From: Zanthoxylum bungeanum
Taxonomy: Eukaryota; Streptophyta; Magnoliopsida; Sapindales; Rutaceae
DNA length: 64,000 nucleotides
NCBI GenBank assembly: GCA_019454045.1
Contig: SKCR01051206.1
Span: forward strand, 124,001-188,000
Direction: 5' to 3'
The stretch's first letter is position 1, and every line of letters starts with the position of its first letter. The position numbers and the translations under genes are program-made. Below are positions 1-64,000 of the stretch, in pieces. The notes under the pieces were generated by a model. That model saw only the letters and a program-made list of their open reading frames with translations. It was not told where the DNA came from and did no database searches.

Positions 1-2605
1 TGTGAGCACCTCCTCAAGTGGTACGTGGAATTATATCCCAAGTACAGACCGTACTACCGTCCATTCAGAATCGGCTACGGAATTTATATCTGGGTTTCCA
101 TCCGATATACCACAAGAAATAATACTCAAATGTTATCATGACATAGGTATATGAATTGTAATACATTAAAAACATTGTATTCATACATGTGGGGATAGCT
201 ACTAGGAAAACTATGTATGAAATCTGATGAAAAGGACTCAGTTCAGTGGGTGCGCATTCGCGTAGCGTTTGAAAACGCGTTCGAATGGTAAACAGAAGGT
301 TCGTATTCGTGTAGCGTTCGAGAACGCGTTCGAACAGAACCAGACTTGATGCATGCAACACAAAGAATAAAGACAACAATGTCAAGCTCAGTATGTCCGA
401 TTAAACGTATCTTGCATTCAATCGAACACACATCAACCGGCGCGGCAAAGCATCGTGGTAAAGGGCTTTAACCCCTCCCCATAGGGGATCTTTCATTGCA
501 CTACTAAGCCCATACGCTCGATTGAATCACGCATACAAAGAATTAAAAAACAATAATGTCAGACTTAGTATGCCCGATTGAACGTATCTTGCATTCAACC
601 GAACACACATCAACCGGCGCGACAAAGCATCATGGTAAGGGCTTTAACCCCTCCCCATAGGGGATCTTTCATTGCACTTACTAAGCCCATGCGCTCGATT
701 GAATCATGCATACAAAGAATTAAAAGCAATAATATCAAACTTAGTATGCCCGATTGAACATATCTTGCACTCAACCGAACACACATCAACCGGCGCAGAA
801 AAGCATCGTGGTAAAGGGCTTTAACCCCTCCCCATAGGGGATCTTTCATTCCACTTACTAAGCCCATACGCTCGATTAAATCATGCATAAAAAGAATTAA
901 AAAAATAATAATATCAGACTTAGTATGTCCGATTGAACGTAATTTGCATTCAACCGAACACACATCAACCGAACACACTCGATTGAATCATTCATAAATA
1001 AGCAACATGCAGAATTCAAGTGACGAAAAAAATAAATAAACCAAAGCAACACAAAACAAAAGAGGGTGCCGTTTACTCAAGCGGTACGTGGAGTTGTATC
1101 CCGAGTATAGATCATACTACCGTCCATTCGGAATCGGCTATGAAATTTATGTCCGGGTTTCCATCCGATATACCGCGAGAGTTGACACATCTCTCATTTT
1201 ATTCCAAAGCCACAACATACAACATCTCATAATTCATGCATATTTATCTACTCAAGGGCCACAACATGCACTTCAACATGACAACCATGCAAGCAATACT
1301 CAATAGATAATACAAATAAAAAAACGAGTGTGAAAAATACCCTTAAGTCTAACCTTTTTTCCAACTTTTGGGCTTGCGTTTCACGGACGTCGGAAAGGGT
1401 ACAGCTCCTCAACTTCTCCGGTTCACTGGTTTAGCATCCTAGCTCACTGTTTTGCTATTTTTCTTACCGTTCGGCCTCCGTTCTGCTGCTTTTCGGTCTC
1501 CGTTCTGCTGCTGTTCGGTCTCTGCTTTGCTACTCACTGCTCAGGTCATCTGTTTTGACGTTTCAATGAACTGTTTCGAGTGTTTTTTGTGGTTTTTTTA
1601 GTGTAGTTTTGTGTGGTTATTTAAAGGATTATAACTGCAGTTTATGTTACTGTTTTAAGGGATTTTAGAGACTGTTTTGGGAGTGGTTTGGGCTGTTGTC
1701 CAGGCGTTTTTCAAATGGTGTTTGGGGTGTGTTTGGGCTGCTGTTTGGAGGTATATTTTCGGTGATGGAGGGCTGCTGTATGGGGAAGATTTTCGGTGAT
1801 GGGTAGAGGTTTAAGGGGGTGCTGTTTTCGGTTATGGAGTGGAGGAGATTAATGGAATTGTTTGTGTTCTTCTTGTTGCTATTGCCGTGAGTGGCTAAGG
1901 CTATTTGTGTTGTGATTTTTGTGTGAGTTATCTATATGAGCTAGATGATGCATGTCTTGGTTAGGGGTTGTTTATATAGAGAATGGCTAGGGCTCTACCT
2001 TGTCTCACAAGGAAGGGATTTTGGCATTAAAGAGAGATATGATTTGGTGTTAGACAAGGAAATCAAGGGATTTGATGGGGGACAAAATTTGTTTAGATTA
2101 GGAAGTCAATATCTTTAATTTGTTATGATTGATTTTAATTAGGAATGACATCTTTTTAATTTAGTATGTGATTTGTTTGGTTAGGAAGTTAATATATTTG
2201 ATTTATCTTTATTAGGTATGATTATATTTTATGTTTTATTTAATTGGTAAATGATTTAAATATTTTATTTAATTCATGTTTAATTTAATTAAATTGGGAT
2301 GTGTTTTATGGGCTTTGGGGGGCTAATTGGGCTGGGGTGCGAGGCTAGCAGCAAAACAGAAACACCAACGCCGTTTGAACGCCCATTCGAACACTACACG
2401 AACGTCCGCAATCTGCCTGACGTTCGAACGAAGTAACGAACGCAGCACTAACGAAGACAGTGAACTTGTGAAATGAACTTGATGACGTACTTATTCTGAA
2501 TTTCCCCTTCCGACCTCTGTTTCCCGCAATATCCTTAGCTAAAAAGGTAGTGCCTCCAACTGAGACTCATAATCGGGTTTCACATCCGAAAATGCAATGC
2601 CTACA
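1..2605 (-). mobile_element. Tat/Ogre-like LTR, partial (enters from left edge)
   Basis: This stretch shares blocks with the two Tat-1 LTRs: the 'ggtacgtggagttgtatccc' box occurs here at about 20 and 1083, and the G/T-rich 'ggtgatggagggctg' repeats lie at 1760-1830. It ends in cctaca at 2605, the same terminus as the other Tat LTRs. The next base belongs to a different LTR family, so 2605 is the outer edge of an element extending left of the window. Orientation is by comparison with Tat-1. It differs from the Tat-1 LTRs by a 177-bp tandem array and by duplication of the 'tacgtgga' box. No coding potential is visible. Confidence 0.75.
431..975. repeat. ~177-bp tandem repeat, three copies plus a partial
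   Basis: The phrase 'catcaaccggcgcg' recurs at 431, 608 and 784, and a decayed start recurs at 963, giving spacings of 177, 176 and 179 bp. Each unit contains 'ctttaacccctccccatagg' and a 'cgattgaatcatgcata' tail. The open frames here exist only because the unit is repeated and are not genes. The array is absent from the other two Tat LTRs in the window. Confidence 0.9.
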
Positions 2606-3998
2606 GTAGTGTATTGGGTGTGATGTCGAGATGGAAGTATCACTCTAGTCATAGTGGAGATGATGGTCATGTAGGATACGTAACTGGTTCTCTTATGTAT
2701 CCGATATAGAGACTAGTTACAGAGATCCGATATGTGCTTCGTACGGGGCAGACACATTTCTAGCCCCAGGCCTAGCACGTGACATCCGATACTAGATCGA
2801 AATACGCAATTCTATGTATACTACGCCTGATATAGATCATATATTCATGTAACGATATTTCTGGAGAATTGGGTAGGCATGGCGCTTTGCTAGAAGCCAA
2901 CCTTGTCTTGTAAATCGGTAAAAACGTAGTACTAGGTACTTACATGTTCGGATAGTCCGACGACCGGATTTACTACCAACATATCCGGGGATCTCATCGG
3001 TCGCTTCCCGAAGATTCACTGATGATGTATGACTCACACTTTATTAATCTGGGATTAATTATAAGAGAGAGAAAATTAATTTGGGATTAATTACGGAGAT
3101 ATTTTATCTGGGATAAAATATTAATTAAAGAGAGAAAACGATTAATTTGGAATTAATCGATAAAATAATATATTTGATATATTAAACGAAATTGGATTTC
3201 GATGCGGAATTGAAATTAGATTTTAATTCGGGCGAATGAGTTAATTTAGAATTAATTCGTTAGCGACGTGAATAGTAATTTGCTAGGCAAAGTTATTTAA
3301 TTAAATTAGATTTAATTTCCTCGTAACGAAAAATTCGTAAATTTGGAATTAGCGAACCCGAGCTCGGGAGTGTTTGCGAGCGCACTCGCATTTCAAATTC
3401 AAGTGCGGCCCACAAGTCACATCAAGCGTCAAATCACTAGTCAATCGACTGATGTGATGTCTAGTCACTTTGAGTGATGTGACAACTTGTCATTGTGATT
3501 GATGGTGGTAGTTGGCAAAGCTTTAATGCTTTGACTTTAGGTAAATTTATTTTTGAAATTCAATATGTGTATTAGATACACATTTTTCCAAAAACCAACA
3601 CACTCACTCTCTCCCTCCTCTCATCTCTCTCGGCCTTAAGGCCATTTTCTTCTTCCTTTTCACTGCAATGCCGTGAGCTAAGGAAAAGCAATAGGAAATT
3701 TTACGGCAAAATTTCTGGAGTGCTAGCACGCTTTAGGATTCTTGCGAATGTGATATGGAACCGCACCCGTGAGCATGGAATCATCAACCAAAGCTTGGAG
3801 CTTGATGGATCATCCATGGCCGAAAATTTGGAGGACAAAAACAGCCCACTGCCGTGAGCATCATGCAAGGGGAAAAGAGTTTTTTTTGTTCGTCGCATCG
3901 ATCAACCGATCATTGTAAGTATTCCCCAACTTTTTTTAGTATTCGCACATGATTTTAATTGCTTAAATCGATCGCGGTTAGACCGTAGAAACCCAACA
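2606..3998 (+). mobile_element. Partial copia-type LTR (same family as 26674-28797)
   Basis: From 'gtagtgtattgggtgtgatg' onward the sequence is collinear with 27243-28797, through the 'tggagaattgggtaggcatgg' block (about 2862), the AT-rich 'gaattaatcg' steps, and a tail ending cccaaca at 3998. The first ~570 bp of the LTR are missing because the Tat-like element on the left interrupts it. The last third is diverged from the nested copies, so this is an older or different subfamily member. It is either a solo LTR or the 3' LTR of an element whose body lies left of the window. Confidence 0.8.
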
Positions 3999-6900
3999 AT
4001 GACACTATAAGTGACTGTTTGTTATTACCAAAAAAAAAAAGAAAGAAGAAAATAGAGGAGATATGAGAGAGAGGGGGAGAAGAGAGATAAAGGAATGTAT
4101 GGCCGGTGCACGGCTAGCCGGCCATCTGCGACGGTGCGTGTCGGCACCACCGGCTTCGTCTCGACCAGGCCGGTCACGTGGTGGCCGACGATTCCCCATT
4201 GGGCGACCAAAACGGTGAGAAAAGTGGGGATAAAGGCGCGAGCTTAAGTTTCCCGATATCGGCTCATCGCTTTATTTCATGGCTTGAGCCACCCGCCAAA
4301 TCAAAGCCCTTGGAGAGTAATACAAGATGGCGATGGTGATTTTTCTGATTCATGCTCAATTGCATGCAAAACGAGAAGAAAAAGTGGTGGTGAATATAAT
4401 GTCGAAGGAACAGTAGCTCCGATCGGAATTCCATCGATTCCAGCGCATTCGTGGGATTATTTGGAGTCCGTATATGGCCTCGAAATCTTGGTAAGAGCTC
4501 TCGGTAAAAAGTCGCTAATTTCATGTTTTCCACTAAATATTTGGATATTTACAGCAGCTTTGTAGAGTAGCATAATGATATAAATTGAGTTGTCTGAGCA
4601 TTAGTATGTTGAATATGTGTATATGGTAGAATCCGAGAGAAATCAGAGCGAATATGATCGATCCGATAAGTAAAGTGAGTTTTCGGTAAATTCTGGTTTC
4701 GCATGTATCTGTGCTTTGATGAACGTAATTAAGGATATGACTTAATTATGATGAAACAATAGTATTTTAGTAATTTCAGAGAGGTTTGGAGGGTTAGGAT
4801 CCTTCTGTAATATTTTCAGAAAAATTTTCGGAAGATTTGTCGGAAATGTGTAATTTGCATATTTGAGCTGTTAGATTGACATAGAACAATATATAATGAT
4901 GTTATATGAGTATTGAATGTATTATGAAAATTAAACCGAAATCACTAAAAATGAATTTAATTTGGATTTTCCCGGACAGTTTGGGAGTTTATGCTATCAG
5001 TAAGTTTTCCATGATTAACGACCATTACAGTCCATATTTTGTGTTACAGATGGGAAAGAGAATGGATGGCATGGACGCCAGGTAAGTATCTTACTATGAA
5101 CTCGTCGTAGTGGACAAGGTATGATAGTTGATTATATGTTTAAATATGTGTATAGATTGAAGACTCATAAAAATCAGTAATAGTAGTTATGGAGTTTTAG
5201 AAAGCATGAAATGAGAGTTTCGAGAGGTACAGACAGTGAGATTCGTAAAGAGCACGTATAAAAACAGATTGTCTGAAAGTATGCATAGTGTCAGGTTTAT
5301 TTTGTATGTATAGGATGAGTGAGATGTCACCAGCTCGTAATGGAATATGGTTGACTTTGCTATTGTCTATATGGATTATGTCATTGCTTTGCATTGCATG
5401 ACTTACGTGATCATATGGTTGATTTGATGATGCATATGCAGTTTGCATACCCAGAGGGAGACATATTGCAAAGTGACATATACAGACCCAGGACTAGGGG
5501 ACGGCGATGCGTAACGCCCCTGGATCCTAGTTATTGTGAGTGGACATTTTCTTTCTAGTTGATTTTTCTTTTCTTTCATATTATTTTATGTAAAGACTTA
5601 TGTTTTCACACATAGGATGTTAGACATATTTATTTCTAGTTGTTTTAAAGAAAAAGTATGCTTCAAAAAGACTTGATTAAAAAAGCATGAGTTTTGTGAT
5701 TTTTCGAGGCATGAGGGAAAAAACCCACCTCAGTATGTAACTTGATACGGACATGGAATTGACAATTGACATGTGCACATGTAGAGGACTGGGGGGACGG
5801 CGATACGTAACGGCCCCAGATCCTAGTTCAGGACTAGGGATGACAGATGCCCCTATATCCTAAATTCAGAGCTTGGAGGGTAGCATAGATTCGCACCCCC
5901 AGTTCTAGTTCAGTGTCTTGGGGGACGGCGATACGTAACTCCCCAATACCACTAGTTTTAGGGATATGAGTGGCATGCTTTGGGAGACGGCAATACGTAA
6001 CGCCCCAAACGTAACGCCCAAATACGTCAGGTTTTCAGAGACAAAGACTAGTCTTTCAAAAATAATTTTCAGAAATCAGTTTCAGAGATAGTTTTCAGAA
6101 CAGATCTTACAAATACAGATTTTTCATAAAAAGGTTTTCAGAAGTGGACTTTCAGAGACAGATTTACAGAAAACGATGGTTTATAAATGAGTTTTCAAGA
6201 GAAATAGTTTTAAGAGAATCTATGTGTTTTACAGACAGAAAGGATTTCCTGAAAATTTTCAAAGGGAGAGATTTGTTTTCAGACAAGGAAAGATTTTTCA
6301 GAATGATTGGCTTTCTTAAGATATTTTCTTTGATATGGAAGTTCAGTGATATCCAGTTCTATTTGATGAGTAGTATCGTAGTATGCTATGAGTATGTACT
6401 TTATATAAATTGTATATTGAAATGCATTGTCGATAGATGATATTAATGTAAAGGTTGAGTGTTGGGTGTTTACCATACTTAGAATGCAGTTGTGAGGATT
6501 CCAATGGATGGAATCAAGAGTCAGTATCTTATATTATATGGAGGTTTAAGGTTTCAGCTCAGTGTTTCAGTAAAAGTTTTACAGCTCATAGTTAGTTAAT
6601 GCTTATGTTTTAGTCTACGTAATCCATATGAAGTAACCAACCATAGTTTAAGCTCACTAAACAACCACGAGTTTGGGTTGGCCTTAGCCACGGGTTTGGG
6701 TGGTTTTTTAGATAATAAGTTAGTTCCAGCTAGGAGAAAATATGATGTTGTTAGTATATAAAGTATAGCTACAGTGTGGAAAAAGAGTATGTACATATGT
6801 GGATGAATGCTTCTAGATTAGTGTGTGAGAGATATCAGAATTCCGTAGATGTAAAATATAATGTGGAATCGAGCAGATAGGTTTACTACATTGTTGCATT

Positions 6901-7540
6901 CAGTACAATGAGTAAATTATCCAGGTATAACATAAGTAAATGGCCATCGGGTAAGGATGTAATTTATAAGTTTGTGTACTTACACATATCTGAATTCTAT
7001 TTAAATTTATATTATTACTTGATAAATTTACATAAGACGTGAGTTACTTACTGGACTTTATAGCTCACACCCTGACTGTTTGCTAGTTTTGCAGGTTCAC
7101 ATTGGACTTATAGTGCTAGAAGATTCTAGAGGCGTCTTACAGACAGCGGATTACCCCGATACAGCCAAGTCGGTCTTGAGTCGTTGAATGGTTCTGGGAT
7201 GTGTGTTTGGGCACTCTCAGCCTTAGTTTTAATTTTTTGTATCACATTTGTAGTTTAATCGTGCTGAACACGTAGTTATTTGTAGTTATTTATTTTATGA
7301 CAGTCCGGAGGCCTATTTACAAATGAGTTGAGATTTGTCGGGCTGGAGTCCTATCTGCATGAGTTGAGAAGATTGAATTTGAATTCTTTTTACCAGGACA
7401 CCTCGAGGTGCTGGACTTGTATCTAGGTTTCACGATTTTTAGGAAAGGTCATGCCAAAATTTTATTAGAAATGGAGGCTTATGGAGATGTGGTTTCCTGT
7501 ATCATGCCGGTAGCATCATGGCTTCGAGCGGGATGTTACA
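3999..7540 (+). mobile_element. Tekay/Del-like gypsy 5' LTR, first ~390 bp absent
   Basis: The start 'atgacactataagtgactg' matches 8627 within the other LTR copy, and 4170-5330 is collinear with 60893-62045. The end ggatgttaca at 7540 is the inverted complement of the tgtaacatcc that starts the 3' LTR at 8233, as expected for LTR termini. A degenerate iMet-type primer site follows. The missing first ~390 bp (equivalent to 8233-8626) were split off by the LTR ending at 3998. Full LTR length would be about 3.9 kb, long but within the range of this clade. ORFs at 4025-4565 and 6144-6440 are not conserved in the second copy and are not called. Confidence 0.8.
5494..6008. repeat. Four-copy 'gacggcgatacgtaacg' hairpin motif
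   Basis: A core 'gacggcgatacgtaacg' occurs at about 5500, 5797, 5922 and 5989. Each is preceded by a G-run and followed by a matching C-run, for example actggggg...cccccag-type flanks, so each copy can fold into a stem with the core as loop. Copies are separated by unrelated sequence, so this is a dispersed motif and not a simple tandem array. The equivalent part of the 3' LTR lies outside the window. Confidence 0.75.
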
Positions 7541-8232
7541 AAGATGACATCAGAGCGTGGTTTAAAAGTCAGTAGCATGGTCTAGAGTCGGTGACTTCAC
7601 TGTGGGGTATCTGGCTGTCAGAGACTATTTTCTGTTTTGTATAGACCATATAGGTCCTTGTATATAATATGAATGTTTCCTTTGATATGAGTTTATTTTC
7701 TGCTTGGCTCCTAACCCGAGTATATTGAAGTCTCTGGATGACTTATTTTGATGTGTATAAACTAGCTATTTTCATAATAGAAGAAGTTACCTTGAGTTGA
7801 AACTTTATGAGCCATTGAGATTAGAGGATTCAGAGTAGTTATATAGTAGTAGTATTAGGCCCTTGTAAGGTCAGAGAGTTATTAGTGAACCCAAGGTATG
7901 TGTTTGAGATATTTGAGACTAACAATTTGGTGTAGCACCATAGCTGTGCTCAAAGTTAGGAGGGGGTGTGATAAACCCTCGTAGTTATTGGTTACTCCGG
8001 TTCGCTGGTTAAGAACCAAGTTAGTATAGTTTACCGTTGGCGAACAATTAAAGATTATAGATATGAAAAGAGTTAGTCTTTAGCCTCAGTGGGTAAGAAT
8101 GTAAATGATGAATAGAACTAGATAATTTCTAGAAATGGATTGGAGAGTTTCCGTGTATAAATTGTGAATCAGATCAGCAGGTATAAGGTCGAATTAATTT
8201 CGAGGATGAAATTTTTATAAGGAGGGGAGAAT
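7541..8232 (+). mobile_element. Tekay-like internal remnant (PBS leader + 3' end)
   Basis: Only 692 bp separate the two LTRs. The left part starts with a primer-site-like 'gacatcagagcgtgg' at 7546. The right part holds 'tttcgaggatgaaattttta' and 'aaggaggggagaat', the end-of-pol and polypurine signature typical of Tekay/Del elements, directly before the LTR at 8233. Gag and pol are gone, either through an internal deletion or because the element was a non-autonomous derivative. No ORF worth calling remains. Confidence 0.8.
7545..7560 (+). other. Primer-binding site (degenerate, iMet-type)
   Basis: 'tgacatcagagcgtgg' lies 4 bp after the LTR end at 7540 and resembles the tRNA-iMet-complementary tggtatcagagc with two changes. 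Confidence 0.65.
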
Positions 8233-8785
8233 TGTAACATCCAGGAATTCAAAAACTCTTCCGGAAGGATTTTTTATTGCAGATGGGTCTCAAATGAGAC
8301 TATATCGGAGAAAAAGAATTTAAGTGTTGAAATATAGCTTGGGATATTTTAAAATAGATATTTGATGTATTGGAAATCACGTGACATGAAAGAAGCGCTT
8401 ACGCGAAATATGCATATTATTTTACACGGAGAAAGTTTCTTATTTCGGCTATAAAGATAGCAAACAAACTCCGATTGAGTTGATTCTTGAACCATCAGAC
8501 TCATTTTTCCGAGACGAACAACTTTTGTGTTGAACACATTTCGACAATCACATCATAAGAGCTTCAAAATAGATGATTTCTGAAAATACCCTTCTAAGTG
8601 GGGGCAATTTAGTAATTTCTGGAGAAATGACACTATAAGTTACTGTTTGTTATTACAAAAAAAGAAAACAGAGGAGATACGAGAGAGAGAGAGGGAGAAT
8701 AGAGGGAATGGAAGGTGTGGCCGGTGCACGGCCAGCGACCACCTCCAGCGGTGCACGCCGGCATCGCTAGCTTCGTCTCGACCAG
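8233..8785 (+). mobile_element. Tekay-like 3' LTR, left part
   Basis: It begins tgtaacatcc right after a purine tract. Positions 8627-8785 repeat 3999-4165. It is cut at 8785 by Athila-1 and resumes at 60892. ORF 8647-8856 runs across the LTR/LTR junction and is spurious. Confidence 0.85.
8781..8785 (+). repeat. Target-site duplication accag (left) of Athila-1
   Basis: accag precedes the LTR start at 8786 and is repeated at 60892-60896 directly after the 3' LTR. Joining the flanks restores the collinear Tekay LTR. Confidence 0.9.
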
Positions 8786-10902
8786 TGATGAGCGGAAAAT
8801 ATATCAATATTTATCGCCCTTTTTACTTAATATTTTGTTTAGTTTATCGTGTTTGATGAACGTTTTGATGTGTTTTAGTTTATTTTACAGATAAAATAAT
8901 ATTGGGACTAAATGGAATCATTTAGGACGAAATACTGGTAAAATAAGGGCAAAAATATGGACTTGACATATTAATTTTGGAGATTGGAAACTTGAAAGGG
9001 CGTTCTAACGACGTGCGATTTCAGAAATTTCAGTTTTGCGCAACTGTCATATTTTGGGTATAACTATTTACTCCGATATCGGATTGAGCTGATTCAAGTT
9101 CCAGATTAAAGAACACTCAAAGATCTACATCATTGAAGAACAAAATAATTTCTAATTCTGAAGATTTCATAAACTAAATCGATGAAACATCCAGAAGTGT
9201 ATTATGCTTAATTATTAAAGTCATTTTCAAAGTAAAAAAAAAAAATATATATATATATATATATAAAAATAGTCAAACTCTCACCAAACATGATAGAAAT
9301 TAATAATGGATTTGTTGGAGCAATTAGTGGAGTAATTAATAATGGATTTGGTGGAACAATTAGTGGAGCAATTAATAATGGATTTTGTGGATGATTTGAT
9401 GGAGGTAAAATTTTGCCTATAAATACCAAGCCATTTCATTTGTAAATTTATACTTTCTTCTTTGAAATTCCTTAAGAATAACTAAGAAGATTGTATCTTT
9501 CTTTGTTTATTTACAGTTTTCAGTAAATAATTTCTGCTTTCGCACTTTCTTTTCTTTACTTTTCAATTTTTACTTTCCGCAATTTAGTTTTACGCACAAT
9601 ACTTTCCTTTCTTTACTTTTTTCAGTTTTTACTTTTCAAACAATGAGGAGGTAACTCCCCCTTGCTGGGGTAAAAGGTAAATCTTTTATTATTGCTATTT
9701 AGATTAATCTCCCCTAATTATAATATATAACTATTTAAAATCTGACTTAACGAGGATACCGCCATATTGGTCGGTTGGTAATTAATTATAAATTGGTTTT
9801 AACCTGACTAAGCATGGATACCGCTTGTTGGTCAGTTGGTAATTAATTATTAATTTGACTTAATCAGGATACCGCCTATATGGCTGGTTGGTAATTATCA
9901 CACAAAGTTAATATATTATATTAAGGGAGATATCTAAAATAGAAGTAATAAAAGTGGATACTTTTACCTCGGTATTTTCTTTTATTGTACTTTTACTTTA
10001 TTTAATTTTCAGCAATTTACTTTCAGCATTTACTTTTCAGTAATTACTTTCAGCATTTACTTTTCAGCATTTAAATTTCAATATTTAATTTTCAGAATTT
10101 TCTTTCCGTCATTTACTTTTAAGTATTTAATTTCCAGCAATTTAGTTTGTCTTTTATTTTATTTAAGCTTTTACTGCCCGTAAATATGTGTCGTAACTAA
10201 GTCAGTTATCTGGGGATGTGATGAAGTCCAATATCACCGGTTTATAAGGGGTTAAATTACGGTTTGGGTAATATAAAGGTTTATTTATTGAGCCTTAGCC
10301 TTAATGCATCTTGTTAACTGGCCATTAATAAGATTGATTCAGTAAACTTAAAATGAACTTGGAAAAATGGATTTTAGGTTTAAGACCTTAGACTTTAATA
10401 GCCCACGATCTTCCTTGAGGATAGATAACCGTTTAATAGATTTCCTTACAGGATAAGAATATACCTTTCGAGCGGGGGTATCCATAATTGGAACTTAATC
10501 TTAATTAATTCAGATAACTTAATTGACATAGGAATATGATTAATTGGGTTACACTGGGTGTTTGTATCTGACCATCGAAAGAGGCTTTTACATAATTTCG
10601 TGTTCCAGGTTAATAAACCAATATATTACACAACCGTAAGATAACCACTTCATTTTTAAAAATATATTGGAAAGATTCACAACCCTGGATAGTTTTATAA
10701 AATTGAATTTTCCTAAATCTACTTTCAAGCAATTTCATTTACTTGTTTTAAGTTTAAAGTCACCATCCAATCAATAAACAATCCATTAGATACTTGTAAA
10801 AATTCGACTTCATAAATTAATAATAAAAGGTTTTAGTCCTTGTGGGATCACTACTTGAACGATACGTGCGCTTGCGTTATACGCGTGTGAAAACGCCGGT
10901 CA
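8786..10902 (+). repeat. Athila-1 5' LTR
   Basis: It begins tgatgagcgg and ends gccggtca; the start and end trinucleotides TGA and TCA are inverted. It matches 58781-60891 nearly base for base by eye. It contains a TATA box (9417), a run of 'tttactttcagca'-type repeats (9500-9640, 9990-10150) and a block of three imperfect 'ggataccgcc...ggttggtaattaatta' repeats (about 9750-9900) that the Athila-2 LTRs lack. Confidence 0.9.
9417..9425 (+). promoter_or_regulatory. Athila LTR TATA box
   Basis: ctataaata lies in the context ttgcctataaataccaagcc. The same box is present in all four Athila LTRs (also 59398 +, 39548 - and 21718 -), so it is the likely core promoter of the family. Confidence 0.6.
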
Positions 10903-10909
10903 AGTTTTT

Positions 10910-10926
10910 AGCGCCGTTGCCGGGGA
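10910..10926 (+). other. Athila-1 primer-binding site (tRNA-Asp type)
   Basis: 'agcgccgttgccgggga' follows the LTR end by 7 bp and matches the tggcgccgttgccgggga primer site of Athila elements with one change. Confidence 0.85.
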
Positions 10927-11035
10927 CTTATTTATCTTTCACTATTAGTTTGGGGGTTAGATACATTTACTTGTATCTAATTTTCTTTTTACTTTTTATT
11001 TCTGTTTTCTTGTGTTTCAGGTTCTCAGACACTAT

Positions 11036-11867
11036 ATGAGACGAACCAGAAGCTTTGAACTCCGACCGCTTGACCTAGAGATTAAAAGAACCATCAGACA
11101 GTTGAGAAGGGAAATGCGAGAAGGCCAAGAAGCAATTGTTAACATGGAACCCAAACCTTTGGAAGTTGTACCACCAATTCTAATTCGAGACAGAACTATT
11201 CCAATGGTGGACGAACTCCTTTCCTATATTGTACATCGCCCCTTACCAGTAAATGTGTGTGACATCAAAACATGCATTTAGATGATTCAGCATTAAGTAC
11301 AGTTTGGGGGGAATGCAACTGAAGATCCTAATGCCCACATCAGCAACTTCCTGGAAGTTTGCGGCACTTTCCATTACAATAGAGCATCAGAAGAAGCAAT
11401 GAGACTGTGAGTTTTTCCATATTCTTGAAAGACAGAGTCAAAGCTTGGCTACATTCACTACCAGTAGGTTCCATCACAACTTGGAACACTATAGCCACAA
11501 AATTCCTTGCAAAGTACTTTCCACCAGCCAGAACTGCAAAGTTGAGGAATGACATCACATCTTTTGTACAACAAGATTTAGAATCCCTTTACGAAGCTTG
11601 GGAAAGGTACAAAGATTTGCTCCGGAAATATCCTCACCATGAGATTCCAAAATGGCTTCAAGTCCTAACTTTCTATAATGGACTTTCTGGACTGATGAGA
11701 ACCACAATTGATGATACTACTGGAGGAGCTTTGATGGCAAAATGAGAAGATCAAGCATGTGACTTAATCGAAGAAATGGCTAACAATAATTCATTATGGC
11801 CAACAGAAAAGAGCATGATTCAACGAATTGCAGGAATTTATGAAGTTGAAGCTAACTCAACAGTGAA
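11036..11867 (+). pseudogene. Athila-1 gag, broken and truncated
   Basis: The frame opens MRRTRSFELRPL and runs to a TAG at 11279. Homology to Athila-2 gag then continues through 'TEDPNAHISNFLEVCGTF' and 'KAWLHSLPVGSITTW', interrupted by further stops, into the open stretch 11407-11745. These are typical retrotransposon capsid motifs (particle assembly around the RNA). A splice-acceptor-like 'tgtgtttcag' lies just upstream at 11011-11020. The gene ends abruptly at 11867, where truncated Tat-1 LTR sequence begins. About 1 kb of downstream gag/protease sequence present in Athila-2 is missing between here and 45425. Confidence 0.85.
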
Positions 11868-13778
11868 TACTAAACCGGAGAATAAATGAGTCACCACCCA
11901 GCGTGAACTGGGAAATGATTTAAGGCCGCACTCACCCCTCACAAGGGAAGACCTCAAACTGTTGGGTTCGGAATGGTCCCTTACTTATGCCACTTGTAAT
12001 GAACGGATTCACGCAATAATATAACCAAGTCTACGCAATATACACATGTAAGAATAACCTATATCTAAGTTTGTATACAACCTATATCTAAGTTTGCATA
12101 CAACCTATATCTAAGTTTGCATACATAGGAGTAAAACCTACATCTAAGTTTGCATGCATGGAAGTAAATAAAATGAAAGCAAGCACACAATCTCATGGAC
12201 ATATTAAGTTCATAAATGCAGAAATATAAATAAATAATGATTGTCTAAACATAAACATTGAAGAGATACAATTAAGTTCCTAACATGAAAGAAATAACTA
12301 AATCATGCATGGAATAACGTGCGATTTCTGATGAACCATGGATAAACACAAGATTAGACAAAATGAAATATGTGCATTTCTTAACTAGTACGTGGAGTTG
12401 TATCCCAAGTTCAGACCACACTACCATCCATTCGGATTCGGCTACGAAATTTATGTCTGAGTTTCCATCCGATTACCACAAGAGATAGCACAAAATCATT
12501 CATCCAACAATAATAACATACATAAACCACAATACGCATGCGGAGGAATACTAATAAATAATTGAAAGAGATGAACGAGAGTAAATAAAGGGTGCCCTCA
12601 GGTCTTACCTTTTAAGTCTCCTATTGGAAGTGCGTTACGCGGCCGTCGGAAGGTTTAATGCTCCGCAACTCCTCCGGTTCAGTGGTTCAATACTTTCCTT
12701 CGTTGCTTCACTGTTTTGGGCTGTTGTTTTCTCTGTTTTTGTTGCTATTTCTGGTCGTTGTTTTTGGTTACTATTTGCGGTAATTTGGGTCTATTTTGGG
12801 TGACTGTTTTTGCGGTTTGGTGACTGTTTTGGTTGCAGTTTTTTCGGTGGTTTAAGGGACTGTTCTGGTTACTATTTTTGTGGTAATGCATGGGGATTTT
12901 TGGGGGCTGTTTTTGGTGACTTAAGGGTGCAGTTTGAGGACTATTTTCGGTGGTAATTTGAGAGGTTTCAGGGCTGCTATTCTGTGGTGGTTTGGGTTTG
13001 TTTAGGGGCTGTGATTTTCGGTGATTGAGGGCTGTATGGGGGCTGCAGTCTTTGGTGATGGAGGGTTGTATGAGGGCTGTTTTTACGGAAATTGAGGGTT
13101 GTATTGGGGGCTGTGATTCACAGCAATGGGGAGGCTATTCTCTTTGTGTCTTAGGCATGAATATACTAGCTAGGGGTCTTAAGGTTTGGTTTATGTCTCT
13201 TTTATAGGAGTGGGCTTGGGTTTTCCTTGCATGGGAAGGAAATAAATCATGCAATCAAGTGGGGTATCTTCATTAGGGTGTTATAATGAGAAGATCTATT
13301 CAGTTTAGGAAGGTGATTTGTTTTAGTTTAGGAAAATGATTTAAGAGATTTGATTTGATTTATTTAATTTAGAAAGGCGATTTGATTTGATTTATTTAAT
13401 TCAGAAAAGGAGATTTATTTAAATTAGGAAGGTGATTTGTTTGGATTTTAACATGTGTTTAATGTTTTAATTATTTTGGATTGGTCTTGGAGGCTTGTGT
13501 GCGTGTGGGATGGCTTTTTGGTGGGCTTGGGCGTGTGGCTTAGTGGCGTGTGGGCTTGGGCATGTGGCTTGGTGTGGGATGCGGGGACTTTTGGGTCGAG
13601 TCTAACAGTTAAAAAAGATATTAATCGAGCAAACCCGAGGCTAAGCAAACGAATGAAATCTAGCAAGGTATTGAGTTTTCCCTTCCGACGTCCGTTTTCC
13701 CGCGACTTCCACAACTTAAAGGGTAGTGCCTCCATACGAGGCTCATCATCGGGTCTTATAAAAAAAATAGTGCCTACA
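11868..13778 (-). repeat. Tat-1 3' LTR, outer 76 bp deleted
   Basis: It is collinear with 43584-45424 from 'ctaaaccggagaataaa' to the cctaca terminus at 13778. The first 76 bp of the full LTR (tgtaggacac..., present at 43508) are absent here, and the neighbouring Athila-1 sequence also has a gap of about 1 kb, so one deletion explains both. ORFs 13025-13207 and 13448-13892 lie in or cross the LTR end and are not genes. Confidence 0.88.
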
Positions 13779-13795
13779 GTTGCCCCCACTTTGAT
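13779..13795 (-). other. Tat-1 polypurine tract
   Basis: On the minus strand 'aagtgggggcaac' lies immediately before the LTR start tgtagg, the position and composition of a plus-strand primer. Confidence 0.75.
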
Positions 13796-13819
13796 GGGAC
13801 TTGTGCAGTGTGTGACAGT

Positions 13820-13822
13820 GAC
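13820..13822. repeat. CACTA target-site duplication gac (left)
   Basis: gac abuts the terminal cactacaag and is repeated at 18229-18231 after cttgtagtg. Confidence 0.85.
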
Positions 13823-14775
13823 CACTACAAGAAAAAAGGCTTTTACTGATACTAAATTAGTGTCAGTAAAGGGTTTTACTGACACTATATAAATGTGTCA
13901 GTGTTGCCGCAGCCAGAAATCACTGACACTAGTTTCTAGTGTCAGTGATTCTTAGTGTCAGTAAACGTTAATACTGTAGTATCAGAAAATTATTGTCACT
14001 ATGGTATCAGTAATCTCTCACACTATTTTAGTGTCAGTAAATTATTGACACTATATCATCAGTATTTAGTGATACTATAGTGTCAGTAAATTTTGTTACT
14101 GCAGTATCAGTATATCGCATATATTTGATTTTTAGTGTCAGTAATTATTGTTACTATAGTATCAATATCCGTCAATATCTTTTAAAATTTAAAAATCGTA
14201 TTATTTCACAATTATATTTCTTATTTTTGTAATTAATTAATCATAAAATATATATATATATACCAACTCAATGAAATAAAAAACTAAAAAATTACATTTA
14301 TATAAAATTCGCAATATAATAGATTAATCGTATTAATCAATTCAACAGTATCACACATGATGAATACAAAACTCCATAGACAATCTTTAAATTAACATAT
14401 ATATATTTCAAAAACTACTCTTAAAGTCCCATCAAAATGTCATGCCCCCACCAAATTCATGATACTTGTTGAGAAGCCTGCAACAATCCCCCACAATATG
14501 ATATCTGGCACAAAATCTGAAATTATAAACCAAATGTTAAGAATTAGATGGACTTCCAAAAAAAATCGATATCTTCATAAATAAAAACATTAAATACATC
14601 CAAATAAAAATACAAAATATAACCCTAATCTAATTTTTGTCACATAAAGCACTTATTGACAATAACCATACCAACAACCTAAGAGCATGCATATAAAAAA
14701 CCAAATGGCATCCATAATAACAAGTTGTATCTTTCATACCGCTACATAATCACCAAAACAAACAAATCAATAACA

Positions 14776-14785
14776 CACACACACA

Positions 14786-14820
<35 letters not shown>

Positions 14821-14822
14821 CG
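14776..14822. repeat. (CA)n/(TA)n microsatellite
   Basis: A run of ca dinucleotides passes into ta dinucleotides inside the CACTA element. Confidence 0.85.
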
Positions 14823-15181
14823 GACATAAAACTGAAATAAAAGGATCTCATGAACCAGATGAAGTTTATCAGATGACATGATCTAATACTGTTTCCAAAT
14901 GCAGGAAGCAAATCAAGATGACAAGATAGTTGTTCATTATGGAATTCCTGGAAACTAAAAGTTCAAAGCTCAAAATGTACTAGAATGTAACATTCCAGGT
15001 AATTACCATACTACTTCATTAACTCAACGAACATATTTCAGAATTAGGCAAATATGAAACTGCAATCACAATAAGCCAGCAGCAATCTAAAACTCATGTC
15101 AAAAGACAACAGATCATCAAAACAATTGATTGTTTTGAAACACTTCTTCACTCCACCAACACACAGCCTATTTGTCTTCTT

Positions 15182-16870
15182 TCACTCAAACGTGTCATTA
15201 TCGTCATCTGGTAGAGGTTGAGCAGCAGCAGCAGTAAGCTCAGCTTCATGCCTGAAATAAGAAAGCAAATGGTGAAAAAGCCATACCTACAACTAACAGA
15301 CAGAAACACAGTATATTTGTGACTCATTGACCCCACACAGATTATAACATAAACTTACTGTTGCTGAGCAGCCAAATCGATTGCCACCTCTGGAGGAGCC
15401 AGGGCAGGAGACTCCACAAAATGCAAGTTAGGATCCCTACAACCCAGAGGAATATTTTAGCAATCTAAATTATTCCAATGCGACCCAAAAAAAAACGAGC
15501 TTCTCAAAACTGGAAAAAGTCCTGAGAATTTACCCAGCAAGTTTTCTGGCAAGGTAAAGAAAAGGCTTTCAAAGTTATAATTGCTCTTGGCTGACTCATA
15601 ATATTGCAAGTTCTTCTTCCTGTAAAATGTAACCTGCTTGGATTTCACCTGCCTGTTCTTCACATCAACTTTGTTCCCACAGAGAACAATTGGGATGTTT
15701 TCACACACCCTGAAAAGAGCAACACGGGACAAAGTGTTAAAATACAACATGAAAATGCTCTATTATTTGAAAACCAGAAAGGAAAAACTTCCGGGTTTCA
15801 GTACAAACCTGCAGAGATCACGATGCCATGTTGGAACATTCTTATATGTCAATCGGGCAGTAACATCAAACATGATGATAGCACATTGCCCATGGATGCT
15901 GCAATATTAACAAAAATTAGAATTATATAACCAAATAAAACAATCAATCATCATATTAATCTACTTAACTAGAAAAAATTATATTACTAATAAATATCAC
16001 ATCCATGAAAATAAATCACAAGAGCAAGTAGCCACTTACTAGTATCCATCTCTAAGACCACCAAGAACTTCTCTTGCCCAGTAGTGTCCCAGCAATAGAA
16101 CCGAATTTTCCCACAGTTAGTAAAGAAGTCCAAGGGATGAACTTCACACCAATGGTTGCTGCCCATAATCAAAACAGTGTCAAAAGAGGAATCTTCAAGA
16201 TTATTCACAGCCTTTTAAACTAAATAACACCACCAAAAGAAAACTTACGTTCATATTTCTTCTCAAATTCACCAGTAAGATGCCTCTTCACAAAGGTGGT
16301 CTTCCCTGTAATGCACAACAACTCAAAAGTAAGCAATATACCAAATTCAAAACCCTAATTCAATTTCAATACCAAAAAAAAAACCCCAAATTCACATATT
16401 TATTTCATTTGTTAAATAAAAGAGAGACGAAACAGATTATTTCATCCAAAAAATTAAAAAAAATCACAAGAGCAAGAGCAAGATTATTTCATTGGTTGGA
16501 ACCAAAACCCAAATCAAAACCCCAAAAAAAATCCAGGAGGCTTATATTCACAGATTCTAATAAACCAACAAAACCCTAAATTCACACTCAAAAAAAATCT
16601 TTAAAAAAAAATTAACAAAAAAAAAAAATTATTTATTATTTAACCGCTCATTACCAGTGCCACCATCGCCGACAATTACAAGCTTGAAGCTTGGATAATC
16701 AACGGTTTGCTGATTCGGTAGAGCCTGAAACCCCCAAAAAAAATCACAACAATTAATCAACACACATCAAGATGCAGATCAAGTAATCAAGAAAAAAATA
16801 TATAATGAAGTTTCTTTTTTTGGAAAAAAAAAATGGAGAGATTAAATAAAAGAGAGACGAATCTTACCAT
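15182..16870 (-). pseudogene. RAN: Captured RAN GTPase gene with introns, frameshifted
   Basis: Ran drives nucleocytoplasmic transport by GTP/GDP cycling. Eight exons can be read on the minus strand with GT-AG borders: 16870-16868 (ATG), 16724-16655 ([17 protein letters not shown], the P-loop), 16305-16249 ([19 protein letters not shown]), 16158-16040 ([19 protein letters not shown]), 15898-15809 ([19 protein letters not shown]), 15709-15534 ([15 protein letters not shown]), 15436-15359 ([17 protein letters not shown]) and 15251-15182 (ends DDDNDTFE, stop). Damage includes a 1-bp loss after 'TIGV', a frameshift after GQEKF in switch II, a lost residue in the EISAKS (G5) motif, and a frameshift in the following segment. 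The capture is of genomic DNA, because introns are kept. A working gene is unlikely. Confidence 0.93.
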
Positions 16871-16958
16871 GTGTTTATGTGTTGCGTTTCGATTTTGAAT
16901 TTGATTGAGAGGGCGCTCAGATGAGTCCAGTGTTTGGCAATCTGCTTCAGAAGGGGGG

Positions 16959-16970
16959 TTTTATATATGA
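16959..16970 (-). promoter_or_regulatory. TATA box of the captured RAN gene
   Basis: On the minus strand 'catatataaaacc' lies about 90 bp upstream of the RAN ATG. This suggests that the promoter was captured with the gene. Confidence 0.5.
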
Positions 16971-18325
16971 GGTATATGAGACCCTAATTTTTAGTGAAAT
17001 TTTAATCGTCTGTCGGTGGCTACACGGGATGGAGATAAAAAGTCTTTCGAGCTACTATAAGTCTATAACTCGAACATAACCTTAACTTTTGTTGGGAGAG
17101 TTACCACTAGGCTATATCCCTACATTTTGATAATTTTTTAAAAAATAAATACTCATTTAGTCCTTATATTTTGGATTAAATACTTGTTTATTTTTTTTAT
17201 ATTTAGATAAATATCCTAAGACATTATTGTCGTTAGTTCTATTACAGTTAAAATTATTTTTCCTGAGATTTTATAATAATATTATTCGAATATTAATTAA
17301 TGAAATATCATATGTGTGATGTTTTATTTTTACTATAAAAGCCTAAAAACATAATTTTAAATTATAACAAAAATATCTTGAGGCATTTCTCAAATATAGT
17401 ATCTAAATGAGCAGTTTTAAAATAATGAAGTTTAGTGACACCTCATACACATTTTAAGTGCTTATTTGAAGTTAAACAATACTACACAAATGTAAAAATT
17501 GCTGGAGCTCAGCTGTTCGTAAATGCATTTTGTACTCATGCTTATCAAAATTGAAGAAATAATAGGAGGTGAAGATTGATATTATTTTTATAAAAATAAA
17601 ATGAATCCCTTCATGAAGAAACTATTTATCAGAACTCTAAAAAATAAATTAAATTTAATAATAATGATGTTTCTAAATAATATGAAAAGGAAATATAATT
17701 AACAATTAGCTAGGTCAAGCTGCTGCATGGAGATGGAGGAAATCCACTTTTTGAGCTCCTGCATGCATGGGAACAAATTGTGATACTGTCTTTTCATTTC
17801 AATAATGCCATTGGAGATCTTCATATTTCAGGATTTTACTGATACTCTCCAAATTTTTACAGAAAAGATAAATACCATACTACTTCATTATCTCCAATTT
17901 TTTTTTTTAATTTTTTTACTGATACTAAGGTATCATTAATTACTGACACTAAATTTACTGATACTCTAGTGTCAGTAATATATGCGAAAAACGTCACTTC
18001 CGCGAGGTGTTGGTTCGACTCTAGACGACTACGCGTTTTTTTTTTTATTTCTTACTGATACTATTGTAATAGTAATTACTGACACTAAAATCGCTGATAC
18101 CATAGTGTCAGTAATTATTGATATTTAAGTGAAAAACACGGAAATAGGCCCATTTACACGTCGTTTCTGACACTTTTAGCCTAGTGTCACTAACCTTAGT
18201 GTCAGTAAAGGCCTTTTTTCTTGTAGTGGACAATCATATCAAAGTCATGCATGCATTTTTACTTACCTGGCTCGCCAGCTGCTGCCTGACTTACTTGTTT
18301 CTTCGAACTGAGTTGATATGGTGGC

Positions 18326-18488
18326 GAGGTGCGTCGACCCCCGAGGTTCATCCCTGCAAGATGCTGCGATCTCTAGGAATCACTATCGAACTGGGCTGAT
18401 AAGAGGTGGTGAGGTGCTTCGACCCCAAAGTTCATCCCTGCAAGATGCTGCGATCTCTAGGAATCACTACCGAATCAAGCTGATAAGA
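18326..18488. repeat. 85-bp tandem duplication
   Basis: The unit beginning 'gaggtgcgtcgacccc' (18326) recurs at 18411. Both contain 'catccctgcaagatgctgcg' and 'gatctctaggaatcacta'. Confidence 0.9.
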
Positions 18489-18606
18489 GTGGTCCATTCC
18501 CGAACTGTTATTGTGAGGTGGTCCATTCCCGAAATGTTACAGTGAGGTGGTCCATTCCCGAACCGTTACTGTGAGGTGGTCTATTCCCGAACCGTTACTA
18601 TTACCC
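18489..18606. repeat. 29-bp minisatellite, four copies
   Basis: 'ggtccattcccgaa' recurs at 18491, 18520, 18549 and 18578 (ggtctattc), a strict 29-bp period. Confidence 0.93.
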
Positions 18607-19539
18607 AGTGTCAAAACCAGAGAGCCTTCAAAGTATCCGATGTAACTCACATCCGACCATTTGAATAAATGATCTGAATCTGACTCCAAGTGTGTGTGTG
18701 CTGAGGTTCTTTTACAGCTTGATCCTTAAGTTAGCCAACTCGATGACTTTGTTTCAAAGAATGGGACCAATGGGTTAAACCAACCTAGATGTCTTGATCA
18801 TACTCTGTAATTACTTCTCCGTACTCAATGTGATATGACTTTCTTCTTCTTCTTTCATTCGTCTTTTTTTTTTCAATCAACACACCCACCCTTTAAGTTA
18901 GAATTTCTCCTTATGGTGGTCCTAATACTCGCCCATGTGTAGCTTCACGCTTATCGGTTATAGGTGGGTTACATTTTCTTCTTTAGAGACTTTTCTTTCG
19001 TAACCATATCACATATCGTAACGCAAGTAACTCAGGATGGACATCTAAGCGAACGGTCATTCACCGATCCGCCATCTCTTCAACTAGTCATTTTGTCGAC
19101 TACTCAAGCTTCTACTGCTAAGATCCTATAATTAAGTGCTCGCAAGTCTAGCTGAGATCAACCACTCAAAATGCCGGATGAGAGCACTTCTCGCACTTAT
19201 CGTCTCTAAGGTTTCACCCTAGGGCAAACAATTTCATCATCGGACATATGCATAACCATCAAGGACTTTTTTTTTTCACTCCACTGGATTTCTCCCTTTC
19301 AATAGCTAATAATGTGGGCCTCGACCCTGGGATTCATTCTCTAAAACTGCTGGCAATGTAGGCCTCAACCTGGGGATTCATTCCTGAAAACTGCTGACAC
19401 TGTACTATTGTTGCTTCTGGTTGGCTTGCATTTGCCGCTTTCTTTTTTTTTTTTGAAACCTATGAATACAAAATGAAACAAAACACAAAAAAGAATGCAA
19501 GTATGTTATTTGTATGCATGCATGCATGGATGAATTTCC

Positions 19540-20556
19540 TATTCCGTTGGGTTAGGTCTTCCACCAGTTCTCCCGGTGATCGCTCGGTCTTCTCTTCCTC
19601 AGGCAAAATATTGCTTCAATCTGTCCACATTGATTGGCTCGGTGCCTTCTAAATCTGACAATCTCATTGCCCCATTTCCCATCACTTTCTTGACTATTTA
19701 GGGTCTTTCCCAGTTGGTTCTGAACTTTCCTCTCAGGTCTGTCGTCGACGGATTTGACTACTTAAGTACCAGATCACCCTTTCTGATCTTAGTAGGACGC
19801 ACCTTCTTGTTGAATACTAGGGCCAATCTCTTCTGGTATAAAATATATGATGTAAGGAATTCATCCTCTTCTCATCCAGCAATTGTAACTGTTCAAATCT
19901 CTGCAAGGTCCATTCTTATTCAGGTAACTCTGCTTCTGCTAATACCCGCATGGACTGTATCTCAACTTTCACTGGTAATACTGCTTCCATGCCATAGACC
20001 AGAGAGTAAGGCGTGGCTCCCATTGCTGTTCTCACAGATGTTCTGTACCTCACAGGGCGTACGATAGTTTGTTGCTCAATCTTTGTAGTTCTCCGTCATT
20101 TTGGCTAATATCTTCTTTATTGTCTTATTAGCTGCCTCGACTGCTCCATTTTCCTGCGGTCTGTAAGGTGATGACTTTTGATGTCCTATCCCGTACTTCT
20201 GTAGCATTGCCTTCATTTCCCATTGAAACTGGACTCCGTTGTCTGTTACTACATGATGCGGCATTCCATATCGATATATAAGGTTCAGGGCTATGAACTT
20301 TGCCATTTGCTTTGCTGTGACGTTACAAAATGACTCGACTTCCACCTATTTTGAAAAGTAGTCTACTGTCACTACTGTAAAATGATTTCCATTCGATGCG
20401 TGCGGTCGAATTTCTCCGATCATGTCAATTCCCCATGCTGAGAAAGGCCACGGCTCTGATAGCCCGTGCAACTCTGTGTGAGGCAAATGGTTCAAGTTAC
20501 TGTGCGCTTGGAAATCATGACAATGCTTTACCAGCTTCGCGCAATCAGCTTCCATG
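19540..20556 (-). pseudogene. Tat-1 integrase core and C-terminal region
   Basis: The integrase core reads in two open pieces, 20633-20346 and 20345-20076, separated by an in-frame TAG after DYFSK. Catalytic residues are present: D in AWGIDMIGEI, D in HHVVTDNGVQF, and E in RPQENGAVEAANK. The frame then continues with more damage toward 19540 (VRTAMGATPYSLVYGMEAVLP), the usual gypsy integrase tail. The N-terminal half lies on the other side of Athila-2, at 40161-40466; the insertion falls just after YRST and before MEADCAKLV. The part of the open frame above 20561 is Athila-2 LTR, not integrase. Confidence 0.88.
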
Positions 20557-20561
20557 GTCGA
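20557..20561. repeat. Athila-2 target-site duplication gtcga (left)
   Basis: gtcga precedes the LTR end at 20562 and is repeated at 40161-40165. Removing the insert rejoins the Tat-1 integrase reading frame. Confidence 0.95.
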
Positions 20562-22335
20562 TGACCGGCGTAAACACACACGTATAACGCAAGCGCACAT
20601 ATCGTTGAAGTAGTATAAAAATATCGATCCCACGAGGACTTAATATCTAATCTATTATTTTATGAGGTCAAATGATTACTAGTATCTAACAGGTTGTTTG
20701 ATTAATTTGAAATGGTGACGATTCTAAATTTAAAACAAGTAAATAAAATGGTTCGAAAGTAGGTTTTAAGAAAATTCAATATTAAAAACTATCTAGGGTT
20801 GTGATTTCTTCCAATATCATTTTAAAGATGAAGTGGTTATCTTAAAGTGGGTAATATATTGATTTATTAACCTGGAATACTAAATTATGTGTAAGCCTTT
20901 ATCGATGGTCAGACACAAATACCCATTTAACCTAATTGAACCATATGTCTATGTCAACCAAATTATCTGGATTCATTAAGTTTAAGTTCCAATTATGGCT
21001 ACCCCCGCCCGACAAGTATATGTCTATCATGTAAGGAATCTATTAAAGGGTTATATATCCTCAAGGAAGATCGGGGACTATTGAGTCTAAGGTCTTAAAC
21101 ATAAAATCCCTATGTCTAGTTCATTTTAAGTTTCCCAGTTCAATTTTATTAATGGCCAGTTAATGAAAACACATTAAGATTAGAGACTCAATAAATAAAT
21201 CTTTATATTATCCAAGCTATAATCTAACCCCTTATAAACCGGTGATATTGGAGTTCATCACAACGCAAGATAATTGGCTTAGGTTACGACACATATTTAC
21301 GGGCAGTAAAAAAAACTTAAATAAAATAAAAGACATAAAGTATAATACTGAAAATTAAATACGAAAAGTAAATGCTGAAGTAAATGCTGAAATTAAATGC
21401 TGAAAGTAAATGCTGAAGTAAATAATGAAAATTAAATGCTGAAAGTAAATTACTGAAAAGTAAATTGCTGAAAGTAAATTGCTGAAAGTAAATTGCTGAA
21501 AGTAAATTACTGAAAAGTAAAAACTGAAAATAAAGAAAGAAAAGTACTGTGCGTAAAAGTAAATTGCGGAAAGTAAAAACTGAAAAGTAAAGAAAAGAAA
21601 GTGCGAAAGCGAAATTAATTACTGAAAGCTGTAAATAAACAAACAAGATACAATATTCTTAGTATTCTTAAGGAATTCCGTAGAAGAAAGTATTAATTTT
21701 ACAAATGAATGGCTTGGTATTTATAGGTAAATTTTGCCTCCATCAAATCATCCACCAAATCAATTATTAATTGCTCCACTAATTGCTCCACCAAATCCAT
21801 TATTAATTGCTCCACTAATCTCTATCATGTTTGGTGATGATTTGATAATTTTTATTATTTATTTATTAATTAGTTTTTTGCTTTGAAAATGATTGAAAGT
21901 GACTTTAATAATTACACACAACACACTTCTGGATGGTTCATCAATTTCGGGCATGCAATTGTCAGAATTCGAAATTATTTTGTCTTTCAAAGATGTAGAT
22001 CTTTGAGTCTTCTTTAATATGGAACTTGAATCAGCTCAATCCGATATCAGAGTAAAAAGTTATACCTAAAATACCACAGATGCGCAAAACTAGAATTTTC
22101 CAAAACTGCACTTCGTCAAAAACGCCCTTTCAAGTTTCCAATCTCAAAAATTAAAATATCAAGTCCAATAATTGCCCTTATTTGACCCATATTTCGTCCT
22201 AAATGATTTCATAGAGATCCGATATATTTTATCTGTAAAATAAACTAAAACACATCAAAACGTTCATCAAACCCGAGAAACTAAACAAAATATTAGTTAA
22301 AGGGCGGTAAATATTGATATATTTTCCACTCATCA
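20562..22335 (-). repeat. Athila-2 3' LTR
   Basis: It reads tgaccggcg...actcatca on the plus strand and is near-identical to 38383-40160. It includes the 'gaaagtaaattgctgaa' short-repeat run at 21340-21610, which produces a spurious 109-codon frame, and a TATA box at 21718-21726. It lacks the ~330-bp triple-repeat block found in the Athila-1 LTRs. Confidence 0.92.
21718..21726 (-). promoter_or_regulatory. TATA box, Athila-2 3' LTR
   Basis: tatttatag on the plus strand is the complement of ctataaata, at the same place as in the other Athila LTRs. Confidence 0.55.
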
Positions 22336-23014
22336 CACCCCCAAACCTAACATTTTGCTAGTCCTCGAGCAAAACAATAAAATAAAATACAAGAAACAAT
22401 AAAATTAAACTTAGCCACTTTCGTAGGGATCACGGTTGCATTTAGCATATGCAACAAGCCTTTAAACCCTTAGGTGTCCCTAGTGGACGAGTTATAGTCT
22501 CGTGAGGGCTTACAGCAACGATACCCACAAACGGTTTACAAAAGTAAAAAGGTAGTGAAACTAATGCACACAAAAGTAAAAAGACAAGCGAAAAGAGATA
22601 GTGATGTTAGTGACTAATCAGGTGAAACTTCTACTCCAAGTTACTAGTTGTTTTGTTTCATTCTAAATTACCGAATAAGTAAATTCTCCGATTATTTTTA
22701 CCATTCTCATATACACAGCCAAAAAAATATTAAACAACTCATTTTTGCCCACAACAGTCATAAGTGCAGTTGATAAGAGAGTAATATTTTTGTCCTGAAG
22801 TTCTATCAGATTTCACAACTTTTTGCAGCAATTGAATAATTTTTTGATTTTTTTCTGATTTTTTTCTTTGATTTTTCTCTATTTTTTATTTATATACAAT
22901 ATCTTCCATCTATGTAACAAGTTTTAGGTCGGTGGCTCCCAAACCAGTTTGCTTTAGAGCACCAGGTGTTAAGACACCCCTACGGACTTAATTACTCAGA
23001 CTTCAGAGATATAT

Positions 23015-23045
<31 letters not shown>

Positions 23046-23675
23046 TTTTGCAGCATCTTTGATCCATGTAGCGAGCTTTGGTTTAGTGACTCCCAAACCA
23101 GTTGGTTTTAGGGCACTAGGTGTAAAACACCCTTACAGACTTAATCGGATCTTAGATTTTTTTTTTTACCCATTGCTTTTTTGAGATGCTTCCTCCAATT
23201 AACTAGAGCACTGAATATTACAAACTTTTCAATTACAGTTCATGTCCGTATGTTTCTATGTATGTTGATAATATCTACTAACTGAACATATGAAGATCCA
23301 TTTTAGTCCGTTTTATGGAGAATTTACAAATTAAATAATTTAAAAGGAAAGAAACAAAAATTAACTGATTTCGAAAATAGGCTTGAGATACATCTCAGAA
23401 GTGGAAACTCCTTACTCAGCCATCTCTTACCAATTTCACCCTTTTAGTCAAAATAAAAACACAAAAACATAAAATAATTTTGTAATTTTTGAAATTTTTT
23501 TTGTATTTTTCGAAAAAATTTGGACTAAAAATAAAAACAACACACAAACTAAAAACAAGGTACTGATCAACTAATTCCCTCCCCTAAACCTAAATGAGAT
23601 ATTGTCCCCAATTTTTTAAAAAGTAGAAGAAGAGTTTAGAAAATAATACCTAGTTAGCTGAAATTCTACAGGAAA
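22336..23675 (-). other. Athila-2 3' untranslated region and polypurine tract
   Basis: The minus-strand 'ggtttgggggtg' at 22336-22347 is the polypurine tract, preceded by 'gctcgaggactagcaaaatg'. The rest is AT-rich. Around 22930-23140 a ~110-bp segment with 'cctacggacttaattactca' is present twice, separated by an (AT)n run at 23011-23045. The same duplicated segment exists in Athila-1 at 57990-58230, so it predates both insertions. No gene is seen. Confidence 0.75.
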
Positions 23676-24329
23676 TTAAAGGTTAAGATCCAGATTAATC
23701 CTACGTCTCTTACCACGATCGTCCTCAGACCAATTTATCTTTGAAACGATAGGGTCAACTCGTGGTTCATAGGCTATGAGTTGGTCTATTAGATCCGGAG
23801 CAGTTCTGGCAGTAAATAGGAGTTCTTTCAAAGGTTTTGACATGAACCCATTTCTCCGGGCATCATCAAGAAACACACAAAGAAAATCATAAAATCCATC
23901 AACGTTGTACAGCCCAATTGGTTTCTGGTGTATGTTCAGGTTCACCCAAAATAACACAATAAAAATTTCCTCCAATGTACCCAAGCCACTTGGCAAAGCA
24001 ATAAAAGCATCAGCACGGTTAATCATTTTTACCAAACGTTCAGACATACCTGGAACGATCAGTTCCTCTCCGTTTGATGGTTCAATAAAATTTGCTTCTA
24101 CCAAGTGTTTTGGGATGATTCCCAAAACGTGACTGCCTCCTTCCTGTACAGCTTTTGAAACGATCCCCATAAGTCCAAGATTTCCTCCGCCATATATTAA
24201 GTGCATATTTCTTGCAGCTAAGACTCGACCCAATTCTTGTGCTGCTTCTACGTATTGTGGCTTAACACCAACACTACTACCGCAAAACACACAGATATTT
24301 TCAACTCGTCTTCTTAAAGTGGCTTCCAT
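23676..24329 (-). CDS. LOG-like cytokinin phosphoribohydrolase carried by Athila-2
   Basis: This is an open, intronless frame of 217 codons, the normal length of plant LONELY GUY proteins, which release active cytokinin bases from nucleotide precursors in cytosol and nucleus. Family marks are NICVFCGSSVG (11-21), IYGGGNLGLMG (45-55), an Arg in GMSER (98), ADAFIALP (106-113) and GLGTLEE (115-121). The usual PGGxGTxxE loop reads PSGLGTLEE, so its second Gly is Ser at 114, while the catalytic Arg and Glu are kept. The C-terminus is unusual: GKRRR (206-210), then LDLNL (213-217), an EAR-like repressor motif. Host LOG genes have several introns, so capture of a spliced transcript is likely. It lies after pol, where env-like genes sit in Athila. 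Enzyme activity is untested; whether the host expresses it is unknown. Confidence 0.88.
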   Translation of the reverse strand: MEATLRRRVENICVFCGSSVGVKPQYVEAAQELGRVLAARNMHLIYGGGNLGLMGIVSKAVQEGGSHVLGIIPKHLVEANFIEPSNGEELIVPGMSERLVKMINRADAFIALPSGLGTLEEIFIVLFWVNLNIHQKPIGLYNVDGFYDFLCVFLDDARRNGFMSKPLKELLFTARTAPDLIDQLIAYEPRVDPIVSKINWSEDDRGKRRRINLDLNL

Positions 24330-24596
24330 TTTTTATATGTATTTCTTTCTCAACTATGGATGCCTTCAAAAGTGCAATGACGGGCTGAATTTATAGTACC
24401 TGAAAAGGGTGAGTAATAATAGCACTAGTATCTTCCAGAGGACGTTTGTTAGCTAAACAACAAAAGAAATCGTGAAAGGTCAAAAAGTCTGGATCTGTCT
24501 ACGAAAACAAAATAAAAACAACATAACAAATTATAATTATTAAGAAAAGACAAAAAGATATAATATTTACAAGAAAAGTAACGGCTTGATTGATGT
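24330..24596 (-). promoter_or_regulatory. Leader upstream of the LOG-like gene with acceptor-like site
   Basis: On the minus strand 'cacccttttcag' followed by gtactataaattc lies about 65-80 bp before the ATG and resembles a 3' splice site. The same block (acccttttcaggttttataa) precedes the pseudogene in Athila-1 at about 56792. Splicing from the element's leader is one way the downstream gene could be expressed; this is inference. Confidence 0.35.
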
Positions 24597-25145
24597 CTAT
24601 GCGTCAGAGACAAGCTTCCCATCCAATTTTCTTATAAATTGGCAAACACGGTATTTTTGAGTCAGATTCCCGAGACTTAACAGTTGTCTTTCCTTTTGGA
24701 ATTGTGCATATAACATGCGAATTTCATGATACACACATCCACTGGGATGCGTCTCAAGAGTTTTCGATATGTCATCCAAAGACTCCTTACTCAAGCCATC
24801 CCTAATGAAATTAATTTTATCTTAGCGGTTATCATACACCATTCCTAAAGAACGACAACGAGTATTACAAAACATACGAGCATATTTATAACAAACACAC
24901 ATTCTTTTGGCTCTTCTCTTTTTAGCATATGTGCTCTTTCCTAAACCAGGCAGATGTGAAATAAAAGAGTCAGAAGAATCACCTGCCAATCGGACCCGTG
25001 CTTCAATAATCCAACGAATGTCAGTAGGAATACCTTTGATCATCAGTAGTCTCATCCGTTCCAAGCGAGCTTTGTAGACTTTCATCAGAGATTTTTGAGG
25101 GAGAGAAGGAAATTGCTTGTGAAGATTTGCGAGAGCTTCTTCCAT
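24597..25145 (-). pseudogene. Unrecognised 182-codon frame with one internal stop
   Basis: It starts MEEALANLHKQFPSLPQ and ends RKLDGKLVSDA, with a single in-frame TAA at 24822-24824 (codon 108). The Athila-1 copy has GAA at that codon, so the stop is a private mutation and the ancestral protein was continuous. It is basic in the middle (AKKRRAKR, then CVCYKYARMFC with three spaced Cys). No signal peptide, membrane segment or known domain is evident. It lies between the integrase tail and the LOG gene. A splice-acceptor-like 'aatttttgcag' sits just upstream (minus strand, about 25158-25168) and is shared with Athila-1. It could be an env-like remnant or a second captured gene; I do not recognise it. 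Confidence 0.6.
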
Positions 25146-25284
25146 CGTGAAATGAGTTAACCTGCAAAAATTAAACACACAAAAAATAAAACACACCAGA
25201 TCACAATATATACACAAATTGCATGGGCTGCCTCCCTGCGAGTGCTAAGTTTAAAGTCGTCAGCCAGACTTGACTTCTCGAACG

Positions 25285-25716
25285 TTAAACTGGATCTGAA
25301 AGTGTAACACTTTCTTTTTGTCTCTCAAATGATTCTCCCCAGTAGTGCTTGACACTCTTGTTTTTAACCTTGAAAGTTTTGTTGGAGTCAGGATCATGTA
25401 TCTCAACGGTTCTATCTGGTAAAACTTTGGTGATCACAAATGGACCTGACCACCGTGATTTTGGCTTCCATGGGAAGAATTTCACCCTTGATTTGTTTAA
25501 CAGTACCTTCTGCCCTGGTTCCAGTTGTATGCGCACTAACTTCTCATCATGTCTTTTCTTGCCCTTTTCTTTGTACAATTTGGCATCCTCAAAATGATGA
25601 TTGTGAAATTCCTCCAATTCGTTGAGCTGGTTGAACTTTTTCTCTATTGTTGCTTGTAGTGCAAGAATTGGATTCTTTAGTACAAAAGACGCTTTATCTT
25701 TAGGGTCCACAGACAA
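25285..25716 (-). pseudogene. Athila-2 integrase C-terminal tail fused to protease
   Basis: The segment EEFHNHHFEDAKLYKEKGKK, KWSGP-like SRWSGPFVITKVLPD and VKHYWGESFERQKE is the chromatin- and DNA-binding tail that closes gypsy integrases (GPF/Y-type). Here it follows the protease frame in the same phase across a single TAA at 25747-25749, with no RT, RNase H or integrase core between. Athila-1 shows the same fusion with CAA-type sense codons at that place, so the junction is inherited. Confidence 0.85.
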
Positions 25717-25746
25717 TTGACATGTTTTAAGTTTGTTAGTAGAACT

Positions 25747-26668
25747 TTACATTGCATTGGAGTTTTGAATGGTACTATGTATCACATCGAGTTTGAAACA
25801 TTCCTCATTCTTTTCATCATCTGGGAAATTCATGGCCTTGAAAACATTGAATGTTACTTCTTGGTCATGTACCCTCATGGTTAGTTCTCCTTTTTGTACA
25901 TCAATAATGGTTCGACCAGTAGCCAAGAATGGTCTCCCGAGGATGATTAGCACGTCTGCGTCTTCCTCCATAACAAGGATAATAAAATCTGCTGGGAAAA
26001 TGAATTTGTCAACCTTGACCAGCACATCCTCAACTACGCCTCTTGGAAATACGAGCGTTCTATCAGCAAGTTGTAGTGAGACTGAAGTGGGCATTGTTTC
26101 TCCAATCTGTAGTTTCCTGAAAATAGAAAAAGGCAACAAGTTAACACTAGCACCTAAATCACACAGAGCCTTACCGAAGTCATGTTCTCCTATGGTGTAA
26201 GGAACATTGAAACTGCCAGGATCTTTCAACTTTGGAGGAAGTTTTCTCTGAATGATGGCGCTGCATTCTTCTGATAATGCTACTGTCTCATAATCTCCCA
26301 ATCTCCATTTTCGTGAAAGAATGTCTTTCATGAATTGGCATAGCTGGGCATTATTCCAATGCTTCTGCAAATGGAATGTTGATATGCGCTTTTTGAACAC
26401 CTCCAATAATCGAGCAAACTGCTTGTCCAGTTTATTCTTCTGAAGACGCTGAGGAAAATGTGGAGGTGGAGTGAGTATATGTTCTTTTTTCCTTTGTTTT
26501 TTTTCTTTTCTCCATCTATTGCTTTGTTTCTTTTGGAAAATCTTCAATGGTTGTTGCCTTGATTCCAACATCTTTGTTATTTCAGTAGTATGCTTTTTAA
26601 CATGATGGCATGACATTACTCCTTCCCCATGTTCCTTGGATTGGCTCTGTATTGCTAGGAAGGGTACT
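25747..26668 (-). pseudogene. Athila-2 gag C-terminus and aspartic protease
   Basis: The open stretch 26616-25747 includes KFMKDILSRKW-like sequence, then GEHDFGKALCDLGASVNLLP, whose D-L-G-A is the aspartic protease active site of Athila elements, then PADFIILVMEEDADVLIILG and GRPFLATGRTIIDVQKGELT. It continues the gag gene split by the copia-type insertion (other half at 36913-38267). One frameshift lies between the insertion point and 26616. Confidence 0.88.
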
Positions 26669-26673
26669 TGGCG
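26669..26673. repeat. Target-site duplication tggcg (left) of the copia-type element
   Basis: tggcg precedes the LTR start at 26674 and is repeated at 36908-36912. Confidence 0.95.
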
Positions 26674-28797
26674 TGTTGGATAATATGACCCATAGCGTCA
26701 CTATTTGTACAGATCACGGTGTTGTTGTATAAATTAACTATGTGACAAGGAAATTGCACTCTCATCATTGTGATTAGATCACCATAGATATATAAATGAA
26801 GAGAGGTCCATATGATTAGTTCCTGGATTGAGAATGATATGAGACAGTATCAGTCAAAAGGTAATCATTAAATATCCCTAGCCGGAGTATATTATCAAGA
26901 CAGGACATCGATAATGCGGAATAGGCTAGTATTGCACTTGTGCGCGTTGTGAGGGCACAACGGCATAGTTCTCATATATATAAGTATTGGATACTTATGC
27001 AAGTGCGATAGGAGGTCGTGTTTCACCGATGGTACGGGAAACAGCTTCTCTTGGATAGACCCCTCGGAATCCCATTGGTATTATGACTATGTGTCTATGG
27101 GAGGCCGAAATCAGGGTAGTTGTGTATAGTCTTAACCTGAGACTTACATCGCTAATACTTGCGATAATCGGTAGACTTTGGTCTTGGTGGTACAGGGCTT
27201 TAACCGGTTCTGCGTACACCACTTCTGGGTTTATCAGAGAGTCGTAGTGTATTGGGTGTGATGTCAAGACGGAAGTATCACTTCAGTCATATTGGAGATG
27301 ATGTCACGCAGGATACGGTATTAGTGCTCTTAAGTGCTGCGCGGCCATCGGGATATTATGACAAGGTCATGTATATCCGATTATAGAGACTAGTTACCAG
27401 ACATCCGACATGTGCTTCGGACGGGGCAGACACTTATCCAGCCCTAGCACGTGACTATCCGATACTGGGCCGATATACAATACTACGATATACTACGCTG
27501 GATACAGATCTATATATTTGTAAGAATATTTCTGGAGAATTGGGTAGGCATGGCGCTTTGCTAGAAGCCAACCTTGTCTTGTAAATCGGTATAAACGTAG
27601 TAGTAAGGGTACTTACGTGTTCGGATAGTCCGACGACCGTATTTACTGCCAACATATCGGGAGATCTCATGGGTCGCTTCCTGAAGATTCACCGATGATG
27701 TATGACTCGCACTATAATTAATCTGGATTAATTAGTAGAGAGAGAAGATAATTTCAGAAAGAGAAAATTATCTGGGATTAATTACGGAGATATTTTATCT
27801 CGGATAAAATATTAATTACAGAGAGAGAACGATTAATTTGGAATTAATCGATAAAATAATATATTCGATATATTATAAGAAATTGGATTTCGACGCGGAA
27901 TTAAAATTAGATTTTAATTCGGGCGAACAAATTAATTTAGAATTAATTCGTTAGCGACGTGAATAGTGATTTCGCTAGGCGTAATCATTTAATTACGACG
28001 CGACAGAAAATTCGTTAATTTGGAATTAGCGAACCCGAGCCCGAGAGTGATTGCGAGCGCATTCGCATTTCGAATTTGAGTGCGGTACGCAAGTCGCATC
28101 AAGCGTCAAATCGTTAGTCGCGTCAATTGTCAAATCACTGTCACTTTGAGTGATGTGATATGATATGTTGTCACTTTATTAAAGTGAAGTGACTTGATGT
28201 AAAAAGTAGAAGTGATAGGTGAAAAGTTGAAAGCTTTTTACTTTTGCTTTTGACTTTTTAATTAATAGTTTTGTTATATATTTTATTTATATTACTTGGT
28301 AAAAAAAAGATAAATAGAATGAATACAAAAGAATAACTCTCTCTCTCTCTTCACATGTGATTCACGGTTTTAGGCTTTTGGAGCCAAAACCCTTCATCTT
28401 TCTCTCTTCTCCCTCTCACGGTTTCAAGCCGATTTCTTCACAAAATTTTCTGGTTTGACCGAAATTTTGAGAAGCAAAGAAGAAGAGTAGTGCTAGCACA
28501 CATGGGTTATATTATGGTGATAGGGAAACGAATTTGTGAGCTTGGATTATTTTGGAGCTTGAAGCTTGAGCTTCCATGGAGTCTCCATGGCCGAATCTTG
28601 GAGGAATTTCACAGCCAAAACCGAGCAGTCCAGCAGTTCACAGGAGCCAAACCGAGCACCAACAAGGAGGAAAACGCATCTGTTCTTCCTAGCATCAAAC
28701 CCATCAATGTGAGTATGTATTCCGCCTTACTCCTTGGTTGTATTCAACTCGTTTTTATGCATGATTTATGATCTTGGGACTTGATTGAAACTCAACA
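26674..28797 (+). repeat. 5' LTR of the copia-type element
   Basis: 2124 bp long, tgttggataa...gaaactcaaca. Related LTRs are at 2606-3998 (partial) and 62046-64000 (inverted), so the family has at least three insertions in the window. ORFs 26995-27267, 27455-27670 and 28490-28771 recur in all LTR copies in broken form and are not genes. Confidence 0.93.
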
Positions 28798-28798
28798 A

Positions 28799-28811
28799 TG
28801 GTATCTTGAGC
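28799..28811 (+). other. Primer-binding site (iMet-like)
   Basis: tggtatcttgagc starts 1 bp after the LTR; compare tggtatcagagc. Confidence 0.75.
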
Positions 28812-31800
28812 TATTGGTTGCATAAAACGAATTGAGCTAAATTTTGGGCTTTTTGATTTAAGCATGATTTTGACAAATTGTTGTTTAAGAATGCTTGTAT
28901 ATGAATAAATTAGAGTTATATGTAATCAATTTGATGAAAAATTAATGGATTGATTTTCCCCAATTTGCTTAATGTTGGCCAAAACTTTAATTTGGGTAAA
29001 CTCAATTTGAGCATCAAATGATTAAATTGTTTAGTATAGTATGCTTGAATGAGGTTGAATTGATGTTGTGCATAATCAATTTCATGAAATTTTGTTTGGA
29101 TCCATTTTTCCCAAATTTTGGGCATGACAAATTTGGGTAAACTTGATTTTGAGCATGTTTAATGAAATTGGATGATTTAGAATGCTTTAATGTTGTTTAA
29201 TTGATGATTGATTAGATCAATTTGATGAAAAAGTGTTTGGAACAATTTTCCCCAATTTGCTTGTGATGGCCGAAATATGATCCCTAAAATTGTCTTGTTT
29301 TTTTGATTTTTTGTTCATTGGATGACTTACAAATCATTTGGGGATGTTGAATTTATTTAATTGGGTTCAATTGGATTGAATTTGATTTGGGCATAATTTC
29401 CCTCTTTGGCCGAGACACTTGAAGCATGAAATTGGGTTTGATTTTGATTTAATTATGTTGGACATGATTAATTGATGTTAAGCATGATTAATTGGACAAA
29501 TTGATGTTTTGGAAACTTTGATTTGGGCAATTAATAATGCTATACACTTTAGGTAATTTAATTGGAAAATTTGGAATTTTTGGAATTAAATTATTGGGCT
29601 TAAAATTGGATTTGGGCTTTCAAAGTTGTTATTGGGTTTATTGGACTTTGTTGTACAAAGTTGGTTTAGGCCAAATTGGTTGGATCCAATTAGGCCCAAA
29701 ACCGCTTCCAAAAGGCCCAAATGCGACTAATGAACCTTTAACGTTTAATTGGGCCTAATGGGCCTAAATTAATTTATGGGCTTATGGGGTAACTCCCGGA
29801 TTGGACTTTGGTTGCGGGTTTGACCCGAGTTGACCAAAAGTCCACGCCTCAAGAAATTAATTAAAAGCCCATTGGACTTTAATTAAATTAATATTGGATA
29901 TTAATCGGGCTTTGAGACCCGTAACGATTAAATTTGGAATTTAAGTCGTAAAGGTTTATTTTATAAAGTGTAATATTTAATTGGAATTAAATAATGAATT
30001 AGAATTAAATACGTATTAAATTGGATTTAATCATGTAATTTAATTTAATTAGTAGAAATCGTACTTTGAGTACGTGTTCGCAATACGAGTTTGACTCGAA
30101 CAAAATCAAATCTTTGTTTGAACATTGGATGATCACTAATTATCAAGATTAATTAATTGATTAGATTGATTGATAACATGCTTGTATGAATACATGGTTG
30201 TGATGTTTGAATAATGTATATCGGATGGATATTAGCGGGTGGGGCGATTTTAGAAATTGTTGTAATAAATTTGATTTATTAATTGGACCTGCGTGTCCAG
30301 CCTTATCTCCTATTTCTTGTATTCTCTTCTCACCTATTCCCCTCCATGTAAATGAGGTTTCTTTAGAAGTGTAGTGTAACGGGTAGAAGTAATTACATGT
30401 GCTAGCTTGGAGAGAGAAAATGAGAGATTTGATCTAGGATCAATGTAAAGTATCCATCCGCATATCATTATTATTTTTTCATATGCGCTTTATTATGTGT
30501 TTAGAATGCATGTTTAAGGGTGTATGATGATGAGACCTTAACAAAGATAATTAAAATTGGTAGCCAATTTGCACGCGAAAAACCCTCGTTAAATATCAAG
30601 CGTTTATTTTCCTTCCATTGAGTGATTCTTACTCAAGATCCGAGATTGGCAGGGGTTGTTGGCCAAAGTCAAGCCCTTGTCCGTCGAAGATTTTTTAATC
30701 ACGAGGCTTTGTTCCATATCGGTGTCGTGTCCAAGTTGTGGTTTGTTGGCCAAAGTCAAGACCACTTCTTGTCCATTGACATTGATTACGAAGCTTCCAT
30801 GTCAATGGGTCCGCGCTTGACTGGGATCACTAGGTTTGTTGTGCCAAAGCCAAGGCCTAGTTGATTCAGAGGAAAAAGGTTAGGGTATACATTCGATGTA
30901 TAGGCATATATAAGATATATGTTTGGGACTTGGATGTCCACCTACTGGATCTAGGAGTTGGATGAGATCCAATTGATCTTCGAGATCTACCTAGTTAATT
31001 ATCATACAATTTGTTGGCCAAAGTCAAGATTGTGTGATATTTAACGGGATCCTAGCCCACTAGGAAACACGGTTTCCCGAGTACTCGACAGAGGGTTAGA
31101 GGCTCGACGAAAAATAGTGGGAGGCAAGAATTGAATTTGCAATACTCGTTCAATTACTCGCCATACGCGCTCATTTAAATTATTTCGTCATTAGATTAAA
31201 TGTTAGTTGGACTAATATTTAAATTGTTGTTTTAATAAACAGTTGGACTGTATTATACTTGATTATATATAATTGGATTATATTAATCAATATATTTGAA
31301 TTAATTAATTTCAGTTTACAGTTGATTTTATAATTGGATTATAGTAATCAATGTAATTGAGGTTAATTAATTTGGATTATATAGTTGGACTATTATAATC
31401 ATTATAATATATATAGTACCACTAATCGTTGATTAAATAGTTGGACTATTGTAATCAAGATAAAATTGAAAAGTTGGATATTTAAAATATAATCTGGGAT
31501 TGAAATATTTTAAATGATTTAATTTTCAAATTGGGAATAAATAATAGGTTACTTTATTTGATAAAATAACTTATTATACCTTAAGCCCAAAATTAAGCAA
31601 AATAAGTAGAGCATAAAATCTTTGGAAGATTTATGTGATGATGACTTTAATGCTTAATTTAATATACTTGTATAAATCTAATTTTAGATTTAAGAAGTAT
31701 TAAAATTGCAATTTATAATTCTTGGAGAATTAATTGACTATTCTAGAGGAGATAAAGTCAAAGTTTGCAATTGGGCATGTAGCACGAGGTGCACATCGTT

Positions 31801-32439
31801 TCGATATTCTAAAACCCAAGGCTTGGCCTAAGGTTTCTGAAATATTGAAAGGATAATTGACATATCCCAAAGTGACTACCATTTGGATATGGCAGACACG
31901 AAGGAATTAAAGAAAGGGCGAAGGCTCTAACTTTAAAAAATATTTGTCTTAGTTATGTTCACAGCTAGTATTGAAATTAGATTTTAAATACTTAGTGTGG
32001 TACATAAAATATATGTATTGATGTTCAGAATCTGCTTTGAGCAGGATACTGACTTCAAGCTGAGATTGCTCTGCGAATCGGAAACGGGACGAAAGTCGCT
32101 GTTTCGACCGTAGATACCTAAGTTTAGGAACTACCCTTGGGTATATACTTAAATTAGGAACTGTTATAATGTAACTAGTTTGACTAGAGACATTATCTCT
32201 ATATCAGTGTTTAATCCGTTGCGGATAAAACCTTTATATTATAGAACACTAAGTGTTTTATTATATAAGATGATACTGAGATAAATACATTAGATGTAAA
32301 TAACAGAATTTATATTTTGAATATAAATAAAATCTCAAACATATAAAATGACAAATAAATAGCTCAAATTGATTTGATCAATAGAGACTTATTTGTGGCA
32401 TTGTTGTCTAGGACACAATTTAACGAGACTCGTATATCC
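28812..32439 (+). other. Non-coding interior of the copia-type element
   Basis: About 3.6 kb without a recognisable frame. It contains a ~145-bp repeat in three diverged copies ('caattt-atgaaa...tttgg...ttttcccaa' at about 28927, 29077 and 29218) and a scattered 'ttgttggccaaagtcaag' motif (about 30657, 30744 and 31012, and a variant near 30838). Gag is not recognisable anywhere in it. Confidence 0.7.
28927..29290. repeat. ~145-bp diverged tandem repeat, three copies
   Basis: A 'atcaatttgatgaaa' start and a 'ttttccccaatttgct' core return at spacings of 150 and 141 bp. Confidence 0.7.
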
Positions 32440-34764
32440 ACACTTTTGAAGAGTGGGTACTAGGACTGATTTGACTATTCAAATAAGGTCTGCGAATCTA
32501 GTTTATTAGGTAAAGTACCTAAAATACTATTTACTTGGTAATAGTAAAAGGGCCACCGATCTGTTAGCCCTATTCATGGTGAAGTAAGTGGGCCCATATC
32601 TAGCTAGGCTAGATGTGAACATGAATATTTCGTGACCCTTAACGGATGTGGCATCACGTTATGGTTATGTGTTTCTTTTGAAGAACACAAATCGGAAACT
32701 TTTAGAGTTTCGACACGAAATAGACAAACAGATCGGCTATAGTATTATACCGTCACGGTAAGACCGTAATGGAAAATACTTAAGCAATAAGTTTCTTATA
32801 TACTTGAAAGAGTATAGTATTCTTTCAAATGAGGACTCCTCCGGAACACGTCAAAGTGACGGTGTGTCCGAACGGATTAACCGAATCATGTTAGACATGA
32901 TAAGGCTAATCATGAGTCGCTCTGAGCTACCATTTCCTTCAATGGATAAGTTTTAACAGTGCAATAACTTATTTAGAATAAGGTTCCATATAATCTGTTT
33001 GACAGATTCATATTAGGATATGAACGGGAAAGAAACGAGGGTTTCTCATTCCTGATAATTTGGGTATGCCAGGCATAACGTTTGGATGATACCAAACTAA
33101 GGACCCAATTGGATAAGTGCCAATATAGGTTATCCTAAGGGAAACCATAAGTATAGTACTTATAAATCTCACATGAGAACAATGTGATTGTTGCTCACCA
33201 TGCGGTTTTTCCTGAGAGGAATACCGATATGCAGTGGTCAGTGGGAGGATAGTGATACTCGATGAAAATCGAGTAGTAATACTGTTCAAGGCACGAAGTC
33301 CTTAATGGAACACAAATAGTTCATCAATGATGAATCTGTACCATTAATCTTCGAATACACAAGAACTGAGTAGATCGGATAGAGTCAGAAAACAACCTAG
33401 GGTATGGGTTTCTGATCTAACCTCATAAAGATGTCAATCTTATGAAGGTATACCACCGACTACGTTTTGAGGAAGTGATACGAGGTATCGACTCCCTATT
33501 ATGGCAAAGTGCCATGAGTCCGAAATGGATTCCATGTATAACAACTATTTGGATACTAGTTGTTGTACCACAAGGCATTGTGCCTATTGGTACATTAACG
33601 TCTTCAAGGAAGACATACATGGAAGGCAACATACCAACGTACAAAGCTGGGCTTTTGACGGAAAGGTATCGTTATCAACATTGTGTTAATAACGGATTCA
33701 ACCTTTTACCTGTTGCCATGGTAAATCCATTTTGAAGATGCTTGTTGATAACTGCATATTTCATTTATGAAATGTGTCAGTTGCAGATCAAAATCGCTTT
33801 CCTGAAAAGGAAACCTTTTGGAGGATGCTTACAACATCCTGACGATTTTGTAAACCGACAAACAAGGTTTGCAGGTTATTCGATCCATGTTTGGATTGAA
33901 GCAAGCATAAGGTTCTTGGAATTATCGTTTTGAAATAATCATAATGGTTTATGATTTAATTCAAAACGAAATAATTCTTGTGTATATAAGGAGGTTAGTG
34001 GGAGGGCACTGACACTGATAATGAAATTCCCATAAGCAATCGGTGAAAGCTTGGCTTTCATAAGAAATTCTCCGTATAAATTCTGGGGAGTAACAACCTT
34101 TATTCAAGGAATAAAGATCTACTGGGATAGATTTGGAGTTGTTAACACTCTCTGGAAATTGTACATTTAAAATGTACTTGATATGGTGTCTCATACGCTT
34201 TGAGCATATGGAGTCACAATCGGGTCAATCCAAGTGATAGTCACTGGATTGAAGATTAAGAACATCTGTTAGTATTAGAGAACTAAAGATGTTGTCTTAA
34301 ACTATGGAGTAGGAGAACTTGAAGTGACTAGGATCACTGCTGCAAGTTTCCAAACCGGTAAATACTGTGGTACTATAAAAGTTTGAACAAGGGACAGTGA
34401 GCTGGAAATATTCCGAGCAAGATAACTGTTGCCGAATAACAACAAATGCGGATTATTGCTGCAGCTGAGGCAGCAATAGAAGCCATTTGGATCGAAAATA
34501 AATCTAATTAGATTAGATATAGTTCTTTTAGCAGCTGAGCTAGGCGTCAGCACAGGCTAAGGAATTAAAGGTCTCATCGACGATCCAGATATATACTTCT
34601 ATATCATCTGATTCGTTCGGATCATACATCGTGGTGATGTGATGATCGTATAAATCGCGTCAGAAGATAATTAAGCAAATCCGCTGACGAAAATCGTTTC
34701 TCAGCAATTTGAGCGAACCGTACATAGTTCGGGTGTTAGACACTTGAGTGACTGGCTATGTGCC
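32440..34764 (+). pseudogene. Fossil copia pol (integrase, RT, RNase H)
   Basis: Homology survives as short blocks across many stops and frameshifts. GAG-pre-integrase CESSLLGKVPK is at about 32491. PIHGEVSGPIS and YGYVFLLKN mark the integrase (about 32567-32710). EMDSMYNNYLD and GIVPIG mark the RT start (about 33500-33590). RNase H-like AASFQTGKYCG is at about 34335, and the pol tail LTK...SSGVRHLSDWL is at about 34670-34755. Nothing here could be translated as an enzyme. The decay contrasts with the intact, near-identical LTRs, so the element must have been copied using enzymes from another element. Confidence 0.82.
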
Positions 34765-34775
34765 AAGTGGGAGAT
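34765..34775 (+). other. Polypurine tract of the copia-type element
   Basis: aagtgggagat directly precedes the 3' LTR; the copia element at 55819 has the same tract. Confidence 0.85.
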
Positions 34776-36907
34776 TGTTGGATAATATGACCCATAGCGT
34801 CACTATTTGTACAGATCACGGTGTTGTTGTACAAATTAACTATGTGACAAGGAAATTGCACTCTCATCATTTGTGATTAGATCACCATAGATATATAAAT
34901 GAAGAGAGGTCCATATGATTAGTTCCTGGATTGAGAATGATATGAGACAGTATCAGTCCACGAAGGATTAATCATTAAATATCCCTAGCCGGAGTATTAT
35001 CGAGACAGGACATCGATAATGCGGAATAGGCTAGTATTGCACTTGTGCGCGTTGTGAGGGCACAACGGCATAGTTCTCATATATATAAGTATTGGATACT
35101 TATGCAAGTGCGATAGGAGGTGTGTTTCACCGATGGTACGGGAAACAGCTTCGCTCTGGATAGACCCCTCGGAATCCCATTGGTATTATGACTATGTGTC
35201 TATGGGAGGCCGAAATCAGGGTAGGTGTGTATAGTCTTAACCTGAGACTTACATCGCTAATACTTGCGATAATCGGTAGACTTTGGTCTTGGTGGTACAG
35301 GGCTTTAACCGGTTCTGCGTACACCACTTCTGGGTTTATCAGAGAGTCGTAGTGTATGGGTGTGATGTCAAGACGGAAGTATCACTTCAGTCATATTGGA
35401 GATGATGTCACGCAGGATACGGTATTAGTGCTCTTAAGTGCTGCGCGGCCATCGGGATATTATGACAAGGTCATGTATATCCGATTATAGAGACTAGTTA
35501 CCAGACATCCGACATGTGCTTCGGACGGGGCAGACACTTATCCCCCCCCTAGCACGTGACTATCCGATACTGGGCCGATATACACAATACTACGGTATAC
35601 TACGCTTGATACAGATCTATATATTCCTGTAAGAATATTTCTGGAGAATTGGGTAGGCATGGCGCTTTGCTAGAAGCCAACCTTGTCTTGTAAATCGGTA
35701 TAAACGTAGTACAAGGTACTTACGTGTTCGGATAGTCCGACGACCGTATTTACTGCCAACATATCCGGAGATCTCATGGGTCGCTTCCTGAAGATTCACC
35801 GATGATGTATGACTCGCACTTTAATTAATCTGGGATTAATTAGTAGAGAGAGATTAATTTCTAGAAAAGAAATTAATCTAGGATTAATTACGGAGATATT
35901 TTATCTCGGATAAAATATTAATTAAAGAGAGAGAACGATTAATTTGGAATTAATCGATAAAATAATATATTCGATATATTATAAGAAATTGGATTTCGAC
36001 GCGGAATTAAAATTAGATTTTAATTCGGGCGAACGAATTAATTTAGAATTAATTCGTTAGCGACGTGAATAGTGATTTCGCTATGCGTAATCATTTAATT
36101 ACGACGCGACGGAAAATTCGTTAATTTGGAATTAGCGAACCCGAGCCCGAGAGTGATTGCGAACGCATTCGCATTTCGAATTCGAGTGCGGTACGCAAGT
36201 CGCATCAAGCGTCAAATCGTTAGTCGCGTCAATTGTCAAATCACTTGTCACTTTGAGTGATGTGATATGATATGTTGTCACTTTATTAAAGTGAAGTGAC
36301 TTGATGTAAAAAGTAGAAGTGATGGGTGAAAAGTTGAAAGCTTTTTACTTTTGCTTTTGACTTTTTTAATTAATAGTTTTGTATATATTTTATTTATATT
36401 ACTTGGTAAAAAAAAGATAAAATGATATACAAAAGAATAACTCTCTCTCTCTTCACATGTGATTCACGGTTTTAGGCTTTTGGAGCCAAAACCCTTCATC
36501 TTTCTCTCTTCTCCCTCTCACGGCTTCAAGCCGATTTCTTCACAAAATTCTAGTTTGACCGAAATTTTGAGAAGCAAATGAAGAAGAGTAGTGCTAGCAC
36601 ACACATGGGTTATATTATGGTGATAGGGAAATGAATTTGTGAGCTTGGATTTATTTTTGGAGCTTGAAGCTTTGAGCTTCCATAGAGTCTCCCATGGCCG
36701 AATCTTGGAGGAATTTCACAGCCCAAAACCGAGTAGTCCAGCAGTTCACAGGAGGCCAAACCGAGCACCAACAAGGAGGAAAACACATCTTGTTCTTCCT
36801 AGCATCAAACCCATCAATGTGAGTATGTATTCCGCCTTACTCCTTGGTTGTATTCAACTCGTTTTTATGCATGATTTATGATCTTGGGACTTGATTGAAA
36901 CTCAACA
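34776..36907 (+). repeat. 3' LTR of the copia-type element
   Basis: 2132 bp long and near-identical to 26674-28797 with scattered substitutions and small indels (for example near 34952 and 35860). Confidence 0.93.
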
Positions 36908-36912
36908 TGGCG

Positions 36913-38267
36913 GTCTGTAACTCTGAGCATTCGCCAGTTGTCCAATTTGATTCTCCAGTGCTTTAATAGAAGCTGATTGACTTTGAATTAATGCTGCTTG
37001 GGATTGAATCATAACATCATATCTTGCTGCTTGAGATTGAAACATAGCATCATATCTTGCTGCTTGAGAGTCGTGTTTTGCTTCTATCTTTTTCAAGTGG
37101 GTCAACAATTCTGTTATTCCTGGTTCATTTGCCTGTTCCTAGCTTTTGTTCTGTTGTTGGAATCCGGGTGGTGGATTGTTCATTTGCCCTGAATTGTTGC
37201 TCCATGCGAAATTGGGATGATTACTCCACCCTGGGTAGTAGGTGTTGGAATATGGATTGTTCCCCTGTCTGTTGAAATTATTGACATAATTCACCGTTTC
37301 TTTATGTTGGTTGAAAGATTCTGACTTAGGTGCTCCTCCAAATGGTGAACTTGTGGATCCACCATTAACTTTTATGTTAAGAGTTTCCAGATTTTTGCAA
37401 ATCACATCCAGCTTGGAATTCAGTGCTGTGTTGGCTCCAACTTAATAAATTCCTGCAATTCTTTGGATCATGCTCCTTTCTATTGGCCATAAAGAATTAT
37501 TTTTGGCCATTTCTTCGATTAGGTCCCAAGCTTCATCTTATCATTTTGCCATTAAAGCTCCTCCAGCAGCAGCATCGATTGTGGTTCTCATTATTCTAGA
37601 AAGTCCATTATAGAATGTTTGGACTTGAAGCCATTTTGGAATCTCATGGTGATGACATTTCCGGAGCAAATCTTTGTACCTTTCCCAAGATTCGCAGAGG
37701 GATTCTGAATCTTGTAGTACAAAGGATGTGATGTCATTCCTCAGCTTTCTGCATCTGGCTGGTAGAAAGTACTTTGCAAGAAATTTGGTGGCTAAAATGT
37801 TCCAAGTTGTGATAGAACCTGCTGGTAGTGAATGTAGCCAAGCTTTAGCTCTGTCCTTCAAGGAGTATGGGAAAACACGCAGTCTCATTGCTTCTTCTGA
37901 TGCTCTGTTATAGTTGAAAGTGCCGCAAACTTCCAGGAAGTTACTGATGTGGGCATTAGGATCTTCAGTTGCCTTCCCCCCGAACTGAACTGACTGCTGA
38001 ATCATCTGAATGCATGTTTTGATGTCACACGTATTTGCTGGTAAAGGAGGAAGTACAATACATGAAATGAGTCTGTCAACCACCGGAATTGTTCTGTCTC
38101 GAATTGGAATTGGTGCTGCAACCTCTAACGGTTCAGGTTCCATGTTGACTAAAGCTTCTTGGCCTTCTCGCCTTTCCATTCTCAACTGTCTGATGGTTCT
38201 TTCAATTTCTGGGTCAAGCGATCGGAGTTCAAAGCTTCTGGTTCGTCTCATGTAGTTTCTGAGAACC
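36913..38267 (-). pseudogene. Athila-2 gag, N-terminal part
   Basis: The ATG of MRRTRSFELRSL is within the open frame 38275-37541. Capsid motifs are TEDPNAHISNFLEVCGTF and KAWLHSLPAGSITTW. In-frame stops at about 37541 and 37443 are the only breaks; the frame stays in phase through NNPYSNTYYPGWSNHPNF and a QSQAARYD-type glutamine-rich repeat to QLANAQSYRP, where the copia-type element is inserted. An acceptor-like cag precedes the start as in Athila-1. With the part at 25747-26668 it makes the gag-protease gene of the element. Confidence 0.88.
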
Positions 38268-38358
38268 TGAAACACAAGAAAACCAAAACAATAAGTAAAA
38301 AGAAATTAGATACAAGTAACGTATCTAACCCCAAAATTAATAGTGAAAGATAAATAAG

Positions 38359-38376
38359 TCCCCGGCAACGGCGCCA
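38359..38376 (-). other. Athila-2 primer-binding site (tRNA-Asp type)
   Basis: On the minus strand tggcgccgttgccgggga is an exact match to the Athila-type primer site, 6 bp from the LTR. Confidence 0.93.
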
Positions 38377-38382
38377 AAAACT

Positions 38383-40160
38383 TGACCGGAGTAAACACAC
38401 ACGTATAACGCAAGCGCACGTATCGTTCAAGTAGTATAAAAATATCGATCCCACGAGGACTTAATATCTAATCTATTAATTTTATGAGGTCAAATGATTA
38501 CTAGTATCTAACAAGTTGTTTGATTGATTTGAAATGGTGACGATTCTAAATTTAAAAACAAGTAAATAAAATGGTTTGAAATTAGGTTTTAAGAAAATTC
38601 AATATTAAAAATTATCTAGGGTTGTGATTTCTTCCAATATCATTTTAAAGATGAAGTGGTTATCTTAAAGTTGGGTAATATATTGATTTATTAACCTGGA
38701 ACACTAAATTATGTGTAAGCCTCAGTCGATGGTCAAACACAAATACCCAGTTTAACCCAATTGAACCATATGTCTATGTCAACCAAATTATCTGGATTCA
38801 TTAAGTTTAAGTTCCAATTATGGCTACCCCCGCCCGACAGGTATATGTCTATCCTGTAAGGAAATCTATTAAAGGGTTATCTATCCTCAATGAAGATCGT
38901 GGACTATTGAGTCTAAGGTCTTAAACTTAAAATCCCTATGTCTAGTTCATTTTAAGTTTCCCAGTTCAATTTTATTAATGGCCAGTTAATGAAAAAGCAT
39001 TAAGATTAAGACTCAATAAATAAATCTTTATATTATCCAAGCTATAATCTAACCCCTTCTAAACCGGTGATATTGGATTTCATCACAACCCCAGATAACT
39101 GGCTTAGTTACGACACATATTTACGGGTAGTAAAAAAAACTTAAATAAAATAAAAGACATAAAGTATAATACTGAAAATTAAATACTGAAAATTAAATAC
39201 AAAAGTAAATGCTGAAAGTAAATGTTGAAATTAAATACTGAAAATAAAATGCTGAAAGTAAATTATTGAAAGTAAATTGCTGAAAAGTAAATTGCTGAAA
39301 GTAAATTGCTGAAAAGTAAATGCTGAAAGTAAATTACTGAAAAGTAAAAACTGAAAATTAAAGAAAGAAAAGTACTGTGCGTAAAAGTAAATTGCGGAAA
39401 GTAAAAACTGAAAAGTAAAGAAAAGAAAGTACGAAAGCGGAAATTAATTACTGAAAGCTGTAAATAAACAAACAAGATACAATCTTCTTAGTATTCTTAA
39501 GGAATTCCTTAGAAGAAAGTATGAATTTTACAAATGAAATGACTTGGTATTTATAGGCAAAATTTTGCCTCCATCAATCATCCACCAAATCAATTATTAA
39601 TTGCTCGACTAATTGCTCCACAAATCCATTATTAATTGCTCCACTAATCTCTTATCATGTTTGGTGATGATTTGATAATTTTTATTATTTATTTATTAAT
39701 TTATTTTTTGCTTTGAAAATGATTGAAAGTGACTTTAATAATTACACACAACACACTTCTGGATGGTTCATCAATTTCGGGCATAAAATTGTCAGAATTT
39801 GAAATTAATTTTCAAAGCTGTAGATCTTTAAGTCTTCTTTAATATGGAACTTGAATCAGCTCAATCCGATATCAGAGTAAATAGTTATGCCCAAAATACG
39901 ACAGATGCGCAAAACTGGAATTTCCAAAACTGCACTTCGTCAAAAACGCCATTTCAAGTTTTCAATCTCCAAAATTAAAATATCAAGTCCAATAATTGCC
40001 CTTATTTGACCCATATTTCATCCTAAATGATTTCATTGAGATCCGATATTATTTTATCTGGAAAATAAACTAAACACATCAAAACGTTTATCAACCCGAG
40101 AAACTAAACAAAATATTAAGTTAAAGGGGCGATAAATATTGATATATTTTTCGCTCATCA
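38383..40160 (-). repeat. Athila-2 5' LTR
   Basis: Near-identical to 20562-22335, with tgaccgga...gctcatca ends and TSD gtcga at 40161-40165. A TATA box lies at 39548-39556 on the minus strand. The short-repeat run 39170-39430 gives a spurious ORF. Confidence 0.92.
39548..39556 (-). promoter_or_regulatory. TATA box, Athila-2 5' LTR
   Basis: Minus-strand ctataaata, which would drive the full-length element RNA that includes the LOG-like gene. Confidence 0.6.
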
Positions 40161-40466
40161 GTCGACCTGTAAAAGCCTTGTCTTGTTATCCTGCGAGACA
40201 AATTCAATCTGTTCATGTGCGGTCCAAATACTCTGGCATGTACTTCTTCCATTGCCTTCTGAGCCTCTTCTTTTCTTAAACACTTCAGCTGGATGCCATT
40301 CGCTTGTCTCTTGTATAGTTCTCCCTTCAAACTCACATATTGAGAAGCCAACTTCTGAATGGCTATCATGTCCTTTCTGCTTGCTTTTTTTGGAAGTTCC
40401 CCGCATTCTAAGTATCGCTGAATTTCATAGTACCAAGGTTTCCCATCGTAGACCTCTACTTCCAAG
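40161..40466 (-). pseudogene. Tat-1 integrase N-terminal region (RNase H-integrase linker)
   Basis: Open frame 40465-40121 on the minus strand reads KPWYYEIQRYLECGELP, then YKRQANGIQLKCLRKEEA and ITRQGFYRST, the usual linker and zinc-binding N-terminus of gypsy integrases. It stops being integrase at 40161, where Athila-2 is inserted, and continues at 20556. Confidence 0.85.
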
Positions 40467-40471
40467 ACCCT

Positions 40472-41047
40472 TTATATCTCGTAAACATGTCTGCTTGCTA
40501 TTGTCAACACTAGAGGTCTCATCACCAACTTTTCTGGATTTTCCCAAGTTGCGGCCAGGGTAGCCAACGCGTCTGCCATTTTATTCTCTTCCCGCGGCAA
40601 ATACTGGAATTTACAATCGGGGAGGGCCGGTGCCAAATTCCTGAGGTGGAATAGGTAGGGTTCCAACCGTTTTTCCTTCAATTCCCATTCTCCTTGCATT
40701 TGTCGAACTACCAATATCGAGTCTCCGTAGACCTCCACATTGTTAGCCTTCAAGGTTATCAATGCCGTCAGTCCGAAGGCGGATGCTTCATATTCGGCCA
40801 TGTTGTTGGTTACTCCGAACGTCAACCTCTTTGCCATAGGCAAGGTTTCTCCTTCGAAAAAGGTTATCACCTGCAAAGCTTCCTTCTGCACCGATCCTAT
40901 AAACATTGTAGGGTTGGCATCTTCCAATACTATTATCTTGCTCAAGGCCTCAACCATGGCACGCCTATGCTCCTGAGATGCACACAACAACTCCCAGGTG
41001 CTTACTTGTGCTCGTGTTTCTTCAACTGACGCAACACTACATCTCAT
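40472..41047 (-). pseudogene. Tat-1 RNase H domain (second-type, Tat lineage)
   Basis: The 191-codon frame has FGVTNNMAEYEASAFGLTA, VEVYGDSILVVRQMQGEW and PREENKMADALATLAATW, the E, D and D motifs of the extra RNase H found in Tat/Ogre elements. The N-terminal ~35 residues (EETRAQVSTWELLCASQEHR) do not look like RNase H and lie where RT should be. The domain overlaps the end of the gag frame by 4 bp because protease and RT have been deleted. It is catalytically plausible as a fold but is not part of a working polyprotein. Confidence 0.83.
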
Positions 41048-42252
41048 TCAGTATTATCCACGTTCTCTGCCACTTCTCTACCTTTTTCCAACACTTCCAT
41101 GCCTTTCTCCACTGTTTCACTGTAAAAATGCCCACTTCGTGTCATTCCTTTCACCTTATCTTCAACACTGGTTGAGATGTCCTCCCATAAATTCTTCCCC
41201 TGCTCTGTTTCATCCTCACTACTGCTATCCCAAATCCCCAGGCAAAAGGCTTGGTGGTCAAAGGTTTCGAGGACAAGGTTTTTAGGTAGGCCGGAGCTAA
41301 TAATGTAGGTAGGTGGTGGGACAGAGTGATAGTTAGGTAGGAGCTTTCTGTGTGTGTTGGGTTGCTCTTTTTCTGGGTCAGGTATTTTGTATGAGTCTAT
41401 GAGGTCTTGGATTTCATGTCTGAGGCGGGCACATCTGTCGGTGTCATGGCCTTTTTGCTGGTGGTAGTAATAGTAAAGGTTCAAGTTAAGATGTGATGGC
41501 GGAGGGTGTGGAAGTAGTTTAGCTTCTAAGGGTTTTAGGAGTCCTTGTCTCGTCAACTTCTCAAGCACCTTAGACAAAGGCCTACCTAGGTTAGAAAAAT
41601 GCCGGTTTCTGATGGCGGCAACTTCGGCAGAAACAGGCTTGGTTCCCGATGGTCCCCTGATGGTCCTCCTGTCCAGGCCATAAAACTTCCTATTCTCAGC
41701 TTCTTCCTCCTGAATGTCCATGAAAGTCTCCCTCAACTGTCGAAAATTAGTAATAATATAGGTCATCCTCCACAGTTTGCCATAAATAGAGGGTTTGGTG
41801 CCCTTGATGATCATCTTGATATGATCCTTCTCCAAGGGTCGAGTTTGTATCTTCAGAAGCTGGCTTCTCCAGCGATCCACATAATCCTTGAAGCTCTCAT
41901 CCGGCTTCTGTTTGGTATTCTCCAAGTCGCGAAGCGACAAGTCGATCTCTAAATCTGTGACATACTGATTCAGAAAGGCCTCCGCCAATGCCCTCCCATC
42001 ATCCTTGACATTCATCTCAAGGCCATGATACCATACCACGGGTGCCCCTTCGAGCGACATCCCGAACATCTTCTGAACCTGACGCTTCGACAGACTTATC
42101 GAACTCATCACAAAAATATATTGTCGAAGGTGGACCCTCGGATCCTTGTTTCCGTTGAACTTGGCTATGTCGGGCATCTTGAATTGAGACGGCAACTGCT
42201 CCTCAAAAATCATCGCCTCGTAGTCTAGCAAATCTTCATGCTTACCCCTCAT
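41044..42252 (-). CDS. Tat-1 Gag, main open part
   Basis: This is a 402-codon open frame. Capsid-type motifs are MPDIAKFNGNKDPRVHLRQY (about 27-46), LEGAPVVWYHGLE (67-79) and DESFKDYVDRWRSQLLKIQT, then a zinc-poor HQQKGHDTDRCARLRHEIQD segment typical of Tat/Ogre Gag. The C-terminal ~80 residues are acidic. The N-terminal ~130 codons are in a separate piece at 42669-42319, split off by a stop and a frame change near 42260-42320. The original protein was longer, so this is a partly decayed gene even though the piece is open. Confidence 0.8.
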   Translation of the reverse strand: MRGKHEDLLDYEAMIFEEQLPSQFKMPDIAKFNGNKDPRVHLRQYIFVMSSISLSKRQVQKMFGMSLEGAPVVWYHGLEMNVKDDGRALAEAFLNQYVTDLEIDLSLRDLENTKQKPDESFKDYVDRWRSQLLKIQTRPLEKDHIKMIIKGTKPSIYGKLWRMTYIITNFRQLRETFMDIQEEEAENRKFYGLDRRTIRGPSGTKPVSAEVAAIRNRHFSNLGRPLSKVLEKLTRQGLLKPLEAKLLPHPPPSHLNLNLYYYYHQQKGHDTDRCARLRHEIQDLIDSYKIPDPEKEQPNTHRKLLPNYHSVPPPTYIISSGLPKNLVLETFDHQAFCLGIWDSSSEDETEQGKNLWEDISTSVEDKVKGMTRSGHFYSETVEKGMEVLEKGREVAENVDNTE

Positions 42253-42318
42253 CTTGCGAGTAACTGACTCTACCTGATCCCTGAGTTTCTGCTACTCCGT
42301 CTGAGACCCGGCTATCCT

Positions 42319-42669
42319 TCATGCGGCATACTCAGCCACATCATCATAAAAAACATGGATCTCATCACTTAACCTGTTCAGAGGCTCTTCACGCCTCACA
42401 TTCTCAGAGCCTCCCCCAGTGCGGGGCACAACCATATTCGCCATAGCGGTGATCAAAGATTGCAACTGCTCAGTAAGCTTAGTGAGACTAGTCTCCAGCT
42501 GATCCATACGAGATCCCTCGTTCTCTGACTCGCTCATGTTCGCTAACGGCCTTTTGAAAAGTCTTCCCTCTTCCCTAACCCAACATGTATCTATGGTGGC
42601 TTTTAAAACTTTTAAGTCAGCATGTATGCTTGCGATGCATGGAATATATAAGCCCGTTATGGTTTTCAT
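42319..42669 (-). pseudogene. Tat-1 Gag N-terminal piece
   Basis: Open for 116 codons. It includes MSESENEGSRMDQLETSLTK, a coiled-coil-like stretch, LTEQLQSLITAMANMV, and RLSDEIHVFYDDVAEYAA. This is the usual start of Tat Gag; the next domain continues at 42252 after a break. Confidence 0.7.
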
Positions 42670-43487
42670 ACGAGTTGGCCCATTATCATTTCAAAGCATT
42701 CAACCATACTATTGCGAGGTGAAAACTTATCCCAATTGAGAAAGGCCCAACAAGTTTACACTTTTACGATAATGTGGCTAAGCAACTTCAAATGATAAGG
42801 GGCCCAAACACAAAATGGCCCATCGTCATTTTAGAAGCTTTTGGCCTAATTGTCATAAGACACAAACTCGTCCCAGTTTAAATTGCCCAACAAGTTCACA
42901 GCTCATGACGAAAGGTCCAACTGAATCCAAATGATGATAGTCCCAAACACAAGCATAAAGGGATGGTTTCTATTGGTCATACAACTATGATACATATCTT
43001 GGTTTACGGGAGTGTAGACAGAGGCTCCCGCTGGTGAAGGATTGCCCACAACTAGGTCTCCTCACTCAAGGTTTCGAGCGACCGAGTGAGCGCACCTTTT
43101 TTGTACCCTAAGGTACGTGCCAACGAGTGATGATACATGAATGACTGTCAGATGGATTTCTTATTGAACATTCCCATAGGGAGGGTGGAGCGAACTCTCT
43201 TAAATATCCTTGCCTTTTAGGATCTTATCGCCTTGGTGACAGGAATAAACAATAGGTCCTCCAAATTAGTCCATCATTTTAAGCTTCGAGTAATTGATTA
43301 TCTAGGTGCCTTCACAACTTTTCCTTTCAGCTATGAAGGGTAGTGAATGAAGGGAGACACCAAACCATTACCTAGCTCTAACAATGCCTTAGGTTAAACT
43401 CCTTGGTCCCAACCTACTTGTAGACATGGTTAACAAAAGCAGAGATCAAAAACATTACAAGACATTATTTCGGGGCCGATTCTCTAT
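42670..43487 (-). other. Tat-1 5' leader, containing a module shared with the copia element
   Basis: About 0.8 kb between primer site and gag, with no gene. On the minus strand 43432-43142 aligns with the copia leader 49475-49806 over ~300 bp. Shared phrases include gggaccaagg, tttggtgtct, ctagataatca, actaatttggagga, tgtttattc, tgtcacca, tatttaagagagtt and gctccaccctc. Confidence 0.8.
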
Positions 43488-43504
43488 CCCCAGTGGAGTC
43501 GCCA
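43488..43504 (-). other. Tat-1 primer-binding site (tRNA-Arg)
   Basis: On the minus strand tggcgactccactgggg, 3 bp inside the LTR. It is complementary to the 3' end of a plant tRNA-Arg (…ccccagtggagtcg-cca), the primer used by Tat/Ogre elements. Confidence 0.85.
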
Positions 43505-43507
43505 GAC

Positions 43508-45424
43508 TGTAGGACACATAAATTGACGACGATGTTCCAGGCTCGCGGCCCGGTCAGGAGTACAGAGTAGCCCGCGAGGGACTAAACCGGAGAATAAAGG
43601 AGTCGCCACCCAGCGTGAATTGGGAAATGATTTAAGGCCGCACTCACCCTTTACAAGGGAAGACCTCAAACAGTTGGGTTCGGAATGGTCCCTTACTTAT
43701 GCCACTTGTAATGAATGGATTCGTGCAATAATATAACCAAGTCTACGCAACATACACATGCAAGAATAACCTATATCTAAGTTTGCATACAACCTATATC
43801 TAACTTTGCATACAACCTATATCTAAGTTTGCATACATAGGAGTAAAACCTACATCTAAGTTTGCATGCACAGAAGTAAATAAAATGAAAGCAAGCACAC
43901 AATCTCATGAACATATTAATTTGATAAATGCAGAAATATAAATAAATAATGATTGTCTAAACATAAACATTGAAGAGATACAATTAAGTTCCTAACGCGA
44001 AAGAAATAACTAAATCATGCATGGAAATAACGTGCGATTTCTGATGAACCATAGATAAACATAAGATTAGACAAAACGAAATATGTTCGTTTCCCAAGTA
44101 GTACGTGGAGTTGTATCCCAAGTTCAGACCGTACTACCGTCCATTCGGATTCGGCTACTTAATTTACGTCTGGGTTTCCATCTGATATTCCACGAGAGAT
44201 GGCACAAAATCATTCATCCAACAACAATAACATACATAAACCAACAATACGCATGCGGATGAATATTAATAAATAATTGAAAGAGATGAACGAGAGTAAA
44301 TAAAAGGGTGCCCTCAGGTCTTACCTTTTAAGTCGCCTCTTGGAAGTGCGTTACGCGGCCGTCGGAGGGTTAATGCTCCGCAACTCCTCCGGTTCACTAG
44401 TTCAATACTTTCCTTCGTTGCTTCACTATTTTGGGCTGCTGTTTTTCTCGGTTTTTGTTGCTGTTTCTGGTCATTGTTTTTTGTTACTGTTTGCGGTAAT
44501 TTGGGGCTGTTTTGGGGACTGTTTTGGTTGTAGTTTTTTCTGTGGTTTATGGGACTGTTCTGGTTGCTGTTTTTGCGGTAATGCATGGGGATTTTTTGGG
44601 GACTATTTTCGGTGGTAATTTGAGGGGTTTTAGGGCTGCTGTTCTGCGGTGGTTAGGGTGTGTTTGGGGCTGTGATTTTTGGTGATTGATAGCTGTATAG
44701 GGGCTGCTGTTTTCGGTGATGGAGGGCTGTATGGGGGCTGTTTTTTCTGCAATGCAGGGTTGTATTGGGGGCTGTGATTCACGGCAATAGGGAGGCTATT
44801 CTCTTTGTGTCTTAGGCGTGAATGTGCTAGCTAGGGGTCTTAAGGTTTGGTTTATGTCTCTTTTTATAGGAGTGGGCTTGGGTTTTCCTTGCATGGGAAG
44901 GAAATAAATCATGCAATCAAGGGGGTATCTTCAATTAGGGTGTTATAATGAGAAGGTCTATTCAGTTTAGGAAGGTGATTTGTTTTAGTTTAGGAAAATG
45001 ATTTAAGAGATTTGATTTGATTTATTTAATTTAGAAAGGCGATTTGATTTGATTTATTTAATTTAGGAAGGAGATTTATTTAAATTAGGAAGGTGATTTG
45101 TTTGGATTTTAACATGTGTTTAATGTTTTAATTATTTTGGATTGGTCTTGGAGGCTTGTGGGCGTGTGGGATGGCTTTTTGGTGGGCTTGGGCGTGTGAA
45201 CTTGGGCATGTGGCTTGGTGTGGGATGCAGGGACTTTTGGGCCGTGTCTAACAGTTAGAACAGAGATTAATCGAGCGAACCTGAGGCTAAGCAAACGAAT
45301 GAAATCTAGCAAGGTATTCAATTTTCCCTTCCGACGTCCGTTTCCCGCAACTTACGCAACTTAAAGGGTAGTGCCTTCATACGAGGCTCATCATCGTGTC
45401 TTATGTAAAAATGCAGTGCCTACA
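43508..45424 (-). repeat. Tat-1 5' LTR (full length, 1917 bp)
   Basis: It starts tgtagg and ends cctaca on the plus strand, perfect inverted termini. It is collinear with 11868-13778 from 43584. ORFs 44314-44618 and 45109-45321 are in G/T-rich repeats and are not conserved. Confidence 0.92.
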
Positions 45425-46297
45425 CTTAGGTGCAAGTGTTAACTTAATGCCTTTTTCTATTTATAGGAAACTGCAAATTGGAGAAACAATGCCTACCTCA
45501 GTCTCTCTATAACTTGCTGATAGAACGCTCGTATTTCCGAGGGGTGTCATTGAAGATGTGCTAGTCAAAGTTGACAATTCATCTTCCGAGCAGATTTTAT
45601 TTTCCTTGATATGGAGGAAGAAGAAAATGTGTCGATCATCCTCGGGAGACCATTCATGGCTACTGGTCGAACCATTATTGATGTATAGGAATGAGAACTA
45701 ACCATGAGGGTACAAGACCAAGAAGTAACATTCAATGTTTTCAAGGCCATGAGTTTCCCAGATGATGAAAAGAATGAGGAATTTTTCAGACTTGATGTGA
45801 TAAATAGTACCATCAAGAACTCCAATGCAATGCAAAGTTCTACTGACAAACTTAAAACATGTCAATTACATGTGGAGCCGGAAGATAACGCGTATTGCGT
45901 ACTGAAGAAGCCAATTCTTGTACTACAAGCAACATAAGAGAAACAGTTCCACCAGCACAACGAATTGGAGGAATTTCACATTCAGCCTTTTGAGAATGCC
46001 AAATTATACAAAGAAAATGCCAGAAAGAAACATGATGAGAAGTTAGTGCGCATACAATTGGAACCAGGGCAGAGGGTACTGTTAAACAAGTCATGCTTGA
46101 AATTCTTCCCATGGAAGCCAAAATCACGGTGGTCAGGTCCATTCTTAATCACCAAGGTCTTACTAGATAGAGCCATTGAGTTACATGATCACGAATCCAA
46201 CAATAGATTCAAGGTTAACAGCCAGCGTGTCAAGCACTACTGGGGAGAATCATTTGAGGGACAAAAAGAAAGTGTCACACTTTCAGATCCAGCCTAA
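45425..46297 (+). pseudogene. Athila-1 protease plus integrase tail
   Basis: It resumes Athila-1 exactly at the protease active site (tagged by cttaggtgcaagtgttaac, L-G-A-S-V-N). The aspartate codon itself falls at or beyond the Tat junction. Several frameshifts follow, then open pieces 45704-45937 (RVQDQEVTFNVFKAMSF) and 45965-46297 (KSRWSGPFLITKVLLD, VKHYWGESFEGQKES). The direct protease-to-integrase-tail junction is the same as in Athila-2. Downstream, 46317-46362 holds the conserved 'agcgctagctgggaggcaac' phrase found after pol in Athila-type elements. Confidence 0.85.
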
Positions 46298-46436
46298 CGT
46301 TCGGGAAATCATGTCTAGCTGACGACATTAAACTTAGCGCTAGCTGGGAGGCAACCCATGAAATTTTTGTATATATTTTGATTTAGTGTCTTTTAATTTT
46401 TGAGTGTTTAGTTTTTACAGGTTAAGTCATTTCAAG

Positions 46437-46983
46437 ATGGAAGTGCTCTCATAAATCTTCACAAGTAATTTCCTTATCTCCCTCAAAATTCTCTGATGAA
46501 AGTTTACAAAGCTCGCTTGGAGCGGATGAGACTACTGATGATCAAAGGTACGTCTACTGACATTCATTGGACTATTGAAGCACGAGTCTGATTGGCAGGT
46601 GAGTCCTTTGACTCTTTTATTTCACATCTGCCTGGTTTAGGAATAATCATATATGCTAAAAAGAGAAGAGCCAAAAGAATATGCGTTTGTTATAAATGTG
46701 CTCGTATATTTTGTGATACTCGTTATTAATCTTTAGGAATGGTGTCTGATAACTGCGAAGATGAGATTAATTTCATTAGGGATGGCTTGAGTAAGGAGTC
46801 TTTGGATGACATATGTAAAACTCTTGATACGCATCCCAGTGGATATGTGTATCATGAATTCGCATGTTATATGCACAATTCCGTAAAGAAAGACAACAAT
46901 TAAGTCTTGGGAATCTGACTCTAAAAGACCTTGTTTGCCAATTTATAAGAAGATTGGATGGGAAGCTTATCCCTGACGCATAG
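46437..46983 (+). pseudogene. Athila-1 copy of the unrecognised post-pol frame
   Basis: Collinear with 25145-24597 of Athila-2. A TAA lies soon after the ATG (codon 6), there is a further break near DICKTLDTHPSGYVYHEF, and the frame closes at 46981-46983. It keeps a sense codon (GAA) where Athila-2 has its stop. Acceptor-like 'gtttttacag' ends at 46420, 16 bp before the ATG. Confidence 0.7.
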
Positions 46984-47001
46984 ACGCCTTTCAATCCATT
47001 A

Positions 47002-47006
47002 CATTA
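47002..47006. repeat. Target-site duplication catta (left) of the copia element
   Basis: catta precedes 47007 and is repeated at 56638-56642. The flanks rejoin to match Athila-2 around 24600. Confidence 0.92.
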
Positions 47007-48993
47007 TGTTAGGGATATGCTCTATACCCAACTTGTGGATGGGCTATATGTACATGTATTTGTAATATTTTCATTAATTAATAATAAAATGGAAATCTTT
47101 ATTATACGTGTCTTACATAACTTATATGAATCATCAACACTGTAATAAAGCCCTTGGAGTAATAAGACGATGGCTTCCATGCCTTATGAGAATCATTACT
47201 CTTAAATGTTCCTAGTCATAGTTTTGTGAATAATCAGAGCGTTCACAAAGCGGAGAGACTAGCATGATGATATAATCCGCCTTTAAGCGGGATAGCCGAT
47301 CTCATAGGCTACTAGCGGAGATCCGTCCGCTTGGTGTATCACATGGATGCATGAGTTGCTCTTGTCCATCGAACTGACCGCCGAAAGTTTTCATATGGAG
47401 TGTTTATCCCATGTGTCTGTGAGACCTTTCATGTATCGATTATATGACTAGTTCTTAGACTTGAGGTCTTTACAATCTTATGTGTGGATCAAATAACTTT
47501 GACATTCTCCTTCCGCGGTTCAAAAGATCCGGTCATAAGGGTATGATTGGGTCATTTGTTGAAACACATGAAGTTTGTAAAGACACAACAGAGAATCGCC
47601 ACTCTCTCGGATAATATTTTATTATAAGAGTAGTATTTCAGTTCGCGGGTTGATATGTGTGATCAGTGCTTGAGACTGTGGCCACAACGGAAGAATCATG
47701 TGAGATTCATGGGTTAACACGATTCATGACACTATCAACATCATACCTTTGACCATATAGGTAGACACTTTCCGTACCCTAGGTCAATAGGTGGGGATAC
47801 AGTGAGGCGAGGGACCGTATCATATGTAAATCGCATACAAAATGTATATATATATCTTTCCTTCTCATTTGGGGGCCTTGGCATGTTGCTAGATGTCAAC
47901 CTTGGACATTGAAATCGAACGACCATCTGATCGGAGGATAATTTATGTTCGATTAAATTATCACGATTCATTTCATGTCCAACTTGATGGGAACCCAAAT
48001 GGTCACACACAACAAAGTCGAAATCAATGGTTAACAGTGCACAGTACATATTTAACAACATATAAGATTGCTGTAGGAATTGTCCATAAATGGTTCAATG
48101 TGTTTAATTATTGAACATATCATTTATGAGGTTCCATAGTGGCTTAGGGATTGGTGAATAACGATATGGGCACTTTGGGAATTGGAATAAATAGATTAAA
48201 AAATTACTATTCACGTGATTAGTAACATGTGAATAGTACCGCGTGAATCGTAAATTTTTATTTTTTTTTATTTTTGTTATTGTTTTGAATTCCAATTCGG
48301 CCCAAACTCTTATTAGGGTTTTATAATCTCATTAAACCCCTAAATTAAGATCCAATGGCTAAGATTAAATTGGCTTTTATCCCACATCGGATTCTTAATT
48401 AATTTTGTTGTCTTTGGAGCACTATATAAACCCAAAGAATTCTTCACAAATTTTTGCACCCAACCTTTCAAATCTTGGGTTTATATAAGTGAGCAACTCT
48501 AAAGTTTAAGAGTAAGCCACTGATTTTGAGGATCCTTAAGTCTAATTGACTGGAGGAACCTCGATTTAAAAGTTTTGTGGTTTTTGCCTAGGCTAGCACC
48601 AAGGGCAAAATACCCGTGCACTCAAGGCGTAGTCTTGCCATTGAGTTTTGGCTTTGGTGTGTGCATCTTTGGAGGCCACACACTTGGTGGCTCTTTGGAA
48701 CGTGGAAGAGTTTGTTGAGTTTGAGAAAAGCTTGTAGATTTTAGGGAGGACTGGAGGAGTGTACGGTTCAAGTAAGTCTTTTTCTTTCTTTATTTTAATT
48801 AGAGTTCTTATGATAGTTAGCATGTTTAGGTTTATGTTATTTGCATGTTTTATGAGTTTTATGCTTAGAATATATAGTAACATGCCTAGGCTTGTAGGAT
48901 AATCAAAACAAATGGGTATTGGGTAAAGGGAAAGCGGCATCATAATTTCATTATTTCAATTTTCCGCTGTGCACTCGCGGCCGCTTCCCAACA
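47007..48993 (+). repeat. Copia 5' LTR
   Basis: 1987 bp, tgttagggat...ttcccaaca. It holds a TATA box at 48422-48430. The 3' LTR is 819 bp because of an internal deletion. ORFs 47741-48943 are scattered and not supported by the second LTR. Confidence 0.92.
48422..48430 (+). promoter_or_regulatory. Copia LTR TATA box
   Basis: ctatataaa in the context ggagcactatataaaccc. It lies inside the part missing from the 3' LTR. Confidence 0.55.
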
Positions 48994-48994
48994 G

Positions 48995-49006
48995 TGGTAT
49001 CAGCGC
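48995..49006 (+). other. Copia primer-binding site (iMet)
   Basis: tggtatcagcgc, one change from tggtatcagagc, 1 bp after the LTR. Confidence 0.88.
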
Positions 49007-50003
49007 GCCGTTTTTGTTTTGTTTAGTTCTCACTCATTTGAACTCGACATTGGGTGTTTAAAAGCTCGTTGGAAAGCTAACACCCTGAACGTAATTTTAG
49101 GCACAAGTTTTACATGATTTTGTTAAGATTTGAATTGTGAAATTGCATTTAAAGTTCACGCGTCTCCATAAAAATGTGATTAGTAAATTTATTTGAATAA
49201 AATAAAATGCAATATCATAATTAAATATTAATCAAAATTATTTAATGCCTAAAATAATTCCAACATATTAAAATTCATATGCTTGATAATTCTATGTATG
49301 ATTAGAATTGACATGATTATTTTAGTGTGCAATCATCTAGAGACTTTCTAAGAAATAGAGAATGTATTGCTTATCCATTAGCTAAGTAATTATTCCGTGA
49401 TGAACTTAGAGATTCATTACATTTAAGGCTAATAAATATAAATCACTTGTTTATAATATAAGACATTATAAAAGATACAAGTGGGGTGGGACCAAGGCAT
49501 TAATAAAACTTTCCAAACTAAAGTTAATTTAACCATAGGTATTACTAGAGTTAGATAATGATTTGGTGTCTTCCTTCACTCACTATCTTTTTATAGCCAA
49601 AAGGAAAAGCTGTGAAGACATCTAGATAATCATTTACTCAAAGCTTACCTTAAAGCATATTTAAAGTGTTGGAGTAATTTGGAGGATCTACTGTTTATTC
49701 ATGTCACCAATGCGATAAGAGCCTAAGAGGTCAGGGTATTTAAGAGAGTTTGCTCCACCCTCTCTCTGGGGAATTTTCAATGGAGGAATCCATTTGACAG
49801 TTATTCACTTAAACTTGCTAAAGTCCTCAATAATAATTTAAGTCTAAAATTTGCCTCCCATTGTAAAGTATAGACCTAAAGAGCTTAAACCGTATTGGCA
49901 GGACTAGGCTTTACCAGACTGACCAATACCAATTTGTCCCTAAATCGTACTATTGACAATTGTTTGACTTTTCTGAGTCATAAGACGCAACGACCCTTAG
50001 GCG
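49007..50003 (+). other. Copia 5' leader with module shared with Tat-1
   Basis: About 1 kb with no open frame. Positions 49475-49806 align in sense with the Tat-1 leader (see 42670-43487). The remainder shows no recognisable feature. Confidence 0.75.
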
Positions 50004-51838
50004 TGGTCTTATAACTTAGTGGCAAAGATTGGGTGTCCACAAGGACTAGTATAAGATAAGGCATGTTCGATTGCCCAACCCAATGATCAAGGAATTGTGA
50101 TTTATATCATAAATTGGTTGGGAACCTACCTAATTATCGTATTTTATAATGATCGGCCCTAGTTGGAGTTATAAAATGATGATAATGGGATCCTTGCCCA
50201 CAAGAAATCCATCATATTGGGGTTGATGCGATTTGCTTAAAATTTTAAAACAATTGAGTGGGAGCAAATTCATAATATTAAAAGCCAATGTTATTATGAA
50301 ACATTAATGAACAACATATTCCTAATTTTAACATTCTCTCTTAATAGATAGGTTAAAATATTTCACAAATATTTCATCATGGATCATGAGATATGTCAGT
50401 ATCCAATTCTTCAGTCCTTACCAAAAGAATTATCTAACTTTATTATGCAGTTTCATCTGTCTGATAAAAAAACTACTTTAGCAGAATTGCACAATCTGAT
50501 AAAGCAAGCAGAGAAGGACTTGAAACCGGAGCTTAAAACCTCCGTCAAGCTTACGGGTACAGAACTAAAGCCACGAGGCCTAAAGAAAAATAAGGGCAAG
50601 GCCAAGGCTCCAGATCACCTAAAGTCCAATGGTAAGGTGGAGAAGAAAAAAGGAAAGGGGAAATGTTTCTTTTGTGGAAAGAAGGGTCATTGGAAGAAAG
50701 AATGCAGATCCTTGAAAGCCAAGGAAGCTGGGGAAGCCCAAGAGGCCAAGAAGCCCAATGCTTTAGGTATGTTGTATATGATTGAACTATATTCTCAAAA
50801 CTCTAAACCTTCTACTTGGGTGCTTGACATCGGTTGTGGGACTCACTTGTGTAACAATGTGCAGGGCCTGAGAAACAGTAGGAGACTCCATCATGGGGAG
50901 GTTGACTTACGTATGGGTAATGAAGCAAAGCTGGCTGCATTGTTCGTGGGGACTTATTCATTAGTTTTGCCGAATGGTTTAGTTTTAGACTTAGAAGATT
51001 GTGTTTATGTACCTTCTCTAGTAAAGAACATCATTTCATCTTATTCGTTATGTAATAAAGGCTTTTCATGCCTAATAAGTTGTAATGAATGTTCTATTTA
51101 TTTCAATGAAATAAAATATAGAAATGGTATTTTGAATAATGGTATTTATCTCTTACAAACTAACAAAGAATGTTCAACCTCTAATATATACGTTAACTCG
51201 AATAATCTCAATGAATCACTTCTATGGCATAGTCATTTAGGTCATATCAATGAAACAAGATTAACTAAGCTACACAAGGATGGGTATTTCAGACCCCTAA
51301 AATATGAACCTAATTGAACTTGTGAGTCTTGTTTACTTGGTAAAATGACCAAATTACCCTTCAAAGGTAAAAGACAGCGTGCAACTGAGACATTAGAACT
51401 CATACACTCTGATGTATGCGGACCAATGTCAGTCACCACTAGAGTTGGATTCTCCTACTTCATTACCTTTATCGATGATCACTCGCGATATGGGTATGTG
51501 TACCTTATGTGGTACAAATCTGAAGCCTTTGAGAAATTCAAAGACTTCAAAGCTGAAGTAGAAAACCAGCTTATTAAAAGTATTAAGTCACTAAGGTCTG
51601 ACCGAGGTGGTGAATACTTAAGCAAAAAATTTCAAGATTACTTGAGAGAAAATGGCATTGTTTCCCAGTGGACTCCTCCGGGAACTCCACAGCATAATGA
51701 GGTCTTCGAAAGGAGAAATCAAACATTATTAGATATGGTCCGATCAATGATTCCAAACACAGATCTACCTCATTCATTTTGGGGTCTTGTTTTAGAAACT
51801 GCAACACTACTACTAAACCAAGTTCCTTCCAAGACTGT
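50004..51838 (+). repeat. Copia duplication, unit 1 (1.8 kb)
   Basis: Begins tggtcttataacttagtggc and is repeated from 51839. Unit 1 lacks about 440 bp that unit 2 has at about 52209-52650 (start of gag); otherwise the two are near-identical. Unit 1 ends at actgtt, where unit 2 starts. Confidence 0.93.
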
Positions 51839-51854
51839 TGGTCTTATAACTTAG
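50379..51854 (+). pseudogene. Copia gag (N-truncated)-protease-integrase, unit 1
   Basis: Open frame 50379-51317 has the zinc knuckle CFFCGKKGHWKKEC and the protease site WVLDIGCGTHLC, where the usual Asp-Thr-Gly reads Asp-Ile-Gly. A TGA ends it after YEPN at the GAG-pre-integrase domain. The integrase frame 51345-51854 keeps the first two catalytic aspartates (HSDVCGP, FIDDHSRYGY) and the glutamate region HNEVFERRN. It ends at the duplication junction. Confidence 0.9.
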
Positions 51855-52211
51855 TGGCAAAGATTGGGTGTCCACAAGGACTAGTATAAGATAAGGCATG
51901 TTCGATTGCCCAACCCAATGATCAAGGAATTTTGATTTATATCATAAATTGGTTGGGAACCTACCTAATTATCGTATTTTATAATGATCGGCCCTAGTTG
52001 GAGTTATGAAATGATGATAATGGGATCCTTGCCCACAAGAAATCCATCATATTGGGGTTGATGCGATTTGCTTAAAATTTTAAAACAATTGAGTGGGAGC
52101 AAATTCATAATATTAAAAGCCAATGTTATTATGAAACATTAATAAACAACATATTCCTAATTTTAACATTCTCTCTTAATAGGTAGGTTAAAATATTTCA
52201 CAAACATTCAA

Positions 52212-52589
52212 ATGGCAAACAGAGTATCACTTCGTTCCATCCTTGATGAGTATAAGCTCAAAGGGGACATCTACAATGACTGGTTTAGAAATCTTAAAAT
52301 TGTCTTACGACAAGAAAATATTTTCTATGTTCTTGAAAGACCGTTTGCCCCAGAACCCGCAAAAGATGCTGACCAAAATACATTCGATGCTTGGAAGAAA
52401 CACGTCGATGATGATGAGAAAGCAGTTTGCATAATGCTTGGCTCTATGTCGAACGAACTTCAGAAAGCTCAAGAAGATATGGATGCTCAAACCATCATCT
52501 TTCTCTTGAAGGAGTTGTATGCAACTTCCGTTCATACCATGAGATTCCAAGTGTCATGTGCCTTATTCCAAACAAGGTGTAAGGAATGA
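52212..52589 (+). pseudogene. Copia gag N-terminus
   Basis: Open for 125 codons: MANRVSLRSILDEYKLKGD, then WFRNLKIVLRQENIFYVLE, the standard copia Gag start, and EKAVCIMLGSMSNELQKA. A TGA at 52587-52589 separates it from the next piece at 52605, with which it is otherwise continuous. Absent from unit 1. Confidence 0.88.
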
Positions 52590-52604
52590 TCTGTTAGTGG
52601 ACAT

Positions 52605-53594
52605 GTGCTTAAGATGATTGGCCACATTGAAAAATTGGCCAACCTCGGGATCATCATGGATCATGAGATATGTCAGTATCCAATTCTTCAGTCCTTACCA
52701 AAAGAATTATCTAACTTTATTATGCAGTTTCATTTGTCTGATAAAAAAACTACTTTAGCAGAATTGCACAATCTGATAAAGCAAGCAGAGAAGGACTTGA
52801 AACCGGAGCTTAAAACCTCCGTCAAGCTTACGGGTACAGAACTAAAGCCACGAGGCCCAAAGAAAAATAAGGCCAAGGCCAAGGCTCCAGATCACCTAAA
52901 GTCCAATGGTAAGGTGGAGAAGAAAAAAGGAAAGGGGAAATGTTTCTTTTGTGGAAAGAAGGGTCATTGGAAGAAAGAATGCAGATCCTTGAAAGCCAAG
53001 GAAGCTGGGGAAGCCCAAGAGGCCAAGAAGCCCAATGCTTCAGGTATGTTGTATATGATTGAACTATATTCTCAAAACTCTAAACCTTCTACTTGGGTGC
53101 TTGACATCGGTTGTGGGACTCACTTGTGTAACAATGTGCAGGGCCTGAGAAACAGTAGGAGACTCCGTCATGGGGAGGTTGACTTACGCATGGGTAATGG
53201 AGCAAAGCTGGCTGCATTGTTCGTGGGGACTTATTCATTAGTTTTGCCGAATGGTTTAGTTTTAGACTTAGAATATTGTGTTTATGTACCTTCTCTAGTA
53301 AAGAACATCATTTCATCTTATTCGTTATGTAATAAAGGCTTTTCATGCCTAATAAGTTGTAATGAATGTTCTATTTATTTCAATGAAATAAAATATAGAA
53401 ATGGTATTTTGAATAATGGTATTTATCTCTTACAAACTAATAAAGAATGTTCAACCTCTAATATATACGTTAACTCGAATAATCTCAATGAATCACTTCT
53501 ATGGCATAGTCATTTAGGTCATATCAATGAAACAAGATTAACTAAGCTACACAAGGATGGGTATTTCAGACCCCTAAAATATGAACCTTATTGA
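52605..53594 (+). pseudogene. Copia gag C-terminus, zinc knuckle, protease, pre-integrase (unit 2)
   Basis: A 329-codon open piece. The order is MLKMIGHIEKLANLG, a lysine-rich linker, the CCHC knuckle CFFCGKKGHWKKEC (about 136-149), protease WVLDIGCGTHLC (about 177-188, Thr to Ile at the active site), then LLWHSHLGHINETRLTKLHK (GAG-pre-integrase). It ends at the same TGA as in unit 1, so both the active-site change and the stop predate the duplication. Confidence 0.9.
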
Positions 53595-53621
53595 ACTTGT
53601 GAGTCTTGTTTACTTGGTAAA

Positions 53622-54179
53622 ATGACCAAATTACCCTTCAAAGGTAAAAGACAGCGTGCAACTGAGACATTAGAACTCATACACTCTGATGTATGCGGAC
53701 CAATGTCAGTCACCACTAGAGTTGGATTCTCCTACTTCATTACCTTTATCGATGATCACTCGCGATATGGGTATGTGTACCTTATTGGGTACAAATCTGA
53801 AGCCTTTGAGAAATTCAAAGACTTCAAAGCTGAAGTAGAAAACCAGCTTATTAAAAGTATTAAGTCACTAAGGTCTGACCGAGGTGGTGAATACTTAAGC
53901 CACAAATTTCAAGATTACTTGAGAGAAAATGGCATTGTTTCCCAGTGGACTCCTCCGGGAACTCCACAGCATAATGAGGTACTCGAAAGGAGAAATCAAA
54001 CATTATTAGATATGGTCCGATCAATGATTCCAGACACAGATCTACCTCATTCATTTTGGGGTCTTGTTTTAGAAACTGCAACACTACTACTAAACCAAGT
54101 ACCTTCCAAGACTGTTAGTCAAACACCATATGAGTTATGGTCTGGGAAACGTCCTAGTCTTTGTTATCTAAGAGTTTAG
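53622..54179 (+). pseudogene. Copia integrase (unit 2)
   Basis: A 185-codon open piece with HSDVCGPMSV, FIDDHSRYGYVYL and TPQHNEVLERRNQTLLDM (D, D, E triad) and YELWSGKRPS. It ends in a TAG at 54177-54179 with homology continuing (GCDAYVKLTQ). The domain is complete across the core but not joined to protease or RT. Confidence 0.9.
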
Positions 54180-55680
54180 GGATGTGACGCATATGTCAAG
54201 CTTACACAAACTTACAAATTGGATGATAGGGCAGTTAAATGTAAGTTTGTAGATATGCCTTGAAATCAATAACATAAGTGTTCTACGTCCCAAATGAACA
54301 AGAACATTTGTCTCACGGAATGCTAAATTTCTAGAGAATGAATTCCTTCTCAAGAAATATAGTGGGCGTAGACTTTACCTCGATGAGGTATGAGAAGAAC
54401 AAACTAACAGAGAATTAAACCTCAGGCCCCTCAAAAGGGTAGCGACGGAACAACCACAAGGTTATGAACTCAGAAGGTCTGGTAGGGAAAGACATGAGCC
54501 TGAAAGATATGGTTTCCATATTGATGAGGAACATGATTAGGTCATTGATAATGACGATCCCACCAGTTATGATGAAAAAATACGTGACATTGATTCAGTC
54601 AAATGGATTGAGGCCATGAAAGTCGAAATTGACTCTATCTATCAGAATCAAGTCTGGGACTTGGTAGATGCATCTGAAGGGATAAAACCCATAGGCTGTA
54701 AGTGGATTTACAAGCGTAAAACTGATGCAGAAGGAAACATCCAAACCTATAAGGTTAGGTTGGTGGCGAAAGGTTATAGAAAAATCCAAGGAATTGACTA
54801 TGAGGAAACCTTCTCGCCTGTTGCAATGATAAAGTCCATTCGAATTTTACTGGCACTAGCTGCACACTTTGATTATGAGATTTGGCAGATGGATGTCAAA
54901 ACAACTTTCCTTAATGGGAATCTCGTAGAGGAAGTCTATATGACACAACCTGAGGGGTTTGCATCTAAGGATGATCATAATAAAGTATGCAAGCTTAAAT
55001 GATCCATTTATGAACTCAAGCAAGCCTCCAGAAGTTGGAATATACGATTTGATGAGACATTCAAAGAATTTGACTTCATCAAAAATGTAGACGAGCCTTG
55101 TGTTTACAGGAAAAGTAGTGGGAGTGCTGTTGTATTTCTTATATTATATGTCGATGACATATTAATCATCTGGAATGATATTCCCATGATGTAAGCCACC
55201 AAGCAATGGTTATCTCGGAATTTCTCCATGAAATATTTGGGAGAAGCACCCTACATCCTCGGCATTAAGATCTACCATGATAGATCTAAGAGGTTGTTAG
55301 GACTTTCTCAATCTACGTACATAGATAAAGTTTTGAAAATATTCAAAATGGAAGATTCCAAAAGTGGTAATTTACTTGCTTGTCATGGAATCAAATTATC
55401 TAAGGAGCAATGTCCACATACTCCTTCAGATAGAGAGCGTATGAGTAGGATCCCTTATGCTTCAGCAATAGGATCGATCATGTACGCCATGCTATGTACA
55501 AGACCTGATGTCTCTTATGCTCTTAGCATAACGAGCAGGTATCAGGCAAATCCTGGTGAGCAACACTGGGCAGCTGTCAAAACAATCCTCAAGTATCTGA
55601 GAAGAACTAAGGATGTTTTTTTGACATACGGAGATTGTTCTGAGATGAAAGTCATTGGTTACTGTGATGCGAAAAGAAGT
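54180..55680 (+). pseudogene. Copia reverse transcriptase and truncated RNase H
   Basis: Open piece 54616-55002 begins at VEIDSIYQNQVWDLVDASEG and reaches QMDVKTTFLNGN and TQPEGF. A TGA at 55000-55002 interrupts it; homology continues with SIYELKQAS and the YVDD catalytic site (LYVDDILI, about 55144-55167). A second stop follows at about 55193, then open piece 55228-55710 (ILGIKIYHDRSKRLLGLSQ, SIMYAMLCTRPDVSYAL). At about 55670 the RNase H jumps from VIGYCDA to the last ~25 codons of pol, so most of that domain is deleted. The region 54180-54615 is damaged linker. Confidence 0.9.
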
Positions 55681-55818
55681 TACTATAGAGAAAATACCCA
55701 CAGAAGATAATCTTGCAGATTCTCTTACTAAAGGGCTGACTCAACAAAAGCATGATAGGCACACCCGAGAGTATGATGTCCAGATTCATACTAGTTGGCT
55801 ATAGTGCAAGTGGGAGAT
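55681..55818 (+). other. Copia pol C-terminus and polypurine tract
   Basis: Out of frame with the previous piece, 'IEKIPTEDNLADSLTKGLTQ' can be read, the usual copia pol end, followed by aagtgggagat (55808-55818) next to the LTR. Confidence 0.85.
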
Positions 55819-56637
55819 TGTTAGGGATATGCCCTATACCCAACTTGTGGATGGGCTATATGTACATGTATTTGTAATATTTTCATTAATTAATAAAATA
55901 GCAATCTTTATTATATGTGTCTTACATAACTTATATGAATCATCAACACTGTAATAAAGCCCTTGGAGTAATAAGACGATGGCTTCCATGCCTTATGAGA
56001 ATCATTACTCTTAAATGTTCCTAGTCATAGTTTTGTGAATAATCTGGGTGTTCACAAATCGGAGAGACTAGCATGATGATATGATCCGCCCTTAAGAGCG
56101 GTAGCCGATCTCATAGGGTACTAGCGGAGATCCATCCGCTTGGTGTATCACATGGATGCATGAGTTGTTCGTGTCCATCGAATTGACCACCGAAAGTTTT
56201 CATATGAAGTGTTTATCCCATGTGTCTGTGAGAACTTTCATGTATCGATTATATGACTAGTTCTTAGACTTGAGGTCTTTACAATCTTATGTGTGGATTG
56301 GTGTGTGCATCTTTGGAGGCTACACACTTGGGTGGCTCTTTGGAACGTGGAAGAGCTTGTTGAGTTCAAGAAAAGCTTGTAGATTGGAGGGAGGACTGGA
56401 GGAGTCTACGATTCAAGTAAGTCTTTTTCTTTCTTTATTTTAATTAGAGCTCTTATGATAGTTAGTATGTTTAGGTTATGTTCTTTGCATGTTTTATGAC
56501 TTTTATGCTTAGAATATATAGTAACATGCCTAGGCTTGTAGAATAATCAAAACAAATTGGTCTTGGGCAAAGGGAAAACAACATCATAATTTTACTATTT
56601 CAATTTCCGCTGCGCAACTCGTGGCCACTTGCCAACA
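55819..56637 (+). repeat. Copia 3' LTR with ~1.17-kb internal deletion
   Basis: Matches 47007-47489, then jumps to the equivalent of about 48655, and ends gccaaca at 56637. The join is at about 56298, with little or no microhomology. The TATA box region is lost. Confidence 0.92.
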
Positions 56638-56852
56638 CATTATTGTAAATATTATATCTTTTGTCTTTTCCTAATAATTTTGATTTGTTTTGTTATTTTC
56701 TCCGACATGATCCAGGCTACTTTTTGACCTTTCACGATTTACTATTTTACTACTAATCGTCCTTTGGAAGATACTTGTGCTATTATTACTCACCCTTTTC
56801 AGGTTTTATAAATTCAACTCATCATTTCACCTTTGAAGGCATCCAGATAAAA
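56638..56852 (+). other. Athila-1 leader of the LOG-like pseudogene
   Basis: Collinear with 24600-24330 of Athila-2, including the acceptor-like cacccttttcag. Confidence 0.7.
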
Positions 56853-57507
56853 ATGGAAGCTACTTCAAGAAGACGGGTTGAAAACATCTGTGTGTTTTAT
56901 GGTACCAATGTTGGTGTTAAACCATAATACGTAACATCGACACAGGAATTGGGTCGAGTCATTGCTGCAAGGAATATGCACCTGGTATATGGCGATGGCA
57001 ATCTTGGACTAATGAGGGATCATTTCAAAGGCTGTACAGGATAGGGGCAGCCAAGTCTTGGGAATCATCCCAAAACCCTTGGCGGAGGCGAATCTTATTG
57101 GATCATCAAACGATGAGGAACTAATCGTGCCAGGTATGTCTGAACGAGTGGTAGAGATGATTAACCGTGCTGATGCTTTTATTGCTTTGCCAGGAGGCTT
57201 GAGCACGATGGTGGAAATTTTTACAGTACTATCTTGGGCAAACTTGAACATACACCAGAAACCGCTTAGACTGTACAATGTTTATGGATTTTATGATTTT
57301 CTTTGTGTGTTTATTGATGATGCTCGGAGAAATGGATTCGTGTCAAGCCTGTAAAAGAACTGCTCTTTACTGCCAGAATTGCCCCAGATTTAATTTACCA
57401 AATCTTAGCCTTTGAACCTCAAATTCCACCCCATTCTTTCCAACATAAACTGGTCTGATAATGATCGTGGTAAGAGGCATTGGATAAATCTGGATCTTAA
57501 CCTTTAA
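56853..57507 (+). pseudogene. LOG-like pseudogene in Athila-1
   Basis: Same start (MEAT.RRRVENICVF) and same end (INLDLNL, stop at 57505-57507) as the Athila-2 gene. It has a TAA at about codon 25 (VKP then stop), a frameshift near LGLM, and a second frameshift after 'NGFV'. An open piece 57058-57354 keeps ADAFIALPGG and IHQKP. Here PGG is intact but the next glycine is Ser (GLST). Comparison with Athila-2 shows the two copies decayed independently. Intronless throughout. Confidence 0.9.
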
Positions 57508-58780
57508 CTTTAGATGTAGAATTTCAGCTAACCAGGTACGGTTTTCTAAACTCTTCTTCTACTGTTTAAGACATTGGGGACAATAGTTAAATTGTATCTT
57601 GTTTTGATTATTTTATTTTTAGTCAAAATTTTTCGAAAAAGCCAAAAACAAATTTGAAAAATTTTACAAAAACCAAAAAAAATATATTTTTTGTATTTTT
57701 GTGTTTTTATTTGATTAATCAGGTGAAATTGGTGTGAGATAGTTGTGTAAGGAATTTTCATTCCTGAGACGTATCTCAACCTATTTTGGAACAAGTTAAT
57801 TTTTGTTTATTTCCTTTTAAATTATTTAATTTGTGAATTCTCCATAATACTGACTAAAATGAATCTGCATATGCTTAGTTGACAGATATTATCAACTTGC
57901 ATGGTAACATACGGACATGAGACGTAATTGAAAAGTTTGTAATAGTCAGTGCTCTAGTTTAATTAGAGGAAGCATCTCAAAAAGCGATGGAGTAAAAAAA
58001 AATGTCTGAGATCCGAGTTATTAAGTCCGTAGGGGTGTTTTAACACCTAGTGCCCTAAAGCCAACTAGTTTAAGAGTCACTGACCCAAAACTCGCTACAT
58101 GGATCAAAGATGTTGCAAAAAAAAATACATATATCTAAAGTCTGAGTAATTAAGTCCGTATGGGTATCTTAACACCTAGTGGCCTAAAACCAACTGGTTT
58201 GGGAGTCGCTGGCCCAAAGCTCGCTACATAGATGTAAGATATTGTATATAAAAAAAAAACCAAAAAAAAAAAAAATTTCCATTGCTTAAAAATGTGTGAA
58301 TTATGATAAAACTTTAGGACAAAAATATTACTTTCTTCTCAACTGCACTTGTTACTATTATGGGTAAAAATGAGTTGATTAATATTTTGTTGGCTATGTA
58401 TATGAAGAATGATAAAAATAATCAGAGAATTTACTTATTCGGTAATTTAAAAAGAAATAAAACAACTATTAACTTGGATAAGAAGTTTCACATATTTAGT
58501 CACTAACTTCTTTATTCATTTTTCTCTTGTCTTTTTGCTTTTGTGTGCATTAGTTTTATTATCTTTTTACTTTTTTAAAAACGTTTGTGGGTATCGTTGT
58601 TGTAAGCCCTCACGAGACTACAACTCGTCCACTAGGGACACCTAGGGGTTTAAAGGCTTGTTGCATACGTTAAATGCAACCGTGATCCCTAAGAAAATGG
58701 ATTAGTTTAGTTTTAATTGTTTCTTGTATTTTACTTTTTTGTTTTGCTCGAGGACTAGCAAAATGTTAGGTTTAGGGGTG
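57508..58780 (+). other. Athila-1 3' untranslated region
   Basis: Collinear with 23675-22336 of Athila-2: duplicated 'taagtccgta' segments (57990-58230), an AT-rich tail, then 'gctcgaggactagcaaaatg' and the purine tract ggtttaggggtg before the LTR. No gene. Confidence 0.8.
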
Positions 58781-60891
58781 TGATAAGCGGAAAATATATC
58801 AATATTTATCGCCCTTTTTACTTAATATTTTGTTTAGTTTCTCCGGTTTGATGAACGTTTTAATGTGTTTTAGTTTATTTTGCAGATAAAATAATATTGG
58901 GACTCAATTGAACTATTTAGGACGAAATGTGGGTCAAATAAGGGCAAAAAAATGGACTTGAGATATTAAATTTGGAGATTGGAAACTTAAAAGGACGTTC
59001 TAACGAAGTGCAGTTTCAGAAATTCCAATTTTGTGCAACTGTCGAATTTTGGGTATAAATTTTTACTCCGATATCAGATTGAGCTGATTCAAGTTCCAGA
59101 CTAAATAGGACTCAATGATCTACAATTTTGAAGAATAAAATAATTTCGAATTCTGAATATTTCATGACCGAAATTGATGAAACATCCAAAAGTGTGTTAT
59201 GCGTAATTATTAAAGTCATTTCAAAGCAAAAAAAAAAAAAAATAATAAAAATAGTCAAACTCCCACCAACATGATAGAAATTAATAATGGATTTGGTGGA
59301 AAAATTAATGGAGCAATTAATAATTGATTTCGTGGAGCAATTAGTGGAGCAATTAATAATGGATTTGGTGGATGATTTGATGGAGGCAAAATTTTGCCTA
59401 TAAATACCAAGCCATTTCATTTGTAAATTTATACTTTCTTCTTTGAAATTCCTTAAGAATAACTAAGAAAATTGTATCTTGTTTGTTTATTTACAGCTTT
59501 CAGTAATTAATTTCCGCTTTCGCACATTCTTTTCTTTACTTTTCAGTTTTTACTTTCCCCAATTTACTTTTACGCATAGTACTTTCCTTTCTTTATTTTT
59601 TCAGTTTTTACTTTTCAAGCAATGATGAGGTAACTCCCCCTTGCTGGGGTAAAAGGTAAAGCTTTTATTATTGCTATTTAGATTAATCTCCCCTAATTAT
59701 AATATAATAACTATTTAAAATCTGACTTAACGAGGATACCGCCATATTGGTCGGTTGGTAATTAATTATAAATTGGTTTTAACCTGACTAAGCATGGATA
59801 CCGTCTGGTTGGTCGGTTGGTAATTAATTATTAATTTGACTTAATCAGGATACCGCCTATATGACTGGTTGGTAATTATCACGCAAATTTAATATATTAT
59901 ATTAAGGGAGATATCTAAAATAGAAGTAATAAAAGTGGATCATTTTACCTCAGTATTTTCTTTTATTGCACTTTTACTTTATTTACTTTTCAGAAATTTA
60001 CTTTCAACATTTACTTTTCGGCAATTTACTTTCAGCATTTACTTTCAGCATTTAAATTCAGTATTTAATTTTTAGAATTTACTTTCCGTCATTTAGTTTT
60101 CATTATTTAATTTCCAGCAATTTACTTTATGTCTTTTATTTTATTTAAGCTTTTACTGCCCGTAAATATGTGTCGTAACTAAGTCAGTTATCTGGGGATG
60201 TGATGAAGTCCAATATCACCGGTTTATAAGGGGTTAAATTACGGTTTGGGTAATATAAAGGTTTATTTATTGAGCCTTAGCCTTAATGCATCTTGTTAAC
60301 TGGCCATTAATAAGATTGATTCAGTAAACTTAAAATGAACTTGGAAAAAGGGATTTTAGGTTTAAGACCTTAGACTTAATAGCCCACGACTTCCTGAGGA
60401 TAGATAACCCTTTAATAGATTTCCTTACAGGATAGGAATATACCTTTCGAGCGGGGGTAGCCATAATTGGAACTTAATCTTAATGAATTCCGATAACTTA
60501 ATTGACATAGGAATATGATTAATTGGGTTACTGGTGTGTTTGTATCTGACCATCGAAAGAGGCTTTTACATAATTTGTGTTCCAGGTTAATAAACCAATA
60601 AATTATTACAGTAAGATAAGAACACTTCATTTTTAAAAAGATATGGAAAGATTCACAACCCTTGATAGTTTTATAAAATTTAATTTTCCTAAATCTACTT
60701 TCAAGCAATTTCATTTACTTGTTTTAAGTTTAAAGTCACCATCCAATCAATAACCAATCCATTAGATACTCGTAAAAATTGGACTTCATAAATTAATAAC
60801 AAAAGGTTTTAAGTCCTTGTGGGATCGATACTTTTTATACTACTTAAACGATACGTGCACTTGCATTATACGCGTGTGACAACGCCGCTCA
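58781..60891 (+). repeat. Athila-1 3' LTR
   Basis: 2111 bp, tgataagcgg...cgccgctca. It matches 8786-10902, including the triple 'ggataccgcc' block (59740-59880) and the TATA box at 59398-59406. Confidence 0.92.
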
Positions 60892-62045
60892 ACCAGGCTG
60901 CCACGTGGTGGCCGGCGATTCCCCATTGGGCGGCCGGAACTGTGTGAAAAAGGGGAAGAAAGACACGAGCTTGGGTTTCCCGATCTCAGCTTATCGCTTC
61001 GTTTCACTGACCGAGCCATCTGTTAAATCGAAGCCCTCGGAGAGTACTACAAGATGGCGGTGATGATTTTTCCGGTTCATGCTCAGTTGCACATAAAAAG
61101 ATGAGAAAAAGCGATGGTGAATAGTAATGTCGAATGAACAGTTGCTCTGATCGGAATTTCGTCGATTCCAGCGCGTTTGTGGGATCATTTGGAGTCTGTA
61201 TATGGCCTCGAAATGTTGGTAAGAGCTCTCGGTAAAAAGTCACTAATTTCAAGTTTTCCGCTAAATATTCGGATGTTTCCAGTATCTTCGTAGAGTAGCG
61301 TAATGATATAAATTGAGTTATATGAGCATTTTTATGTTGAATATGTGTATAGGGTAGAATCCCAGAGAAATCAGAGCGAATATGATCGATCTGATAAGTA
61401 AAGCGAGTTTTCGGTAAAGTCGGGTTTCCCATGTATCTGTGCTTTGATGAACGTTTAAGGATATGACTTAATTATGATGAAATAATAGTATTTGAGTAAT
61501 TTCAGAGAGTTTTGGAGGGTTAGGATCCTTCCGTAATATTTTCGGAAACTTTTCGGAAGATTTATCGGAAATGCGTAAATTACATATTTGAGCTATATGA
61601 TTGACATAGAACAATGTATAATGATCTTATATGAGTATTGAATATATTATGAAAATGAAACGAAATCACTGAAATGAATTTAATTTGGATTTTCCTGGAC
61701 AGTTTCGGAGTTTATGTTATCAATAAGTTTTCCATGATTAACGACCCTTACAGTCCTTATTTTGTGTTACAGATGGGGAAATAGAAGGGATGGCATGGAT
61801 ACCGGGTAAGTATCTCACTATGAACTTGTCGTAGTAGATAAGGTACAATGGTTGATAATATGTTTAAATATGTGTATAGATTGAAGGCACATAAAAATAA
61901 GTAATAGTTTAGAAAGTATGAAATGAGAGTTTCAAGAGGTACAGACAGAGAGATTCGTAAATAGCAGGTATAGAAATAGATTTTCTGAAAGTATGTATAG
62001 TGTCGGGTCCATTTTGTATGTATTGGAAGAGTGAGATGTCACCAG
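60892..62045 (+). mobile_element. Tekay-like 3' LTR, right part
   Basis: Starts with the accag duplication and is collinear with 4166-5330 of the 5' LTR to 'gagatgtcaccag'. It is cut at 62045 by an inverted copia-type LTR. ORFs 60991-61432 are the complement of the ORF seen in the 5' LTR and are not conserved as protein. Confidence 0.85.
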
Positions 62046-64000
62046 TGTAAGAGTTCAATCAAAGTCCCAAGGATCACAAATCATGCATAAAAACCGCATA
62101 TGAACACATCAAAGGAGGTACGGAATATACTCACATTGAATTTCGGTTTTGATGAATGAAGAACAAGGTGCGTTTTTAAGCTCCCTCCAAGCTCGGCTGG
62201 CAATGGCTCCTGGAACTGCAGTGGACGCACGGTTTGGGCTGTGAAGTCTCCTCCATTTTCGGCCATGCAAGACTCCATTGAAGCTCCAAGCTTCAAGCTT
62301 TCCAAGCTCATGAAGACACTTCCCTATCACCTATGTATGCCTCAAGGTGTGCTAGCACTAGTTCATCTTGCATTTTGCTTCTCAAATTTTCGGTGAAAAC
62401 CAGAGAAAAATCAAGAAGAATCGGCAGTGATGCCGTGAAGAAGAGAGGAAGGAAAATGAGAGGGAAAAGAGAAACCGTGTCCTGCATGTTGGAGAGAGAG
62501 AGGACCGAATGTGTGTGTAAAAGGAAAAGAAAAAGTAATATATATTTATTCATTTATTTTCCAAAAATAAATAAAACATATATATATATATTCAAAACCT
62601 TTTCATATTCCATCACTTTTACTTTTAACTTTAAGTCATATCACATCACTTTTCACATCACATCTATTCACTTTAATAAAGTGACATATTGTCAAGTCAC
62701 ATCACTCAAAGTGACAATTGATTTGACGATTGACGCGACTAGCGATTTGACGCTTGATGTGACTCGCGTGCCGCGCTCGAATTCGAAATGCGAATGCGCT
62801 CGCAATCACTCTCGGGCTCGGGTTCGCTAATTCCAAATTAACGAATTTTCCGTCGCGTCGTAATTAAGTGATTACGCCTTGCGAATTCACTATTCACGTC
62901 GCTAACGAATTAATTCTAAATTAATTCGTTCGCCCGAATTAAAATCTAATTTTAATTCCGCGTCGAAATCCAATTTCTAATAATATATCGAATATATTAT
63001 TTTTCGATTAATTCCAAATTAATCGTTCTCTCTCTTTAATTAATATTTTATCCCAGATAAAATATCTCCGCAATTAATCCCAGATTAATTTTCTCTCTCA
63101 TCGAATTAATCCCAGATTAATTCTATCTCTCTCTTCTAATTAATCCCAGATTAATCAAAGTGCGAGTCATACGTCATCGGTGAATCTTCAGGAAGCGACC
63201 TATGAGATCTCCGGATATGTTGGCAGTAAATACGATCGTCGGACTGTCCGAACACGTAAGTACCTCGTACTACGTTTATATCGATTTACAAGACAAGGTT
63301 GGCTTCTAGCAAAGCGCCATGCCTACCCAATTCTCCAGAAATATTCTTACAGGAATATATAGATCTGTATCAAGCGTATAGTATACCGTAGTATTGTGTA
63401 TATCGGCCCAGTATCGGATAATCACGTGCTAGGCTTGGGGCTGGATGGATAAGTGTCTGCCCCGTACGAAGCACATGTCGGATGTCTGGTAACTAGTCTC
63501 TATAATCGGATATATATGACCTTGTCATAATATCCCGATGGCCGCGCAGCACTTAAGAGCACTAATACCGTATCATGCGTGACATCATCTCCAATATGAC
63601 TGAAGTGATACTTCCATCTTGACATCACACCCAATACTCTACGACTCTCTGATAAATCTAGAAGTGGTGTACTCAGAACCCGTTTAAAGTCCCCTACCAC
63701 CAAGACCAAAGTCTATCGATTATCGTAAGTATTAGCGATGTAAGTCTCAGGTTAAGACCATACACACCTACCTTGATTTCGGCCTCCCATAGACACATAG
63801 TCATAATACCAATGGGATTCCGAGGGGTCTATCCAGAGCGAAGCTGTTTCCCGTACCGTCGTGGTGAAACACGACCTCCTATCGCACTTGCATAAGTATC
63901 CAATACTTATATATATGAGAACTATGCCGTTGTGCCCTCACAAACGCGCACAAGTGCAATACTAGCCTATTCCGCATTATCGATGTCCAGTCTCGATAAT
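62046..64000 (-). mobile_element. Copia-type LTR, inverted, runs off right edge
   Basis: On the minus strand it ends ...cttaca at 62046 and is collinear, backward, with 28797 to about 26880, including the 'tggagaattgggtaggcatg' block (about 63340). The start of the LTR lies roughly 200 bp beyond the window. A ~60-codon frame at 63180-63362 is the complement-strand ORF seen in each LTR copy (2837, 35617) and is not a gene. It is either the 3' LTR of an element lying to the right or a solo LTR. Confidence 0.88.

What the first reader, a model, noticed from the sequence alone, without database searches (positions are those of the whole stretch)
23676..24329. A retrotransposon family that carries a cytokinin-activating (LOG-like) gene
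Athila-2 holds an open, intronless 217-codon LOG-like gene at the position after pol. Athila-1, an independent insertion, holds a broken copy at 56853-57507 in the same place with the same flanks. The gene was therefore captured before both insertions and has moved with the element. Intronless form suggests capture from a spliced transcript. Plant retroelements rarely carry hormone-metabolism enzymes, and expression could alter local cytokinin levels or be neutral cargo.
Basis: partly seen in the sequence, partly recalled or inferred. Interest (0 to 1): 0.93.

Follow-up and report, generated by a model that had tools for sequence, protein, structure and literature searches.

The report
Retrotransposon family carrying cytokinin-activating gene
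A very abundant plant retrotransposon family carries, as a regular and selectively conserved part, an intronless gene resembling the enzyme that activates the hormone cytokinin, next to a gene resembling a plant-virus nucleic-acid-binding protein; similar elements were already reported from citrus.

Summary
The LOG-like frame is real: 217 codons, minus strand, 23676-24329, intronless, in sense with gag. It lies in an Athila-like LTR element (20562-40160, duplication TCGAC). A second, independent insertion (8786-60891, duplication ACCAG) holds a broken copy in the same place. LOG is a regular part of the family. A 26-base LOG word (up to 2 mismatches) occurs 28,623 times in this 3.96-Gb genome, and 0 times reversed. 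All 12 copies fetched by their noncoding flank carry it. It occurs in three element architectures, two of them apparently without reverse transcriptase and integrase. It evolves under purifying selection: dN/dS is 0.36 in the flank-anchored sample and 0.20 in the LOG-ranked sample, against 0.93 for adjacent noncoding DNA. Host LOG genes have introns and are at most about 50% identical. Between integrase and LOG lies a second conserved frame matching carlavirus-type nucleic-acid-binding proteins (6 of 6 unbroken copies, best E 7e-7; 0 of 9 shuffles). LOG (YgdH) domains in Citrus and poplar Gypsy elements are in print, so the principle is known. I found nothing in print on the copy number, the non-autonomous forms, the selection test or the virus-like neighbour. 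Enzyme activity is untested; the window copy breaks the PGGxGTxxE motif.

The parts
23676..24329 (-). LOG-like ORF, 217 codons, open, intronless
56853..57507 (+). broken LOG copy in the second element (stop at codon 25, three 1-base indels)
20562..22335 (-). 3' LTR of the element holding the LOG ORF (Athila-2)
   Evidence: 94.1% identical to 38383-40160
38383..40160 (-). 5' LTR of Athila-2
20557..20561 (.). target-site duplication TCGAC (minus-strand reading), 3' side of Athila-2
40161..40165 (.). target-site duplication TCGAC (minus-strand reading), 5' side of Athila-2
8786..10903 (+). 5' LTR of the second element (Athila-1)
   Evidence: 92.2% identical to the 3' LTR; duplication ACCAG at 8781-8785
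58781..60891 (+). 3' LTR of Athila-1
   Evidence: duplication ACCAG at 60892-60896
37541..38275 (-). gag ORF of Athila-2 (PF03732, E 1.2e-18)
26674..36904 (.). stretch not homologous to other copies: nested insertion splitting Athila-2
25747..26616 (-). gag-protease region of Athila-2 (protease named by eye; no Pfam hit)
25285..25746 (-). integrase C-terminal remnant (named by eye and by alignment to the pol of L020); RT, RNase H and integrase core absent
24600..25145 (-). ORF2 of Athila-2, degenerate (one stop); unbroken copies match carlavirus-type nucleic-acid-binding profiles
46445..46980 (+). ORF2 of Athila-1, broken (three stops in its longer match)
24390..24395 (-). TATAAA box 66 bases before the LOG ATG; a TATAAA at 47-74 bases in 25 of 26 copies
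22336..23675 (-). noncoding stretch between LOG and the 3' LTR; part used as neutral control and as flank anchor

Best explanation
An Athila-like Ty3/gypsy lineage captured a spliced plant LOG transcript long ago and kept it as an extra gene after pol. SHOWN: LOG is a regular part of a family with tens of thousands of LOG places, in sense with gag-pol, in pol-bearing, RT/integrase-deleted and a third element architecture, and its codons are conserved while elements propagate. INFERRED: open copies make a LOG-type enzyme from their own mRNA (a conserved TATA box and acceptor-like sites lie just before the ATG). It would release active cytokinin in cells where the element is transcribed, favouring division and so element replication and inheritance. 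The neighbouring carlavirus-type protein would act in the same direction (silencing suppression, cell proliferation). Step by step: cargo and maintenance about 0.95; LOG-type catalysis by open copies about 0.6; benefit through cytokinin about 0.35.
For: 28,623 places of a LOG word against 0 for the reversed word; 28 of 28 LOG-ranked loci and 12 of 12 flank-anchored copies carry LOG; dN/dS 0.355 (0.25-0.52) flank-anchored and 0.196 (0.14-0.27) LOG-ranked against 0.93 (0.74-1.18) noncoding; low in each architecture: 0.145, 0.216, 0.226; R98 and E121 invariant in 8 of 8 aligned open copies; host LOGs intron-broken; independent insertions with TSDs; TATAAA in 25 of 26 and acceptor-like sites in 24 and 21 of 26; ORF2 profile matches in 6 of 6, 0 of 9 shuffles.
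Against: No expression or activity data. 9 of 12 flank-anchored copies are broken or truncated. PGGLGTLEE in only 7 of 13 copies of that sample plus Athila-1. The family reads MSERL where solved LOGs read MHxRK. NCBI's LOG equivalog model scores 111 against a cut-off of 300. The element LOG is almost as close to Pseudomonas LOG (47.8%) as to AtLOG3 (49.0%) and lies outside plant LOGs in the tree. The shuffle control of ORF2 does not exclude a chance zinc-finger likeness.
Confidence: 0.6

Rival explanations
1. Neutral cargo: LOG hitch-hikes, and its conservation only reflects recent amplification of a few source elements.
For: Most flank-anchored copies are broken (9 of 12); LTR ages are young; LOG-ranked sampling inflates conservation.
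Against: dN/dS well below 1 in a sample not chosen by LOG, while the noncoding flank gives 0.93; signal in all three architectures; the older Athila-1 branch also gives dN 0.115 against dS 0.418.
Confidence: 0.12
2. The protein is kept for another reaction than cytokinin activation, for example 5'-ribonucleotide phosphohydrolase or general AMP/nucleotide hydrolysis.
For: Family change MSERL against MHxRK; equivalog cut-off not met; plant LOGs include enzymes that mainly make iPR (passages of PMC11593424).
Against: PGGxGTxxE, R98 and E121 retained in open copies.
Confidence: 0.25
3. LOG was acquired from a bacterium, not from a plant transcript.
For: Outside plant LOGs in the tree with 99% support; 47.8% identity to Pseudomonas LOG.
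Against: Pairing with either bacterial LOG rejected by the AU test at p about 0.036 (only 5,000 resamplings, below the program's advice; SH rejects none), placement inside plant LOGs not rejected, p 0.12-0.39; the genome-contig scan confirmed no relative; long branch.
Confidence: 0.1
4. The two window copies arose by segmental duplication.
For: They share flanks.
Against: Different duplications, LTR divergences and strands; one nested in the other; dS 0.52 between the two LOG copies.
Confidence: 0.01

Closest known systems
YgdH/LOG-domain Gypsy elements of Citrus sinensis, C. clementina and Populus trichocarpa (PMC9289625 section 12, citing Steinbauerova et al. 2011, not held)
   Same: A LOG-type domain inside plant Ty3/gypsy elements; I recall the 2011 abstract calling them Athila-like with similarity to LOGL4.
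   Different: There: domain detected in consensus sequences. Here: copy number, three architectures, selection, and a virus-like neighbouring frame. The sequences could not be compared.
Plant LOG enzymes (AtLOG3 2a33, AtLOG8 1ydh; host LOGs L029-L048)
   Same: Fold family, PGGxGTxxE, R98, E121, length.
   Different: Intronless, at most about 50% identical, MSERL instead of MHxRK, moves with an element.
Carlavirus-type cysteine-rich nucleic-acid-binding proteins (PF01623, PF05515)
   Same: ORF2 matches both profiles over a basic stretch and a cysteine cluster.
   Different: In a retrotransposon, modest E-values, partial coverage, direction of transfer unknown.
AlkB-bearing Gypsy elements of Phalaenopsis (PMC9289625)
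   Same: An added enzyme domain fixed in a Gypsy lineage.
   Different: Another enzyme (RNA demethylase), tested in vitro there.

Membership tests
LOG family (cytokinin riboside 5'-monophosphate phosphoribohydrolases) | LOG/YvdD-type profile (PF03641, TIGR00730) | tested here: met
   117.7 bits; 168.2 bits, cut-off 96.35
LOG family (cytokinin riboside 5'-monophosphate phosphoribohydrolases) | PGGxGTxxE motif | tested here: inconclusive
   Kept in 24 of 25 LOG-ranked copies; the window copy reads PSGLGTLEE; exact PGGLGTLEE in 7 of 13 others
LOG family (cytokinin riboside 5'-monophosphate phosphoribohydrolases) | Arg98 and Glu121 (catalytic role recalled) | tested here: met
   Invariant in 8 of 8 aligned open copies, window copy included
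LOG family (cytokinin riboside 5'-monophosphate phosphoribohydrolases) | NCBIfam equivalog NF058542 cut-off | tested here: not met
   111 bits, cut-off 300; window copy only, plant LOGs were not run as a yardstick
LOG family (cytokinin riboside 5'-monophosphate phosphoribohydrolases) | Release of free cytokinin base | not testable with these tools
   needs an enzyme assay
Athila lineage (Ty3/gypsy, OTA) | Gypsy-type pol order with RT, RNase H, integrase; no second RNase H (aRH), which marks Tat | tested here: met
   L020 pol: RVT_1, one RNase H region, H2C2, rve; no further RNase H hit; aRH criterion from PMC6317226 passages
Athila lineage (Ty3/gypsy, OTA) | Position in an RT tree | not tested
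   no reference RTs at hand; the name Athila-like rests on structure and recall
Athila lineage (Ty3/gypsy, OTA) | Extra ORF between pol and 3' LTR | tested here: met
   ORF2 and LOG
Betaflexivirus-type nucleic-acid-binding proteins | Profile match PF05515/PF01623 | tested here: met
   6 of 6 unbroken copies at E up to 0.1, best 7e-7 and 1.2e-6; the one copy whose scores were listed is above both cut-offs; 0 of 9 shuffles
Betaflexivirus-type nucleic-acid-binding proteins | Same fold | tested here: inconclusive
   model mean pLDDT 41.7, unusable
Betaflexivirus-type nucleic-acid-binding proteins | Silencing suppression | not testable with these tools
   needs a bench assay

The most novel reading that the evidence does not exclude
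A plant retrovirus-like element with a two-gene host-manipulation module after pol: a plant-RNA-virus-type silencing suppressor and a cytokinin-activating enzyme, each expressed from its own spliced or internally promoted mRNA and kept by selection because together they push cells of the germ line to divide and lower silencing. Deleted derivatives keep the module after discarding reverse transcriptase and integrase.
Probability: 0.3. Interest if true: 0.92.

Novelty: new variant of a known kind. Interest (0 to 1): 0.72.

Why it matters
If open copies make active enzyme, one plant genome holds many, perhaps thousands of, dispersed element-driven cytokinin-activating genes beside 29 host-type LOG places found with one exon query (haplotype duplicates included). 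That makes the open question of what post-pol ORFs of plant retrotransposons do testable with a simple enzyme assay. A virus-type protein fixed beside it would link plant RNA viruses and LTR retrotransposons. For annotation it warns that LOG family expansions in large plant genomes may be retroelement cargo.

Tried and rejected
Viral scans with LOG, one ORF2 protein and the ORF2 alignment, and a genome-contig scan with LOG, confirmed no relative. Structure models of ORF2 (pLDDT 41.7; six near-identical rows) and LOG (45.4; eight) were too poor, so no fold search was run. A closer host donor was sought with a bait of my own: the best places were known host LOGs at 57-61% and element copies at about 49-58%, so none was found among the 150 scored of 38,709 candidates; the bait was recalled, so this is weak. 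Segmental duplication was rejected on the target duplications. A genome-wide ORF2 count was tried seven times and never answered. My first check of the copy-number word gave 0 of 38 through a wrong search range; corrected to 36 of 38. One search had L004 and L005 with the pol-bearing group; one search showed they belong with the deleted group, and one search gives the corrected values. Rows dropped before counts: L006, L007, L008 and L011; L053; L006, L007 and L008.

Full report
WHAT IS THERE. The frame at 23676-24329 is an open, intronless 217-codon ORF on the minus strand. It is a LOG-type protein: PF03641 at 117.7 bits, TIGR00730 above its cut-off, best solved relative Arabidopsis At2g37210 (PDB 2a33, E 1e-56; the name LOG3 is recalled). 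It lies in an LTR element on the minus strand. The LTRs at 20562-22335 and 38383-40160 are 94.1% identical and TCGAC flanks both ends. A stretch not shared with other copies (26674-36904) splits its gag from its protease region. No RT, RNase H or integrase core is present: the protease region (named by eye) runs into an integrase C-terminal remnant. The second, plus-strand element spans 8786-60891, with LTRs 92.2% identical and duplication ACCAG. Its LOG copy has a stop at codon 25 and three 1-base indels. The minus-strand element lies inside it.

A FAMILY, NOT A PAIR. The host is an unnamed 3.96-Gb assembly of 51,709 contigs. A PF03641 search scored 150 of 47,331 loose candidates; all 150 passed the cut-off. 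The 28 loci that I hold from that list all carry the frame. Two of them repeat places fetched twice, L005 and L006 are a near-identical pair, and L001, L002, L004 and L015 have one in-frame stop each. Because that list is ranked by LOG score, I drew a second sample by a 601-base noncoding stretch downstream of LOG (40 of 8,555 candidates scored, one of them the window itself) and fetched 12 of the other 39 places. All 12 carry LOG in place, 11 over its whole length and 1 cut at the 5' end. Two are fully open (L057, L058), one is open with a 39-base in-frame deletion (L049), nine are broken or truncated. These 12 are near kin of the window copy by their flank, not a random sample. A 26-base word inside LOG, with up to 2 mismatches, occurs 14,399 times forward and 14,224 times reverse, 28,623 in all, and 0 times when read backwards. 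Of 38 sampled copies 36 match the word, but the word was chosen as conserved in those copies. The count includes fragments and duplicated contigs: it counts places, not genes.

ARCHITECTURES. Pol-bearing: L012, L015, L017, L018, L020, and L014 and L023 by integrase type; L020 has a 909-aa ORF with RT, RNase H and integrase domains. RT/integrase-deleted: L010, L013, L016, L019, L022, L026, L027 and the window copy, and L004 and L005 by integrase type; L022 has a 748-aa gag-pro ORF and LTRs 98.2% identical over 938 bases. Third kind: L009, L024, L025 and L028, and L002 and L003 by their breakpoint; another gag-like region lies upstream, no pol ORF was seen in the held stretch, and homology begins about 160-220 bases before the LOG ATG. 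L001, L011 and L021 were not classed. In the classed loci where gag or pol could be read, LOG is in sense with it. LTR ages at an assumed 1.3e-8 substitutions per site and year (recalled) run from 0.7 My (L022) to 3.2 My (Athila-1); at 7e-9 from 1.3 to 5.9 My.

SELECTION. Pairwise Nei-Gojobori dN/dS: LOG 0.196 (25 copies, LOG-ranked; L006, L007, L008 and L011 left out), gag-pro 0.227 (8), integrase C-terminus 0.233 (16), ORF2 0.362 (16), and the noncoding stretch read as if coding 0.93, bootstrap 0.74-1.18 (25). The flank-anchored sample gives 0.367 with all 12 and 0.355, bootstrap 0.25-0.52, with 11 (L053 left out because it shares the stop of L050). Within kinds LOG gives 0.145 (pol-bearing, 7) and 0.216 (deleted, 10), and 0.226 (third kind, 6). 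The broken Athila-1 copy differs from the 12 by mean dN 0.115 and dS 0.418. So the protein was conserved while elements multiplied, and single copies decay after insertion. Pairwise values share branches, so the bootstrap over codons is only a rough guide. Silent sites of LOG diverge more (0.21) than the noncoding flank (0.085); I have no explanation.

ACTIVE SITE. R98 and E121 are invariant in 8 of 8 aligned open copies; their catalytic role is recalled, though PDB 5zbk differs from 5zbj by Glu to Ala at the column of E121. PGGxGTxxE is kept in 24 of 25 LOG-ranked copies and broken in the window copy (PSGLGTLEE); the exact string PGGLGTLEE is in 7 of 13 others (12 flank-anchored and Athila-1). 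The family reads MSERL where the solved LOGs shown read MHxRK. Catalysis is plausible for open copies, less so for the window copy, and untested.

ORIGIN. An exon query found 29 host-type LOG places (54-90% identity), followed by 121 lower-scoring places that look like element copies. In the 20 host loci that I hold the match is broken into exon-like blocks, and the element LOG runs through, so capture from a spliced transcript is the simplest account. The closest host LOG is 50% identical over 106 residues; AtLOG3 49.0%, Pseudomonas LOG 47.8%. In the tree the element LOG lies outside host and Arabidopsis LOGs on a long branch. Placement inside plant LOGs is not rejected (AU p 0.12-0.39); pairing with either bacterial LOG is (p about 0.036), but with 5,000 resamplings, fewer than the program advises, and SH rejects none. 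Plant origin, old and fast-evolving, is favoured, not proved.

THE NEIGHBOUR. Between integrase and LOG a second frame of about 182 codons is unbroken in six distinct copies held (L005, L010, L016, L017, L022, L027) and broken in both window elements. All six match PF05515 Viral_NABP (best 7e-7) and PF01623 Carla_C4 (best 1.2e-6) at E up to 0.1; the one copy whose scores are listed is above both cut-offs. Nine shuffles that keep the cysteines give no such match. The match covers a basic stretch and a cysteine cluster only. Such viral proteins are described as silencing suppressors and pathogenicity factors, and that of chrysanthemum virus B as inducing hyperplasia (passages of PMC12172455, and PMC8742542).

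EXPRESSION ANATOMY. A TATAAA lies 47-74 bases before the LOG ATG in 25 of 26 copies, with acceptor-like TTTYCAG|G in 24 and GACAG|GRT in 21 of 26. A U-rich CAG site precedes ORF2 in the 13 copies aligned, by eye. These are resemblances, not shown promoters or introns.

WHAT IS KNOWN. PMC9289625 (section 12 read) reports YgdH domains, as in LONELY GUY proteins, in Gypsy consensus sequences of two Citrus species and, with a filter off, of poplar, citing Steinbauerova 2011. That paper is not held; I recall its abstract naming two Athila-like elements with similarity to LOGL4. So a LOG-bearing Athila-like element is known. I saw nothing on selection, copy number, non-autonomous forms or the virus-like neighbour in what I read: section 12 and passages of PMC9289625, part 1 of 3 of PMC7264820, passages of PMC6317226 and PMC11728184, and the listings. 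Most subscription papers are outside that library.

VERDICT. Observation confirmed, interpretation partly supported: a new variant of a known kind, with an unusual scale and a neighbouring frame that deserves its own follow-up.

Noticed in passing
window 24600-25145 (-), 46445-46980 (+); unbroken in L005, L010, L016, L017, L022, L027: A second frame before LOG matches carlavirus-type nucleic-acid-binding profiles.
   Followed up: partly
rel 700-1900 after the LOG start, 25 copies (window about 22430-23630): The noncoding stretch after LOG diverges less (about 0.085) than silent sites of LOG (about 0.21); unexplained.
   Followed up: no
L011 (C45283:54000-63900): A 5.5-kb stretch repeated in tandem at 98.6% identity, offset 3.5 kb, with two LOG copies in a row.
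   Followed up: no
window 20076-20639 and 40472-42252 (-): Athila-2 lies inside another retroelement: integrase-like ORFs on one side, RNase H-like (PF13456) and gag (PF03732) ORFs on the other.
   Followed up: partly
window 50004-55710 (+): A Copia-type element with near-identical repeated gag-integrase blocks (99%, spacings 1835 and 2277).
   Followed up: no
window 15457-16214 (-): Frames that look by eye like pieces of a Ran-type small GTPase; named from recall.
   Followed up: no
deleted-type copies, integrase remnant: The integrase C-terminal remnant still shows dN/dS 0.39 (0.23-0.65) among 10 RT-less copies, so it may still be translated.
   Followed up: no
L025:8456-9103: A second, diverged LOG copy (67% identity) in the same locus; an older subfamily may exist, as L001 and Athila-1 also group apart.
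   Followed up: no
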